In this document: positions 1 through 55,173 of the stretch, piece after piece
Layout of the letters: the number at the start of each line of letters is the position of its first letter
Position numbering within the stretch: position 1 is the stretch's first letter
IMG/VR virus record: IMGVR_UViG_3300044712_000064
Coordinates: 1 to 55,173 of that record
DNA length: 55,173 nt
Direction: 5' to 3' (one strand)
DNA from: a virus
Translations under genes and position numbers: made by a program
The notes under the pieces: generated by a model
Told to the model about the DNA's origin: nothing
Database searches by the model: none
What the model saw: the letters and a program-made list of their open reading frames with translations, nothing else

Positions 1-431
1 TTTAATATATACGATGTAGAGGATGAACTAATATCGTTTACCATCACATCATATCCCCAACTAGGAGCATAACGCTGAATCATTTTGGTATATAATTTGG
101 ACCTACTTTCTGCCCGGGAATCATGCTTGCTAGCAGTAAATGTGATCCTATTCGGTTGATTTTTTTTGAGGAATTCTTGGATTGCCATTAACACGGTTGA
201 AAAAATGCGTTGCGAATCACCTTCTCCGGTTGTGCGAGTTGACCCGTTACGCTTAAAAATAATATCACATTTCTTACCGTTTCCAAATAAATCAAATTCA
301 ATTTCCAATAATGAGTTATCACTTAGCCTAGTAGTTGCTTGTATTTTCTTATCATTGCCAATATTTACAGTTTTCCAACTTAAAGGATATGGACGATCAA
401 AAGTTTCAGATAGTATTTCATTTACTCGCAT
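1..431 (-). CDS. Conserved phage-type hypothetical protein, 3' end cut by window edge
   Basis: Reading the minus strand from an ATG at 431 gives an open frame without stops to base 1, about 143 residues, so the C-terminus lies outside the window. It begins MRVNEILSETFDRPYPLSW and has a middle segment with GEGDSQRIFSTVLMAIQEFL followed by a Lys/Arg-rich stretch (ESRSKLYTKMIQRY). The charged, soluble sequence resembles small uncharacterised proteins of T4-like phages that I cannot tie to a function. It starts 13 bases after the stop of the preceding gene, so it belongs to the same minus-strand early-type cassette. No signal peptide or membrane segment is visible. Confidence 0.6.
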   Translation of the reverse strand, partial: MRVNEILSETFDRPYPLSWKTVNIGNDKKIQATTRLSDNSLLEIEFDLFGNGKKCDIIFKRNGSTRTTGEGDSQRIFSTVLMAIQEFLKKNQPNRITFTASKHDSRAESRSKLYTKMIQRYAPSWGYDVMVNDISSSSTSYIL

Positions 432-444
432 ATAGTATTTATCA

Positions 445-762
445 TTATGCTTCGTCCGGATACAGCGGGGGTGCATCATCAAACAGTCGCATTGCTGTAG
501 TTTTGGCAATTTCTGCTAATTGTGGATCACCCGAATCTCGCATCCTTTTGCTCCAGGGCACGGCTTCAAAAGAGTCAATGGCACTGACCATGTTGTTGGG
601 ATCAGTGGATTCTTGTATGCTCAACAACAAACGATCCAACACAGTGATCGCCAAGCCGCGATATGCGGCTTGAGTAGAATCCGTGATGTAGGTTTGATAC
701 AATAGTGCTATGGCTTCTCGGCACTTCAACAGATTCAATTCAGCAATATCACGATTGTTCAT
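445..762 (-). CDS. Hypothetical protein, 105 aa
   Basis: A soluble, helix-rich protein of 105 residues beginning MNNRDIAELNLLKCREAIAL, with no domain I recognise. The acidic, proline-containing C-terminus (DDAPPLYPDEA) may be flexible. The start ATG lies inside the end of the upstream 51-residue gene, a 14-base overlap, which indicates translational coupling. It is part of a chain of tiny genes read leftwards from the promoter at about 1650-1675. Function is unknown; position and size suggest an early phage gene. Confidence 0.6.
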   Translation of the reverse strand: MNNRDIAELNLLKCREAIALLYQTYITDSTQAAYRGLAITVLDRLLLSIQESTDPNNMVSAIDSFEAVPWSKRMRDSGDPQLAEIAKTTAMRLFDDAPPLYPDEA

Positions 763-904
763 TTTTTGTTTCCATAAGTTGTTGTTTTACAAATTCCAAA
801 CACCCTACCACAGTGGACAAATGCAGGGATTCATCATATCTATGAATTGTTTCCAACAAGTCATCAACTAACCCATCGATGATCTGTCCTTGGTTGGGAA
901 TCAT
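749..904 (-). CDS. Small hypothetical protein, 51 aa
   Basis: A 51-residue reading frame beginning MIPNQGQIIDGLVDDLLETI and ending KNEQS. It is predicted to be mostly helical and acidic. It fills the space between two other small genes exactly: its ATG shares four bases (ATGA) with the stop of the 18-codon frame upstream, and its end overlaps the start of the 105-residue gene by 14 bases. This tight packing is the main support for its being translated. No homologue or motif is recognised. Confidence 0.5.
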   Translation of the reverse strand: MIPNQGQIIDGLVDDLLETIHRYDESLHLSTVVGCLEFVKQQLMETKNEQS

Positions 905-957
905 TTTAGAATCCGTTCTTCTCGCGTAGCTTGGCTACGGATAAATTCTTGGGTCAT
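901..957 (-). CDS. Possible 18-codon coupled micro-ORF
   Basis: An 18-residue frame (MTQEFIRSQATREERILK) whose ATG overlaps the stop of the 66-residue gene as ATGA and whose own TGA overlaps the ATG of the 51-residue gene, again as ATGA. It therefore fits a stop-start relay with no spare bases. It could be a real micropeptide, or a device that carries ribosomes across the gap. The DNA within it holds a 6-bp inverted repeat (CGTAGC/GCTACG, positions 924-938). No function can be assigned. Confidence 0.4.
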   Translation of the reverse strand: MTQEFIRSQATREERILK

Positions 958-1154
958 TCTTCGACCCCGAATTTCTTTCTAATCTCGCGGCAATCCATTT
1001 CAGATTGGCATTCTTTTAAGCATTCCTTGACAATCAACTCGGCGAACTTTTCAAACTCATTCAGTTTTGAAACTTCAACAAAGAAAGAATCATCACTGAC
1101 TTTTTGGTTGATAGACATTGCCTGAAATGCAAGTTCTCGAATTCGTTCGTTCAT
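954..1154 (-). CDS. Small hypothetical protein, paralogue of its neighbour, 66 aa
   Basis: This 66-residue protein shares its plan with the gene just upstream: an MNxRIxEL start, a central EKFAELIVKEC-type segment and a KFGVEE/HFGVEE C-terminus. The two are therefore tandem paralogues that have diverged in the middle. The family resembles very short early proteins of many Caudoviricetes whose function is not known. Start and stop both overlap neighbours by four bases (ATGA), so it is translated as part of a coupled string. No metal-binding or DNA-binding motif is evident. Confidence 0.6.
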   Translation of the reverse strand: MNERIRELAFQAMSINQKVSDDSFFVEVSKLNEFEKFAELIVKECLKECQSEMDCREIRKKFGVEE

Positions 1155-1348
1155 TCTTCAACTCCGAAATGTTTTTCAATCGCATCGCCAACATAATGAG
1201 CACCATCATAGTCACTGGCTACTCGGGCGCATTCTTTCACAATCAACTCGGCGAACTTTTCTTTATCAAATTCTTCACGGGAAGTCCAGGTGCTACCATC
1301 ACTACGGGAGGTGCATTGGGCGATAAGTTCTTTGATTCGTTTGTTCAT
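1151..1348 (-). CDS. Small hypothetical protein, paralogue of its neighbour, 65 aa
   Basis: A 65-residue partner of the preceding entry, beginning MNKRIKELIAQCTSRSDGS and ending IEKHFGVEE. Between the conserved ends it carries KEKFAELIVKECARVASDYD, matching FEKFAELIVKECLKECQSEM in the other copy. Its ATG overlaps the stop of the 90-residue gene by four bases and its stop overlaps the start of the 66-residue gene by four bases. The pair most likely arose by tandem duplication. The function is not recognised. Confidence 0.6.
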   Translation of the reverse strand: MNKRIKELIAQCTSRSDGSTWTSREEFDKEKFAELIVKECARVASDYDGAHYVGDAIEKHFGVEE

Positions 1349-1617
1349 TTCACGATCTCCACTTTACCTTCGTCAATGAATTTGTCCCATGCTTGGCAGC
1401 GGTAACCATTATTGAAACTTTTGTATACAGTTCCATCCTTCTTGATTTTCTCGAAAAAATAACTTTGACGGCGAGGGTCCTCTTTGTCTTTGCCGTAGCA
1501 GAAGGGGGCCCAGATGTGTTTTACACGATACAGACCCGTCTTCCAGTCATCACATTTGTGAATACCTGGAATAACTTCATTCAGTCTGACAACATCACCG
1601 ACTTTAAGTTTGAACAT
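1345..1617 (-). CDS. Hypothetical protein, first gene of the early-type cassette, 90 aa
   Basis: A 90-residue basic protein starting MFKLKVGDVVRLNEVIPG. The ATG at 1617 was chosen over an upstream in-frame ATG at 1644 because an AAGGAG ribosome-binding site sits about seven bases before it, and because the upstream ATG lies almost on top of the promoter -10 element. The opening KVGDVVRL and the later WDKFIDEGKVEIVK suggest a small beta-barrel, as in SH3-like or KOW-like folds, but this is only a pattern impression. It is the promoter-proximal gene of the leftward string of small genes. Confidence 0.65.
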   Translation of the reverse strand: MFKLKVGDVVRLNEVIPGIHKCDDWKTGLYRVKHIWAPFCYGKDKEDPRRQSYFFEKIKKDGTVYKSFNNGYRCQAWDKFIDEGKVEIVK

Positions 1618-1646
1618 TGCTGACTCCTTTTGTTTACTATGCATAT

Positions 1647-1675
1647 AATATAACAGGTCCCCTATTTATTGTCAA
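1647..1675 (-). promoter_or_regulatory. Sigma70-like promoter for the small-gene cassette
   Basis: On the minus strand, TTGACA (1675-1670) is followed after exactly 17 bases by TATATT (1652-1647), a near-consensus bacterial promoter. Transcription would begin around 1640 and run into the 90-residue gene with its AAGGAG site. The spacer also contains ATAAATA (1669-1663), which resembles the late-promoter motif found elsewhere in the window, but its geometry fits a sigma70 spacer better. It is probably read by host RNA polymerase early in infection. Confidence 0.7.
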
Positions 1676-1698
1676 CCGAAAAATGTAATACTTTTGCA

Positions 1699-1741
1699 TT
1701 AGTCGAAACCATAATGGGCGTTTTTCTATGGTTTCGACTAA
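1699..1741. repeat. Perfect 15-bp inverted repeat upstream of the HNH gene
   Basis: TTAGTCGAAACCATA (1699-1713) and its exact reverse complement (1727-1741) are separated by 13 bases, and the second arm ends eight bases before the HNH start codon. In plus-strand mRNA this would form a strong hairpin just ahead of the gene, with no following T-run, so it is not a typical terminator. It could be a translational control hairpin, as known for some T4 homing endonuclease genes, or a protein operator. The role is inferred. Confidence 0.7.
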
Positions 1742-1749
1742 ATAATAGT

Positions 1750-2250
1750 ATGAAACACAAACACCACATCATTCCAAAGCATATGGGCGGAACGGACGAC
1801 CCAAGTAATCTGATAGAATTAACTCCGGGTGAACATGCCGAAGCACACCGTTTATTGTATGAGCAACACGGACATTGGCAGGACTATGTTGCTTGGCAAG
1901 GACTTGCCCAACTTGATGCTAACTTTGATGCTGCTAAAGAAGCAATCATGGCAGGTAGTAGGAAAGGTGGACAAACAAACATCAGACAGCGTAAGGGGAA
2001 AAAGTGGGAAGAAATCTTCGGAACTGAACGAGCCGCTGAACTACGCCAAAAGTATAAGAGCAAGAGACAAGCAAGGGGTAAAACCTGGACTGGGAAAGTG
2101 TATGATGTTACTCACCCAGACGGAACCGTTGAGCGAGTAGAGGGTTTGCGTCAATGGTGTATGGATCGCGGATACAATGCTAATGCCTTTGCCAATGCGT
2201 CATTGCGAGGCAATAAGACACATGGTGGTTTCATGGTAAAACAGGCTTAA
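1750..2250 (+). CDS. Free-standing HNH homing endonuclease with NUMOD-like DNA-binding region
   Basis: A 166-residue protein starting MKHKHHIIPKHMGG. The N-terminal third carries an HNH nuclease signature: HHIIP, the NLIEL segment and EHAEAHRLL. The middle (KKWEEIFGTERAAELRQKYK) resembles NUMOD3-type DNA-binding motifs, and the C-terminal 50 residues, with QWCMDRGYNANAFANA, resemble the winged-helix tails of phage homing endonucleases. The ATG at 1750 was preferred to one at 1669 because the longer frame would translate the inverted repeat and adds no conserved sequence. It is the only plus-strand gene in the left 50 kb and sits between two unrelated minus-strand cassettes, as expected of a mobile intergenic endonuclease. 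Confidence 0.85.
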   Translation: MKHKHHIIPKHMGGTDDPSNLIELTPGEHAEAHRLLYEQHGHWQDYVAWQGLAQLDANFDAAKEAIMAGSRKGGQTNIRQRKGKKWEEIFGTERAAELRQKYKSKRQARGKTWTGKVYDVTHPDGTVERVEGLRQWCMDRGYNANAFANASLRGNKTHGGFMVKQA

Positions 2251-2298
2251 TCGAACCCGCGTCCAGAACACTTTTCTCTTTGCTTCATACAGCAATAA

Positions 2299-2394
2299 TC
2301 ATTCACCATCTTCGTGTTGGCTATGCCAATCCATTAACCAATAAATGGCTATAGCTACAAGTCCACCACCGATGATCCAACCTAAATAACTCAT
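2299..2394 (-). CDS. Single-span membrane micropeptide, 31 aa
   Basis: The minus strand from ATG 2394 encodes MSYLGWIIGGGLVAIAIYWL followed by a short charged tail (MDWHSQHEDGE) and a stop. Residues 3-20 form one hydrophobic helix, so it is a likely inner-membrane micropeptide with an acidic end. It lies four bases after the stop of the 1111-residue gene, at the end of the long leftward operon, and no clear Shine-Dalgarno site precedes it. It could be a holin-like or superinfection-type small protein, but nothing in the sequence proves that. Confidence 0.45.
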   Translation of the reverse strand: MSYLGWIIGGGLVAIAIYWLMDWHSQHEDGE

Positions 2395-2398
2395 AATC

Positions 2399-5300
2399 TT
2401 ATTTATTGAACCTGTCTTTAATCCAAGCCCAATCATAGGATAATTTGAGTTTTTCTAAGTCACCGTTGACTGATTCATAGTAGTCTATAGCATCTTTGGC
2501 ACCCTGCAAACTATTTTGGGCAAATTCGCCCTCAGCTACTGTTAACCAAACATCTAAACGTTTCTTACTCTCAACATCTTTATTATGCTTGAGTTTGATA
2601 CATTCACGGAACGCTGTTCTGTAAGTATCCCATTCGCTACTATTGTACAATCCAACACCCGAATTCATTTCAACAACTTCATGTCTGCTGTCCATAGTAA
2701 AGTCAAGTCCTCTAACAACAGTACTTAATGTAAGTTTCTTATTGTTAGCAACGATAGCTTGGTGACCATACTCTAAACCGTTGACTGGGTTAGTTGCAGT
2801 AAAGATATAATGTCTACGTGACTTGTAGATGTTAGGTTGCCAAGTAAAGTCAAAGTCTTTGTTCACTCTGAGTTTAGCATTGATTAAGAAGTACCAAGGC
2901 GTGTTGCTTGCATTTGCTGCTGCATGTTGACTTGCTACACGACCATCAACCCCTTTAATGTGTACGATTCTGTTAGGTAGACCTAGACTTAGCAAATGAT
3001 CTAAGTTTGCATCCGCACATGCTTCACCGTTACTGATAAAGATGATATCCAGCAAATCATATTTTGCATTGACGTTGTGTTTGACTACGTGGTCATAGTC
3101 AGTAATCTTATCGTACATATAGATTTTACTGACTTTGGGCACAATCGCTTGCTTACCTAACAAATGTACACTGACTTCCTTAGTAGCAAGGATATCATGA
3201 CCCAATGGTTCTTCATTCTTAACAAAGTGTGCATAAGCAGTGTCAAACTTACTGTCCATCAATGCATCAAAGATACTATCCTCGTACTGAATAACAGACA
3301 CCTTCAAGTCTGCTTGTAAGCCTGTTGCATACTTGTTACCCATACTCTGTCCTGACTTGTACATCAATGTAGGCATAATTTCAGGACTATGAAACTTGTT
3401 ACCGAATACATATGTGAAGTTACCTTCAGTCTCGTCAGGATGCCAACTGAAGTCAAACGTATCCATATCCATCTGTTCAAGAATTCTCCAGTTACGAATG
3501 TTAGGTAACTTCTTAACAGTCTGAGTATCCATGTACTTGATTTCAGTACTATTCTCAACAACATACTTAGGACCACCTGTACGTTGCCACTGAGTACCAA
3601 ATTGATATGTCATGGGCGGCTCATGCGGGTTGGGTACCCAACTATAATCAAAACCAGTGTCATCAATATCATCTGGAACAACCCAGTTATCTTTGTTAGG
3701 CAATAATGTTGCAACTGAGTTAGTGATGTATTTGTTCTCTGTTGCACCTTTAACTCTGTACATCATCGTGGGCATAACAGTAGCATCATGCCACTGATTA
3801 CCAAACACATAGTTGTACGGTGGGTCGCTACTATCAGGGTGCCAGCTATAGTCAAAATCAATGTTAGAAACAATTGGTCTAAAGTTTCTGTTGACTTCTG
3901 GTAGTTTAGTTACACGCTGGAAGTCAATGTACTTCACATCATAACTGTTACCAGCAATATATTGAGGACCTCCTGTCTTCTGCCATTGTGTACCGAACTG
4001 ATAGATCATATCAGGACTGTGTGGGTTAGGTACCCAACTATAATCAAATTCACTGTCATCGATGTTAGCAGGAATGATCCAGTTACTTTTGTTAGGCTTC
4101 AATGTAGCAACTACATCATCGACGTACTTAGTAGTTGTTGCACCCTTCATTGTGTACATCAATGTAGGCATAGTCTTGCTGTCATGCCATTGATTGCCAA
4201 ACACATACGTGAATGGAGGATCGAATGGATCAGGACACCAGCTATAGTCAAAGTCAAATTCTCTATCAGTTAACTTTTCAAAGTTACTTTGATCTGGGAG
4301 CAACTTTGCCTTCAGTGTGTCAATGTATTTGTTCTCTGTAGCGCCCTTAACTCTATAAATGACTGTGGGCATTCTCTCAGCACTGTGCCATTGATTACCA
4401 AACACATAGTTATATGCAGGTTCATTATCATCTGGATGCCAGCTATAGTCAAACTCTACGTTCTTTAGTACACGCCATGCTCTGTTGTCAGGATTAGCTA
4501 ATTTAGTCACGCACATAAAGTCAACATACTTGACTTGTGTGCCATTCTTATAATTGAATCTAGGTCCGCCTGTCTTCTGCCATTGTGTACCAAATTGGAA
4601 TATACAGGGTTCTTCGTGTATGCTAGGGTGCCAGCTATAATCAAAGTTACTATCATCAATGTTGAACGGGATTTCCCAATCAGTGCGATCGGGTAATAAT
4701 GTCGCTTTGATATCGTCTACATACTTAACTGATGTAGCACCTTTGACTTTATACATCAACACAGGCAAGTCTATAGCACTGTGATGCTGACTACCAAACA
4801 CATAAATGTATGGAGGATCGTTGGGGTTAGGAACCCATGTAAAGTCAAACTTCACTGCTCTTTTAATTATAACTTCATAGTGTTCAAAGTCTATGCCTAA
4901 CTGAGCTTTTATATCCTGTACATATTTTGTTTCTGTTGCACCTTTGACACGATACATGACCGTAGGCATTATCTCAGGACCATACCATTGATTGCCGAAT
5001 ACATAGTTATAAGGTGGGTCGTTGCTATCCGGATGCCAGCTGTAGTCGAACTCAGCAACTGGCTTCAATAAACGCCATGCTCTGTTAGTCTCACGTGAAT
5101 CTAACTTAGTAGCAGTTTGAATCTCAGTGAATTTAACATCGACACCCTTTGTTGCGATATACTTAGGACCACCGTTCTTTTGCCATTGTGTGCCGAACTC
5201 CCAGATCATAGGTGGTTCATGTGGATGCGGTACCCAACTATAATCAAAATCATCACTGATATCTTCGGGTATTTCCCAACGTTCTTTGACGGGCAATAAC

Positions 5301-5734
5301 TTAGCTGTTACATCATATACGAATTTCTTTTCAGTCGCACCTTTGACTCTGTACTGATATGTTGGCATTGTGTCAACATCATACCATTGATTGCCGAACA
5401 CATAGATATAGGGAGGATCATTCTCGTCAGGGTGCCAGCTATAATCAATCGTACAGTTAGCTAACAATGGACGCCATGCTCTGTTGTTAATGTCAGGTTT
5501 TCTAATAGCTTTCTGACAGTCTTGATATTTGACTTGATTGTTATGTCCGGGCACGATGAAACGTGGGCCACCTGTCTTCTGCCATTGCGTACCGAACTGG
5601 TGTATAAATGGTTTGTCATACGGCTCAGGGCGCCATTCAAAATCAAATTCAGAAACGTCAAGGTTATCAGGAACTTCCCAATAACCTTGCTTCCAATTAT
5701 CAACTCTTTGTTTTACTTCGTCTAATTCAATCAC
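2399..5734 (-). CDS. Twelve-repeat protein with C-terminal glycosyltransferase-like domain, 1111 aa
   Basis: From about residue 30 to 810 the protein consists of 12 repeats of about 66 residues, each built on FDYSWxPxxxxPPYxYxFGxQW. Two versions occur: one continues QKTGGPxY (type A), the other MPTxMYRVKGATExKYV (type B). The order is mostly alternating A-B, with two B-B pairs. The last 300 residues resemble the separate 315-residue protein at 17720-18667 (GVxG, then an AA-rich helix, a WYFLINAK-type strand, NPVNGLEYG, and FRECIK/FREGVK), a family I take to be GT-A-like. The repeats resemble the FDFTWQPN...NGLEYG strand pair inside that domain (around residue 961). Its ATG overlaps the carbamoyltransferase stop by four bases. 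The function is probably glycan binding or transfer, by inference. Confidence 0.6.
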   Translation of the reverse strand: MIELDEVKQRVDNWKQGYWEVPDNLDVSEFDFEWRPEPYDKPFIHQFGTQWQKTGGPRFIVPGHNNQVKYQDCQKAIRKPDINNRAWRPLLANCTIDYSWHPDENDPPYIYVFGNQWYDVDTMPTYQYRVKGATEKKFVYDVTAKLLPVKERWEIPEDISDDFDYSWVPHPHEPPMIWEFGTQWQKNGGPKYIATKGVDVKFTEIQTATKLDSRETNRAWRLLKPVAEFDYSWHPDSNDPPYNYVFGNQWYGPEIMPTVMYRVKGATETKYVQDIKAQLGIDFEHYEVIIKRAVKFDFTWVPNPNDPPYIYVFGSQHHSAIDLPVLMYKVKGATSVKYVDDIKATLLPDRTDWEIPFNIDDSNFDYSWHPSIHEEPCIFQFGTQWQKTGGPRFNYKNGTQVKYVDFMCVTKLANPDNRAWRVLKNVEFDYSWHPDDNEPAYNYVFGNQWHSAERMPTVIYRVKGATENKYIDTLKAKLLPDQSNFEKLTDREFDFDYSWCPDPFDPPFTYVFGNQWHDSKTMPTLMYTMKGATTTKYVDDVVATLKPNKSNWIIPANIDDSEFDYSWVPNPHSPDMIYQFGTQWQKTGGPQYIAGNSYDVKYIDFQRVTKLPEVNRNFRPIVSNIDFDYSWHPDSSDPPYNYVFGNQWHDATVMPTMMYRVKGATENKYITNSVATLLPNKDNWVVPDDIDDTGFDYSWVPNPHEPPMTYQFGTQWQRTGGPKYVVENSTEIKYMDTQTVKKLPNIRNWRILEQMDMDTFDFSWHPDETEGNFTYVFGNKFHSPEIMPTLMYKSGQSMGNKYATGLQADLKVSVIQYEDSIFDALMDSKFDTAYAHFVKNEEPLGHDILATKEVSVHLLGKQAIVPKVSKIYMYDKITDYDHVVKHNVNAKYDLLDIIFISNGEACADANLDHLLSLGLPNRIVHIKGVDGRVASQHAAANASNTPWYFLINAKLRVNKDFDFTWQPNIYKSRRHYIFTATNPVNGLEYGHQAIVANNKKLTLSTVVRGLDFTMDSRHEVVEMNSGVGLYNSSEWDTYRTAFRECIKLKHNKDVESKKRLDVWLTVAEGEFAQNSLQGAKDAIDYYESVNGDLEKLKLSYDWAWIKDRFNK
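3305..5647 (-). repeat. Tandem coding repeats (12 units of about 200 bp, two alternating types)
   Basis: The DNA encoding the repeat array shows the same words every 190-200 bases. On the plus strand these are variants of ccagctatagtcaaa (the FDYSW codons) and ccattgtgtaccaaa or ccattgattaccaaa (the FG[T/N]QW codons). The copies differ at many synonymous and non-synonymous positions, so the array is old or under diversifying change. It is not a recent slip-strand expansion. Confidence 0.85.
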
Positions 5735-7215
5735 GATAATACTTTAACATTGTAGGTTAGTTCGAACCTATCAGCGTCATCACGATTGTTAACCATTGGC
5801 TCGCCGCGTATGTTCAAACTTGTATTCAATAACATAGGGCATCCAGTCTTTTTATACCATTCTTCAAGTAACTTACGTATACCAGACCCGTCTTTACTAA
5901 CAGTCTGCACACGACTTGTGCCATCAGCATGAACTATTGCAGGGAATCGTTCAGGGTTTTTGCACTTAGCTACAACTTGCATGTATCTACTATTGCGCCA
6001 ATTTAATGGCATCATGAAATAGTTATGTACATGTTCTTCTAATATCACAGGTGCAAATGGTCTAAATTTCTGTCTACGCTTAATGTCGTTGACTTTATCT
6101 TTTATATCTTTACCCCTAGGATCAGCTAACAAGCTACGATTACCCAATGCTCTGGGTCCGAACTCTGCACGTCCTGAGGCTACACCTACTATTTTATCAG
6201 AAAGTAGTACATCAATCAAGCCTTGTACTGGGTATTCTCCTGGAATATCAGTGCCCAAACAAGTAGATTCAAACTCTACTTGTTCTTTATAGCCCAATAA
6301 TGCTGCGCCCAGACTACTACCAGCATCGCCTGGGTTAGGCATGATCCAAATGTTATTGAAATATTTCCCAATCAATCTGTTGGCTAGGCAATTTAATGCA
6401 ACACCGCCACCAAACACTAGATTGTTACTCTGTCCTAACTTCTTAGCACGTAACATAATACTGTCAACTAAGTGTTCTAACAATACTTGTCCACTGTGCG
6501 CCAATTGTTCATCTGACGCATCAGGCATGAAGTTTTCAGGGAATCCTATATGGTAGTTATCTTTGAACTTCAATTCACTTATGTTTTCTATTACGTTAGC
6601 TTCTAACTCTTTATAATATGAGTTATCACCATAAGCTGACATACCCATAGTAATGTATTCTTCTTCATTGGGTTTGAGACCAACTCGCTCAGTTAGTGCG
6701 CTATAATACAGTCCTATGCTATTTGGATATTTCTTGCTATACAATTTCTTGTAGATTGCTTGATTGTTGTTATTGTATCTTGCTTCCCAGATTGTTACTG
6801 TGTCGAACTCTCCGATAGCATCGATAACGACGACGGTAGCCTCTGTGAACTTGCTAGTCTGAAAGCCGCTGGCCGCATGGCTTAGATGATGGCTGTGTGT
6901 ATGAAACTTCTTACCTTTCAACAGACTTAACGCACCTTGACTTAGATATTGTTTAGGACTCAATGAAGATAGTTTTGGTTTCTCTCCTGCATACAGTTGA
7001 CGTAGGAACTTTAGCCAAGGCCTTTCATAATAATGAACTTCAAAGTCATCATTACCAACATAAGACAATGCTTCTTTAATGATGTCTACAGGAATCGTAT
7101 GATCTTGCTTTATACCCGTATAACGTTCGCTGTGCGCTGCGAATAGAACTTGGCCATTTCCTACAACTGAAACGGCAGCATCGTGAAATCCTGCACTAAT
7201 TCCAATGTATTTCAT
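5731..7215 (-). CDS. NodU/TobZ-family carbamoyltransferase, 494 aa
   Basis: This enzyme family uses carbamoyl phosphate and ATP to place a carbamoyl group on a hydroxyl, typically of a sugar. The N-terminal Kae1-like domain starts MKYIGISAGFHDAAVSVV and carries the metal-binding HHLSHAASGF near residue 111 and VIDAIGEFDT after it. The C-terminal YrdC-like half has EFGPRALGNRSLLADPRG (about 351-368), FRPFAPVILEE and LLNTSLNIRGEPMV (about 458-472). All expected motifs are present, and the length is slightly below that of NodU-type proteins. It is coupled to the repeat protein downstream by an ATGA overlap. Similar genes occur in other T4-like aquatic phages. The acceptor is unknown; the surrounding sugar genes suggest a glycan. 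Confidence 0.88.
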   Translation of the reverse strand: MKYIGISAGFHDAAVSVVGNGQVLFAAHSERYTGIKQDHTIPVDIIKEALSYVGNDDFEVHYYERPWLKFLRQLYAGEKPKLSSLSPKQYLSQGALSLLKGKKFHTHSHHLSHAASGFQTSKFTEATVVVIDAIGEFDTVTIWEARYNNNNQAIYKKLYSKKYPNSIGLYYSALTERVGLKPNEEEYITMGMSAYGDNSYYKELEANVIENISELKFKDNYHIGFPENFMPDASDEQLAHSGQVLLEHLVDSIMLRAKKLGQSNNLVFGGGVALNCLANRLIGKYFNNIWIMPNPGDAGSSLGAALLGYKEQVEFESTCLGTDIPGEYPVQGLIDVLLSDKIVGVASGRAEFGPRALGNRSLLADPRGKDIKDKVNDIKRRQKFRPFAPVILEEHVHNYFMMPLNWRNSRYMQVVAKCKNPERFPAIVHADGTSRVQTVSKDGSGIRKLLEEWYKKTGCPMLLNTSLNIRGEPMVNNRDDADRFELTYNVKVLS

Positions 7216-7216
7216 A

Positions 7217-7315
7217 TCAGTAAATAAATGGATCTCGTTTCTTCAACTCTTTTAGTCTTTTTCTGTAGTTGTACTCACGCACAATATAATTAAAAATTCG
7301 TTTGAACCACATCAT
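7217..7315 (-). CDS. Small basic aromatic protein, 32 aa
   Basis: The minus strand from ATG 7315 encodes MMWFKRIFNYIVREYNYRKR and then LKELKKRDPFIY. It is strongly basic and rich in Tyr and Phe, suggesting an amphipathic helix that could lie on a membrane or bind nucleic acid. The first ATG overlaps the TGA of the solute-binding protein gene (ATGA), and the stop lies one base before the carbamoyltransferase ATG, so it is a coupled operon member. I recall short proteins of this kind in related phages, with no known role. Confidence 0.55.
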   Translation of the reverse strand: MMWFKRIFNYIVREYNYRKRLKELKKRDPFIY

Positions 7316-8184
7316 TTTACCCTTTCATATAGTTCAGAGACACGTTTAGTCTCTGATTTAAGGAACTCATTTAACCTCAATGATGTATTTACATCTATGC
7401 CCAATGTTGCTAATTCTTTTAATAGTTCTGGGTCTTTCATCTTATTTCTAATATACGAAACTACATCTGTGTCAATTTCTTCACTACCAATCAACGAAAA
7501 CCATCTATTCAATCCAGTGTCATCAATTCCATACTCACGCAATGTTTTGACACTAGAATATTTAGGAATTCTCTTAGTATTAACTATCGCAATGGGCAAG
7601 ACTTTACCTGATTCTATATGTTGTCCTATGCTTGAATAGGTATCCACTGTTAGAAATACATCGTTGTTTAATATAGCGGGTATAACGGGTGTTGCACCCT
7701 TATAAGGCACATGAATGAAATTCCCATATTGGTTCAATACTAAATTCAACAGATGCCCTGAAGTGCCTACTCCCGCTGTAGCAAAAGTATATGTTCCATT
7801 CTTAAACAAATCACGCAAATTTGACACATTATTAACGTGATTTGTGACAATATAAGTAGGTTCGAACCCTACGAAACTTACAGGGACGAACTTATTCAAG
7901 TCATACTTAACACTATTAAACACTGGGGCGATAACCAGATTATTTGAAGCTACTAATATCTGTGAACCCTTGACTGTAGCAAAGTAATTACTTGCAACCA
8001 ATCCACCTGCACCTGTTTTATACATTACTACAAAATTATAGTCCTTGCTTGATAAATGCTTTGCTATAACTCTAGCTACCTTATCCGACGTTCCACCTGG
8101 GTCGTATGGTACAACCATTGGTATTTCAACTTGTGCAAAGGCTTTAAGTGCTAGTAAACACAATGCTAATAATAGTTTTTTCAT
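7312..8184 (-). CDS. Bug/TctC-family periplasmic solute-binding protein, 290 aa
   Basis: The protein has a clear signal peptide (MKKLLLALCLLALKAFA, likely cleaved after Ala17), then the hallmark first loop VVPYDPGGTSDKVARVIA (PYDPGG at 26-31), GAGGLVASNYFA, and the second loop GVGTSGHLLN...HVPYKGATPVIPAIL. Length is slightly under the usual 310-325. These features identify the tripartite-tricarboxylate-transporter receptor family, whose members bind carboxylates, amides or similar small molecules in the periplasm. No TctA/TctB membrane subunits are seen in the window, so it would have to serve a host transporter or act alone as a binder or sensor. It is embedded in the operon with ATGA overlaps on both sides, which argues against assembly error. 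Confidence 0.88.
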   Translation of the reverse strand: MKKLLLALCLLALKAFAQVEIPMVVPYDPGGTSDKVARVIAKHLSSKDYNFVVMYKTGAGGLVASNYFATVKGSQILVASNNLVIAPVFNSVKYDLNKFVPVSFVGFEPTYIVTNHVNNVSNLRDLFKNGTYTFATAGVGTSGHLLNLVLNQYGNFIHVPYKGATPVIPAILNNDVFLTVDTYSSIGQHIESGKVLPIAIVNTKRIPKYSSVKTLREYGIDDTGLNRWFSLIGSEEIDTDVVSYIRNKMKDPELLKELATLGIDVNTSLRLNEFLKSETKRVSELYERVK

Positions 8185-9320
8185 AGTTTATAGAATCTAG
8201 TGTTTATCGCTGTCAATTCACAGTCAATGTCATTGGGGTTGCAATATTTTGATTCGATTTTCTGATAAAGAAAATTACGAATTGTATATAAGAAGTTATC
8301 TTGTGTTTTTACATCTGCTGTCTGCCAGAACCAATCATCCATTGCTCTGAATAGTTTAAGTTCAGGTTTGTCTGCTTGAAACTTAGGTTGCTCTACCCCT
8401 GGGTAAATAATTGGATGCATTACTGATCTATAAGCACCTATGGGTAATTTCAACGACTTTTTCCAAAGCTGCTTTTTATTTACATCTACTTCACATGCGG
8501 CTTTAATCATCTGCGCTTGCTTAATTACGATTTCAGGTATATCAGGAGTCCAATAAAAGAACTCAGTATCCACTTCATATTCTTTAATATTGTCCGGAAT
8601 CACTGGATTAATATGAGAAGCGGAAGCATCAGAAAAGTAAGCATAATAATCAACACCGTCAAATAACACTAGTGGCTTATCAACTCCATAAAGCTGACAG
8701 ACTTTCTTGCCCTTGTCGAATAATTCAATAATGTTTTTGTCAGATACGTGAGTAGATTGTCTACCGATTTGTCCTAATGTCAGATATGCATTTGTGGGTG
8801 TTGTCTCAAACCAATCATCTTTCTTTAATAGGTCTAAGACGGGCTTGGAAAAATCTACATATCTAATTTTAGTATTAGGATGTAGTTTGTGTTGTAACTC
8901 TTTTAGTCTGGGTGTAGCAACAAAATCAATTTCCCCGTAGACATTTCTACTTGAAGTATCATTGTCTTTAAAATTTTTACGGTCTAATTCGGGTATTTCC
9001 ATAACAATTTCATCAATTCGAATATTGTTATTGACAAACGTACTTAGGACATTGTGGCTATCGGCGCCGCCACTGTAATAAAGGATTATATAATCGTATT
9101 TCTCACGTATTTGCTTTGCCCTGCGCAAATACAAACTCTCGATAGTTTCTTGAACAGGTTCAGACCAATTGTAAGTCTCATAAACACTGTCATTGAAAAT
9201 CCAACGGACCTCAAAACTAAACTGTTTAGCATACATTAAGGCTAATGTCTTATTGTAGAACTTCTTCCATCCAACAAGATAATAGCCTAACCTATCGTAA
9301 TTATTTGCGAGTGTTACCAT
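8181..9320 (-). CDS. PP-loop ATP pyrophosphatase-like protein, 379 aa
   Basis: The P-loop-like motif YYSGGADSHN (SGGADS at residues 83-88) marks an N-type ATP pyrophosphatase, the fold of asparagine synthetase, NAD synthetase, QueC and tRNA-thiolating enzymes. Such enzymes adenylate a substrate and then transfer nitrogen or sulfur. The N-terminal 80 residues and the C-terminal 200 match no subfamily I recognise, and there is no N-terminal glutaminase Cys or CxxC pair as in sugar amidotransferases. I chose ATG 9320 (MVTLANNYDRLGYY); a start at 9374 would overlap the dehydrogenase by 74 bases. It is coupled by ATGA to the solute-binding protein gene. A role in amidating or activating a sugar acid is a guess from context. 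Confidence 0.65.
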   Translation of the reverse strand: MVTLANNYDRLGYYLVGWKKFYNKTLALMYAKQFSFEVRWIFNDSVYETYNWSEPVQETIESLYLRRAKQIREKYDYIILYYSGGADSHNVLSTFVNNNIRIDEIVMEIPELDRKNFKDNDTSSRNVYGEIDFVATPRLKELQHKLHPNTKIRYVDFSKPVLDLLKKDDWFETTPTNAYLTLGQIGRQSTHVSDKNIIELFDKGKKVCQLYGVDKPLVLFDGVDYYAYFSDASASHINPVIPDNIKEYEVDTEFFYWTPDIPEIVIKQAQMIKAACEVDVNKKQLWKKSLKLPIGAYRSVMHPIIYPGVEQPKFQADKPELKLFRAMDDWFWQTADVKTQDNFLYTIRNFLYQKIESKYCNPNDIDCELTAINTRFYKL

Positions 9321-10521
9321 AATGGATAACTTTGATATCTTTGTCGGTCGTGAATCGACGCCAAGGATCAACAACTACACTACCGTTATCAATAACAAAA
9401 TACAATTTTTGACTCTTTTCTACATCAGCATAGTCATATGTAATTTCCGCACAATGCGCTAGTAAAATAACTGCTTTTACGGGACCGTGAACATGATCGC
9501 CTGTTAATGGATCAGCATAAACTACATGCTTACCCATTTCTTCGCAATAATGCCCAACTAATGTTGAGTAGCTACCGTCAATGTAAGGAACGTTTGGTTT
9601 ATATGCTTTACCATGAATCACAATAGGTAGATTTGCTTGATTAGCTTCGTCAACTAAGCATTTAGCAAGATTCTTCGCTTGGATTTCTCTGGCATGCATG
9701 ATTGAATCGAATAGGTCATACCCTAAATCTAAGTTCTCTGCCATATAACGTAATGCAATATTATCACGTGGATGACATGCTCCTGCATCTCCCATACCTG
9801 CTGTCATGTATTTAGGCCCCATGATACGCATACTGGACTTAGCTAATGCGTCTGTTACTACGTCTACGTTGATATTACCTTGCTTTATAGCAACGTCCTG
9901 AATCATATTGACTAATCCAATCTTGGCACTGATAAACGTATTGTAGAATACTTTGATGCATTCACATTCGTCCCAAGTTCCTACAATGTAGCGAGGATCG
10001 TTTTCCATGATTGTCTTATAGAAATCTACAAGCAACTTGGCATCTCCTGTTTCGCTTCCATCTTCGGTGCCGATCATTACCATTTCTGGATTAACCATAT
10101 CCCATTTAACACTGCCCATAGCAATTAAATAAGGATTGTAAGCAAAGCGTGTATTACTTAATAACGGAACGAACTCTCGGCGTGTAGTACCTGGCAATAC
10201 AGTACTGATAAGAACCAATAATTGATCCTTGTTCATATGTTTATTAGCTTCTGTCAACACCTCTTTAACAATGTCATACTTAAAGTCAACAGGCGTTAAA
10301 TGTGCTGATGGTACGCTGCCGTCATATTCTTTGTGATGTGGAGTAGGAACCGCAACAAATACGATATCTTTGTCTTTAACTGCCAGTTCAATCGTGTCAA
10401 CTACTTTGACTGACTTAGATGATCTGGGATAGACATCATAACCCTCAACAATGTGTTTTGTGGCCATAACCTCAGCGCAATCTAGACCCAATTTACCTAA
10501 ACCAATAAATCCAATTTTCAT
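9301..10521 (-). CDS. UDP-glucose/UDP-ManNAc-type nucleotide-sugar 6-dehydrogenase, 406 aa
   Basis: It starts MKIGFIGLGKLGLDCAEVMA, a Rossmann GxGxxG motif at residues 7-12. The central dimer helix (CIKVFYNTFISAKIGLVNMI) is followed by GDAGACHPRDNIALRY near residue 244, holding the expected catalytic Cys. The C-terminal domain carries KAYKPNVPYIDGSYSTLV and VVYADPLTG. The family oxidises C6 of a nucleotide sugar twice with NAD+ to give the uronic acid. The exact sugar cannot be read. The ATG at 10521 was preferred to a GTG nine bases upstream. Its end overlaps the PP-loop gene start by 20 bases. Confidence 0.82.
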   Translation of the reverse strand: MKIGFIGLGKLGLDCAEVMATKHIVEGYDVYPRSSKSVKVVDTIELAVKDKDIVFVAVPTPHHKEYDGSVPSAHLTPVDFKYDIVKEVLTEANKHMNKDQLLVLISTVLPGTTRREFVPLLSNTRFAYNPYLIAMGSVKWDMVNPEMVMIGTEDGSETGDAKLLVDFYKTIMENDPRYIVGTWDECECIKVFYNTFISAKIGLVNMIQDVAIKQGNINVDVVTDALAKSSMRIMGPKYMTAGMGDAGACHPRDNIALRYMAENLDLGYDLFDSIMHAREIQAKNLAKCLVDEANQANLPIVIHGKAYKPNVPYIDGSYSTLVGHYCEEMGKHVVYADPLTGDHVHGPVKAVILLAHCAEITYDYADVEKSQKLYFVIDNGSVVVDPWRRFTTDKDIKVIHYGNTRK

Positions 10522-10526
10522 ATAAT

Positions 10527-11660
10527 TCACTTTCTAGATGTATATATTTGTTTTCCGATGTCCATTAAACTTTCTATGAGGTCACTGCGCCTCATAAGTT
10601 CACGTAGAGTTTTTAAATTGTGCTCTAGAATTTCTTCCATTTCTTTGCGGATCTTAATACGCTGGTCGTTAGACATATTAGAAAATCGGTTAATTTCACG
10701 GACGATGATATCGCATCTGTCATTTAATGAGATATCACTATCATAACTTTCATCTATCCACCTATCAAATGTTTTGAATCCTAGTTCTTTTAATACTGTT
10801 AGTGTACCCGGGTTACCTAAAACAATGAACGGCATACCCACTAGCACCGACTTAAATGTCTTTTCACTTAAAAAAATTGTATCCGTGTCAAAATGTGTCT
10901 CAGTGACTAGAAACAAAAAGGAATCATTGCACTGCTTTAATGGTATTTGCCTAGTTGGATTACTTTGCAATACATCGGGAACATCAAGGATATCAAATTT
11001 TGTATTGTGTATTTCAGGGTAGTTTTCTGTATAGTCAATATACTGGTGGTTTCTACCGTTAGCCCAAGAAATATATCCAAAATCTCTGAGATTGTTATTA
11101 ATCAGTTTGCTAGTCAACATCACACGATGTTCCCTAGCCATTCTATTAAGGCTTATATAAACTCTATGATTTTCATTTAGGTTAGCCCTAGAAACACTAT
11201 CATCTCTCAAGTGATGTATCCAATGGTTAGTTACGTAGAACTTGAAATTGTTTTCTGTCTTAGTGAGTTTATTATTTCCGTTAACAAAGTATAAAGGACA
11301 AATATCTTTTATCCTATCTGCTATTTCCCTAACAGTTAATGTAGTTTCGCTGAAGCCTTCTAACGGATCAAGAACGACTGGTATTAAATTTCTGTTAGCA
11401 AAGACATGTTTGTTCTCTATGATATAGTCACTAAATGCAAGTCCTTGTTCATGGAAATTGTGATTTTTTATAAACAGTGGAAAATATCTTGGAATGTCGC
11501 TAGTAGGTGAATTGTCTATGGTTACAAATCTGAAAAAATAAAATTTATCATGCTGGTCGGTGATTGAATATCTGATTTTATCCCAAACCATTCGTTTGAT
11601 ATTGACTGTTGCCCAATCATTATACTGAAATTCTTCAGTAATCTTAAATTTTAATAACAT
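10527..11660 (-). CDS. Phage glycosyltransferase-like protein, exostosin/fucosyltransferase-type C-terminus, 377 aa
   Basis: The C-terminal third carries FLSEKTFKSVLVGMPFIVLG (around residue 262) and LKELGFKTFDRWIDESYD, then a charged helix bundle. The same block occurs in the 399-residue protein at 13681-14880 as FLTEKTYKPIFYKQPFILIS and LRNMGYRTFSSIIDESYD, so the two are distant paralogues. The S/TEKT[FY]K and PFI[LV] pattern resembles the nucleotide-sugar-binding end of GT-B enzymes such as exostosin or fucosyltransferase families. The donor and acceptor are unknown. A GAAGGAT ribosome-binding site precedes ATG 11660, which lies 17 bases inside the SGNH gene. Confidence 0.55.
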   Translation of the reverse strand: MLLKFKITEEFQYNDWATVNIKRMVWDKIRYSITDQHDKFYFFRFVTIDNSPTSDIPRYFPLFIKNHNFHEQGLAFSDYIIENKHVFANRNLIPVVLDPLEGFSETTLTVREIADRIKDICPLYFVNGNNKLTKTENNFKFYVTNHWIHHLRDDSVSRANLNENHRVYISLNRMAREHRVMLTSKLINNNLRDFGYISWANGRNHQYIDYTENYPEIHNTKFDILDVPDVLQSNPTRQIPLKQCNDSFLFLVTETHFDTDTIFLSEKTFKSVLVGMPFIVLGNPGTLTVLKELGFKTFDRWIDESYDSDISLNDRCDIIVREINRFSNMSNDQRIKIRKEMEEILEHNLKTLRELMRRSDLIESLMDIGKQIYTSRK

Positions 11661-12405
11661 CTAATATCCTTCTAGCAAACTCTTTATGGCTTTCTATTCC
11701 AGGATGCATATTATCTCTAGCTTTATCAGTCCCTTTAATATTACCCAAATCGTTAGTATCTTTGAGCCATTCAAATGTTCGTAGTTGGGAATCAGGTAAT
11801 CCTGCCCAACACTTCCAATAAAACTGTATATTATGTTCTTTACAATATTGAACTAATGGATACATACTCCAAGCTATTTGCAAATATCTTGACCATTCGT
11901 GTTTTTGAGAAATTGCTACCCACATTTTTCTTTCTAGTGGGGTAGGTAATATATCACTTTCCCAGTTAGGATTAACAGTTTGATATCCCGATTCAGTAGC
12001 AAAAAACTTTCTTTCTGTATCGCTCATGTAATATAAAAAGACTTTGGGCTTATATTTTTGTAGTGCCCAATATGCATTTGCAATTTGTATGTCAGGGCCT
12101 GTGCCAGGCAATGCGACATTCACACATTCTAATCCTAATTCTTTACTTACAATCTCGCAGTAAATATCACCCTGACTTATACCTTGTCCAAACGTAATAC
12201 TACAACCACTTGCTAGTAACACATTATCTGATTTTGGTTCAGTATATCGTAACCCATATTGATTGAGTTCATAGTCAAAATGATCGAACCCTTCAACATA
12301 TTCTTCTCTTTCAGTACTCAAAAGACAAGACTGGTTTGGGGCAAATATACTGACTGGTAATGTCTTGATATTATCCCTAGCGTTTTGTAGGAAAGAATGT
12401 GTCAT
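11644..12405 (-). CDS. SGNH/GDSL-type hydrolase, 253 aa
   Basis: Block I SGCSITFGQG (around residue 64) supplies the nucleophile Ser, the GTGPD segment (about 100) fits the Gly block, and DNMHPG near residue 232 gives the Asp-x-x-His pair. Together these are the SGNH esterase set, though the Asn block is not obvious. No signal peptide is seen, so it would act in the cytoplasm or on the virion. Members remove acetyl or acyl groups from sugars, or act as acyltransferases. In this cassette a glycan ester is a reasonable substrate. The start overlaps the upstream radical SAM gene stop by ATGA. Confidence 0.72.
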   Translation of the reverse strand: MTHSFLQNARDNIKTLPVSIFAPNQSCLLSTEREEYVEGFDHFDYELNQYGLRYTEPKSDNVLLASGCSITFGQGISQGDIYCEIVSKELGLECVNVALPGTGPDIQIANAYWALQKYKPKVFLYYMSDTERKFFATESGYQTVNPNWESDILPTPLERKMWVAISQKHEWSRYLQIAWSMYPLVQYCKEHNIQFYWKCWAGLPDSQLRTFEWLKDTNDLGNIKGTDKARDNMHPGIESHKEFARRILDVIKI

Positions 12406-13715
12406 TTAAATAGTTCTTCCAAGAAAGGGAATGTCTTAACAACATCTTCATTTCTGATATTGTCTAATTTCTTAGTGATTTCCACAAACTCTTGAATATG
12501 TTCGGATTTGTCCTCACCATTCATACTATCAATAATATTGCGCAAGAACACGGTATTCATATTGTATTTCTGTTCTAATTCATCAGCATAACGATTAATC
12601 TTATCTGCAACCTTATCTTTCATGTGTTGCGGCAAGATATTAGCGTTATAGTAATGAGGGAACATCAGATAGTTTAAATGAAATACACTAGTCCAATGTT
12701 CTTCGACGGGTTCAAACCAATTAGGATCGTTGTCAGGACGCTTTTGTAATGTCCAACTATCTACCATACCTAAGTTAATACATTCACGATGAAACTCAGG
12801 TAGATAATAGATATTGAATATGCTGATAGTGGGGTGAATTCCCCAGACAATATTACCGTTCTTAAATAGGCCTTGGTCACGCAATTGCTTAAAGTTATCT
12901 ACAACCTGTTTCCAATCACCGCCACGACGGATATAGTTATAACGGTCGCCCATATCATCTAAGCTAGCGATTAACTGAATGTTCTTAAAATGCTTCCAAT
13001 AATCGATAGCATAATGGTCTTTGTAGCGCAATTCACCGAAGTTTGTGCTATATCTAATCGTTACGTCAGTTTTACCCGCATCAATCAGTTTCTGTAATAT
13101 CTTATAATGTTCGTCGGTGATTAATGGCTCGCCACCTGCAAAGTGAATATATTCTACCTTGTCAAATAAAGTAGTGAAGTCTTGTTCAAACTTGTCAACT
13201 GTAGCCCAGATTTTCTTATATTTAGGGGGCATATTTTGTTTTTCAACATCATACAGTTTCTGGTGATCGCTATGCCATTGCGTACTAAATTCAATTCCGC
13301 AAGTTCTGCAACTCTGATTACAGATATTACTAAATCTAAAATCCCAGTGAACTAGATTTAATTCATCGACTGTGCCATCTGGTTTTGTGCTATCTACAAC
13401 ATCAATATGGTTCTTACCATATGTCATATTCATATGTTGACGCAAACTACCATAACCTTGTTCTTCTTTATCATAACAACGATGGCAGAATTCACTACAA
13501 TCTTCTCCGTTAAGCATTTTCGTTCTAACGGATTTCATAGTATCGCTATTCCATACTTCGTTAATAGTCTGTGTATTCATGTTTCCAATCACTTTGTCGA
13601 TTGGACTCATACAACATAGATTAACGTCCTTATTGGGCATAAAATGCATGTGCGTCCAGGGAGCCATGCAGAATTTCTTATCACCCAATACTTTGCTGAT
13701 TAACTTCTTTTCCAT
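12402..13715 (-). CDS. Radical SAM protein with N-terminal SPASM/twitch-like cluster, 437 aa
   Basis: The radical SAM cluster motif CNQSCRTC (C-x3-C-x2-C) lies near residue 132, followed by YIHFAGGEPLI, the SAM-binding GGEP strand. Ahead of it, KFCMAPWTHMHFMPNKDV, NLCCMSP and EFCHRCYDKEEQG supply further Cys residues that could bind an auxiliary Fe-S cluster. The layout matches twitch-domain radical SAM proteins found in several aquatic phages, whose substrates are not known. The start at 13715 overlaps the upstream gene by 35 bases but is needed to keep the conserved FCMAPW segment complete. It is one of three radical SAM genes in 5.3 kb. Confidence 0.82.
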   Translation of the reverse strand: MEKKLISKVLGDKKFCMAPWTHMHFMPNKDVNLCCMSPIDKVIGNMNTQTINEVWNSDTMKSVRTKMLNGEDCSEFCHRCYDKEEQGYGSLRQHMNMTYGKNHIDVVDSTKPDGTVDELNLVHWDFRFSNICNQSCRTCGIEFSTQWHSDHQKLYDVEKQNMPPKYKKIWATVDKFEQDFTTLFDKVEYIHFAGGEPLITDEHYKILQKLIDAGKTDVTIRYSTNFGELRYKDHYAIDYWKHFKNIQLIASLDDMGDRYNYIRRGGDWKQVVDNFKQLRDQGLFKNGNIVWGIHPTISIFNIYYLPEFHRECINLGMVDSWTLQKRPDNDPNWFEPVEEHWTSVFHLNYLMFPHYYNANILPQHMKDKVADKINRYADELEQKYNMNTVFLRNIIDSMNGEDKSEHIQEFVEITKKLDNIRNEDVVKTFPFLEELFK

Positions 13716-14880
13716 TGAATAGTATTTCTTTAATGTGTTTCAGTAAGACTTGTTCACTTGGTCTGGACATAAACACACGATAATTGTGTTCTACAATATC
13801 CTGTATTTCAGTCCTGATTTCTTCAAGCTGACTTAATGACATGCTATTTATTTTGGTAATCTCTTTACAGATAGATTCCATTCTTTTCTTGGGATCCATT
13901 ATTAAATCATAGCTCTCGTCAATGATGCTGGAGAACGTTCTATAGCCCATATTTCTTAAATACAATAAACTCAATGGTTCAGATATTAAAATGAACGGTT
14001 GTTTGTAAAAAATAGGTTTATACGTTTTTTCAGTTAAGAATATTGTAGGGTTATTCTTTTCTATACCCTCATACATAGTGGTTTCACAAACGATTTGCAT
14101 GAAACTGTCTGAGACTTTTTCTGTCATATCCCATTGTTTTAGATGTACTGGACGTATATCTTCGTTATCTAGCATGACTTTAGTTTCTAATAACTCAATG
14201 TCATGTGATGATAGTTCTCTATATAATGGATCCGTGTCATTGACTGAATTGATAGCACTATAGATATTCTCGGTAGTCCAACTGTAATAACTGTTATTCA
14301 ATATTCCGTTGTCCTTTGCCCATAGATAAAAGAATAATCTAAAGGGTTTTGCTTGACGTATAGGAATCAAAAACTTCTTATTCAGTGGCTTTTGTTCATA
14401 GTTCGTTAAACTACTATTTCGTATATAATCACCATAATGCATTTCAAATAATGGATTAGGAATATACTCTACGTTGTCACCCAATACTAGTTTAATGTGA
14501 TTAGCTTTAGCATTCGCATTACCATAACTAAAGAAAATATTAGCTTTTTTATAGTGACTGGTTAATTTAACAACCAACAATCTAACCTGTTCATCAATAA
14601 ACGTTTCCATTGGATATGACACGACAATATTCAACTTTTCAGAATCAGGAACTCGGTTGAAAAGTTCATTAGTTGAATTAATCTCAGCTAACCTAAATGG
14701 TTGCGCTACAGCTAAAAACAAATAGGTGTCGTTTACATACTCAGGGGCATTAACTATTCTATGCTCAAAATGATTTCTGACAAAATCAGCTAGATTCAGT
14801 GTATAACCGAACTTTAAATTATTTTGCGGATAAAAGACACCGTCGGGTAATAAGGTGTCAGTATAGATAATGTCAATCAT
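13681..14880 (-). CDS. Phage glycosyltransferase-like protein, paralogue of 10527-11660, 399 aa
   Basis: This 399-residue protein shares the C-terminal block TEKTYKPIFYKQPFIL...LRNMGYRTFSSIIDESYD (around residue 280 onwards) with the 377-residue protein. Its N-terminus differs, opening MIDIIYTDTLLPDGVFYPQN. A central stretch, NIFFSYGNANAKANHIKLVL, looks like a Rossmann-like strand-turn-helix. The family is probably a GT-B-type glycosyltransferase, although no invariant catalytic residue can be named. It sits between two radical SAM genes and overlaps both (35 bases downstream, 8 bases upstream), so its product is likely made in step with theirs. Confidence 0.5.
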   Translation of the reverse strand: MIDIIYTDTLLPDGVFYPQNNLKFGYTLNLADFVRNHFEHRIVNAPEYVNDTYLFLAVAQPFRLAEINSTNELFNRVPDSEKLNIVVSYPMETFIDEQVRLLVVKLTSHYKKANIFFSYGNANAKANHIKLVLGDNVEYIPNPLFEMHYGDYIRNSSLTNYEQKPLNKKFLIPIRQAKPFRLFFYLWAKDNGILNNSYYSWTTENIYSAINSVNDTDPLYRELSSHDIELLETKVMLDNEDIRPVHLKQWDMTEKVSDSFMQIVCETTMYEGIEKNNPTIFLTEKTYKPIFYKQPFILISEPLSLLYLRNMGYRTFSSIIDESYDLIMDPKKRMESICKEITKINSMSLSQLEEIRTEIQDIVEHNYRVFMSRPSEQVLLKHIKEILFNGKEVNQQSIG

Positions 14881-16372
14881 ACTTCGCGGTTGGATCGTCT
14901 ATATTTGAATTATCAGGGTTTAATACCCAGCCTTCTTTTTTAGCTAAATCTTGTAACTGGTCATCACTATCCCATTGTCTGCTACTGTCACCATTAACTA
15001 ATGTAATAGGCTGATACTCTGTATCTGGGATAGTTTCTACCCAGTCTGTTAATATGCTAGGGAATACGTTTAAACTCTTATTTCTACGCTTGTCATATTC
15101 ACGATAGAATGTCTTAAAGTCACGCCATAATGTGATTTTGTTACTGGTTCTACGATGTGGAGCGTCAACTGTTTCTAAGTAATCAATCAGTCTTTCAATG
15201 CTTGCTTTTTCAAACTCATGCCACAATTCATTATTTTTATTGACCTCATACCATTTTTGTAATTTTACACGTAAATGATCTTTAATATGATCGGGTAATG
15301 CTAATGGGCTTTGAAAGCTAGGGAAACGTAATAGATTAACTGACACAGTGGGTTTTACTTTGAAACTCTGTTTCATACGTAACACTGTATCTAGGAAGTG
15401 AGTAATAGAAAATAACGATAAACTGTTAATAGTCATCATAATATGTAGACCTTTAAGGTTGGCTTCAGCCGCTACTTTAGTTATATTCTTTACCCAAACA
15501 TTATAATCTAATCCATCACGGATATATTCAGCGTGTGCGCCTGTGGCTTCGCAGCTTGTATATAATTCAAAGTGTTTGATATTCTTAGACTTCTCGATTA
15601 GTTTGTCAATAATATCGTCCTTAGCAATTAAATTACTGTTAATCGCAAAACGCATATTACTGTCTTGTAATCCGAACCAATCAAATAATTTCCATGTGTT
15701 ACTTGACATTAATGGTTCGCCACCAGTAATTCGTAGTTCTTCTAAACTATCTGCTAGTCCATTATGCCACCATTCCCAGAATGCTTTGATATAGGGATTG
15801 TCTTCGTCATTCTTGTAGGGTTGCGCCCATGAGCCGTCTTGTTGGAATGCTGCTGCCCCATCACTGACTAAGTTCTGGTAGGGTCCGTTCTTTTTAATAT
15901 CGTTAGCCCATGTCGTACTAAAGCTAGCATTACAATAACTGCAAGCTAGATTACACACACGGTCGAAACTAATCTCAAACGTCTTTAGATTAACATCGTG
16001 ATCCCAGGGCTTTTTAGCAACATCGTTTAATGCTTCGTCACTGTAAATGATTGTTTTGAACACACGGTCACTGACTGTATCTTTACCAATGTCTTCGACT
16101 TTCCAGCAATATTCACACTCACGTGGACGCTCACCCTCAAGCATCAATTTACGCATCAATTTCTTGTGCTTGGTATTGTGAATTGCACTTGGGCTAATGC
16201 GTATTTCTTCGATAGGAATACGATGTGCTGGTGGGTGATGACAACTAGCAGTAGTGCCACTACCTAGCCATGTTGTAGCATTATACCATTTAGCCCCGCA
16301 GAAGCTAGGGCTGATACTGTCTACAACTCTGTCACGGTATTCTGTTAATGATTCGTCAGGCTTTTTTGGCAT
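14873..16372 (-). CDS. Radical SAM protein, twitch/SPASM-like N-terminus, 499 aa
   Basis: It carries CNLACSYC (C-x3-C-x2-C) around residue 137 and ELRITGGEPLM further on. The N-terminal region has FCGAKWYNATTW, ASCHHPPAHRIPIEEIR and CEYCWKVEDIGKD, a Cys/His-rich block that could bind an extra Fe-S cluster. The same block occurs in the next gene upstream, so the two are clear paralogues. ATG 16372 (MPKKPDESLTEYRDR) was chosen because the longer frame to 16444 is an overlap with the upstream gene and adds no conserved sequence. The overlap with the neighbour is 17 bases. The substrate is unknown. Confidence 0.8.
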   Translation of the reverse strand: MPKKPDESLTEYRDRVVDSISPSFCGAKWYNATTWLGSGTTASCHHPPAHRIPIEEIRISPSAIHNTKHKKLMRKLMLEGERPRECEYCWKVEDIGKDTVSDRVFKTIIYSDEALNDVAKKPWDHDVNLKTFEISFDRVCNLACSYCNASFSTTWANDIKKNGPYQNLVSDGAAAFQQDGSWAQPYKNDEDNPYIKAFWEWWHNGLADSLEELRITGGEPLMSSNTWKLFDWFGLQDSNMRFAINSNLIAKDDIIDKLIEKSKNIKHFELYTSCEATGAHAEYIRDGLDYNVWVKNITKVAAEANLKGLHIMMTINSLSLFSITHFLDTVLRMKQSFKVKPTVSVNLLRFPSFQSPLALPDHIKDHLRVKLQKWYEVNKNNELWHEFEKASIERLIDYLETVDAPHRRTSNKITLWRDFKTFYREYDKRRNKSLNVFPSILTDWVETIPDTEYQPITLVNGDSSRQWDSDDQLQDLAKKEGWVLNPDNSNIDDPTAKYD

Positions 16373-17720
16373 TATTGTAAAAATCCTTAAATTCGGGGAA
16401 AACAGAAACAAAATCTGTATTCCTACGCTTGTCAATTTCATCAATAAACTTAATGAAATCTGTAGGGTCTTGCTGCTCTGTTATTAGATAGTCACAGAAG
16501 CGTTGGAGTTGATCCCATTCTTCTAAGTACAGTCTAGCAATACCGTCTGTATTATACTTAATCCAATGTTCGCCCGTAGTTAAAATATGGTCTCGATATG
16601 TTTTGCGCAATTCTAATGGCAACACGTTTACACTCAGATGTGTGGGCCAGCGTAGATAGTTGATACTGATAGGAATACGGTTATGCGCGGGGGTCTTATT
16701 GTATTGTTGTCTCAGTGCCATGATGTAGTTAATGAACTCACTCATAGTTGACAGACTTAGTGCATTGATTGTAGTCATTACATTGACCGTAACATCTGTT
16801 GCAGTCAAAATCTTGTTTATATTATTGACCCATTGAGTATAGTTCAACCCATATCTACTGTATTCTGCTTGCTTACCTGTACTTTCTAGGCTAGTGTAAA
16901 CATCAACACGTTTCACATAGTTTTTGAGTTCCATCAACGTAACAATGAACTTAGTAATCAATTTATCTTCTACGCATAAGTTTGTGTTGATTGCTAATTC
17001 TAAGTTGGGATTAGGATTGTTCTTAATGTATTCAAACAGTTTCCATACGTCTTTGCTCAGTAATGGTTCACCACCTGTAACTCTGAGTACACGCAGGTTC
17101 TTGTAAATGTCGGGCAGATATTTCCAGAATGCATCTACATATGGGTTATCATCACTGTTCTTGTATGGGAATCTACCCACTTGTTTGAGCCAAGTTAAGT
17201 CGTGATTGCTTGTACTTGTAGGATAAGGTCCATGACGTTCAATCTCTTCCATCCACTTACTAGAGACTTCAGGGCTACAGTATGTGCATTTGAAATTACA
17301 CACGTTGCTGAAACTGACTTCTAAGTAGCTAGGGTGAATATCGCTTGCTGGATCAGTCTTAGCGCATTCTTCTAGTCTATCCCATGCCCAATAGTCGCTT
17401 GTCTTATAGTGACGGTCACTGAAATAATCTTTACCTAAATCTTCAATCTTCCAGCAGTAATCACATTCGCTAGGGCGCTCACCATTGAGCATCTTTAGTC
17501 GTTGCTCTTTCTTAAACTTGCTATTGTGTAGTGCTGCAGGATTCTCACGTATTTCTTCGATTGGAATCTTATGTGGACTGGGATGGTGACAGCTATGATT
17601 GTATCCATTCTGTAGATACAATGTAGTCTGTAACCATTTAGCACTACAAAAGCTAGGGCTGATATTGTTAATTACAATACGCTTTTGATTCAATATCTCA
17701 ATACGTTCTTCGTTTGTCAT
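16356..17720 (-). CDS. Radical SAM protein, paralogue of 14873-16372, 454 aa
   Basis: CNFKCTYC at about residue 139 and VLRVTGGEPLL define the radical SAM core. The N-terminus repeats the paralogue's pattern: FCSAKWLQTTLYLQNGYN, SCHHPSPHKIPIEEIR, ERPSECDYCWKIEDLGKD. The strong match of this N-terminal block between two otherwise diverged enzymes suggests that it recognises a shared partner or substrate. ATG 17720 is preferred to the GTG three bases before it, and it shares one base with the upstream stop (TGATG). No SPASM-type seven-Cys C-terminus is present. Confidence 0.8.
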   Translation of the reverse strand: MTNEERIEILNQKRIVINNISPSFCSAKWLQTTLYLQNGYNHSCHHPSPHKIPIEEIRENPAALHNSKFKKEQRLKMLNGERPSECDYCWKIEDLGKDYFSDRHYKTSDYWAWDRLEECAKTDPASDIHPSYLEVSFSNVCNFKCTYCSPEVSSKWMEEIERHGPYPTSTSNHDLTWLKQVGRFPYKNSDDNPYVDAFWKYLPDIYKNLRVLRVTGGEPLLSKDVWKLFEYIKNNPNPNLELAINTNLCVEDKLITKFIVTLMELKNYVKRVDVYTSLESTGKQAEYSRYGLNYTQWVNNINKILTATDVTVNVMTTINALSLSTMSEFINYIMALRQQYNKTPAHNRIPISINYLRWPTHLSVNVLPLELRKTYRDHILTTGEHWIKYNTDGIARLYLEEWDQLQRFCDYLITEQQDPTDFIKFIDEIDKRRNTDFVSVFPEFKDFYNNAKKA

Positions 17721-18667
17721 CACCAGCCTTCAATCTTTCTGATAACATCAATCTCTCTGACTAATGGACCTAAGTTGTGCTTGTCACTGTTATAGTGTCG
17801 CTTAAAGAATGCTGACTGTTCTGCCGACAAGATGCACATGGGTAACCCTAGTTTATCTTTGAGGACGTTACCCAACGTTTCAGCTTCTTTTATTGGATTA
17901 CGATTTTCGCTTTCTTCCCACAGTTCAAGGAAGTTATCGAACCACTGAACTTTCTTAGCGTCCCATGATGTTAGCATTGTCAGGTATGTGCCAAGTCGTG
18001 CTCCATAGATAGCCCAATCACCGTTCTGAACATCTGCACCCACGTTGTGCCAGATCGTCAAATTATTCATATTACGACCGCTAACACTGCGTTTAAAGTC
18101 ATCAATATCGGGAACTCTGCCACCAACTAGACACATCTTAACGCCTTCCCGAAAACCCGCACGCCAAGCCTGAAACGGTGTATAGTTAGGATAAGTAGTA
18201 GAGTAGCAATCATACATTGACCAATATAAACTGTTTTGATAATCTAAACAAAAATCAACTGTGTGAGTATCGTTACCGTCACTGGCTTCGTGAGTTTTCA
18301 TGTTCATTACATACTCTTTTGTCCAGCAACTCATGCCACCATTGCCATATCGCAATCCATTGATATGATTGACTGCTCTCCAGCGATACTGTGCTTTGTG
18401 GTGTGATTCGTCTTTGTCTGTGAAGTCTAGTTCTAAGTTAAAGAATTCCATATTGGGCAAGTTGTCACCGTCAATCAATATGAAACGCTCAGTGAAACTT
18501 TCCTCTGCAGCGGCTTTGTGTGCTGCATCACTGCCCTTAACGCCATCGACTCTACGTGCCCATGGCACCATGTTCTTAATCTTGAGCCAGAATTCTTCTT
18601 TCTGTGGCTCGTCGTAGCTCAAGTAAATGCAATCTAAATCAGCGATATCAATTATATTTGAACTCAT
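17720..18667 (-). CDS. GT-A-like glycosyltransferase-family phage protein, 315 aa
   Basis: It begins MSSNIIDIADLDCIYLSYDE and contains PWARRVDGVKGSDAAHKAAA, then RFILIDGDN, a DGD-type motif at about residue 65 that could bind a metal and nucleotide sugar. Then follow YRWRAVNHINGLRYGNGG and WRAGFREGVKM. The same order of motifs is found in the C-terminal 300 residues of the 1111-residue repeat protein, so they are homologous. The family is widespread in phages without an assigned reaction. The DGD motif and strand order suggest GT-A. It is coupled on both sides. Confidence 0.6.
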   Translation of the reverse strand: MSSNIIDIADLDCIYLSYDEPQKEEFWLKIKNMVPWARRVDGVKGSDAAHKAAAEESFTERFILIDGDNLPNMEFFNLELDFTDKDESHHKAQYRWRAVNHINGLRYGNGGMSCWTKEYVMNMKTHEASDGNDTHTVDFCLDYQNSLYWSMYDCYSTTYPNYTPFQAWRAGFREGVKMCLVGGRVPDIDDFKRSVSGRNMNNLTIWHNVGADVQNGDWAIYGARLGTYLTMLTSWDAKKVQWFDNFLELWEESENRNPIKEAETLGNVLKDKLGLPMCILSAEQSAFFKRHYNSDKHNLGPLVREIDVIRKIEGW

Positions 18668-18944
18668 AAATCTTTAATTTCCATTCTTCTTTGGGTCCTT
18701 CGTAGTCGTCATTAACAATGATGTTAATATCTTCTTTAGCGCAAGTTGTCCCTACACCTTTGACCATTTTAGTAATAACGTGTGTCTCTGACTTTTTTAC
18801 AACTCTACCATCTATCACTTTAACGTCAGGTCTACACTCAGCAAAAGTTTGCCTATCAATGACGATGTACTTACCCTCAACGGGATCACAAGTATAGCAT
18901 ACTACGTCACCGTTGTCATCATAATACAGTCTGTATTCTACCAT
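18648..18944 (-). CDS. Conserved small phage protein, 98 aa
   Basis: The ATG at 18944 has an AAGGATT ribosome-binding site four bases upstream, which decides the start over an in-frame ATG at 19031 inside the previous gene. The protein begins MVEYRLYYDDNGDVVCYTCD and includes YIVIDRQTFAECRPDVKVID, a compact, mostly beta pattern that I associate with small proteins located beside glycosyltransferase genes in T4-like aquatic phages. No catalytic motif is visible. It overlaps the upstream glycosyltransferase-like gene by 26 bases and the downstream one by 20. Confidence 0.6.
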   Translation of the reverse strand: MVEYRLYYDDNGDVVCYTCDPVEGKYIVIDRQTFAECRPDVKVIDGRVVKKSETHVITKMVKGVGTTCAKEDINIIVNDDYEGPKEEWKLKIYEFKYN

Positions 18945-19722
18945 AATAATCCTTAATGACTTTGCTAAACTCTTTGATTTGGTAATGAAACAAATGACGT
19001 TGTGGGAAAGACTGAACCTTGAAATTGTCATTCAACTCATAGACCAATTCTTTTGTCCAGTCTTCGGTCACTAAATCGTTGATATATTGCTTCATGTGTA
19101 CAAAGCTAAATTGGGTGAGTATTGGGTTAGTGATAAATTCACTACCCATAATGTGACAAGCAATACTGTATGCCCAATCTGTAGTACACATTTCACTATG
19201 GTTACAAACTAAGATTTTTTTATATTCTTCCCAGTTTTCAAAAACGTCTCGGACAATATTAAAGAATTGTCTAGCGGTGTCAGACTTTTTGAAATATACC
19301 AGCCCGTTATAAATGTCTGGTAACTTGTTGTCTGTGATGAATTTTCTATATGCTTTAACATCTGATACTGATCCTCTGTAGTCACGAATTGTATTGCATA
19401 AACAAAGATCCATACCTTTCAGTAAGTCAAAGTAATAACTGATATCACTAGTGCATAGCATGTCGGCTTCTACTTTAATAGTTATGTCATACGGACTTGC
19501 TTCATACACTTGCCAATCGTTGATTAGTTTCCAGTCACTGTCTTTAGCTAAGTCACCGAAGGGTAATTTAACAGTACTAATCTCATCAGATTCAGTATTA
19601 CTGATGAGTGTAATGTTGCAGTTGGGCATGTAGTGTTTCATGCTCATAGCCAAAGCTTCCGCACACTCTACATAATTAGTGTTTTTGGTATTCTCTGCTA
19701 CAACGACAAATCCTTCAGTCAT
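18919..19722 (-). CDS. Glycosyltransferase-like protein (GT-A type), 267 aa
   Basis: The start MTEGFVVVAENTKNTNYVEC leads into AEALAMSMKHYMPNCNITLI, a Rossmann-like beginning. The segment DITIKVEADMLCTSDISYYF then gives an EAD motif where GT-A enzymes carry DxD. NGLVYFKKSDTARQFF and TDWAYSIA follow in the order seen in GT8-like proteins. Its neighbour upstream has the same layout with a full DTD motif, so the two are paralogues. The changed first Asp (Glu here) may alter metal use. It overlaps the upstream gene by eight bases. Confidence 0.62.
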   Translation of the reverse strand: MTEGFVVVAENTKNTNYVECAEALAMSMKHYMPNCNITLISNTESDEISTVKLPFGDLAKDSDWKLINDWQVYEASPYDITIKVEADMLCTSDISYYFDLLKGMDLCLCNTIRDYRGSVSDVKAYRKFITDNKLPDIYNGLVYFKKSDTARQFFNIVRDVFENWEEYKKILVCNHSEMCTTDWAYSIACHIMGSEFITNPILTQFSFVHMKQYINDLVTEDWTKELVYELNDNFKVQSFPQRHLFHYQIKEFSKVIKDYYGRIQTVL

Positions 19723-20503
19723 ACAACTCCATGAATGTCTTTTTGTCTAAACAATGAAAGTCAGTATCGTTTAAGTAACAATAACCTGTTCTAGTCTTAC
19801 CTCGTATGTTTGTATCTTTAATGGTAAGATACTTAGTGTCATCTAGCCGGTGAACTCTTACATCAGGAGTGATATGCTTTAGCTTCCAAGGTATGTAATC
19901 TTCTTTGCGCTCTGTTTGTCCGTTCACGGTGCGCAATGCAATTGTCAAAGCATAATCATTACGGAACATTGTGTTTGTCATGCTATAAAGATTAACATAA
20001 TGCATGTAGTTATCTTGAACCATTTTCATGCAGTCGAAGATTTGTCTTACACGGTTAGATTTCTTAAAGAAAATAACAGTGGCCCATAATGTTCTGAAAC
20101 TGTTGTTGCTGACTTTCTCTAACGGTAAGTCTGGGTAATACAAATGTCCAGTAGTGTCATGGCACATGAAATCATCGTACATATCAAATACATTTAACAG
20201 TCTATTACTGTTAACCATGTAATCTGTATCGATGACTAGTGTTTCATCATATGGTGTGATTTCAAATGCTTTGTAACGACCTTTATTGATCCAAACTTGA
20301 TTGTTCTTAGCGTTCGTCTTGTCGCTATCCTGAATGTAAATCTTATCGAAAGAGTGTTGGTATTTTGTTAAGTCTGTGTTATTATCTGTGACAACGGATA
20401 CAGGAATATCTAAGAATCTATTGATTCTTTTCGCTGTATAATTTGCCATTTCAAAGTAATCAACTGATGGATTATTGAAGGCGAACAACAATGCCCCCTT
20501 CAT
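19715..20503 (-). CDS. Glycosyltransferase-like protein (GT-A type) with DxD motif, 262 aa
   Basis: It starts MKGALLFAFNNPSVDYFEMA, followed by RFLDIPVSVVTDNN and ETLVIDTDYMVNSNRLL, where DTD near residue 92 is the metal and nucleotide-sugar site of GT-A enzymes. LWATVIFFKKSNRVRQIF and FRNDYALTIALRT match the corresponding parts of the 267-residue paralogue. A GGAG ribosome-binding site precedes ATG 20503, which overlaps the upstream stop by four bases. The donor and acceptor sugars cannot be inferred. Confidence 0.66.
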   Translation of the reverse strand: MKGALLFAFNNPSVDYFEMANYTAKRINRFLDIPVSVVTDNNTDLTKYQHSFDKIYIQDSDKTNAKNNQVWINKGRYKAFEITPYDETLVIDTDYMVNSNRLLNVFDMYDDFMCHDTTGHLYYPDLPLEKVSNNSFRTLWATVIFFKKSNRVRQIFDCMKMVQDNYMHYVNLYSMTNTMFRNDYALTIALRTVNGQTERKEDYIPWKLKHITPDVRVHRLDDTKYLTIKDTNIRGKTRTGYCYLNDTDFHCLDKKTFMELYD

Positions 20504-20805
20504 CTGATCTCCTGCATTGATTGTAATTCGTCATGCCATTCTTGCATAACTTCATTGTAAAGTTTGGTAGCTTTTATTAGAAGTTTGTTAGAATCGACTT
20601 TTACTGGATTGCCGTAATTGTCAACTATAATTACGTGAGCTTGGGTGATAGCCTGCAAGGTCGCAAAAAGGTTTGGGCCTGCAGTGAACAGGCCTCCTTG
20701 GTCAGCAAAAATCAGTTTGCCTTCGTACTTGTCTTTTAGTTCTTGTTTTTGGGTGTTGAAGTCGAACCGTGCTTTGGCATCTCTTATAAGTTTACTAGTA
20801 TCCAT
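20500..20805 (-). CDS. Conserved T4-like phage protein next to tail-fibre genes, 101 aa
   Basis: The ATG at 20805 is preceded by AGGAG with five bases between, so it was preferred to a GTG six bases upstream. The protein begins MDTSKLIRDAKARFDFNTQK and contains LIFADQGGLFTAGPNLFATL, HVIIVDNYGNPVKVDSNKLL and a helical tail (LYNEVMQEWHDELQ). It resembles a short conserved protein found beside structural genes in cyanophage-like myoviruses; the role may be in tail-fibre assembly or the virion, but that is uncertain. It is the first gene of the 2.3-20.8 kb coupled string. Confidence 0.6.
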   Translation of the reverse strand: MDTSKLIRDAKARFDFNTQKQELKDKYEGKLIFADQGGLFTAGPNLFATLQAITQAHVIIVDNYGNPVKVDSNKLLIKATKLYNEVMQEWHDELQSMQEIR

Positions 20806-20850
20806 AAACACTCCTGAAGTATTTAATGAATACTGATTATAGCTTAAATT

Positions 20851-21801
20851 TTAAGATCCAGTTACTGATCCGGCTACAGACACAGTTCCCCAACTTGAAC
20901 TTAGATAAGAACTAGATGGGTAACGTACTGTTACCGTAGTTTTAGTTCCTGCGCTTACTAACAATCCATTTGGAATTTCATCCCATAATGTCGTGATTGT
21001 TAACACTGTTCCTCTGTCACCATTAACGCCCTGAGTACCATTACTGCGTACATTGATGCTAATAAAAGAACTAGTGTATCCAGTTGGAGCAGAACTTGCT
21101 GCTTGTCTAAAGATTTCTTGGTTTGTTGTTGTTAGAGCATAATATCCAACGTTCGGGGATACAGTACTTGCTGTACCACTACCGCCTATTTTTGTAACAC
21201 CAGAATAAGTTGTACCCGCAACAGTAATTGTTCCGCTAGTCGGTGAACTTATTACGATAGTTCCCGCAGCAGTTGCCATAGAGTTAAACATGCCATTAAT
21301 ACCGGTGCCTGTAGGATGCTCTAAGTTGATAGCAATTTGCCCACCAGCATTAAAGAAATATCTAACTGCATCAGCATTAGCAAAACTAACAGTATGTGTA
21401 AACGTAATTCCACTGCTCCATGCTGTGGCATTAGTGGTAGCAGTAGCAACAGAAGCACCCTGTGAACTGGCAAAATTTCTTCTAGTGTACACACTACTCA
21501 AGTTGGTACCTAGTGCGCTTAGATAGTTGATTCTGTCACCGGAAGTAGGTGCAGTTAGCGCAGTAATAGCAGTACCTTGGTGACTTGCTACACTGGTCAT
21601 CTTATTAATAAGTGAAGCCCAATCAACTGCACCAACTGTAGAGTATTGTGCAACGTTTGTTACTGTAGGTTGACCGTAACCACTGTTACCTGATCCTACT
21701 CCTAAAACTGCATTAAGTGCGTTTGCAGTAGTGCTATTAGTTGTTCCTGCAAAGTTGTTAAAATCAGTAGCTGAGATTAACCCAAATTGTTCGTATGACA
21801 T
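20851..21801 (-). CDS. Virion structural / tail-fibre protein, 316 aa
   Basis: It starts MSYEQFGLISATDFNNFAGT and is Ser/Thr/Gly/Ala-rich, with a middle segment SFANADAVRYFFNAGGQIAI. That FFNAGGQI phrase is typical of a structural-protein family in T4-like aquatic phages. The C-terminus (TVTVRYPSSSYLSSSWGTVS) is beta-rich, as in fibre-tip or Ig-like domains. There are few charged residues, in contrast to the enzymes downstream. It lies between the tail-fibre gene upstream and the sugar cassette. It is most likely a short tail fibre or decoration protein. Confidence 0.68.
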   Translation of the reverse strand: MSYEQFGLISATDFNNFAGTTNSTTANALNAVLGVGSGNSGYGQPTVTNVAQYSTVGAVDWASLINKMTSVASHQGTAITALTAPTSGDRINYLSALGTNLSSVYTRRNFASSQGASVATATTNATAWSSGITFTHTVSFANADAVRYFFNAGGQIAINLEHPTGTGINGMFNSMATAAGTIVISSPTSGTITVAGTTYSGVTKIGGSGTASTVSPNVGYYALTTTNQEIFRQAASSAPTGYTSSFISINVRSNGTQGVNGDRGTVLTITTLWDEIPNGLLVSAGTKTTVTVRYPSSSYLSSSWGTVSVAGSVTGS

Positions 21802-21815
21802 TTTTAATTCCTATC

Positions 21816-23030
21816 TTACTTAATAGTAACGAATGCTTCTACGATTCCGACGCCATCTGTAGTTTTGTTTACTAGTGATCTGCCAATTGTGTTAAACGCA
21901 TTTGCTTCTCCTGGTTTTGCACCACGAGCATAGCCCAAACCAGCAGAAACTAAACGTTGACCCTTTTTAACCTTACCTGTCACTTTGACTTTGACACGGC
22001 CACCAACCGCTACAGGAGGGTGAGTGTTGTCATCGCCAGCAGCAGCATTCATTAGATAAGCAGCAGTATCAGAAACAACACCGAATACTTCTTCACTTAG
22101 TTCTGACTGAACCGCAGTGATTTCTTTTTCACCGCCCAATTCAACGACAGTACCTGCATCATATACATCATCCGCTGCAAAACGCTCTGCCAAGTCAGCA
22201 TATGTTGCTTGAATTCTTGCACCTGTATCTAAGATCCAAACGTTAGATATTTTGCCGCCGCCTGCTAAGTGAGTAGTTGTTACTTTTGTAGGAGCAATAT
22301 TTCCGGTAAACTGAGCAACAGAGTTAGATCCGGTCAAATAATCAAAGACGTTTCCGTTGTTGTATGTACCGGATGGGTTGAACGGGGAACCGTTAGCATA
22401 CATGTAGTTATCGCACTTGATACCATATGTTGAATTAAATGCTAAGTTACCTTGAGCTAATACCAGTGCGTTAGCACTTGCATTTCCAGTAACAGACCAG
22501 GTACCCACTAAGCTACCTGATGTAGTGTTTCCACCAGTTGTTATTGCCTGAGTTCGAACGGATGTAAGATTAGCTGAGGTAATATTTGCATTAGCAATCT
22601 GAGCATTTGCAGTTACCGTAGCTAGTCTAACTGTAAGGGTGTCGGCTGTAATAGTATTACCAACACCTAAATTATAACCAATAGACGCATTTCCAGTGAT
22701 TGTTACGTTACCTAGAGTAGTATCGCCTGCGTTGGTAGTTGTAGTCAATGTGACCCAGCTACTTGCCGTCAGTGTTCCATCAGCCGGACAAACTCTCATT
22801 CTCGGAGGGGAAGTACTAGTATCAAACCATAATTGACCCTTAATTGGATTAGGCGGAACGCTGTCATTTGCGAAGTTTTCTAGCAAACGGACAAAGTTTG
22901 TGTCTAGTGTTTGACCATAGCCTGCGTAGTTGCGGCCAGGTAATCCCAATGAAGTACTTGTTGTATTGATTGTACCGTCTTGAATTGTTGTTAAAACGTT
23001 ACCATCACTTCTTATAATTGTATATGCCAT
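21816..23030 (-). CDS. Tail-fibre protein with C-terminal chaperone/peptidase-like domain, 404 aa
   Basis: The start MAYTIIRSDGNVLTTIQDGT and the segment NFANDSVPPNPIKGQLWFDT are characteristic of phage tail-fibre N-termini. A repetitive Ala/Asn/Thr-rich middle (NAQIANANITSANL) suggests a trimeric beta shaft. The C-terminal 140 residues, with TYADLAERFAADDVYDAG, EVFGVVSDTAAYLMN and VGGRVKVKVTGKVKKGQRLV, match a domain common at fibre ends that resembles Peptidase_G2-type intramolecular chaperones. Cleavage is not shown by the sequence. A late-promoter motif lies 20 bases upstream of ATG 23030. Confidence 0.75.
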   Translation of the reverse strand: MAYTIIRSDGNVLTTIQDGTINTTSTSLGLPGRNYAGYGQTLDTNFVRLLENFANDSVPPNPIKGQLWFDTSTSPPRMRVCPADGTLTASSWVTLTTTTNAGDTTLGNVTITGNASIGYNLGVGNTITADTLTVRLATVTANAQIANANITSANLTSVRTQAITTGGNTTSGSLVGTWSVTGNASANALVLAQGNLAFNSTYGIKCDNYMYANGSPFNPSGTYNNGNVFDYLTGSNSVAQFTGNIAPTKVTTTHLAGGGKISNVWILDTGARIQATYADLAERFAADDVYDAGTVVELGGEKEITAVQSELSEEVFGVVSDTAAYLMNAAAGDDNTHPPVAVGGRVKVKVTGKVKKGQRLVSAGLGYARGAKPGEANAFNTIGRSLVNKTTDGVGIVEAFVTIK

Positions 23031-23050
23031 TTATTGCTCCGATATTCTAT

Positions 23051-23058
23051 TATTTATC
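23051..23058 (-). promoter_or_regulatory. T4-like late promoter motif upstream of tail-fibre gene
   Basis: The minus strand reads GATAAATA, ending 20 bases before the start codon of the 404-residue fibre gene. It differs from the T4 late consensus TATAAATA only in the first base. The same motif and spacing recur before gp6, gp25 (AATAAATA) and the 429-residue baseplate gene, which supports a shared late-transcription signal read with the gp55-like factor. Confidence 0.6.
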
Positions 23059-23679
23059 TTAGGTAGTAATCAAGTTAGTCAGACTTTGGATACGAATAGT
23101 ATAGTCAACTTGAATTTGCCTGTTTAAGCTCTTTTGAACTGGGTGAAATATAACATGCGTCAATAGTTTAGTCATTTCATTACCTGAACTGTCTGTTCCA
23201 TTGTATGCTAATAGACCAATTTCATCGAACGTAAACGCACTTTCCATCTGAGTTCCGTTGTCAAAAGACCCTTGACCCGGTGGTTCGCTGTAATCAAGCA
23301 AACACTGAACGATAATATCGGTATAAACCTTACCAGAAACATGGCTTACAGTCATTTTGTTTCTAGTAGGACTAGTATTAACGATATTAGTGTCATCTAC
23401 TACCTTAGCGTAAGTTTGATTATACAAAGCTGCATTTTGCCCAGTAGTATTAGGGGGCAAATATGTGATGATTCCGGTCTCGTCAACACTGGCGCCGCCG
23501 TTTCCAAAAGCCATCTTGTAAATTTGTCCATAACCTCTGTTACTCAGGGTTTGTGCCATTGCAACGCTAATGTTTTCGTAGTGAATGGCATTGTGGCCAT
23601 CGTAGAAAATTTCATTGTTATTGGGGTCGTAAACTTTTAAAAAACCCTCAATTTTAATTGGAATTAGAATTTCTGACAT
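23059..23679 (-). CDS. Conserved T4-like virion-associated protein, 206 aa
   Basis: The sequence KIEGFLKVYDPNNNEIFYDG, then HNAIHYENISVAMAQTL, YKMAFGNGGASVDETGIITY and HVIFHPVQKSLNRQIQVDYT is a conserved structural-block protein of marine and freshwater T4-like phages; I recognise the family but not its exact place in the virion. Its N-terminal strand (IKIEGFLKVYDPNNNEI) resembles the tail of the 50-residue protein immediately upstream. The start overlaps that gene's stop by one base (TAATG). It lies between the giant gp7-like gene and the fibre genes, so it is probably a baseplate or proximal fibre component. Confidence 0.7.
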   Translation of the reverse strand: MSEILIPIKIEGFLKVYDPNNNEIFYDGHNAIHYENISVAMAQTLSNRGYGQIYKMAFGNGGASVDETGIITYLPPNTTGQNAALYNQTYAKVVDDTNIVNTSPTRNKMTVSHVSGKVYTDIIVQCLLDYSEPPGQGSFDNGTQMESAFTFDEIGLLAYNGTDSSGNEMTKLLTHVIFHPVQKSLNRQIQVDYTIRIQSLTNLITT

Positions 23680-23831
23680 TAATTATCGCCTCGCATGTGT
23701 ACAATCACTTCACCTGATTCAGGGTCATGTATTTTTATTGACGAACTAAAGTAAAAACCCATATTTTCATCAACTGGTTTGTTAGCTGAATTATCGGTTT
23801 TTACTTGTTCGTCTTGTTGTTTTTCGTTCAT
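23679..23831 (-). CDS. Small protein resembling the N-terminus of its neighbour, 50 aa
   Basis: It is encoded from ATG 23831 as MNEKQQDEQVKTDNSANKPV followed by DENMGFYFSSSIKIHDPESG and EVIVHMRGDN. The last 27 residues follow the same GF..S/F-IKIxDPxxxE pattern as the first 25 of the 206-residue protein downstream, so it may be a partial duplicate or a matching small subunit. The N-terminal half is polar and probably disordered. It fills the space between the giant baseplate gene and the 206-residue gene with a one-base overlap. Confidence 0.6.
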   Translation of the reverse strand: MNEKQQDEQVKTDNSANKPVDENMGFYFSSSIKIHDPESGEVIVHMRGDN

Positions 23832-23838
23832 AATAATT

Positions 23839-23846
23839 TATTTATC
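23839..23846 (-). promoter_or_regulatory. Possible late promoter motif upstream of the 50-residue gene
   Basis: The minus strand reads GATAAATA, the same motif as at the other late sites, but only seven bases separate it from the ATG of the 50-residue gene rather than 20-21. If used, the transcript would have almost no leader and might mainly serve the 206-residue gene. The deviating distance lowers confidence. Confidence 0.35.
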
Positions 23847-23853
23847 TATGATT

Positions 23854-26800
23854 TTATTGACTCTTTTGTAAAAATAGTGCGGCATTTGTCGTACTAATCT
23901 GCAAAGGATCACCTTTAGTTGTATAATCTTCGCTATTCCAAGTCAATGTGTATTCAGAATCGGATAATCTTCTACCATCGTTGATACCGTAACCCATAGA
24001 ATATTGGGCATGTCCTGCTGCGGCACGGGTACCGTCAACACCTCTAGTCAACCCAGATATTGTATTATTTGCAATATCGATGTGTGCAAATCTGATACGC
24101 TCACCGTTGATTTCCACAGTGTTTCCTACTACCAGTGTTACTCTTACGCTGTCTCCTGCGGATACACCTGAAATGAACACTACCGCTGGTTTACCGTTCA
24201 ATAGTCTAATACCAAATTCAGTAGAAGCAAGTTCGGTTATTGTATTTTCATTATACACTAAAACCTGCTTAACTTGGCTTAGAGTACACTGTACGTATGT
24301 GAATAGTTCACCAGCTTCTTCTGTGATGTTTCCAGTAGTGACAATAGTATCCACTAAATTAGAAACACTAAAGAAGTGCATTTCATCATCAGTAGAGAAG
24401 AACTCTTGTGTCAACCAAGAACCATCTTCTAAATTAGTTCTATAAACACTAGCTTCTCCTGACTTGTTAATAGAGGTATTGTAACTAATCTGGTTAGGGC
24501 TTGCACCTGTAACCATAGCAGTCACAAGTACGTTATCAGTGCTAGAAATTTCTGCAAGGATGCTCATTTGATTGTTAGAACCATATATTACCATATCAGG
24601 ACGTACACGATTACCGTTGACTGTTACCCAAGCTCTAGTTCCATCTGTGTATGTCATAGGATCCTTTAGTACATCAACTGTCGGGTAAGGAACATTAAAT
24701 ACAGCAGAAGCTAATCCTGCATATCCCGACCCAGCATAGCCTGTTAAAGAAGATCCAATTACAGGAATAGTTAATCCACTGTTAGTGTACAATTCATAGT
24801 AGTAGTTACTGTCACCTGCAATAACTTTTGTCTTGACGAAATAGTTATTACCATTCAATACAGTAGTTCCCAAAACTCCTTGAATCAAGATTTCATTTCC
24901 ATTAGTAAATCCTGGATTAGTCGTGAAACTAATTTGCACTGGTGTTTTTGTGATATCTATAAAATTAATTTTAGTAATTTTCTTACCAGTGTATGCCTGA
25001 GTTACTAAGAATTGACGAGTTGTATCATTGAACGTAGTCACTGCGACTATATCGTTTACACCTACACCAGTATCTAATGTTAAGGTGTTTGTAATATTAT
25101 TCAATGTGTATTCCGTCGTTGCTAGACGAGCACCGTTTACTTCGACTATAGCATTATCTACGTTGTCGTATCCTAATGCATTGATTGCAGTATCTAGCGC
25201 AAATTCTGTTTGTCCTGCAGATGCCGGAACATACAGACCTGTCTCAGGTATAGAATAACCATATTGAGTAGAACTTGATATAGTTGACGAATCTCCTAAA
25301 ATTGCAAACACAATGTAATCATCTGTGTTTGAATAGACTTGGTTAAATTCAAGCGTCATGAAGTTGTCGCTAGTAAAGAACACAGAATAGTCAACGTTGT
25401 AAACAAGTTTATTACCATTAACAAACACAATAGGTTCATTAACGATAGACTGGTAAATAATGTCAAATACAAACTCAGAGTTACCTGTGTAAGGATTGAT
25501 AGTTAGTGGTAACAACTGTGAGTTAGCTCTGATTAGTTCTTTACCATTTCCTACTTCGTATACTTCTACTAATAGTTTAGTACCTGCAGGAATAGCACCA
25601 GTCAATGTAATGACTTTTGTTATCCAGTTTACACTGTACCCAATAGGACTATTAGCCGTAGTCGTTTCGTAAATCCTATAACCGGTATTAGTGTTTGTGT
25701 TCACAACAAACACTGACAATGTTGCAGGGTTGGTCGCAAATGTTGCAAAAGATACTTGTAAGTCTTTATTAGGAGTTAGATAACGTTGAACCATATTAAA
25801 TCCAGTATGCTTATACCAGAATGGGTACTCTGTGTCGATATCCCAATATGCACCAGGAGCAGTCTTGACGTATAGTGACAACGTATCAGAAACTACGCCA
25901 GCTACTAGTTCTTCTGGACCATAACCATACAAGAAATCATTGCCTTTGACTACATAGTAAGGATCAGTGGCTTCAATCTGAGAAATATCTGTCCAATTTA
26001 CACCGTTAGTAGTTCTCAAGATTGTGTCATTCTCACCTGTAGCATAGAAATATCCATCAGAGAATGTAACATTGTGTAGGTTATGTGTCGTGATATATTG
26101 ACTTGAACGCTCTACCCATGTTATACCGTCAACTGATGTTATGATAAATCCAGGATCGGTTGAGCCAGTGCCAGTCTTATCTCCTACTGCGACGAATACA
26201 CCGTTGCCGAATGCAACACCGTTCAATGTAGCGGAATGAGATAGTCCAGTAATAGACCCTTGAGCCCAGTTACTTGCGTTTGTGCTATACCACACTGTAG
26301 CATTTTCACCTACAACTACAATTTGGGTAGATGAAGATGTGACAGAGTTCAAACCATTAGTTGTGAAGCTAGGTTGTAATAATGTCCAACCAACATTGCC
26401 ATCAATACTTGTAACCACCCTTGCTTGTTGGACGATTGTAGGCAATGCAGTGCCAGCGCCTGCGATGACACTTTGACCTACACCAACTGCCATATATCCA
26501 ACAAATACGGTTGTTTGAATGTATGCAATATCTTTCAATGTGTTAGGCAATCTAGAACCGAATGTGTAGACAGGGTCATACTTAACAATGTTCTCACTTC
26601 TTACAATGTGTGAACCAACAGCAAAGTATACACCATTTATAATTGCTGATGCATACAATGAAATGTTAGGAGCACTAACTTGAGTTGTATCAAAGTTACC
26701 GTCGTCAAATTCCAAATAATCATAAGGTGTGAAGTATCCAGGAGCTATCCAAGATGTGCCGTCATAGCTAACTAAGATCGGCATTTGAGTATTTTCAGTA

Positions 26801-29800
26801 CTCATTATGTACACATTGTTGCTATAAGAAATATCTGTAATACCTAAACGAACTTCAGAAATTCTATAGCTGTCCCATGTTCCAGTAGAGTTTCTTACCA
26901 ACACAACAGAATGATCTGTTGCATCGCCTACAGCAACTAACGTAGTTCCGTTATTTACAATTCCCTTGATGCTCAAATCAGCAGGATAGAATGGAAGATC
27001 ACGCACTACGAAGTCGAGAGGTAACTCATCTTCAGGAGCAAATGCATTTCCGTAATAAACGTTGTTAGGGTAAGTTACACCTTTAACTAATTGCTGGATA
27101 TCTTTACCTGGCATATTAATAGTAGGTTGATAATATGCTTGGATTCTATCCAGTGCATTCAATGCAGGATCATTACTTTGTAATGGGTACCACTTAGTAG
27201 GATTAAAATCTGTGTCGTTGTTACTGACAATACATTGCCATGCAATACCTGCATACGTTACAATCGAACTTAGGTTATAATTGTAAGAGTAGTTAGATGT
27301 TAGAGGTTCGGGTAAGTATCCATAATCTGTGTTAGGTGTGTTACCGTCCCAAATAAATGCACTATACGGTACAGGAACTTTAAATTGAGTGTCAGAGTAC
27401 ACCGCTAATTCTGTGTCACTTACTGCCTTAACATAGAATCTGTCAAAGTTTCCTTGAGCCACTCCGTCAACTGTCGCACTAAAAATAGAACCATCGACGT
27501 TTGCGTAAATGACAGTTATAGTTGCATCGTTTGTGCCATCTACGCCGCCCAACAACGAACCAGGAATAACTATCTTATCACCGTCATTATATATCAAACC
27601 AAAGTTTTCAATTTGGATATAATATAAGTTGCTTACATCATATGGATTAAATCTTGGTCTAGAAATTTTTATCTTGGCGCCGCCGTTTGTGTTCATATTT
27701 GTAGATTCAACTGCACTGGTAATAGTAGTAGAAGCTACATACTGTTCAGTACTAATAGTATAAGTTCCTGTTCCACCTACACCAGAACCAAACGAAACAA
27801 TTGTTGTTCCAGGAGTTACACCAAAACCTGAAATTTTAGTACCTTTCTTAATAGTACCAGTAGATACTGATGTAACAGTCAATGTAGTATTGTCGATAGA
27901 ACCCGTGAAGACTGCGGTAGAAGTACTTAATGTATAAGTTCCTACTCCGCCTGTTCCGGTTCCAAACCCAGTTATAGTAGTACCGGCATCTACGTTTACT
28001 CCGTAAATGCTATCACCTATCGCTAAAGTTTTCCCAAACTCAACAAAAGTAACTGTTAGTGTGTTTCCGGTTACGGAACCTACAAAGTTTTTACCAGTGT
28101 CATCATACGTGTATGAACTATTAACTTTGTAGAAGTACATATTAGAACCGTTGACTTGTCCTGGCTTTAATCCACTGTAGTTGTAATTCACAGTTACTAC
28201 TGCTTGACCGTCAACACTATTCAAGTCTATCACAGGTAACACTGCGCCAGCTAAACTAGCTAAACTAGCGTCAGCAGCACCGCCAGTGACTTCAATTGTG
28301 TCAATCTCGCCTTGTGCGCCTGCGGCAGTAACTTTGATATAGCAGTCATTTACAGTCGAGTTAGAGAATGACAAGACTGTGAAGCCACTCAAGGTTGCAG
28401 GATTGCTTAACGTGATGGCAGTATGTGTGTTAACTGAAGTGACTACGGTATCTTCTGGTATACCGAATCCAAAAACTTTCATGCCAGCTAAAATGTTAGA
28501 TGTACTACCCATCGGAACTGTTGCGCTAGCATTAGTTAATGTAGCAGTATAGTACACTGATGTAGAACTACCGTTGAGTGAGGTGCCAGGAATTCTAATG
28601 ATATCACCGACACTGTAGCCTGACCCAAATGCATCTACTTCAGCGTAGTAATTTTGTCCTAAAAGAACATTGTATATTTTAAATTCTGCACCTACGCCGC
28701 CTGCGGGTTGAACTACACCGGACATATTTTCATATGGTAATCCGATATACATCTTTGCAGGACTACTTGCATCATTTCCTAAACTTAGGTAAGGACTTGA
28801 ATAATAAGATCCTGGTGTCCAGTCTTGAACACGTGGTCGGTAACTTGTTCTGTCAAATCTCAATGTAGGTTTGATACTACGAACTTTGTGATTTGATAAG
28901 GTCGGAACTGCTTTAGCACGAATAGAAATTGTAATTTCATATGTAGGAGAAAGTGATCCGTCATTCAAGAACTTTATTCTATTTCGCTTGTTCAATGCAT
29001 CTGTCTTAGTTTTATACAAGCTAACAATAGCTGAGTTAAAACTTGCCATCAACACATTAATCCCGATAGTGCTAATGTAATAGTAACCATCTTTGATAAT
29101 TCCGTTACTTTGATTTCCGTAAACATACACTAACTCACCATTTTCAAAGTCAGTGCTAGATATACGAATAGTGTTTTCTACAAAGTTCAAACTACCAACG
29201 CCGGCTTTTGTTGTTATAGTAGAATCCACGAAAATGATTTCAGGTGCTACTACGTATCCTTCACCTAGATCTATTACTCGAACCGAAACTACTTTGTCTC
29301 CAGAAAGCACTGATGACAGTACAGCAGGCTTAGATGGTACAGGATACTTTGTTGTATCGACGTATGCAATTACGTCAGGTTCAGCCAAGTAGCCACGGCC
29401 TGAATAAGTTACTGCGATTTCAGGATAATTCATTATTACCGGTATACCAGCAAAATGCGCTGTAGGTATTGTACCGTCAACGCCGCGGCTTACACCCTTG
29501 ATAATGTTAAGTACACGGTCTACTTCGGTGTATCCTATCTTCTCGTCACCTAATGTGATAGTACCAGTTACCGGTAACCCATCAGCAGATTCTACATAGA
29601 TTTCTTGATCTAAAGCATTTACAAACTTAGCTACAAGTGTAACAGTAGTATCTGGTGTAGAAACTAGAGACAACCCGAAGTTAGAATACCACTCTTTATA
29701 TAAGTCGCTGCTCCAAACTGCGCTGGTTGTTGGGAACTGATAAGGTGTGTCTGCGAATTCTTTATAAGTTAATTGAGGACTTACAAACTTTCCAATATTG

Positions 29801-32800
29801 TCATCCCATACTGCAGGTAAGTCAAAGTCAGTTAAGTTCCCTGCAAACACATCTGTCCTGTTGTAACGCAAGAAGAATTCTTTCATTACTACACGGTATG
29901 GTTTTACTTCATTGATATAACCCTCAAGCAACTGTTCGTTATCTCTTTGGAAACGTTGGTTTTGAGTTAGTTCTCTGACTGTATAGCTAACATCGGCAAA
30001 ACTTGTCTTAGTCAACCAAGGTAGATAGTTTTGATTTTCTAAACTTTCGCTTTGGATATACTCAAACATCAATGTCAAACTTAGATTTCTGTGCGGTAGT
30101 AATGTTCCTACATAAATCTGTTCGTTTAATGCACGTACTGCATAACGAGTTTCAACTGAAGGATAGAAATCATAAACCGCATTATCGTAGTAATCGTCGC
30201 CGAATCCTATCTTGTTACCGTTATAATCCCACAATGTATCTAGGAATTGGATAGTACCATCTTCTAACCCGATGCGAGTCCAAGTGCCAATAGAATAACG
30301 ATAAACTTCACGCTTGCCTTGAGCATTGCTAATTACCCCAACTATCTGACCTTCTTTTGCAGTCAATGTTAGTAAGTCGGTGTAAGTAGGAACTTCCAAC
30401 GTTGCTTTAGTAGAGTCGCTATAACCATCCGCCCACCAATACACAGTCTCCCAATACTTAGCAGTATCAAAGAACGTACCCTGTGCAGTTAGGAATGTGA
30501 TATTCTCAAATTCGCTGATTGGATACTTACGCAATACGTTGTTTGCGTACTCGAAATAGTTTTGTAATGCTCCTAGTCTATTCGCAAAGAAGCCTTGTCT
30601 TGGTCTTACATTGATACCTAACTGCAATAATTTAGGCAAGTATGGATCAGGAACTTGTGCACCTGTCTCGTCAGTACCAGAGAAACTATCCAAATATCTA
30701 TCATATAAACTTACAGGAGTAGTATATCCTTTATTTCTATCTGGGAAGCCAGGTAAGAAATCATCAGGATATTCGCTTCTTATTAACTGGAACTCTTGGT
30801 GAGATGCAGGACCTGTATTGTTGTTGCCGAAACCCAAGTGTAAATTAGTAGATACATCATTTACGTATTCACCTGCATTATACAAACCAAATGTGTTTGG
30901 CTTCAATGGACCCATGTAAGTGATACCTGAACTAGTAGGATCAGCAATGTATCTTTCTAGTACAGAATCGCTTAATTTTTTACCAGCTTCTGCAAATAAT
31001 GTGTTAGTATTTCTAACCCAGTAGTAGTATCTTGCAATCAAAGCTCCGTTGCTGTCGGTGAAAAGCGTGACTGAATACTTGGCTAGATCGTACGGTGTAC
31101 CAGAACCTTCGTAGAATGCAGGAATAACGTTACTTTCAATCCAAGAATAAACAGCAACATCGCTTCCAGGGAAAACTTTACCCCAGTGTTGGCTGTTGTA
31201 CACTACATCATTCTGATGGTAGTTTAAGAAACGTGTCTTACTGGTATCAAACCATAGTTTACCAACTTGTCCTAAGCCCCAAACTCTGGAACCTGTGTTA
31301 GTATTATTCCCGTTATAACTTGCAGGGTCTGTCATAGATATGAAATCTAATTCCTGTCTTACCACACCTAGTAATTTTCCTTGCAATGGATCAATGTAGT
31401 CCAGTGCGATTAGGTCAACGTTTGTGCGATTGTCATACATTTGTACACGCTGAATCTTTTCAACGTCAACAATAGGATCACTTTCTCTATATAGATGCCA
31501 GTTAGGAATCTTAGTTTGATTAGTGTAAACAATGACTCTACCGTTTTGTTGGTTAGCATCAAAGTTAGGTGCACCTACCATGACAATACCATCATTGAAT
31601 GACAATACTTGACCATACATAGGATAAGACCCATAGTTTTGAATTTGGTCATTACATGCCTGAGCATAAATGTATTTGCCAGCATTAGTTAGGTTCTCAT
31701 TATAACTCTCAATGTAATCATACATGTATACTGCACCAGCATTTATTGAACCGTCGACAAAGTCCGTCAATGCGTTGTCAAACACAGTATCATTGTGCTT
31801 GTTGTTATCATCGGTTAAATCAAATGTTGTATTGCTATAACGAATAGCTGCAGGTGCGCCAACTACGAAACTATTTTCGTCATTGAACTTTACTGCATAT
31901 CCAAACTGTGTCACTGTTTGTGGATGACTGTCTTGGATTGTTTGTGTTTTGATGTATGATGTAAACCCTAGTTGGTAGAAATCATTCACGTTAAACACAG
32001 CAAGATTTAGTTTATTGCCGATCTGTCCTAAACGCTCATCTCTCAATCTAATAACTAATCGACCATCCTCAGTAGAATAAGCAAATATGTTTGTAACCAT
32101 TGCTTGATTGATCTGGTTAGCAATTGATGCTGCGTTACCAGGAGTCAACTGAACACGGAATCCATTAAGCAACAAGTAAATCGTGTCGGTTAAATTAGCG
32201 GCGATTAGACCAGTTTGTGTACCGTAACGCTTACCTTCGTTTGTATATCTGATTACTGTGCCTTCAGTTAGTGATTCAGTAACATCGAACGGTGCACCTA
32301 CAATTAATTCACTACCATACTTGTTACAGTCTAGTGAGAAGCCAAATTGCTCACCGCTACGCACTTGAGTTAAATTATCCCAACCTGCAATTTTTTGCAT
32401 TAACACAAAACGGGCAGAACTTACTGTTACTATATCACCTGCACGTAAATTGATAGTTCCTATAATTACGACATTCAATACAAGGACATATTTTCCAGTA
32501 GAAAGTAAATCGCCATTGACGTAGATTCTAGTCTGGTTAGTAGGATACCATGGTAAGAATATTACATAGAATTGATATGGATTTTGGTCATACTGAACTT
32601 CGATGTTCTCATCTATTCTATCAAACACATATGTATAACCTACATCAGTTTTTGATACGTCATAATCGGTATTTGGTGCACCTATGAAAACTTTACTACC
32701 GTCATAGTTAGTTGCAACACTTGCACCGAAGTTGTCACCTGGATTAGAATCAACCGTGTCTAGTAAACCTACTAACGTGAAGTTAGTGCTTGCAGTATAC

Positions 32801-35800
32801 ACATACGCGCCTGCAGGTGCTGTATAATAAACCTCTTCTAATGTGTAGAATGTAGTGGTGTCAGAATCTACATCGTAGGATCCAGTAATCACAGTAAAGA
32901 TAGCATCATTACTGAATGTTACTTTATAGACCTTGGAACCCGCAGTAACTACAACGTTGTTCAACGGATTCTCAAAGTAATCGTAGAACATTTCAACAGT
33001 ATAGAAAACTGTTGTGTTGGTCACACTATCATATGATTTTGTTGCGATAGTGTACAAACTTGTGCTTGTAATACCTGTATTGTTAAATGCTACTTTATCT
33101 CCTGTAGCTAGTGTTGATCTTTTGTCACCACTAACTCGGAACGAGAAAGATCCTTCATTTACATTCTGTGAAACTACAGCAGTAGTGTCAGCATAATTAG
33201 TAATGTAATTTACACGTTGACCTTCTTTTATCGAATTAACTACATCACCTTCGCAAACGAAGAATGTAGTTTTTAATTGGGTAGCTTGTGCAAGCCTAAT
33301 GCCTACACTCTGGAATGTCAACTCTTTGTCTCTCTGGAACGCAACAACCGCATTATCGTTCTTTGCACCAATATATAAAAGATTACTATCACCCGAAATG
33401 TCCATAGCGTCACCTACTCTGCCGCCAGAGACAGTGATGACTTGCTGCAAGGTCAATGAATTGATATTCTTTGCAGTTGGAATTCTGTAAACATATATCT
33501 GGCTTATCAACTCGTTAGGTGCAGAAACGATCAATAAATCATTGCTGCGTGTGATAGTCAAACCAAATTCTGTGTTAGGATACTGAATTGTGTTTCTTAG
33601 GTAGAAGCCTTGGTCAGTGATTGCAAAGTGGTACAATTTACCTTCTGCTGCATCACCGACAAAATAACCTACGTCAGGAACATAAGCAACACTAGTACCG
33701 AATTTAACTGTAGTACCGATATTCTTTAATTCCCCGAAAGAATAGTTATTGGTTTTTTCGTATACAGACCAATTACCATCTTGATTTTGATCTACCCAAA
33801 TCTTGTTCTGTGTCCACTCTCCGTTCAACAAAGGAAGCCCTGGAATATCACGTGCTGTTACAACTCTTTGGCTCTGTAGTAAGTAGCAGATGCCAGTTCC
33901 GTCGATACTCTTAACGAACGGATCTAATGTAATTGCAGCAATGATAGAACGGATTGTCAATATTGAGTCTACTAGGTGGTACCCATCTACTCGACTGTCA
34001 AATCCTAATATACCTATTGATTGGTTTTGATACAAGCCATGCGGCTTGTCAAACAGAACAGTAGCAGTACCATTTAGATTGTTTACCACGCTCACGACTT
34101 TTGCACTCAAAGAAAGAGGTGTAAAAATTTGCCATGTATTGTCTTTATCCGCTACCCATAAGTAGTCGTTCTTGTATACTTCAGAAATAGTGTTATCTGG
34201 TAAAGCGTTTAAATCATAACCGTACTGTTTAACATCGTCTAAGTTTACATAGCCTGCGCTAGGTAGTTTTTCTTCATATGTCTTTCTTAGAGTAGGAAGA
34301 ATTTCAGTGGTATTGATAGGTCTTGCAAAGTTCTTAATATTCTGCAATGGCAATTGTTGCTGCGCACCATCTACACCTTCATTCTTGATTATCGAAACAA
34401 TACTAGGATTTCCAGTTAGAAGATTTTCGTTCAATGTAAAATCAACAAAATTCTGATTTAAAATTCCGCCGAACTCAGTTGTCTTGATTGCCCAGTTTTC
34501 ATGAATGTTGTAATTCAACTCGTTCTGTTGCAAGTTGATACCTTGCAACTTAGTCACTCCGTCAACTGTTCCCTTAGCAGGTAACATGTTCTTGTACACG
34601 TTGACTTGAGTAGAATCATCTAGGTTAGCAGATGCCATGTACTGTCTAGGTCTAAAACCAATTAGACTAAAACCCAACAGATCAGCATCAGATTCTAAGT
34701 TTGGATTATTGGTATCATAGAATTTTAATGCTTCGTATGCCCTTGTACTAGGGTTAGGTAACAGACCTTTCTGAACCATTTCGTAAGAAGTCTTTAGCCA
34801 TTGGGTATAATCAAACGTATTGCTAGGTAAGATCACAGGTACATTTGCCATGTAATAGTCGTTCTTAAACTTTACGATTGTACCTTTCGTGTACTTGACA
34901 CTTTCTTGCCACTCTTTGATATTATCCTGGTTTAGGATAAATCCACTAGCGTTCATTTGTCCTGTCCACTCAGCGGTCTTCTGACCTTTCACGTAGATTC
35001 TCTGTTGGCGAAGTCCAGTGACTAAGTTAAAGAGCGTGTCATTGAATACGGTCTTGTTATCAAAAACTACACAATGTTCAATTGTGCTGATATTTGCTCG
35101 TAAGAAACTTAATGCATCGCCTTCGTTCAATGCCTTAACACTCATTTGAGTATTGTTTCTATAAATGTACAAATCACTTATAGCTATTGGGATCAAGTTT
35201 TGATTCAACACAAAGTTTTCTTGCTGTATCGTTAGTGGTTGTACAATTCCTTGAGGTGAATCGATGGTGATGCTTCTAGCATTCGGGTTCACATTAACTG
35301 TGCTTCCTACACCCCAACCAGTAATTGCCCAATAAATCGTTTCTGCAATCATTTGATCCCAGTTTAATTCTAAACCGTTTTCTACATTACCGAACTCAAA
35401 ACCCTGAGATATAAGTTGTAACCCGTAGCCCCTAATGAATGCTGATAGTTCGTCTAATGAAGCAAACTCGTGACCATATTCAATTATTAATGTGTACTCA
35501 TAATAGTTCTTAGGTACAGTTACGGTAGTCGAATTAACTTGTATAGTATCGACTAGTCCATTGTACATAGGAGCCTTAACTACAAAATAATTTCTGCTTT
35601 GGCTGTTTCCGTAGACTTTATAACCTGTCTCAGTTTGTTGAACGATGATACTAGAATACACTAGAGTATCAGTTGGTTGATTTTCGTACAACATTAAAGA
35701 GAAACTGTCATCAGGAATCAATAATGAATTATTATTGTTTGTGGTAGTTCCCTTTTGAACATAGAAATTCAACAAATCTTTGTCACTAAAACCTGCAAGT

Positions 35801-38800
35801 CTATATGTTAGGCGAACATCTAAGTTCTTTATCAATGTGTCAATAGTATCAGATCCATTGATGCCGAATTGGCATAGGTAGTCAACCATCCAGTTGATAT
35901 AACTATTCGTTGCATGACCATTACCATAAACTGTCAAGGTAGATACTGAATCTCTGTATCTATTGTTATATAGATATTGATTGAATTCTGCATTGTATTT
36001 GTAGTGGTCAACGTCAATACCATAAGAGAAGAACTTAGCTGGTTTCATCAACGCCATTATTCGCATCAAATCAAATGGCCATGTGCTGCTCTTTAAATAG
36101 CTATATTCGGTAGGACCTACATCACCTACTCCCCAATTTCTAGTGAACAGCTTAGTATCATAGGATCCAACAACGCTTTCAAATGGGTTCTTTAATTGAC
36201 CATTACTGTCTACTGGAATAATATCTAGTAACCCATCACGAATTCGATATGGATTTACATAAGCATCACCGTCATTCCAAATATATCCGGTTGCAATGTC
36301 AGTCCACATGATTAGGTTGTCACTGGTGTATGGTGCTACACCATACTTGCTATCCCACCATGATGGTTTGTTTACAAGACCTAACATTTCCCATGGCTTA
36401 ATATCAGGATATGGGGTATCATACAACCATAAGTAAATGCCCTTCCAGTTGCCTTGCTGTATTACCTTTTTGTTAAAGTTGTAGAAGCTACCCTTATAAT
36501 TATAAGTGTCAGGATTAGAAGAATCATACACGTGTGTTTCAAAATTGATTCTGTTTTGCCCGACCCAGTTTAAGAATTGAGTAGAGTAAATTACATTGTA
36601 TGTTTGGTAATCGAACCCAACATTTCTAAATTGACCAGGAACTACTTCATCGTAGCCTATAGGTAATTTAGCACTAACTTTCAAATTGTTATAAATGCGA
36701 GTTTCAAACTCTAGCAACACACGGTCACGGTAGTCACTTAGTTGTCCATTCTCATATGTTCCATATAGTTTATTGTAAGATCCATCGTGACCTTGAATAA
36801 AATATGTAGGATTTACATACGTAGTATCGTATACTACTTGAGGAATAAAGGAAGGATACAAGCCTAACTTAGTAGGTGTGTTGGGTACAAAACTACCATA
36901 AGTTTGGTTATATTCTTTAACGATGATGATATCATTCGTAACTAATGGTTTGGTAACAATTAGTGAGGGTTCGGTACTAGACACAGTATAGTCTATGTCT
37001 TTCATCAAAATAGATGTGGTGTAAACCTTGCCTTCTTTTCTACTTAGATATACCAATACACCGTTGTAGTTAGCTTTGCTAAAATCATAGACTTTTGTTA
37101 ACTTAAACACCGGTTGTGTTATATCTGTTTTAAAGACATAATTGCTAGTCTTATAGGCATTCTTTGAAGGAAGCATATCACTCCAGAAGAAGGCATTCGT
37201 ATCTACCTTCGCCTGTGTCATTATATCTAATGCTTCATCTAACAGGTTAGCAGTGTTTTGATAATCGATGAATTCGTTCTTTGCAAGTGTATCAACTAGT
37301 TGGGTTTTGAAGTTAATATACTGTGTACTATTAAACTGCAATGCATCAAAGAAGTTGTTGTTATTGTTTCGTAAGAATGCAGCAGCGTTAACGATCGGAG
37401 CACTGTTCTGAATAATACGTGTACCATAAGGAACAACATTACCCAAGTCTCTATAATTATTAGGACCGAATGCAGCACCGACTAAGCCCGGTACATTATT
37501 GCAGATACTCTTAAAATGACCTCTAACATCTCCTAACGCAATACTAGTTAATTCTTCGTTGAATGGGTTATGGTCAAGATTGTTAGGGATCTGATAATAT
37601 GCGATAGATGATGCTTGATCGCTATCTAACATGATTACCACTGATTCACCTATAACCATTTCTTTTGTAATAGTCACCACAGTCGTGTTTGCTGTGGTTG
37701 CGTATGTGTAATCAACTGTTCTAGAATTATTGACATACACTACCATCTTTGGCCAAACAGAATCATCTTTTACTTTAATATCACATGTAAAAGTTGCAAG
37801 ACCTTCATATTTGAACTCAAACACTTGATACTGGAAGCTTTCTCCCACAGTTGTTTGCCAGCCTATTTCTCTTGTGTAGTCAGTTCTAGTTCTATAGTTG
37901 TAGACGTAACCATCACTAACTGGCTTAGTTAATGATTGATTATTGGAAATATAGTCAAAATTTTGACTGTTCAAGGTGACATCAAAAACAATATCTCCTA
38001 TGTTGTTTACAGAACTATACTTGATCGGGAATAATAAAATAGGGTCATCTGCTCCCGAACCAATTGCGTATTGGAATAGAGTACAACCATCAAACGTGGT
38101 ACTAGGATATACAGATGTGTCACCAAAGCTATAGCCATTGCTATCAATAATATCAAACTTAGGTGGTTGGTTGATGCGATTTTTATATTGAGCCTGAGTC
38201 CAATATAGTCCATCAAAATAGAAACTATAACCTGCATAATTTTCACCATGCAATACAACTGTTTGGTCATTGTATTCTACTTTTCCGTTAGGGGCCTCAG
38301 ATAACGTGATTACAGGAGTTTGACCTTCTTCAACTTCAGCAATTTGAACTTCAAAAATCTTAGTGCGAACATTGATATCGGTATCACCTGCAAATATAAT
38401 AGTAGCACCGTTGTAGACTTCACTACCTTCTCCGTCTGCTTGGAAACTAGCTTGTCCTGCAACCTGATTGAGTGCATCAGTTACAGTGAAGTTAATAAAC
38501 GATACCGGTTTTTTACTTGCAGTGCCAGTGTTGAATAGTTTAAGATTTGGATAAAATTCAACGATAGGGCGCTTTGCTCTAGAGTTAGGGTTGCCAATAG
38601 CTGCTAAACTAATAGGACTAGAGCGGTTGTATTTGATAGACTCGTTTAATACATCAATATGGAACCAACGATTACTTCTAGACCATGCGTTTTTATTAGT
38701 CGAATTTCTAGCAATAGTGATGTAGTCAGGGTCTACTGGAGCAAACAATGTTTCGCCATATGCGGTTTGGTCGTATGCAGTATCATCGAATGGTGTTGTC

Positions 38801-40521
38801 ACTGCTTGTCCAAAAGGTTCAGGTACATTTAATTCAAATTCTGAAATTAACTGTATGCCAGTACCAACGCCTTCTACATAGAAGCTACCTTTAGTATAAC
38901 TATCAGGAAAAATATTACCAACGAATTGAACTTTCAAACCGTTCGTGAATTGCACGCCATTAGGGCTGATATAATTAGTTCTTCCCAATATTTGCAACAC
39001 ATCGATTAGGTCTTCGCTTGGTTGATCGACAATCTTAATGACTCCAAACTTACCAGGAACCTTACTGTCTTGGTAGTATAGTCTTTCTAATGGTGCAGTA
39101 ATAGGTGGAATTAATTTGATTTCACCCAAACTGGTCTTGACAAAATTTCTACCAATAAATTCTGTTCCGTAATTAATAGTAATCTTAGTGTTGTCTGTCA
39201 ACAAACCTTGTTCAGTAAGTCTGATTACATAACCGTCATTTTGATTACCGATAAAATTTACTTTGTAGTAATGCTTGGTAATTTCTGTTGTAGTGCTATC
39301 TTCAAATAGTCCTTGATCTACTACGGCAGTAATTGATCCACTACCTGTTGTTATATCAAGTACTGCCCCGTTAGGTTCTTGTGATAGCGTGAATTCTGTA
39401 GCACTAACAATACTCTTAACATAGAATGTGCCGTTAGCAGGAATTCCGCCGATTGTTGCGGCACCAAAGGAAACGACTTCATTTACCGACAACAACGATG
39501 TTGAATTGCAGGTAATGACATTGGTTGTTCCATTAGTAGCAGTAATAGTAATGGTTGCCGCAGGAGTAATCATTGAATCGTTGATATCGTATTGACCATC
39601 AAAGAACTCAGTAATATTTCCAATAGCTCCTGGCTTTGATCCGTAGAACAACAACGTTTTGCCATTAATGTCATAGACTCCGTCGATTTCCGGTACATCA
39701 ATACTTCTCTTACCTTCAATATCATTGAATGCCAAAGTAGTGACCATGTCGATTCTAATGTCACCAGGGTAATTCCACTCGTCTTGTGCATTAGCTAACG
39801 GAACATTGAATTTTACGGTACCATTGTTTGTTCCGTTGTTAACTACTCCGTAAACTTCTCTCGAACTTACGTTCTTCTTGCGTGGATCTACACCTGATAC
39901 ACCAGGAATTGATTGAATGTAGAAGTCAGAATCTTGGTCTACTACAAATTCATAGCTGCCACCACGTAACACAGTAATTTCAGGATTTACTGATTGATTT
40001 TCTACTTCATTGGCAGTGAATGTATATCCAGTAGGATCATTAGCAACAGTATAAGTTAGGTACTTATACAATGATGAATTAGTAATTGTTACCAAATCAG
40101 GACCGTTTGGCAACCAATAGTATTGGCTGTAATTAATTAACTTATCTAAGTCAACAAAACTATCCCAAGAGTAGAATTGATTTTGAAACAAACTAGAATT
40201 GTTCTGTGTGTTTCCACCTTGTAATTTTAAGCTATCCAAAATACCTGGGTATGTTAGCAAATCAACTGCTACCGAGGTGTCTTTTTTAGTAAAGATTACA
40301 CCAGGCTCTAGCTGATAATCTTCTCTAATTTTAGTAGGCTCAACCAAATACCTATCAGATGCACTTACACCATATCCAAATTTACTACCAATGTAGCCCT
40401 GAATTCTATTGAACTCGGGCTGTTGCACTAACTGATCTAATGTTGCGGATAGGAACTGCTCATTGGTTTTTGTTTTAAAAATCTCTGGCAAAAAATCAAT
40501 TGTTTTAACTTGTGTTACCAT
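23854..40521 (-). CDS. Giant gp7-like baseplate wedge / structural protein, 5555 aa
   Basis: The N-terminus (VKTIDFLPEIFKTKTNEQFL, GYIGSKFGYGVSASDRYLVE, NYSQYYWLPNGPDLV) is that of the gp7-like protein of cyanophage-type T4 relatives; T4 gp7 has about 1030 residues, so this one is more than five times longer. Embedded modules include: about residues 2370-2980, several FG-GAP-like blades (FGASVATNYDGSKVFIGAPN, FGYAVKFNDENSFVVGAPAA) suggesting a beta-propeller; about 4145-4275, tandem GTYT modules (GVGTYTLST, GTGTYTIST); about 4520-4845, BNR-like blades (AVGDKTG, TSVDGITW). A RGVDGT motif occurs twice, near 3680 and 5494. It probably forms wedge arms and surface-exposed adhesive parts. The frame is open throughout. 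Confidence 0.78.
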   Translation of the reverse strand: MVTQVKTIDFLPEIFKTKTNEQFLSATLDQLVQQPEFNRIQGYIGSKFGYGVSASDRYLVEPTKIREDYQLEPGVIFTKKDTSVAVDLLTYPGILDSLKLQGGNTQNNSSLFQNQFYSWDSFVDLDKLINYSQYYWLPNGPDLVTITNSSLYKYLTYTVANDPTGYTFTANEVENQSVNPEITVLRGGSYEFVVDQDSDFYIQSIPGVSGVDPRKKNVSSREVYGVVNNGTNNGTVKFNVPLANAQDEWNYPGDIRIDMVTTLAFNDIEGKRSIDVPEIDGVYDINGKTLLFYGSKPGAIGNITEFFDGQYDINDSMITPAATITITATNGTTNVITCNSTSLLSVNEVVSFGAATIGGIPANGTFYVKSIVSATEFTLSQEPNGAVLDITTGSGSITAVVDQGLFEDSTTTEITKHYYKVNFIGNQNDGYVIRLTEQGLLTDNTKITINYGTEFIGRNFVKTSLGEIKLIPPITAPLERLYYQDSKVPGKFGVIKIVDQPSEDLIDVLQILGRTNYISPNGVQFTNGLKVQFVGNIFPDSYTKGSFYVEGVGTGIQLISEFELNVPEPFGQAVTTPFDDTAYDQTAYGETLFAPVDPDYITIARNSTNKNAWSRSNRWFHIDVLNESIKYNRSSPISLAAIGNPNSRAKRPIVEFYPNLKLFNTGTASKKPVSFINFTVTDALNQVAGQASFQADGEGSEVYNGATIIFAGDTDINVRTKIFEVQIAEVEEGQTPVITLSEAPNGKVEYNDQTVVLHGENYAGYSFYFDGLYWTQAQYKNRINQPPKFDIIDSNGYSFGDTSVYPSTTFDGCTLFQYAIGSGADDPILLFPIKYSSVNNIGDIVFDVTLNSQNFDYISNNQSLTKPVSDGYVYNYRTRTDYTREIGWQTTVGESFQYQVFEFKYEGLATFTCDIKVKDDSVWPKMVVYVNNSRTVDYTYATTANTTVVTITKEMVIGESVVIMLDSDQASSIAYYQIPNNLDHNPFNEELTSIALGDVRGHFKSICNNVPGLVGAAFGPNNYRDLGNVVPYGTRIIQNSAPIVNAAAFLRNNNNNFFDALQFNSTQYINFKTQLVDTLAKNEFIDYQNTANLLDEALDIMTQAKVDTNAFFWSDMLPSKNAYKTSNYVFKTDITQPVFKLTKVYDFSKANYNGVLVYLSRKEGKVYTTSILMKDIDYTVSSTEPSLIVTKPLVTNDIIIVKEYNQTYGSFVPNTPTKLGLYPSFIPQVVYDTTYVNPTYFIQGHDGSYNKLYGTYENGQLSDYRDRVLLEFETRIYNNLKVSAKLPIGYDEVVPGQFRNVGFDYQTYNVIYSTQFLNWVGQNRINFETHVYDSSNPDTYNYKGSFYNFNKKVIQQGNWKGIYLWLYDTPYPDIKPWEMLGLVNKPSWWDSKYGVAPYTSDNLIMWTDIATGYIWNDGDAYVNPYRIRDGLLDIIPVDSNGQLKNPFESVVGSYDTKLFTRNWGVGDVGPTEYSYLKSSTWPFDLMRIMALMKPAKFFSYGIDVDHYKYNAEFNQYLYNNRYRDSVSTLTVYGNGHATNSYINWMVDYLCQFGINGSDTIDTLIKNLDVRLTYRLAGFSDKDLLNFYVQKGTTTNNNNSLLIPDDSFSLMLYENQPTDTLVYSSIIVQQTETGYKVYGNSQSRNYFVVKAPMYNGLVDTIQVNSTTVTVPKNYYEYTLIIEYGHEFASLDELSAFIRGYGLQLISQGFEFGNVENGLELNWDQMIAETIYWAITGWGVGSTVNVNPNARSITIDSPQGIVQPLTIQQENFVLNQNLIPIAISDLYIYRNNTQMSVKALNEGDALSFLRANISTIEHCVVFDNKTVFNDTLFNLVTGLRQQRIYVKGQKTAEWTGQMNASGFILNQDNIKEWQESVKYTKGTIVKFKNDYYMANVPVILPSNTFDYTQWLKTSYEMVQKGLLPNPSTRAYEALKFYDTNNPNLESDADLLGFSLIGFRPRQYMASANLDDSTQVNVYKNMLPAKGTVDGVTKLQGINLQQNELNYNIHENWAIKTTEFGGILNQNFVDFTLNENLLTGNPSIVSIIKNEGVDGAQQQLPLQNIKNFARPINTTEILPTLRKTYEEKLPSAGYVNLDDVKQYGYDLNALPDNTISEVYKNDYLWVADKDNTWQIFTPLSLSAKVVSVVNNLNGTATVLFDKPHGLYQNQSIGILGFDSRVDGYHLVDSILTIRSIIAAITLDPFVKSIDGTGICYLLQSQRVVTARDIPGLPLLNGEWTQNKIWVDQNQDGNWSVYEKTNNYSFGELKNIGTTVKFGTSVAYVPDVGYFVGDAAEGKLYHFAITDQGFYLRNTIQYPNTEFGLTITRSNDLLIVSAPNELISQIYVYRIPTAKNINSLTLQQVITVSGGRVGDAMDISGDSNLLYIGAKNDNAVVAFQRDKELTFQSVGIRLAQATQLKTTFFVCEGDVVNSIKEGQRVNYITNYADTTAVVSQNVNEGSFSFRVSGDKRSTLATGDKVAFNNTGITSTSLYTIATKSYDSVTNTTVFYTVEMFYDYFENPLNNVVVTAGSKVYKVTFSNDAIFTVITGSYDVDSDTTTFYTLEEVYYTAPAGAYVYTASTNFTLVGLLDTVDSNPGDNFGASVATNYDGSKVFIGAPNTDYDVSKTDVGYTYVFDRIDENIEVQYDQNPYQFYVIFLPWYPTNQTRIYVNGDLLSTGKYVLVLNVVIIGTINLRAGDIVTVSSARFVLMQKIAGWDNLTQVRSGEQFGFSLDCNKYGSELIVGAPFDVTESLTEGTVIRYTNEGKRYGTQTGLIAANLTDTIYLLLNGFRVQLTPGNAASIANQINQAMVTNIFAYSTEDGRLVIRLRDERLGQIGNKLNLAVFNVNDFYQLGFTSYIKTQTIQDSHPQTVTQFGYAVKFNDENSFVVGAPAAIRYSNTTFDLTDDNNKHNDTVFDNALTDFVDGSINAGAVYMYDYIESYNENLTNAGKYIYAQACNDQIQNYGSYPMYGQVLSFNDGIVMVGAPNFDANQQNGRVIVYTNQTKIPNWHLYRESDPIVDVEKIQRVQMYDNRTNVDLIALDYIDPLQGKLLGVVRQELDFISMTDPASYNGNNTNTGSRVWGLGQVGKLWFDTSKTRFLNYHQNDVVYNSQHWGKVFPGSDVAVYSWIESNVIPAFYEGSGTPYDLAKYSVTLFTDSNGALIARYYYWVRNTNTLFAEAGKKLSDSVLERYIADPTSSGITYMGPLKPNTFGLYNAGEYVNDVSTNLHLGFGNNNTGPASHQEFQLIRSEYPDDFLPGFPDRNKGYTTPVSLYDRYLDSFSGTDETGAQVPDPYLPKLLQLGINVRPRQGFFANRLGALQNYFEYANNVLRKYPISEFENITFLTAQGTFFDTAKYWETVYWWADGYSDSTKATLEVPTYTDLLTLTAKEGQIVGVISNAQGKREVYRYSIGTWTRIGLEDGTIQFLDTLWDYNGNKIGFGDDYYDNAVYDFYPSVETRYAVRALNEQIYVGTLLPHRNLSLTLMFEYIQSESLENQNYLPWLTKTSFADVSYTVRELTQNQRFQRDNEQLLEGYINEVKPYRVVMKEFFLRYNRTDVFAGNLTDFDLPAVWDDNIGKFVSPQLTYKEFADTPYQFPTTSAVWSSDLYKEWYSNFGLSLVSTPDTTVTLVAKFVNALDQEIYVESADGLPVTGTITLGDEKIGYTEVDRVLNIIKGVSRGVDGTIPTAHFAGIPVIMNYPEIAVTYSGRGYLAEPDVIAYVDTTKYPVPSKPAVLSSVLSGDKVVSVRVIDLGEGYVVAPEIIFVDSTITTKAGVGSLNFVENTIRISSTDFENGELVYVYGNQSNGIIKDGYYYISTIGINVLMASFNSAIVSLYKTKTDALNKRNRIKFLNDGSLSPTYEITISIRAKAVPTLSNHKVRSIKPTLRFDRTSYRPRVQDWTPGSYYSSPYLSLGNDASSPAKMYIGLPYENMSGVVQPAGGVGAEFKIYNVLLGQNYYAEVDAFGSGYSVGDIIRIPGTSLNGSSTSVYYTATLTNASATVPMGSTSNILAGMKVFGFGIPEDTVVTSVNTHTAITLSNPATLSGFTVLSFSNSTVNDCYIKVTAAGAQGEIDTIEVTGGAADASLASLAGAVLPVIDLNSVDGQAVVTVNYNYSGLKPGQVNGSNMYFYKVNSSYTYDDTGKNFVGSVTGNTLTVTFVEFGKTLAIGDSIYGVNVDAGTTITGFGTGTGGVGTYTLSTSTAVFTGSIDNTTLTVTSVSTGTIKKGTKISGFGVTPGTTIVSFGSGVGGTGTYTISTEQYVASTTITSAVESTNMNTNGGAKIKISRPRFNPYDVSNLYYIQIENFGLIYNDGDKIVIPGSLLGGVDGTNDATITVIYANVDGSIFSATVDGVAQGNFDRFYVKAVSDTELAVYSDTQFKVPVPYSAFIWDGNTPNTDYGYLPEPLTSNYSYNYNLSSIVTYAGIAWQCIVSNNDTDFNPTKWYPLQSNDPALNALDRIQAYYQPTINMPGKDIQQLVKGVTYPNNVYYGNAFAPEDELPLDFVVRDLPFYPADLSIKGIVNNGTTLVAVGDATDHSVVLVRNSTGTWDSYRISEVRLGITDISYSNNVYIMSTENTQMPILVSYDGTSWIAPGYFTPYDYLEFDDGNFDTTQVSAPNISLYASAIINGVYFAVGSHIVRSENIVKYDPVYTFGSRLPNTLKDIAYIQTTVFVGYMAVGVGQSVIAGAGTALPTIVQQARVVTSIDGNVGWTLLQPSFTTNGLNSVTSSSTQIVVVGENATVWYSTNASNWAQGSITGLSHSATLNGVAFGNGVFVAVGDKTGTGSTDPGFIITSVDGITWVERSSQYITTHNLHNVTFSDGYFYATGENDTILRTTNGVNWTDISQIEATDPYYVVKGNDFLYGYGPEELVAGVVSDTLSLYVKTAPGAYWDIDTEYPFWYKHTGFNMVQRYLTPNKDLQVSFATFATNPATLSVFVVNTNTNTGYRIYETTTANSPIGYSVNWITKVITLTGAIPAGTKLLVEVYEVGNGKELIRANSQLLPLTINPYTGNSEFVFDIIYQSIVNEPIVFVNGNKLVYNVDYSVFFTSDNFMTLEFNQVYSNTDDYIVFAILGDSSTISSSTQYGYSIPETGLYVPASAGQTEFALDTAINALGYDNVDNAIVEVNGARLATTEYTLNNITNTLTLDTGVGVNDIVAVTTFNDTTRQFLVTQAYTGKKITKINFIDITKTPVQISFTTNPGFTNGNEILIQGVLGTTVLNGNNYFVKTKVIAGDSNYYYELYTNSGLTIPVIGSSLTGYAGSGYAGLASAVFNVPYPTVDVLKDPMTYTDGTRAWVTVNGNRVRPDMVIYGSNNQMSILAEISSTDNVLVTAMVTGASPNQISYNTSINKSGEASVYRTNLEDGSWLTQEFFSTDDEMHFFSVSNLVDTIVTTGNITEEAGELFTYVQCTLSQVKQVLVYNENTITELASTEFGIRLLNGKPAVVFISGVSAGDSVRVTLVVGNTVEINGERIRFAHIDIANNTISGLTRGVDGTRAAAGHAQYSMGYGINDGRRLSDSEYTLTWNSEDYTTKGDPLQISTTNAALFLQKSQ

Positions 40522-40526
40522 TACTA

Positions 40527-43500
40527 TTACCTATTACTTGTTGGTTGAAGTTCTGTTGGGGTTAGTGCAGTGATTACTGCTATATCGTCTGCTGTGGCAG
40601 CATTCACGAAAATTTCATAAGGTGCGCTGCGAATCTCGTATAAGTCGCCAAATGACAACGTTGGATCGTTTGGTACTAATACAGATGAGCTGATTAAATC
40701 ACCTAATGTTGAATGCAAATATGCGCTCAACTCACTAAAGAAGAAGGTGTCTCCAAAGTTCCAGTTGTCGATACTAAAATAATTGTTAAGTGCGTTCAAG
40801 ATTGCTGCTTTAATTTCACTGTCACTAGCTGTAGTTGTGCTTGCTTTAATTACTTTGATTGTTGCACGAAGCTGCGGTGCAGCCTTGATACCAAACAAAG
40901 GTTTAAACTTTACACTATTTATGACCACGCTATCGGACAACATTTTGTATTGGTTTACACCACCGTACATTTGCGTAAGTGCGTTTATAGTTGGTTTCTC
41001 TGGTTCTACTATAGTTCCAGTAGAATCTTTAATCCAATTTTGGTACGACACATAGTAAGACTGTGGAACAACATACAAATCAATAATGTTTGATGTTCCT
41101 GGATCAATGCGTGTAGTTTCGCTTGAAATGTGTTTGTATTGGAAATACAAGCCTTGTCTACCTGTTTTAACTGTATATGTTGTTACTAGAACAAGATTAA
41201 CAATGTTTGCAGAAGTATCATCATTTACAGATTGATAGAATCTTCCTTCAAGTACTGCGTAGTAAATTGTTCCTACTGGATACTCATACTTGACAATAGC
41301 AATGTCTGCTTGAGTTCCGTAAGCATAAACAACAGATGTTGAAGGTACCATTTCATATCTAGCTAACAAGTTAGCATCAACGATTCGTCTAAAGAAGCAG
41401 AATTGCTGATAGTTACGTGTGCCGGGCAAGTACCCAGTTACTTCAACAAAGAAGTCTGGATTCTTGTAAGTACCTGGTACATCTAAATCTCCTGTACTTA
41501 CTTCAACACTAAAGTCATCTACATAACCATCACTCTCAACAGTTTGACCTACAACACGCAATTCAATATTTCTAGCGTATGGGAAATTGTAGTTAGGTTG
41601 TGTGTTGCACTTAAGGATGTTGATATGATCTTGCATCAATTTACCTGACAAAGGATCGTAAATGATCTTGTCACGGTCGAATGCAAATCTAACTTGGTTT
41701 ACGCTAGCAAAATAATAAGCAACGCTTCTCCAAGCAACTAGATATCTACCAAAACCAATGCTTTGGAATCGAACAAAATAGTTAGGATCGTCATATGTGC
41801 TAGTAGACCAGCGCTCTTGGTTTGCTAACAAACTATTATTATAGACCAAAGAAAAGTTCTGCGCTAATCTGATTTTAGTAACACATTCATCGGTTAGAGT
41901 TGCACCCAATACGTTGGTGAAACTGGGCATTACTACTTTTAAAACTGCTCCATCAGGAACACTGTTTGTCAGTGATACTGGTCCTACCCCAGTATTCAAG
42001 TTTCCTTGACCACTGTTGTATCCATCTCCTACTACACGTGCGCAACTAGTCCAAATAGTTGTTTGATCGCTAGGCAATGGTATGCCTGCGATTAATCTAT
42101 TATCTTCACCGAAGTAATAACCAGCTGGAGCAACAAATCCAAGCAATGCACCTTCAGTGATATATCTGTTATTACCAGAAGAATACACACCAACTGACAC
42201 AGGTCCGGCATTAGTGTAGAAGTAACCAGTACTCTCACCTGAGTTGATGCTAGTTTGATTCCAATATATTGGATCATCAAATGTATAGCGAGTGTATGCT
42301 TGATTGTAATAATTTCTTGAACGGTCACCACCTAGAACACTAGTCAAATATTCCGACAAGAAATTGATAATGTCATTTGTAGTGGCAGCACCAAAAATAG
42401 TGAAGCCGTCATTTAGGTCTTCGTATAGGCCACCGTCTTCAGCAAAATCGTTAGTGCTAGAATATTTTGCACTTGGGTCTAAAAGGTCAAAGTTTCTAGA
42501 AACACCAATGCTGCTGCGATTGATTGCTTTAGACTTGATGATAGAACTATACAATGTGAATGGGAAGTTATTGTAATCTTCTCCATTAACCATTCGATTC
42601 TGAGTATAGTAACGCTGAGGAGCACGTTCTTTGATTGCTGCCAATGATTCACGTGCTTGTGCAGTAGTGATCGGTAACTGTAAATCTAAAGTCAGTGTAA
42701 GTGTCTCTTGCCTTCTGTTACGATTGAGATAAGGAATGTTTACAGTAATGCTTTGAAATTCGCTAGGGTCAATAACGTAGGTTAGACCGTTACTAGAACG
42801 AACATATGCAGAGAAATTTCCTACAGGAATTTCACTGAAAACACCATCACCAAATACGTAAGTTACTTGGTCATTTGTTCTAGAGTTTACGCTGAAAACT
42901 TTTTTGTTGCTAGTTAGTTTTTGTAAGTTACTGTTACCGTAAACGGTTTCTACTTGTTTCCATTCTGTGTATGTTCCGGTAGTAGCGTTAACTTCATACA
43001 ACCATGTATCTTCATTATTAATTCCTTGAACATTAATGTCAACTGCTTGATTAGAAATTTGTTCAAGTACTTGAAAATTAAATGGAGTTAATGTACCTTG
43101 TTTAAAGTACATAAAGAAACCTGTGTTAGGACTACCAAAACCTAATTTGTCATTTCTGTAAACTAAGTTGAATAGATTGGTATTTCCCGGTGGAACTTCG
43201 TATACATTATCGCTATCTACGCTAGTGATACTTACTCCCTCAAACGCCATTGTAGTGCCATCAACAGTTGCTGAGAATGGAATTACTGGTGTAGTATTAG
43301 TAGGCAACACTACACTGTATTCGTCTGTCTTAATACCTAATATTGTTTGAGAATTACCAGGGCGACCTACACGCTGGGTGTCAATCAAGGCAGCGTTAAA
43401 AATAGTATTGAACTGCTCTTGCCAATTTGGATTAGCAGGGTCGTTCCATAATATGGTTAAGCCGCTTAATGCAATGTTATTTGAATCTCTAACTTGCTCA

Positions 43501-43877
43501 GTAGTAGAAATAGCTGTAATCTTAATATAACCCTGTGCAGCAATATTTCTCTTAGGAGTGTATCCAACTAAGTTAGCTAACTTAATTACTGAATCTCTGC
43601 GCTCGGCAGTATCAATAAAGTTTTCACGGGTGTTTAAGTCGCTACGGAAAGCAAGAGCCTGCCCCATAAATGCCATAACGTCTAACAATGCTATGTATTC
43701 GCTAGATTCTACATAATCATTAAACGTCTCTGGGTAGTACGTGCGAAGGTAATCTACGAATGTTTTGCGTATAGTTTCGTAGTCATAGCTCTGAAAATCG
43801 GCTTGACTATAATTCTTATAGATCGCCTTCCAGTCGTTAACCCCGAATATGCTTGATTGTCTTGAACTTGTGGCCAT
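40527..43877 (-). CDS. Baseplate wedge protein gp6-like, 1116 aa
   Basis: The N-terminus SSIFGVNDWKAIYKNYSQAD, DYLRTYYPETFNDYVESSEY and LLDVMAFMGQALAFRSDLNT is the conserved opening of T4-type gp6, followed by TRENFIDTAERRDSVIKLAN and YTPKRN. T4 gp6 has 660 residues, so this version carries large additions in its C-terminal half, although a baseplate-J-like end (LRATIKVIKASTTTASDSEI) is still visible. gp6 forms the ring that joins wedges in the baseplate. It lies between gp25 and the gp7-like gene and has its own late-promoter motif 21 bases before the ATG. Confidence 0.85.
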   Translation of the reverse strand: MATSSRQSSIFGVNDWKAIYKNYSQADFQSYDYETIRKTFVDYLRTYYPETFNDYVESSEYIALLDVMAFMGQALAFRSDLNTRENFIDTAERRDSVIKLANLVGYTPKRNIAAQGYIKITAISTTEQVRDSNNIALSGLTILWNDPANPNWQEQFNTIFNAALIDTQRVGRPGNSQTILGIKTDEYSVVLPTNTTPVIPFSATVDGTTMAFEGVSITSVDSDNVYEVPPGNTNLFNLVYRNDKLGFGSPNTGFFMYFKQGTLTPFNFQVLEQISNQAVDINVQGINNEDTWLYEVNATTGTYTEWKQVETVYGNSNLQKLTSNKKVFSVNSRTNDQVTYVFGDGVFSEIPVGNFSAYVRSSNGLTYVIDPSEFQSITVNIPYLNRNRRQETLTLTLDLQLPITTAQARESLAAIKERAPQRYYTQNRMVNGEDYNNFPFTLYSSIIKSKAINRSSIGVSRNFDLLDPSAKYSSTNDFAEDGGLYEDLNDGFTIFGAATTNDIINFLSEYLTSVLGGDRSRNYYNQAYTRYTFDDPIYWNQTSINSGESTGYFYTNAGPVSVGVYSSGNNRYITEGALLGFVAPAGYYFGEDNRLIAGIPLPSDQTTIWTSCARVVGDGYNSGQGNLNTGVGPVSLTNSVPDGAVLKVVMPSFTNVLGATLTDECVTKIRLAQNFSLVYNNSLLANQERWSTSTYDDPNYFVRFQSIGFGRYLVAWRSVAYYFASVNQVRFAFDRDKIIYDPLSGKLMQDHINILKCNTQPNYNFPYARNIELRVVGQTVESDGYVDDFSVEVSTGDLDVPGTYKNPDFFVEVTGYLPGTRNYQQFCFFRRIVDANLLARYEMVPSTSVVYAYGTQADIAIVKYEYPVGTIYYAVLEGRFYQSVNDDTSANIVNLVLVTTYTVKTGRQGLYFQYKHISSETTRIDPGTSNIIDLYVVPQSYYVSYQNWIKDSTGTIVEPEKPTINALTQMYGGVNQYKMLSDSVVINSVKFKPLFGIKAAPQLRATIKVIKASTTTASDSEIKAAILNALNNYFSIDNWNFGDTFFFSELSAYLHSTLGDLISSSVLVPNDPTLSFGDLYEIRSAPYEIFVNAATADDIAVITALTPTELQPTSNR

Positions 43878-43898
43878 GCTTATATCTCGTGTATAATG

Positions 43899-43906
43899 TA
43901 TTTATC
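43899..43906 (-). promoter_or_regulatory. T4-like late promoter motif upstream of gp6
   Basis: GATAAATA on the minus strand, with 21 bases to the gp6 ATG. It overlaps a short inverted repeat (TTTATC/GATAAA, 43901-43915), so the same bases could also form a small hairpin at the end of the gp25 transcript. Confidence 0.6.
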
Positions 43907-43925
43907 ACTGATAAAAACACGGTTT

Positions 43926-44375
43926 TTAGGCGCTGACTGCTCTACTTGTATTTTGGTCGAACAAAACGGACAGTGTTAGTACATCGTTAAACGGAGATAT
44001 AGCTAGTTCCATTTCGATTAGAATACCGTTTTCTTGTGGATATGATATGACGCTGTTTAGCTGTAGTCTAGGGTCTAAACTAGCAACTCTTTTAACCTCA
44101 GCCTCTAGCTGCATTTGAACATCAAATGTATTTGGTTCGAACACAAAAGACCACAATGAAGTACCGTAATCAGGTCTACCGGGCTTTTGACCTTGGGGTA
44201 TGTTCAACAAATTTATAAAATCACGTATAACTAGGTCTTGGTCTACTGTCCTAAACTTTTTGTTAGGTTTTATAGGACTAACTATCGACCCTGCACCACC
44301 ATCACCACCGGCAAGAACTTGACTGTTTCGTACAGTGTCTAATTGTTGTGTGCTAAAACCGATGAATGTTGGCAT
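43926..44375 (-). CDS. Baseplate wedge protein gp25-like, 149 aa
   Basis: It contains the gp25 pattern: FRTVDQDLVIRDFINLLNIP, KPGRPDYGTSLWSFVFEPN and an acidic helix QLEAEVKRVASLDPRLQLNS. In T4 and related contractile systems this protein sits in the inner baseplate and starts sheath assembly. Length is close to the 132 residues of T4. A late motif (AATAAATA) lies 20 bases before the ATG, inside the end of the spike gene. The order spike, gp25, gp6, gp7-like is that of related aquatic phages. Confidence 0.85.
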   Translation of the reverse strand: MPTFIGFSTQQLDTVRNSQVLAGGDGGAGSIVSPIKPNKKFRTVDQDLVIRDFINLLNIPQGQKPGRPDYGTSLWSFVFEPNTFDVQMQLEAEVKRVASLDPRLQLNSVISYPQENGILIEMELAISPFNDVLTLSVLFDQNTSRAVSA

Positions 44376-44390
44376 GGCGTTATCCTATAA

Positions 44391-47300
44391 TCAAGTATTT
44401 ATTCTCGGGCTAGCTAGCTGTTTTCTGAGGGTTTCTATATTTTGGAGACATGCTTTGTAAGCATCAAAAGATGATGTAGTTTCAGTTGCAGCTGGTCCAT
44501 ACTTGGCTTTGTTGTCCAAGTACGTTCTTCTTAGTTCCCACTGCAAATCTTCAGCTTCTTCTAGCTTTTTCTTAGTTTCGTTGAATGCAGTTACTCGCTC
44601 GGCGGACAATGGATTTGATGATATTTTCAAAGATCCGAAGTTTAGTGGAGGTATTTTTGGGTTACCTAAAAGTGCTTTACTCTGTGTTTGTAAATTACTG
44701 TAATTGAACGTGTCTAGTGCAACAGTCGGCGCTTTAACTAAAACTGATCCTCCGTTACCTAAAGAAGATATTGCACCCGTTAATTCTGCCGCAGAAGATT
44801 TACTCAACCCTGCACTAGCAAATGCAGATAAGCTTCCTTTACCAGTGACTTGCTGCTTAATATTGTTAATAATACCGTTGACAGCATTTGAACCACCTGT
44901 CAGCGCTCCTGTTATAGATTTAGCTACTGCCGTCAACTGGGCCGTACCTGGAATACCACCGATAGTTGTGCTACCTGCTTTAACTATGTTACTGATTGCT
45001 CCTGCACCACCCGGGATACCAGGAATAGATGAATTTACTACTGTCTTTGCTGCCGTTTGAAGTGCATTGACAGGATTAGTTCCAGCAAGAGATTCAGGAG
45101 ACGCATTAGTTGTGGCTTGATCTGCTGCACTCTCTGCTTTAGCTACTGTTAAACTTTGAGGAACGTTTGCTTTCAATGCTTTAAATGACGAAGTTATTTT
45201 AGAAAATACGCCAGCAACTGCACCCTTTAAAGATGCTCCTACATCTACTCCACCTAAACTTCCCATAGCCTTGTCTGCTAGACCCGCAGCTTGATTTCCA
45301 CCAGCAATTAAGTTCTTCACCGGGCCTGCTAATGGGTTATTTGGTATAGGTAAGCTAGTGACGTTTGATAGTTTAGTTTTTAAATCTCCGGCGGCTGCCG
45401 CAGTTGCGCCTGCGATATCACCACCCGGGTTAGAATTCACAATGCTTTTAGCATATTCAATGGTAGCTGCTGTACCTGCAACTGCCGAGCTTAATAGCAA
45501 TCCAGCAGCTTGTGTGCCGCTCTCTTTTCCTGTCAGCAACCCAGCAGATTGTAACGCAGATTCGCTTTTCTTCATTAAACTTATCGCTGCGTTTGTCTGT
45601 GCAGGAGTGCTACTGATTAGATTTTGTAGAGAATTTATTCCGTCTTTTCCAGTGAATAGATTCGAAGGCATTGCTTGACTTAACGTTTTACCTGATTGGA
45701 TAGCTGCGTTTATCGCTACTTCTGATCCTGGTTTTAAGATACCTGCGGTTACTAATTGGTCTGGTGTCAAACCAAGCTGTCCAATAGAAGCAACTTTGGT
45801 GCCACTGACATTAACTATTCCTGCGCCAGATTTAATCGCATCTTTTGTTAGTCCAGTAGATGCGTTTAATGCCATCTGAGAAATTACTGCGCTTGTCGTA
45901 GCAGTATCTATCGCCTTAGAAACTGCTTTAGTATTGGGCACTGTTGCTGCAACACTAGGAGTCGTAGGTGTAATTGATGATCCTTCTGTAGAGGTGTTCA
46001 CTTGGGCAAGACCTGCACTAGGTGCAGATGGTAGATTGCTACTTGCTCCCATGTCTACTTTGACATCGACGCCTTGATTAGCATTAGCCCATGGACTGTG
46101 CGCAGGTGCTCTACTCACAATACTAGGTAGTTTTCCTGGCGCGGGTGCGAAGCCTTTTGTTTCATCGTACAGTGTATCTGTGTGTGCTACGATAGGTAAC
46201 TGGTTTACATCTTCGGGTATCAAAGAACTTGAACCTGTATTAAGATGCACTTTAGAACCATTAACGTATGCAATACCTGAACTCTTTAGACTGCTATCGC
46301 CCTTGCTCTCAAAACTCATTTTGTTATTAACTTTAAGAGTGTGATTACCCTTCGTTAATTGTTGGAAAGTGGTTCCTACAAACTGCTTTGTTGTTTCAAT
46401 ACTTTCTATATTCAGATTCTTTGCAGAAAGATTCAAGTCATTTGCTGCATTGATGTTGATGTTGTTATCGGCGTGTAAGTTTAAATCACCTTGTGTTCTA
46501 ATGTTGACTGAGTTTGTTGAGTACATATCGATAGTACCTTCTTTACCCAACTCAATATAACTTTGACCATTAGCATGAACAATAAACAATGTCTGTGCAT
46601 AGTCGTTCATTAGAATAGTATGTCCGCTTGCCGTTCTTAGTCTTACAAGCTGGTCTCTACCTTGAAGGTCGCCGTCGTCCATTACAAACGTGTGACCACC
46701 TAGTCTACCGACAACTTTAAAATTCTTGTCCGGAATATCAGGATTATTAACTGCATCAGCAATTGTTTCGTCATTGTATCCTCCCTCATAGATAGGGCGG
46801 CCCGGAGTACTCATACCAAACACTCTACTTGGACTTTCACGCTGACTGCTACTAGAAATTGTGCCTCGGTCAGGGTCTCGTAATAATCCTTGTTTGTTTA
46901 ATATTGCAGCTTGGTAACTGTGAACAGGTCGAGGGGAATCTAGCGGAACAGAGTTATTATCTTGTTGAGGATTTGCTGAATTATATTCACTGACTGGTAA
47001 TCTATCTGCGCCGCCGTAGCTTGCTGATTCTCCCTCATTGGGTATCACAAATGATGATGCACCTATCGCAGGTACCATATGTGTCAATCCTTCTTTGGGT
47101 ATACTACCTATATAGTAACCAAAGTTTGGATCACCGTTAACAAACACGCATAGAACTTGAGTACCTATGTCAGGTGGTGTAGCCCAAAATCCATAGCTGT
47201 TAGGGTTACCCTCGTAGTTACCATACGAATCAGGACTACCCGTGTTTGGTGTATATCCAAAGAAAGGACTCAAATAACTAACTGTTGTCCAGTTTACCGG

Positions 47301-47477
47301 GCTATCGGGATCAGGACCATTAAGTCGGTTTAGATAAACTTGAATTTTACCCGCACGTAACGGGTCAATGTTGTTCTTAACGATACCTATAATAGGAGAA
47401 GAATAAAGAGTCGCGCCACCCCTGTCATCTTTATAGTTTTTAAGGGTACCGGTTAATTTTACAATATCATCACTCAT
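44391..47477 (-). CDS. gp5/VgrG-like baseplate spike protein with long alanine-rich extension, 1028 aa
   Basis: Residues about 20-140 form an OB-fold domain as in T4 gp5 (SSPIIGIVKNNIDPLRAGKI, GYFWATP-like region, VLCVFVNGDPNFGYYIGSIP). From about 250 to 430 a beta-helix follows, of the VgrG needle type: SGHTILMNDYAQTLFIVHAN, IELGKEGTIDMYSTNSVNIR, DLNLHADNNININAANDLNL. The next 450 residues are Ala/Ser/Gly/Thr-rich with IPGGAG-type and SAGL-type phrases, ending in a coiled-coil-like tail (TKKKLEEAEDLQWELRRTY). No T4-type lysozyme domain is visible between the OB-fold and the helix. The protein would pierce the outer membrane. Confidence 0.78.
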   Translation of the reverse strand: MSDDIVKLTGTLKNYKDDRGGATLYSSPIIGIVKNNIDPLRAGKIQVYLNRLNGPDPDSPVNWTTVSYLSPFFGYTPNTGSPDSYGNYEGNPNSYGFWATPPDIGTQVLCVFVNGDPNFGYYIGSIPKEGLTHMVPAIGASSFVIPNEGESASYGGADRLPVSEYNSANPQQDNNSVPLDSPRPVHSYQAAILNKQGLLRDPDRGTISSSSQRESPSRVFGMSTPGRPIYEGGYNDETIADAVNNPDIPDKNFKVVGRLGGHTFVMDDGDLQGRDQLVRLRTASGHTILMNDYAQTLFIVHANGQSYIELGKEGTIDMYSTNSVNIRTQGDLNLHADNNININAANDLNLSAKNLNIESIETTKQFVGTTFQQLTKGNHTLKVNNKMSFESKGDSSLKSSGIAYVNGSKVHLNTGSSSLIPEDVNQLPIVAHTDTLYDETKGFAPAPGKLPSIVSRAPAHSPWANANQGVDVKVDMGASSNLPSAPSAGLAQVNTSTEGSSITPTTPSVAATVPNTKAVSKAIDTATTSAVISQMALNASTGLTKDAIKSGAGIVNVSGTKVASIGQLGLTPDQLVTAGILKPGSEVAINAAIQSGKTLSQAMPSNLFTGKDGINSLQNLISSTPAQTNAAISLMKKSESALQSAGLLTGKESGTQAAGLLLSSAVAGTAATIEYAKSIVNSNPGGDIAGATAAAAGDLKTKLSNVTSLPIPNNPLAGPVKNLIAGGNQAAGLADKAMGSLGGVDVGASLKGAVAGVFSKITSSFKALKANVPQSLTVAKAESAADQATTNASPESLAGTNPVNALQTAAKTVVNSSIPGIPGGAGAISNIVKAGSTTIGGIPGTAQLTAVAKSITGALTGGSNAVNGIINNIKQQVTGKGSLSAFASAGLSKSSAAELTGAISSLGNGGSVLVKAPTVALDTFNYSNLQTQSKALLGNPKIPPLNFGSLKISSNPLSAERVTAFNETKKKLEEAEDLQWELRRTYLDNKAKYGPAATETTSSFDAYKACLQNIETLRKQLASPRINT
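44396..44403 (-). promoter_or_regulatory. T4-like late promoter motif upstream of gp25
   Basis: The minus strand reads AATAAATA, with 20 bases to the gp25 ATG, located within the last codons of the spike gene. The first base differs from the GATAAATA seen elsewhere, but the distance to the start codon is the same. Confidence 0.5.
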
Positions 47478-47493
47478 ACATCAATTCCTTAAC

Positions 47494-49617
47494 TTATTCT
47501 CTTCCCGAATCTTCATTTTTTGTAGGAGGAGTAGTATCATTATCATCACTTGTGTTCTGTGTATTTTTTACAGTACTAGTATCAATTCGCCTAGGATCTA
47601 TGGCTGCAAACTCAGCAGAGCCTCTACCGGCTCCAGCAGTAGACAAATCGATTCTTCTAGGATCGGTAGCAGCAAAACTTGAAGTACTTCTGCCGCCGCC
47701 TGCATCTGAACTAGAAGGAGCTGTTGTGTTTTGAGCGGGTTCTGCATTAGGGAAGTTAGGCAACACAGTTTTCAAATCTTGCGTAAATGTACCTTTACTA
47801 AATCTGCTAGTAACTTTTGTCAGCATGAAAACCATTCTACCTTCAGTTTGTTTCTTAATATCGTCAGGATAATCCCAGAAAACTATGTTATTATTTGGCT
47901 TCAGCAAACCGTCATTTACTACTGTATCCTCTGCTATACCTTTGGTATCTGTATTGTAATCTTCTACTTGCTTGAAATCCATTTCAATGAAAATTTGAGT
48001 AGTAGTGGGGTTGATCGCATATTCGTCAGATGTAGGGCCTGATAGTGCGGGCATTAGGTAGTCAGGATCTCCTAATATTTTAATCTGGGCTTTGATCTGA
48101 TCACCAGGACTGTACAAGAAGGTCTTGATAGCATTCTGTAGTTCCATCTTTCCTGCTTCTACGCCCATTGGGTTAGCGTTCTGTCCCGGGATAGCTTTGT
48201 TAGGAGTAGTGTCTCCAGACACTTCCGGTGTGCCTGAGTCGCTGCTTAGTGCTGATCCCAAAAAGTACGTCATGTTGTATTGTTGCTCGTAGCTCAAGAC
48301 TTCCGTATTTTTTCCAGTGTACCAATAGTCATACCTTTTAGATGGTCCTGGATATCGTGTAGTGGTTCCATTAACCAATGACTTAACATATGGCACAGAG
48401 TATTTGTAAATTACATAAGTTATTTCCCATGCATAGTCATTTCTAATTTCATCATACCCTAAAATTTTAGTTTCTGGTACGACACAATACCATGACAAAG
48501 GTTTAGGTTCATTTTTTGTATAAGTCTGTTCGTTCTCTAATGTAGGTTCGATTTCTTCGTCATCGATTACTTTCATAGCATCTCTTAAATAAGTGCTCTG
48601 ACTAATGATCTGGTCTATGGCTGTCAATATCGTAGTGCCACTTGCTATTTCTATAACTCTGTTTTTCTTATCTACCGTAGTTGTTTGTACTGAGGTTCTT
48701 ACTGTTGATTGGTCGGGGCTATTAACTTTTGCCATTGGTGCCCGACTCTTTACATAAAAGTCTTTGTCAACTATTAATGCCTCTTGAATCCCTGAATCTT
48801 TAAATTGTACCTTATATACGTCCGCGATACCTTGTTTCTTTTTGTCTTGATCGGTGTTTGTGATTGTGTTAAGTAATACATTAAGCTGGTCTAGTAACCC
48901 GTTAGTTCCAGTAGTGCCACCTATCGCAGCCTCAACTGTATCAGCAGTAACGGTAATAGGAGATGGAACTATGCCTCTTTTTGATCCATAGGCAATTTGC
49001 TCATTGACTGTTTTAGCGGCTAGATCATAGACTGTTACTTTATTGTCTAATCTAAAATTTAGCTTAGTAATTTGAATTGGCCACGCTCTTTCATAAGCTG
49101 CTTTTTCATCTGTCTGAGTTTGTGTCGCACCAGGATTGTTAGAAGTGGTAACTAGATTGCCATTAACATCATATCCATAAAATCTTATTACCAGTAGTAA
49201 TGGAATACCTATTGCTTGAGTTTGTTGTTTTAGAGGTGTCTTTATGTTTGCTCGTTGTTGCAAATCTTTTTGAGCAGCTAACAATCTAGTAGGAAATGTC
49301 ATTGCGTATGGTTCGTAAATTTTAAATTTAAAATCTACGCTGTTACTTGCAGTTCCTGTTTCCTTAGCATTAGCCAAAGTTATGATTTCTAAATCATCTA
49401 TACCAAAATCATAGTTAAAAAATTTATTTCGAGGACTATCTAGCCCTTTATTTACGCCACCACTTTGAACTAGTAATTCTAAGTTTGTGGTCTTCCAAAC
49501 CCCAGTAGCATAGTAAGAATTTAAGGCATCGGGTGTAATCGCATATAAACTAAGTTTATACGTGACGCTGCTAAAATCTCGTAATGGATTGAAGGGTCGT
49601 TTAGTGTTTACTGCCAT
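47494..49617 (-). CDS. Probable baseplate hub structural protein, 707 aa
   Basis: It starts MAVNTKRPFNPLRDFSSVTY and contains KLSLYAITPDALNSYY, FNYDFGIDDLEIITLANAKE and FKFKIYEPYAMTFPTRLLAA, a beta-rich pattern that I associate with a hub-type protein encoded between gp53 and the spike gene in aquatic T4-like phages. A gp27-like role is plausible but not shown. The C-terminal 75 residues are disordered and contain a duplicated phrase (AATDPRRIDLST and AAIDPRRIDTST). It begins just after the gp53 gene ends and is 16 bases ahead of the spike gene. Confidence 0.55.
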   Translation of the reverse strand: MAVNTKRPFNPLRDFSSVTYKLSLYAITPDALNSYYATGVWKTTNLELLVQSGGVNKGLDSPRNKFFNYDFGIDDLEIITLANAKETGTASNSVDFKFKIYEPYAMTFPTRLLAAQKDLQQRANIKTPLKQQTQAIGIPLLLVIRFYGYDVNGNLVTTSNNPGATQTQTDEKAAYERAWPIQITKLNFRLDNKVTVYDLAAKTVNEQIAYGSKRGIVPSPITVTADTVEAAIGGTTGTNGLLDQLNVLLNTITNTDQDKKKQGIADVYKVQFKDSGIQEALIVDKDFYVKSRAPMAKVNSPDQSTVRTSVQTTTVDKKNRVIEIASGTTILTAIDQIISQSTYLRDAMKVIDDEEIEPTLENEQTYTKNEPKPLSWYCVVPETKILGYDEIRNDYAWEITYVIYKYSVPYVKSLVNGTTTRYPGPSKRYDYWYTGKNTEVLSYEQQYNMTYFLGSALSSDSGTPEVSGDTTPNKAIPGQNANPMGVEAGKMELQNAIKTFLYSPGDQIKAQIKILGDPDYLMPALSGPTSDEYAINPTTTQIFIEMDFKQVEDYNTDTKGIAEDTVVNDGLLKPNNNIVFWDYPDDIKKQTEGRMVFMLTKVTSRFSKGTFTQDLKTVLPNFPNAEPAQNTTAPSSSDAGGGRSTSSFAATDPRRIDLSTAGAGRGSAEFAAIDPRRIDTSTVKNTQNTSDDNDTTPPTKNEDSGRE

Positions 49618-49618
49618 C

Positions 49619-49918
49619 TTAAATTCCTAGCGCAGTTTTTAGTGTGGACATCTTTGGAATATAAATTTTTGTTCCTGCTACAAAATCAAACAACGGGTCT
49701 TTTAATGTGTTTGGGTTACGCTGCGAGAATACCCACCACAATCTTGAATCACTATATAAATCATAAGCTAACAAGTCGGGTCGCAAACTATAAGTTTGTG
49801 TTATTTCCCAATACTTGTCTAACGGATCCTTAGGGATCGGCCTGTTCACCATGATATCTAAAAACTGTTTTTTATATGTGGTAGTGTTGTAGTAGGGACT
49901 AGATTGCGGATAATTCAT
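49619..49918 (-). CDS. Baseplate wedge protein gp53-like, 99 aa
   Basis: The sequence MNYPQSSPYYNTTTYKKQFL, DKYWEITQTYSLRPDLLAYD and SRLWWVFSQRNPNTLKDPLF, ending in a short LysM-like strand (FVAGTKIYIPKMSTLKTALG), is that of the gp53 family. T4 gp53 is about twice as long; short versions are usual in cyanophage-type relatives. The ATG at 49918 shares one base with the upstream stop (TAATG), so it was preferred to a TTG two codons earlier. gp53 helps join neighbouring wedges. Confidence 0.8.
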   Translation of the reverse strand: MNYPQSSPYYNTTTYKKQFLDIMVNRPIPKDPLDKYWEITQTYSLRPDLLAYDLYSDSRLWWVFSQRNPNTLKDPLFDFVAGTKIYIPKMSTLKTALGI

Positions 49919-51207
49919 TACCAAATACCTTTCTTGAGTAATTCACCTGTTGCATATTTTTGTACACTGAACTCATTCGCAATGTTACCTCTCGTAACAA
50001 TAGGTATAGCATTCAACGTAATCTGTAATTTAGTAGGGACATAGGTTGCTTGTGAGTTAGATAACCCATTGAATTTTGGTTCTGGGGTGATTCCACCTAC
50101 TGTTAATCCACTACTGAATAGTCGGTCAATCACCGAGTTGCTTACACCGGACTTAGCGGAGTACGCTGATACGTTTTGCCCTGCCCATTGAGTTGTACTA
50201 CCAGCCCTAATGTAGTCAACATCGTTAGGTAGGCTATATTGGAAACCTGTAATCAACAATGGATGGTCACTGAACTGATACTGTCCATATCCAAACAAGT
50301 AACAAAGAGGAGGGGGTGTACCTGCTCTAGGATTTGCGTCCTGACCATAAAACATCTTTGTCACTGATTTGAAAAAGTGAATCACTGCGAGAACATACAA
50401 CGCTTCCGTAGTATCTTGTGCAGTAAAGTCAGCAAGGATTTGAATGTCATCCACTGAGCTATTTTTGTAAAAATACTGCTTGTAATTGCTATGAGCGATA
50501 TCACTAGGATCATAGTTTGCCTTATAAGACGTACTAATCTGAGGTGAGTAAGGGAAGACAACACCATTAGTGGCTTTTAATGGGTATAATAGATCACCTT
50601 GTTTGATGGCAGGGTCATTGTATAAGTACGTCGATTGTGGAGCTAGTTGTAATCTAATTCTCCAATCTTCTTGCTGTCTAGCATTACGTTGTGTTTGGGC
50701 TACACCTGTGCTTCTGACTTGATCCACACTTCCTGCAATATTCGTAGTACCATCTTGGGCATAGGCTTCGTTTAGTCGCTGTTCTGCCTCTTGTCTAGAT
50801 TGTTCATCTAATGCTTTGACCGCAGCGTCAGCATCAGTTACTGTTTCGGGGTTTGCAGTAGTTACTTCAGTAGACCTGTTGATTTGATCTTGTGTAAACA
50901 CCGGTAACGGTCCAGTGGGAGTGGGGGGAGTAGAATAATTAATCTGTTCTCTACTAGCACTAATCCTGGCAAGCTGTTCTGCTATGGCGGGGTCAACTGG
51001 ATTTGGATCTATACCTCCGTTTGCTGCAATCTGCGCGGCTCGTAGATTAGCTAATTGTTCTTGTAATGTTGGAGCTGGAGTTTGAACCGTTTCTGGATTC
51101 TCCCGTAAGGCTTGTTGCGATAATCCTAGAGCCAGCAGGCGGTCTGCCTGGGCTTGCACTTCCGGATCAGCGGTAACGACGGGTGGATTAACTAGTGGAT
51201 CTGCCAT
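49918..51207 (-). CDS. Baseplate structural protein, possible tube-junction (gp48/gp54-like), 429 aa
   Basis: The first 170 residues are Gln/Ala/Pro-rich and probably disordered (QAQADRLLALGLSQQALREN). The folded part begins DWRIRLQLAPQSTYLYNDPA and continues GVVFPYSPQISTSYKANYDP, ALYVLAVIHFFKSVTKMFYG and HPLLITGFQYSLPNDVDYIR. This resembles a baseplate protein of T4-like aquatic phages that I tentatively equate with the tube cap or junction. It is the first gene of the leftward structural block and has a late-promoter motif 20 bases before the ATG. Confidence 0.55.
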   Translation of the reverse strand: MADPLVNPPVVTADPEVQAQADRLLALGLSQQALRENPETVQTPAPTLQEQLANLRAAQIAANGGIDPNPVDPAIAEQLARISASREQINYSTPPTPTGPLPVFTQDQINRSTEVTTANPETVTDADAAVKALDEQSRQEAEQRLNEAYAQDGTTNIAGSVDQVRSTGVAQTQRNARQQEDWRIRLQLAPQSTYLYNDPAIKQGDLLYPLKATNGVVFPYSPQISTSYKANYDPSDIAHSNYKQYFYKNSSVDDIQILADFTAQDTTEALYVLAVIHFFKSVTKMFYGQDANPRAGTPPPLCYLFGYGQYQFSDHPLLITGFQYSLPNDVDYIRAGSTTQWAGQNVSAYSAKSGVSNSVIDRLFSSGLTVGGITPEPKFNGLSNSQATYVPTKLQITLNAIPIVTRGNIANEFSVQKYATGELLKKGIW

Positions 51208-51227
51208 GATTATACCTTTACTAAATA

Positions 51228-51235
51228 TATTTATC
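51228..51235 (-). promoter_or_regulatory. T4-like late promoter motif at the head of the structural block
   Basis: GATAAATA on the minus strand, 20 bases before ATG 51207. It lies in the 113-base gap between the divergent structural and gp55 units, back to back with a sigma70-like promoter for the other direction. Confidence 0.65.
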
Positions 51236-51267
51236 GCATCAAAAATCCCCGTTTTTTACCGCAATAC

Positions 51268-51296
51268 TTGTATTCCGCATACAAAAGTATTATAAT
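51268..51296 (+). promoter_or_regulatory. Sigma70-like promoter for the gp55-gp47-gp46 unit
   Basis: TTGTAT (51268-51273) is followed after 17 bases by a perfect TATAAT (51291-51296). Transcription would begin near 51303, leaving a leader of under 20 bases before ATG 51321. It would let host-type RNA polymerase make the late sigma factor before the late promoters are used. Confidence 0.65.
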
Positions 51297-51320
51297 AATA
51301 TCATTACATCCACAAACAAC

Positions 51321-52229
51321 ATGAGTATACCCACAAAAAAACCAGTAAATTACCTTAACAACAAAGACATTCTTAAAGAAATTCATACCAGCAAAAACGC
51401 ATACTGCGCATACTTGGATCGAGAAAACGACCACAAGTATGATTTTATCGTAGATATGCCGCATGCTACTTTGCAAGAATCCTTTGAACACGCACTCAAA
51501 CCTGAAACTATTCAACTAGCCCGAGAAGCACGTGCAGCAAGAATGGATCAGGAACAAGGGCTACCAAAAGGAACCTTCGACCCACAATCTATACCAGTCA
51601 CTGATTTGATTTTCAGAGTTATGACTTGGGAACATATTCCGGTCGCTCCCAAGCAGCCCAGAAAAGTCGATAAGAAAAAGACTGCAAAAGACATTTTTGA
51701 GTTTGAAGATGAGGGTGATGATATTTTAGCCGAACTAGAAGATCCCACAACAAAAGGAGAAGTTGACGACATGGTTCATGTCAAAGTTAACTTCCCTCCT
51801 TTCCAACATTTCCGTCTTGACAACAATAACTCTTTCAGATGTATCGGCAAGAGTCATTGGGTCGGTGATCTAGAGACTGGAGAATTCAGTAAGGATCACG
51901 GAAACATCACTGATAAACTTGCCCGAATGTATATCATGATGTGTGAGAAATACGCCATGAAATTTAACTGGCGAGGATACACATACAACGATGAAATGCG
52001 TAACTCAGCTATCTTACAGTTGACGTATGTTGGTTTGCGTTTCAATGAAGCTAAATCAGCTAACCCATTCGCATACTACACAGCCGCTATTACAAATAGC
52101 TTCTGTCGTGTCCTAAACTCAGAAAAACGGAACCAAAACATTCGTGACGACATTCTAGAAATCAACGGTCTTAATCCAAGTTGGACTCGTCAAGGTATGG
52201 GTTCTGGCTCAGTATCTTTCGAAGAATAA
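51321..52229 (+). CDS. T4 gp55-like late-transcription sigma factor, 302 aa
   Basis: The N-terminus KPVNYLNNKDILKEI matches the NYVNNKELL opening of T4 gp55. The C-terminal part, MYIMMCEKYAMKFNWRGYTY, RNSAILQLTYVGLRFNEAKS and NPFAYYTAAITNSFCRVLNS, corresponds to the gp55 core that recognises the TATAAATA promoter (a sigma region 2 equivalent). T4 gp55 has 185 residues; here about 130 extra residues lie between the two parts, including a charged stretch (KKKTAKDIFEFEDEGDDILA) that may bind a partner. It directs host RNA polymerase to late genes. It is the first gene of the rightward unit. Confidence 0.85.
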   Translation: MSIPTKKPVNYLNNKDILKEIHTSKNAYCAYLDRENDHKYDFIVDMPHATLQESFEHALKPETIQLAREARAARMDQEQGLPKGTFDPQSIPVTDLIFRVMTWEHIPVAPKQPRKVDKKKTAKDIFEFEDEGDDILAELEDPTTKGEVDDMVHVKVNFPPFQHFRLDNNNSFRCIGKSHWVGDLETGEFSKDHGNITDKLARMYIMMCEKYAMKFNWRGYTYNDEMRNSAILQLTYVGLRFNEAKSANPFAYYTAAITNSFCRVLNSEKRNQNIRDDILEINGLNPSWTRQGMGSGSVSFEE

Positions 52230-52236
52230 TTTAACC

Positions 52237-52267
52237 AACAGAGTTGCACTAGTAACTCTGTTTTAAT
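52237..52267 (+). terminator. Likely Rho-independent terminator or attenuator after gp55
   Basis: AACAGAGTT (52237-52245) and its perfect complement AACTCTGTT (52254-52262) are separated by eight bases and followed by TT and an A/T-rich stretch. This would form a nine-pair hairpin directly after the gp55 stop. The T-run is short (four T in all) and the gp47 gene starts only 12 bases further on, so partial termination is more likely than a full stop. Confidence 0.5.
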
Positions 52268-52278
52268 ATACTAAACAA

Positions 52279-53292
52279 ATGAGTAACTTATTTAAAAAAG
52301 CCGCAGTTTTCACCGACATACACTATGGCCTTAAAAGCAACAGCCTACAACATAATCAAGACTGTGCCAATTTCGTAGATTGGTTTATTGAAACCGCAAA
52401 GAAAGAGGGTTGTGAAACCTGCTTCTTCTTGGGTGATTGGAATCACCATCGTGCAAGTATCAATATCCACACACTACAATTTGGTCTACAAGCACTGGAG
52501 AAATTAAATGCTGCATTCAATACTGTCTACTTTATCCCAGGTAATCACGACTTGTATTATCGTGACCGCCGCGATATACATAGCGTCGAATGGGCGAAGC
52601 ATCTACCCAACGTTCAAGTTGTTAACGATTTCTTCAATGAAGGAGAAGTCGTTATTGCGCCGTGGCTAGTAGGAGAAGATTTCAAAAAGATTCAAAAGAT
52701 GAAGGGCAAGTATTTGTTCGGTCACTTTGAATTACCTAAGTTCTTTATGAATGCAATGGTTGAGATGCCCGATCACGGAGAATTGAATACTACTCATATG
52801 ACGGGTTTTGAAAAAGTGTTTAGTGGGCATTTCCATAAACGACAGGCACAGAAAAACGTTTGGTATATAGGTAATGCGTTCCCGCATAACTATGCAGATG
52901 CAGGTGATGATGCACGTGGCATGATGATTTTAGAATGGGGTCAAGAACCTGTATTCAAATCATGGCCTCGCCAACCAATCTATCGTGTACATAAACTAAG
53001 CGAAATCTTAGAGAACCCAGAGGGCTATCTTTTGATTGACAGCCATGTTAGAGTGCATCTTGACATTGATATTTCATATGAGGAAGCTAACTTCCTTCGT
53101 GAAACATTCATTCCAGAATATAAGTTGCGTGAAATGACACTGATTCCTATCAAAGGTGAGGCTGCTGAGACACAAGGTGTTGACAGCTTGAAATTCGAAT
53201 CGGTTGACCAAATTGTTATTGACCAAATCAATGCAATTGAATCTAAGTCATTTGACAAAAAACTATTGTTGGATATCTATAACAACCTATGA
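52279..53292 (+). CDS. Recombination endonuclease subunit gp47-like (SbcD/Mre11 family), 337 aa
   Basis: The metallophosphoesterase motifs appear in order: DIHYG (residues about 13-17), GDWNHHR, GNHDLYY, GHFELP and GHFHKR. These bind two metal ions and form the nuclease site. The length matches T4 gp47 (339). With gp46 it makes the Mre11/Rad50-type complex that resects DNA ends for recombination-dependent replication and degrades host DNA. Its stop overlaps the gp46 start as ATGA, so the two are made together. No ribosome-binding site is clear before ATG 52279. Confidence 0.9.
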   Translation: MSNLFKKAAVFTDIHYGLKSNSLQHNQDCANFVDWFIETAKKEGCETCFFLGDWNHHRASINIHTLQFGLQALEKLNAAFNTVYFIPGNHDLYYRDRRDIHSVEWAKHLPNVQVVNDFFNEGEVVIAPWLVGEDFKKIQKMKGKYLFGHFELPKFFMNAMVEMPDHGELNTTHMTGFEKVFSGHFHKRQAQKNVWYIGNAFPHNYADAGDDARGMMILEWGQEPVFKSWPRQPIYRVHKLSEILENPEGYLLIDSHVRVHLDIDISYEEANFLRETFIPEYKLREMTLIPIKGEAAETQGVDSLKFESVDQIVIDQINAIESKSFDKKLLLDIYNNL

Positions 53293-55173
53293 TAACACTA
53301 AAGAACATCACACTCCGTAACTTTCTATCTATTGGTAACGTAACACAAGCAGTTGACTTTGACAAAAAGGATATCACTCTAATTCTAGGTGAAAACTTAG
53401 ACTTAGGCGGTGACGGTGCTAGAAACGGCACCGGTAAAACCACATTGATCCAAGGCCTGTCTTATGCCCTGTTCGGTGTACCTATTAATTCTATTCGTAA
53501 AGATAACTTAGTTAATCGTACTAATAGCAAAGGTATGATGGTTACGTTAGAGTTTAACGTGAATGGAACTGAATACAAGATTGAGCGTGGGCGTAAACCT
53601 AACATTCTAAAGTTTTACGTTAACAATGTTCAACAGAAAGCTACAGAAGACCAGCAAGGCGAGAACAAAGAAACACAAGCGGCTATTGAGCGTGTGTTGA
53701 GTTTGACTCCAGAAATGTTTAAACACATCGTTGTGTTGAACACATATTCTGAACCATTCCTTGCATTGAAAAATAATGAACAACGTGAAATCATCGAACA
53801 ACTGTTGGGTATCACGTTGTTGAGTGAAAAGGCAGAAGTCGTCAAAGATTTGATTCGTCAAAGCAAAGATGATATCCAGCAAGAAGAATTTAGAATCAAG
53901 GCAGTTGAAGAAGCCAACAAGCGAGTTAAAGAACAGATTGACGCTATCAAGCGCCGACAAACATTGTGGCAGAAAAAGCATGATGAAGATTTGAGCAACT
54001 TGGCGTTAGAGTATGACGATTTGAGCAAAATCGACATTGATGCTGAATTGTTAGCGCACAAAGAACTTGCTATTTGGAACGAACAAAAGAAACAACAAGA
54101 AGCATATGATGCATTGTTGGCTCGACAAACTGCTTGGAAGCAGAAACAAGACAAAGATATCAATGCATTGAAATTCAAATTAACAGAATTGACTCACATT
54201 GATTTTGAATTTGAATTACAGGCTCACAAGAAGTTAGCCGAATACAAACTAGAAGCTGCTAAACAAGTAACGATTCAAACTACCATCTCCACTCTTACTA
54301 AAAACGTAGAGAAGGAAAGAAAACTAGTCGAAAAACTTGAGAAAGAAATCTCTACATTAGAGGATCACAAGTGTTATGCTTGCGGTCAAGATTTCCATGA
54401 CGAGCAGCATACCAAAGTTTTAACTGAAAAGAAAAATTTATTACATGATGCACAAGCAAGTTTGGAAGAGCACCTCTCGCAAATTGCTGAACAGCTATTA
54501 CTTGTCAAAGATTTGGGTGAGCAGCCAACCACACATTACAAAACTGAGGCAGAAGCTGTTCGCCAATCTACAGAAATCGATAACATTAAGAAACAGATTG
54601 CCGATAAATCAGCGGAGAATAATCCCTTCAGTGAACAACTTCTTGACACGCCTAGCGTCACTTTGGGCCCATGCCCATCTACTCATTATGATACCGAAGC
54701 CCAGGCAGTTGAACACCGTTCAAAGGTATCATCATTACTATCTCAAATTGAGAGCAAAGCGGGCGAGATTGATCCTTACCAAGATCAAATTCAAGAAATG
54801 GAGTCTCAGGCTCTTCAAGAGGTAAAGTTTGATAAGATTAATGAAATCACTAAAACAATGGAACATCAAAAGTTCTTGCTTGACTTGTTGACTAGCAAGG
54901 ATAGTTTTGTGCGTAAGAAGATCATTGACCAGAACTTGAGTTACTTGAATCAACGATTGACACATTACTTAGACAAGATCGGACTACCACACAATGTCGT
55001 TTTCAAGAACGATTTGCAAGTTGAAATCACTGAGTTAGGTCGTGAACTTGACTTTGACAACTTATCACGTGGTGAACGAAACAGATTGATTCTTGGTTTG
55101 AGTTTTGCTTTCCGTGATGTTTGGGAGAACTTGTATGCGCCGATCAATACACTTTTTATTGATGAACTGATTG
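53289..55173 (+). CDS. Recombination endonuclease subunit gp46-like (SbcC/Rad50 family), cut by window end
   Basis: From ATG 53289 the frame runs open to the window edge, about 628 residues, so the extreme C-terminus is missing. It opens MITLKNITLRNFLSIGNVTQ and has Walker A in GARNGTGKTTLIQG. Long coiled-coil arms flank a zinc-hook CYACGQDF (CxxC near residue 363). Near the end it carries the ABC signature NLSRGERNRLILGL and the Walker B strand LFIDEL. These are the parts of a Rad50-like SMC ATPase that controls gp47. T4 gp46 has 560 residues, so the arms here are longer. Confidence 0.9.
   Translation, partial: MITLKNITLRNFLSIGNVTQAVDFDKKDITLILGENLDLGGDGARNGTGKTTLIQGLSYALFGVPINSIRKDNLVNRTNSKGMMVTLEFNVNGTEYKIERGRKPNILKFYVNNVQQKATEDQQGENKETQAAIERVLSLTPEMFKHIVVLNTYSEPFLALKNNEQREIIEQLLGITLLSEKAEVVKDLIRQSKDDIQQEEFRIKAVEEANKRVKEQIDAIKRRQTLWQKKHDEDLSNLALEYDDLSKIDIDAELLAHKELAIWNEQKKQQEAYDALLARQTAWKQKQDKDINALKFKLTELTHIDFEFELQAHKKLAEYKLEAAKQVTIQTTISTLTKNVEKERKLVEKLEKEISTLEDHKCYACGQDFHDEQHTKVLTEKKNLLHDAQASLEEHLSQIAEQLLLVKDLGEQPTTHYKTEAEAVRQSTEIDNIKKQIADKSAENNPFSEQLLDTPSVTLGPCPSTHYDTEAQAVEHRSKVSSLLSQIESKAGEIDPYQDQIQEMESQALQEVKFDKINEITKTMEHQKFLLDLLTSKDSFVRKKIIDQNLSYLNQRLTHYLDKIGLPHNVVFKNDLQVEITELGRELDFDNLSRGERNRLILGLSFAFRDVWENLYAPINTLFIDELI

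Follow-up and report, generated by a model that had tools for sequence, protein, structure and literature searches.

A predicted periplasmic TctC-family protein and a PP-loop enzyme encoded as a recurrent gene pair in uncultivated viruses

The TctC gene and its operon

The window (the whole stretch of DNA that was analysed, 55,173 nucleotides) is an entire 55-kb viral record. It is a fragment of a T4-superfamily myovirus: the right end carries a late sigma factor gene together with SbcC/SbcD-like genes, and baseplate wedge and hub genes are also present. A single minus-strand ORF of 5555 amino acids (23854-40521), downstream of the baseplate genes in gene order, takes up about 30% of the contig, and an HNH/homing endonuclease is encoded on the plus strand at the left end (1669-2250; phrog_655, 9.4e-17). 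The operon that holds the TctC gene (Table 1) also includes a UDP-sugar dehydrogenase, a Nol-like carbamoyltransferase, three twitch radical SAM proteins (12402-13715, 14873-16444 and 16356-17723) and several glycosyltransferase-like proteins of unknown family. One of the latter, the product of 10527-11660, has no Pfam match, and its self-match to the product of 13681-14880 has a value of 2.6e-24. No TctA, TctB or DctM gene was found in the window, and the absence of the first two had already been pointed out in an earlier note on this DNA.

Table 1. Features of the TctC operon in the window
Feature	Position	Strand	Evidence
1111-aa protein with repeated FDYSWHPDP..PPYIYVFGNQW units	2399..5734	-	relatives at the same position in syntenic loci
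NodU/Nol-like carbamoyltransferase, downstream neighbour	5731..7215	-	PF16861 (1.1e-51), PF02543; phrog_1601 (3.4e-100)
32-codon microORF, (M)MWFKRIFNYIVREYNYRKRLKELKKRDPFIY	7217..7315	-	ATGA overlap with TctC stop
TctC/Bug-family solute-binding protein	7312..8184	-	Pfam, BugD match, AlphaFold2 model, Foldseek, conserved columns
PP-loop (SGGADS) N-type ATP pyrophosphatase-like enzyme, 379 aa	8181..9320	-	motif, AlphaFold2, Foldseek
UDP-glucose/nucleotide-sugar dehydrogenase, upstream neighbour	9301..10530	-	PF03721, PF00984; phrog_9148 (1.1e-95)
Unknown-family protein, glycosyltransferase-like by eye	10527..11660	-	paralogue of 13681-14880
Block with three paralogous twitch-domain radical SAM proteins, one operon	12402..17723	-	NF033640 over cut-off, 3 of 3

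The TctC gene is an intact ORF for 290 amino acids. Its product matches PF03401 at 1.5e-22, scoring 80.9 bits where the cut-off is 27, over profile positions 1-270 of 274, and among solved structures it matches BugD (2f5x, 1.8e-22), Bug27 (2qpq, 6.3e-21) and a terephthalate-binding protein (about 1e-19). With phage homologues as input, AlphaFold2 gave a model with a pLDDT of 94.1 and the two-domain Bug fold, and a Foldseek search with it gave TM values of 0.85 to BugD 2f5x and 0.82 to Bug27, with terephthalate- and adipate-binding relatives also being matched. The membership of the Bug/TctC family that the earlier note had proposed is therefore confirmed by profile, solved structure and model, and the comparison with Bug proteins which it had recommended shows agreement of the fold. 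It had also described a signal peptide and two loops, all of which were found. A heuristic call from the sequence gives a Sec signal peptide, MKKLLLALCLLALKAFA followed by Q, the beta1-alpha1 loop reads PYDPGGTSD (residues 26-34, with P26, G30, G31 and D34), and HVPYKG is present at residues 158-163. The signature of the TTT family is PFxAGGxxD, and in solved members this loop holds the proximal carboxylate via two waters (PMC5812351). In the window protein the P, G, G and D of the signature are kept and the F and A are replaced by Y and P respectively. The carboxylate pincer is intact, and G30, G31, D34, R38, H144 and G163 are all retained.

ATGA overlaps with genes on both sides had been reported. 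The upstream one is with the PP-loop gene (TctC start ATG 8184-8182, PP-loop stop TGA 8183-8181); the downstream one also exists (TctC stop TGA 7314-7312, ATG 7315-7313), but its partner is a 32-codon microORF and not the carbamoyltransferase, which starts at 7215. The microORF sits between these two genes, ends in REYNYRKRLKELKKRDPFIY and is conserved in three syntenic loci (L066, L057 and L068); it has no family match and no significant match in named phages. The best bacterial TctC matches to the window protein reach only about 31-33% identity. Judged from its sequence, the window protein is a true TctC-family protein, predicted to be exported, and a true operon member borne by a phage.

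The constant partner of TctC, on which the earlier note was silent, is the PP-loop ATP pyrophosphatase gene directly upstream, whose ORF stays open to 9374 (TTG start). Its product has no sequence match in Pfam, NCBIfam, PHROG or PDB and falls in no named family among these. The SGGxDS pyrophosphate-binding loop is present, with Y75, D76, S83, G84, G85 and D87 invariant across the family alignment and SGGxD[S/T] found in 124 of 128 family members. The AlphaFold2 model (pLDDT 93.1) matched carbapenam synthetase (9e-5), LarE (5e-4) and NAD synthetase (2e-3) in Foldseek, these fold matches being weak (TM about 0.3) and confined to the nucleotide-binding domain, and the QueC profile was matched at 0.005 in 4 of 20 PP-loop proteins. 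Carbapenam synthetase, LarE and NAD synthetase spend ATP on activating a carboxyl group. Judged by motif and modelled fold, the product of 8181-9320 is an N-type PP-loop ATP pyrophosphatase of a kind not described before, with a weak likeness to these three enzymes.

Recurrence of the gene pair among viruses

A scan of 2.9 million viral contigs with the TctC alignment gave 34 loci, of which 19 have a clear relative of the window PP-loop gene nearby, often in arrays where the two genes alternate (PP-T-PP-T). Some TctC loci show few signs of belonging to a phage (L025, L034, L042 and L046 among them); these may be bacterial and were given no weight. A reverse scan seeded by PP-loop proteins alone yielded at least 544 relatives. 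In the best 80 of these at least 544 loci, TctC was present within 6 kb in 48 and DctP in 34 (8 with DctP only, 26 with both), while 24 had neither within 6 kb; when near copies among the same best 80 were removed, 33 of 51 PP loci had TctC and/or DctP. On counting PP-TctC neighbours within 300 bp we obtained 70 pairs, 69 of them on the same strand, and the commonest gap was -4 (the ATGA overlap) in both gene orders. Across 26 whole viral records there are 40 TctC matches, and for 27 of them a PP gene is no more than 500 bp away, as against a mean of 1.0 (never above 6 in 2000 trials) on random placement in the same records. Because these 26 records were picked mostly for a TctC already seen near a PP gene, the two seeded scans give the fairer estimate. 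The adjacency recurs beyond chance and the pairing is well shown. The distances of the PP-loop and TctC proteins also correlate (r 0.58, 0 of 5000 permutations), of which shared ancestry may be an alternative cause. The heuristic found a signal peptide in 92 of 97 TctC proteins and in none of the 128 PP-loop or 40 DctP proteins, and a T4 portal or terminase gene is present in many of these records. What the sequences show is a pair made of a predicted secreted TctC and a predicted cytosolic PP-loop protein, encoded adjacently and usually with overlap in numerous viruses that are uncultivated and to a good part T4-like. Among phage TctCs, G31 is retained in 30 of 66 and D34 in 32 of 66; with about half lacking these residues, not all of the proteins need the usual mode of carboxylate binding.

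The second partner of the PP-loop gene is a DctP protein of 315-320 amino acids (PF03480, down to 9e-52), TctC and DctP being two unrelated carboxylate-binding families of tripartite transporters. An Arg is present at the putative TRAP ligand-Arg position in 33 of the 40 DctP proteins. Since none of the 40 has a signal peptide, at least the DctP partner is not a periplasmic receptor. Such signal-less proteins adjoin PP-loop genes in many viral loci (L076:7246-8202, L099:7561-8508, L119:7115-8083 and others). Permease genes were found inside the PP-loop/DctP/TctC cluster of two phages. In L072, a 317-kb record, the order is PP, TctA (7188-8486), TctC-like, DctP and a sugar/MFS permease, and in L118 it is PP, DctP, TctA (8301-9638) and TctC-like; both TctC-like genes are below the Pfam cut-off and were matched only by the profile built here. 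TctA occurs in 1 of 26 whole viral records, and TctB and DctM in none of 27 viral records.

Beyond the uncultivated viruses, a tblastn search with two PP-loop proteins gave no match in 50,697 named phage records, and bacteria and archaea (one genome each of 84,980 species) gave PP-loop relatives on only 4 contigs; both counts are lower bounds, as the pattern step of the scan misses diverged relatives. Three of the contigs are from Bacteriovoracaceae and lack TctC, and the fourth is a 3-kb Methylococcaceae contig of phage-derived appearance with PP and DctP. The genomes of all four had no TctC. In the Bacteriovoracaceae MAGs (L128, L129 and L130) the PP-loop relative, without TctC, occupies a conserved chromosomal place near a protein resembling the window product of 17720-18667. 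Single-sequence pattern scans with the window TctC gave no match. The TctC and DctP hits in named phages were rejected as phage examples, being short unannotated faecal scaffolds, phage-labelled fragments or bacterial scaffolds. PADLOC profiles matched none of the PP-loop, TctC or DctP proteins, and a defence role by family is rejected. The earlier note knew of no characterised phage TctC, and we found none in the open literature searched, where only passing mentions occur, namely SUP05 viral contigs with a hit to the tctA domain (PMC4164917) and a norB/nirK viral scaffold bearing genes for tricarboxylate transport (PMC8115048).

Phylogeny and the syntenic slot

The TctC tree was built from 65 phage and 40 bacterial sequences, the latter taken from plasmids and from 274 sampled genomes of the class to which the L127 Methylococcaceae genome belongs. 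Of the phage sequences, 59, that of the window among them, occupy one side of the tree to the exclusion of all bacterial sequences (SH-aLRT 85), in a tree with long deep branches and a small sample; a few others of the phage set look like separate captures or bacterial contigs. The phage-only group makes an old phage lineage likely, as far as the sequences tell. A betaproteobacterial host had been hinted at from the expansion of the family in that class, but the phage TctCs form a separate group with bacterial matches of only about 31-33%, and neither a betaproteobacterial origin nor such a host is implied.

The loci L066, L057/L058/L059 and L068, all from other metagenomes, have the order PP-loop, TctC-like, microORF, carbamoyltransferase and a protein of about 1,100 amino acids, headed by the UDP-sugar dehydrogenase where the locus covers that region. 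A chimeric join, which the earlier note had named as a danger, is unlikely because these independent metagenomes keep the same order and overlaps. On its suggestion that the same gene be looked for at the same place in relatives, we find that the slot is conserved but that the TctC in it is not orthologous. The window TctC has 23-25% identity with the proteins in this slot, against 64-69% for the carbamoyltransferase and 77-80% for the dehydrogenase, with the PP-loop protein intermediate (41-49%); across the syntenic loci TctC is the fastest-changing gene (23-41% against 64-80%). The slot proteins of L066 and L057 are under the Pfam TctC cut-off and were recognised by the profile built here. 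In related phages a different TctC, with no PP-loop gene nearby, lies between SbcD-like and SbcC-like genes (L037:7977-8921 and L040:2911-3855) or just before them (L045:1-810).

Possible function and relation to known systems

The explanation that we consider best, and by a modest measure probable, is that of a recurrent phage module which captures, imports and activates with ATP a small carboxylate, perhaps for the neighbouring glycan genes. We infer the transport, the ligand and the reaction as follows. In the host periplasm, the conserved two-loop pincer of the exported TctC would bind a small carboxylate, and the loaded protein would dock on the host TctAB permease (on a phage TctA in a few phages), bringing the acid to the cytosol. 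There the PP-loop enzyme would adenylate the carboxylate with ATP, release PPi and join the acid to an amine, ammonia or sulfur; enzymes of the asparagine synthetase type, NAD synthetase and LarE use the same adenylate-and-join chemistry. More speculatively, the product might feed the nearby sugar genes (UDP-sugar dehydrogenase, carbamoyltransferase, putative glycosyltransferases and radical SAM) and end up, for example, as a substituent of virion or host-envelope glycans, a link that is drawn from gene neighbourhood alone. The TctA genes inside the L072 and L118 arrays are the best evidence for transport rather than mere binding, and owing to them we favour nutrient redirection or precursor scavenging among the roles listed in the earlier note. 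Against capture and activation stands the observation that most of these phages show no permease, as do the signal-less DctP partners, the loss of G31 and D34 in about half of the phage TctCs, the weakness of the PP-loop fold matches and the 24 of 80 PP loci with neither binding protein. That TctC changes rapidly and occurs in paralogous arrays would suit shifts in substrate, and would also fit conflict with the host.

A wider form of the proposal, which we put forward only tentatively, is that uncultivated T4-like phages share an undescribed system in which a fast-diversifying periplasmic TctC supplies a dedicated PP-loop ligase with one specific organic acid. Many loci would add a cytosolic DctP and, rarely, TctA, and phages would swap or multiply the pairs, changing which acid is attached to a product, for instance a glycan of the surface.

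Three other explanations were weighed. TctC and DctP could act outside transport, either by binding or regulating the PP-loop enzyme or by serving as decoys, sensors or superinfection factors, and to this we give an unlikely place. The signal-less DctP proteins beside PP genes (0 of 40), the rarity of permease genes and the fast change of TctC, which conflict would predict, are in its favour, but TctC and the PP-loop protein are expected on opposite sides of the membrane, TctA lies within the module of two phages, PADLOC gave no match and the ligand Arg is kept in most DctP proteins. It also seems rather improbable that TctC is a plain auxiliary uptake gene like cyanophage PstS, boosting carbon or nitrogen uptake of the host via host TctAB, with the PP-loop gene unrelated in purpose. 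The signal peptide, the intact pincer and the lack of TctAB in the window suit such a role, orphan TctCs relying on a distant TctAB are usual in bacteria (PMC5812351), and phage PstS is a precedent (PMC3429862, PMC10976474). Yet the 70 adjacent pairs, the alternating arrays, the reciprocal enrichment and the correlated distances argue for a joint job with the PP-loop enzyme, and the TctC members differ even among syntenic phages. Lastly, a host TctC recently picked up by chance or chimerically joined, which the great abundance of TctC in betaproteobacteria (PMC5812351) might suggest, has a negligible probability and is ruled out by the syntenic loci and the tree, as the position and overlaps recur in independent metagenomes, the tree group is phage-only, the GC of the gene (0.35-0.36) equals that of its flanking genes and no relative above about 33% identity was found.

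The window TctC is a true and probably old gene of a phage and makes up half of a module that recurs and has apparently not been described before. In viruses that the named-phage collection lacks, a single phage enzyme family without a name is repeatedly tied to two carboxylate-binding families unrelated to each other. If the capture-and-activation proposal is true, phages control which organic acids are taken up and activated with ATP, and a route would open to new phage chemistry, to the ligands that orphan Bug-type proteins bind and to a new family of enzymes.

To our knowledge, phage-encoded binding proteins are known mainly for phosphate. Cyanophage PstS resembles the phage TctC in that it is a periplasmic binding protein encoded by a phage and presumably supplies an importer of the host, but it serves phosphate and an ABC transporter and is not paired with a dedicated metabolising enzyme. 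With BugD, Bug27, AdpC and TphC/TBP of the tripartite tricarboxylate transporters, the window TctC shares the fold (TM 0.82-0.85), size, signal peptide and a PFxxGGxxD-type pincer loop, and like them it stands as an orphan gene with no TctAB nearby. Unlike the bacterial Bug/TctC proteins sampled, it is phage-borne, belongs to a separate tree group, shares an operon with a PP-loop enzyme and has at best about 31-33% identity with them. The DctP (TRAP) proteins form the second carboxylate-binding family adjoining the same PP-loop gene, with the ligand Arg mostly kept; they differ from known TRAP DctP in lacking signal peptides, and the window has none. The PP-loop protein has SGGxDS and a nucleotide-binding domain in common with the N-type enzymes carbapenam synthetase, LarE, NAD synthetase and QueC, and differs from them in its extra N- and C-terminal parts and in having no significant sequence match to a family. 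The parts of the module are of known kinds, and their combination is apparently undescribed and new relative to the open literature searched.
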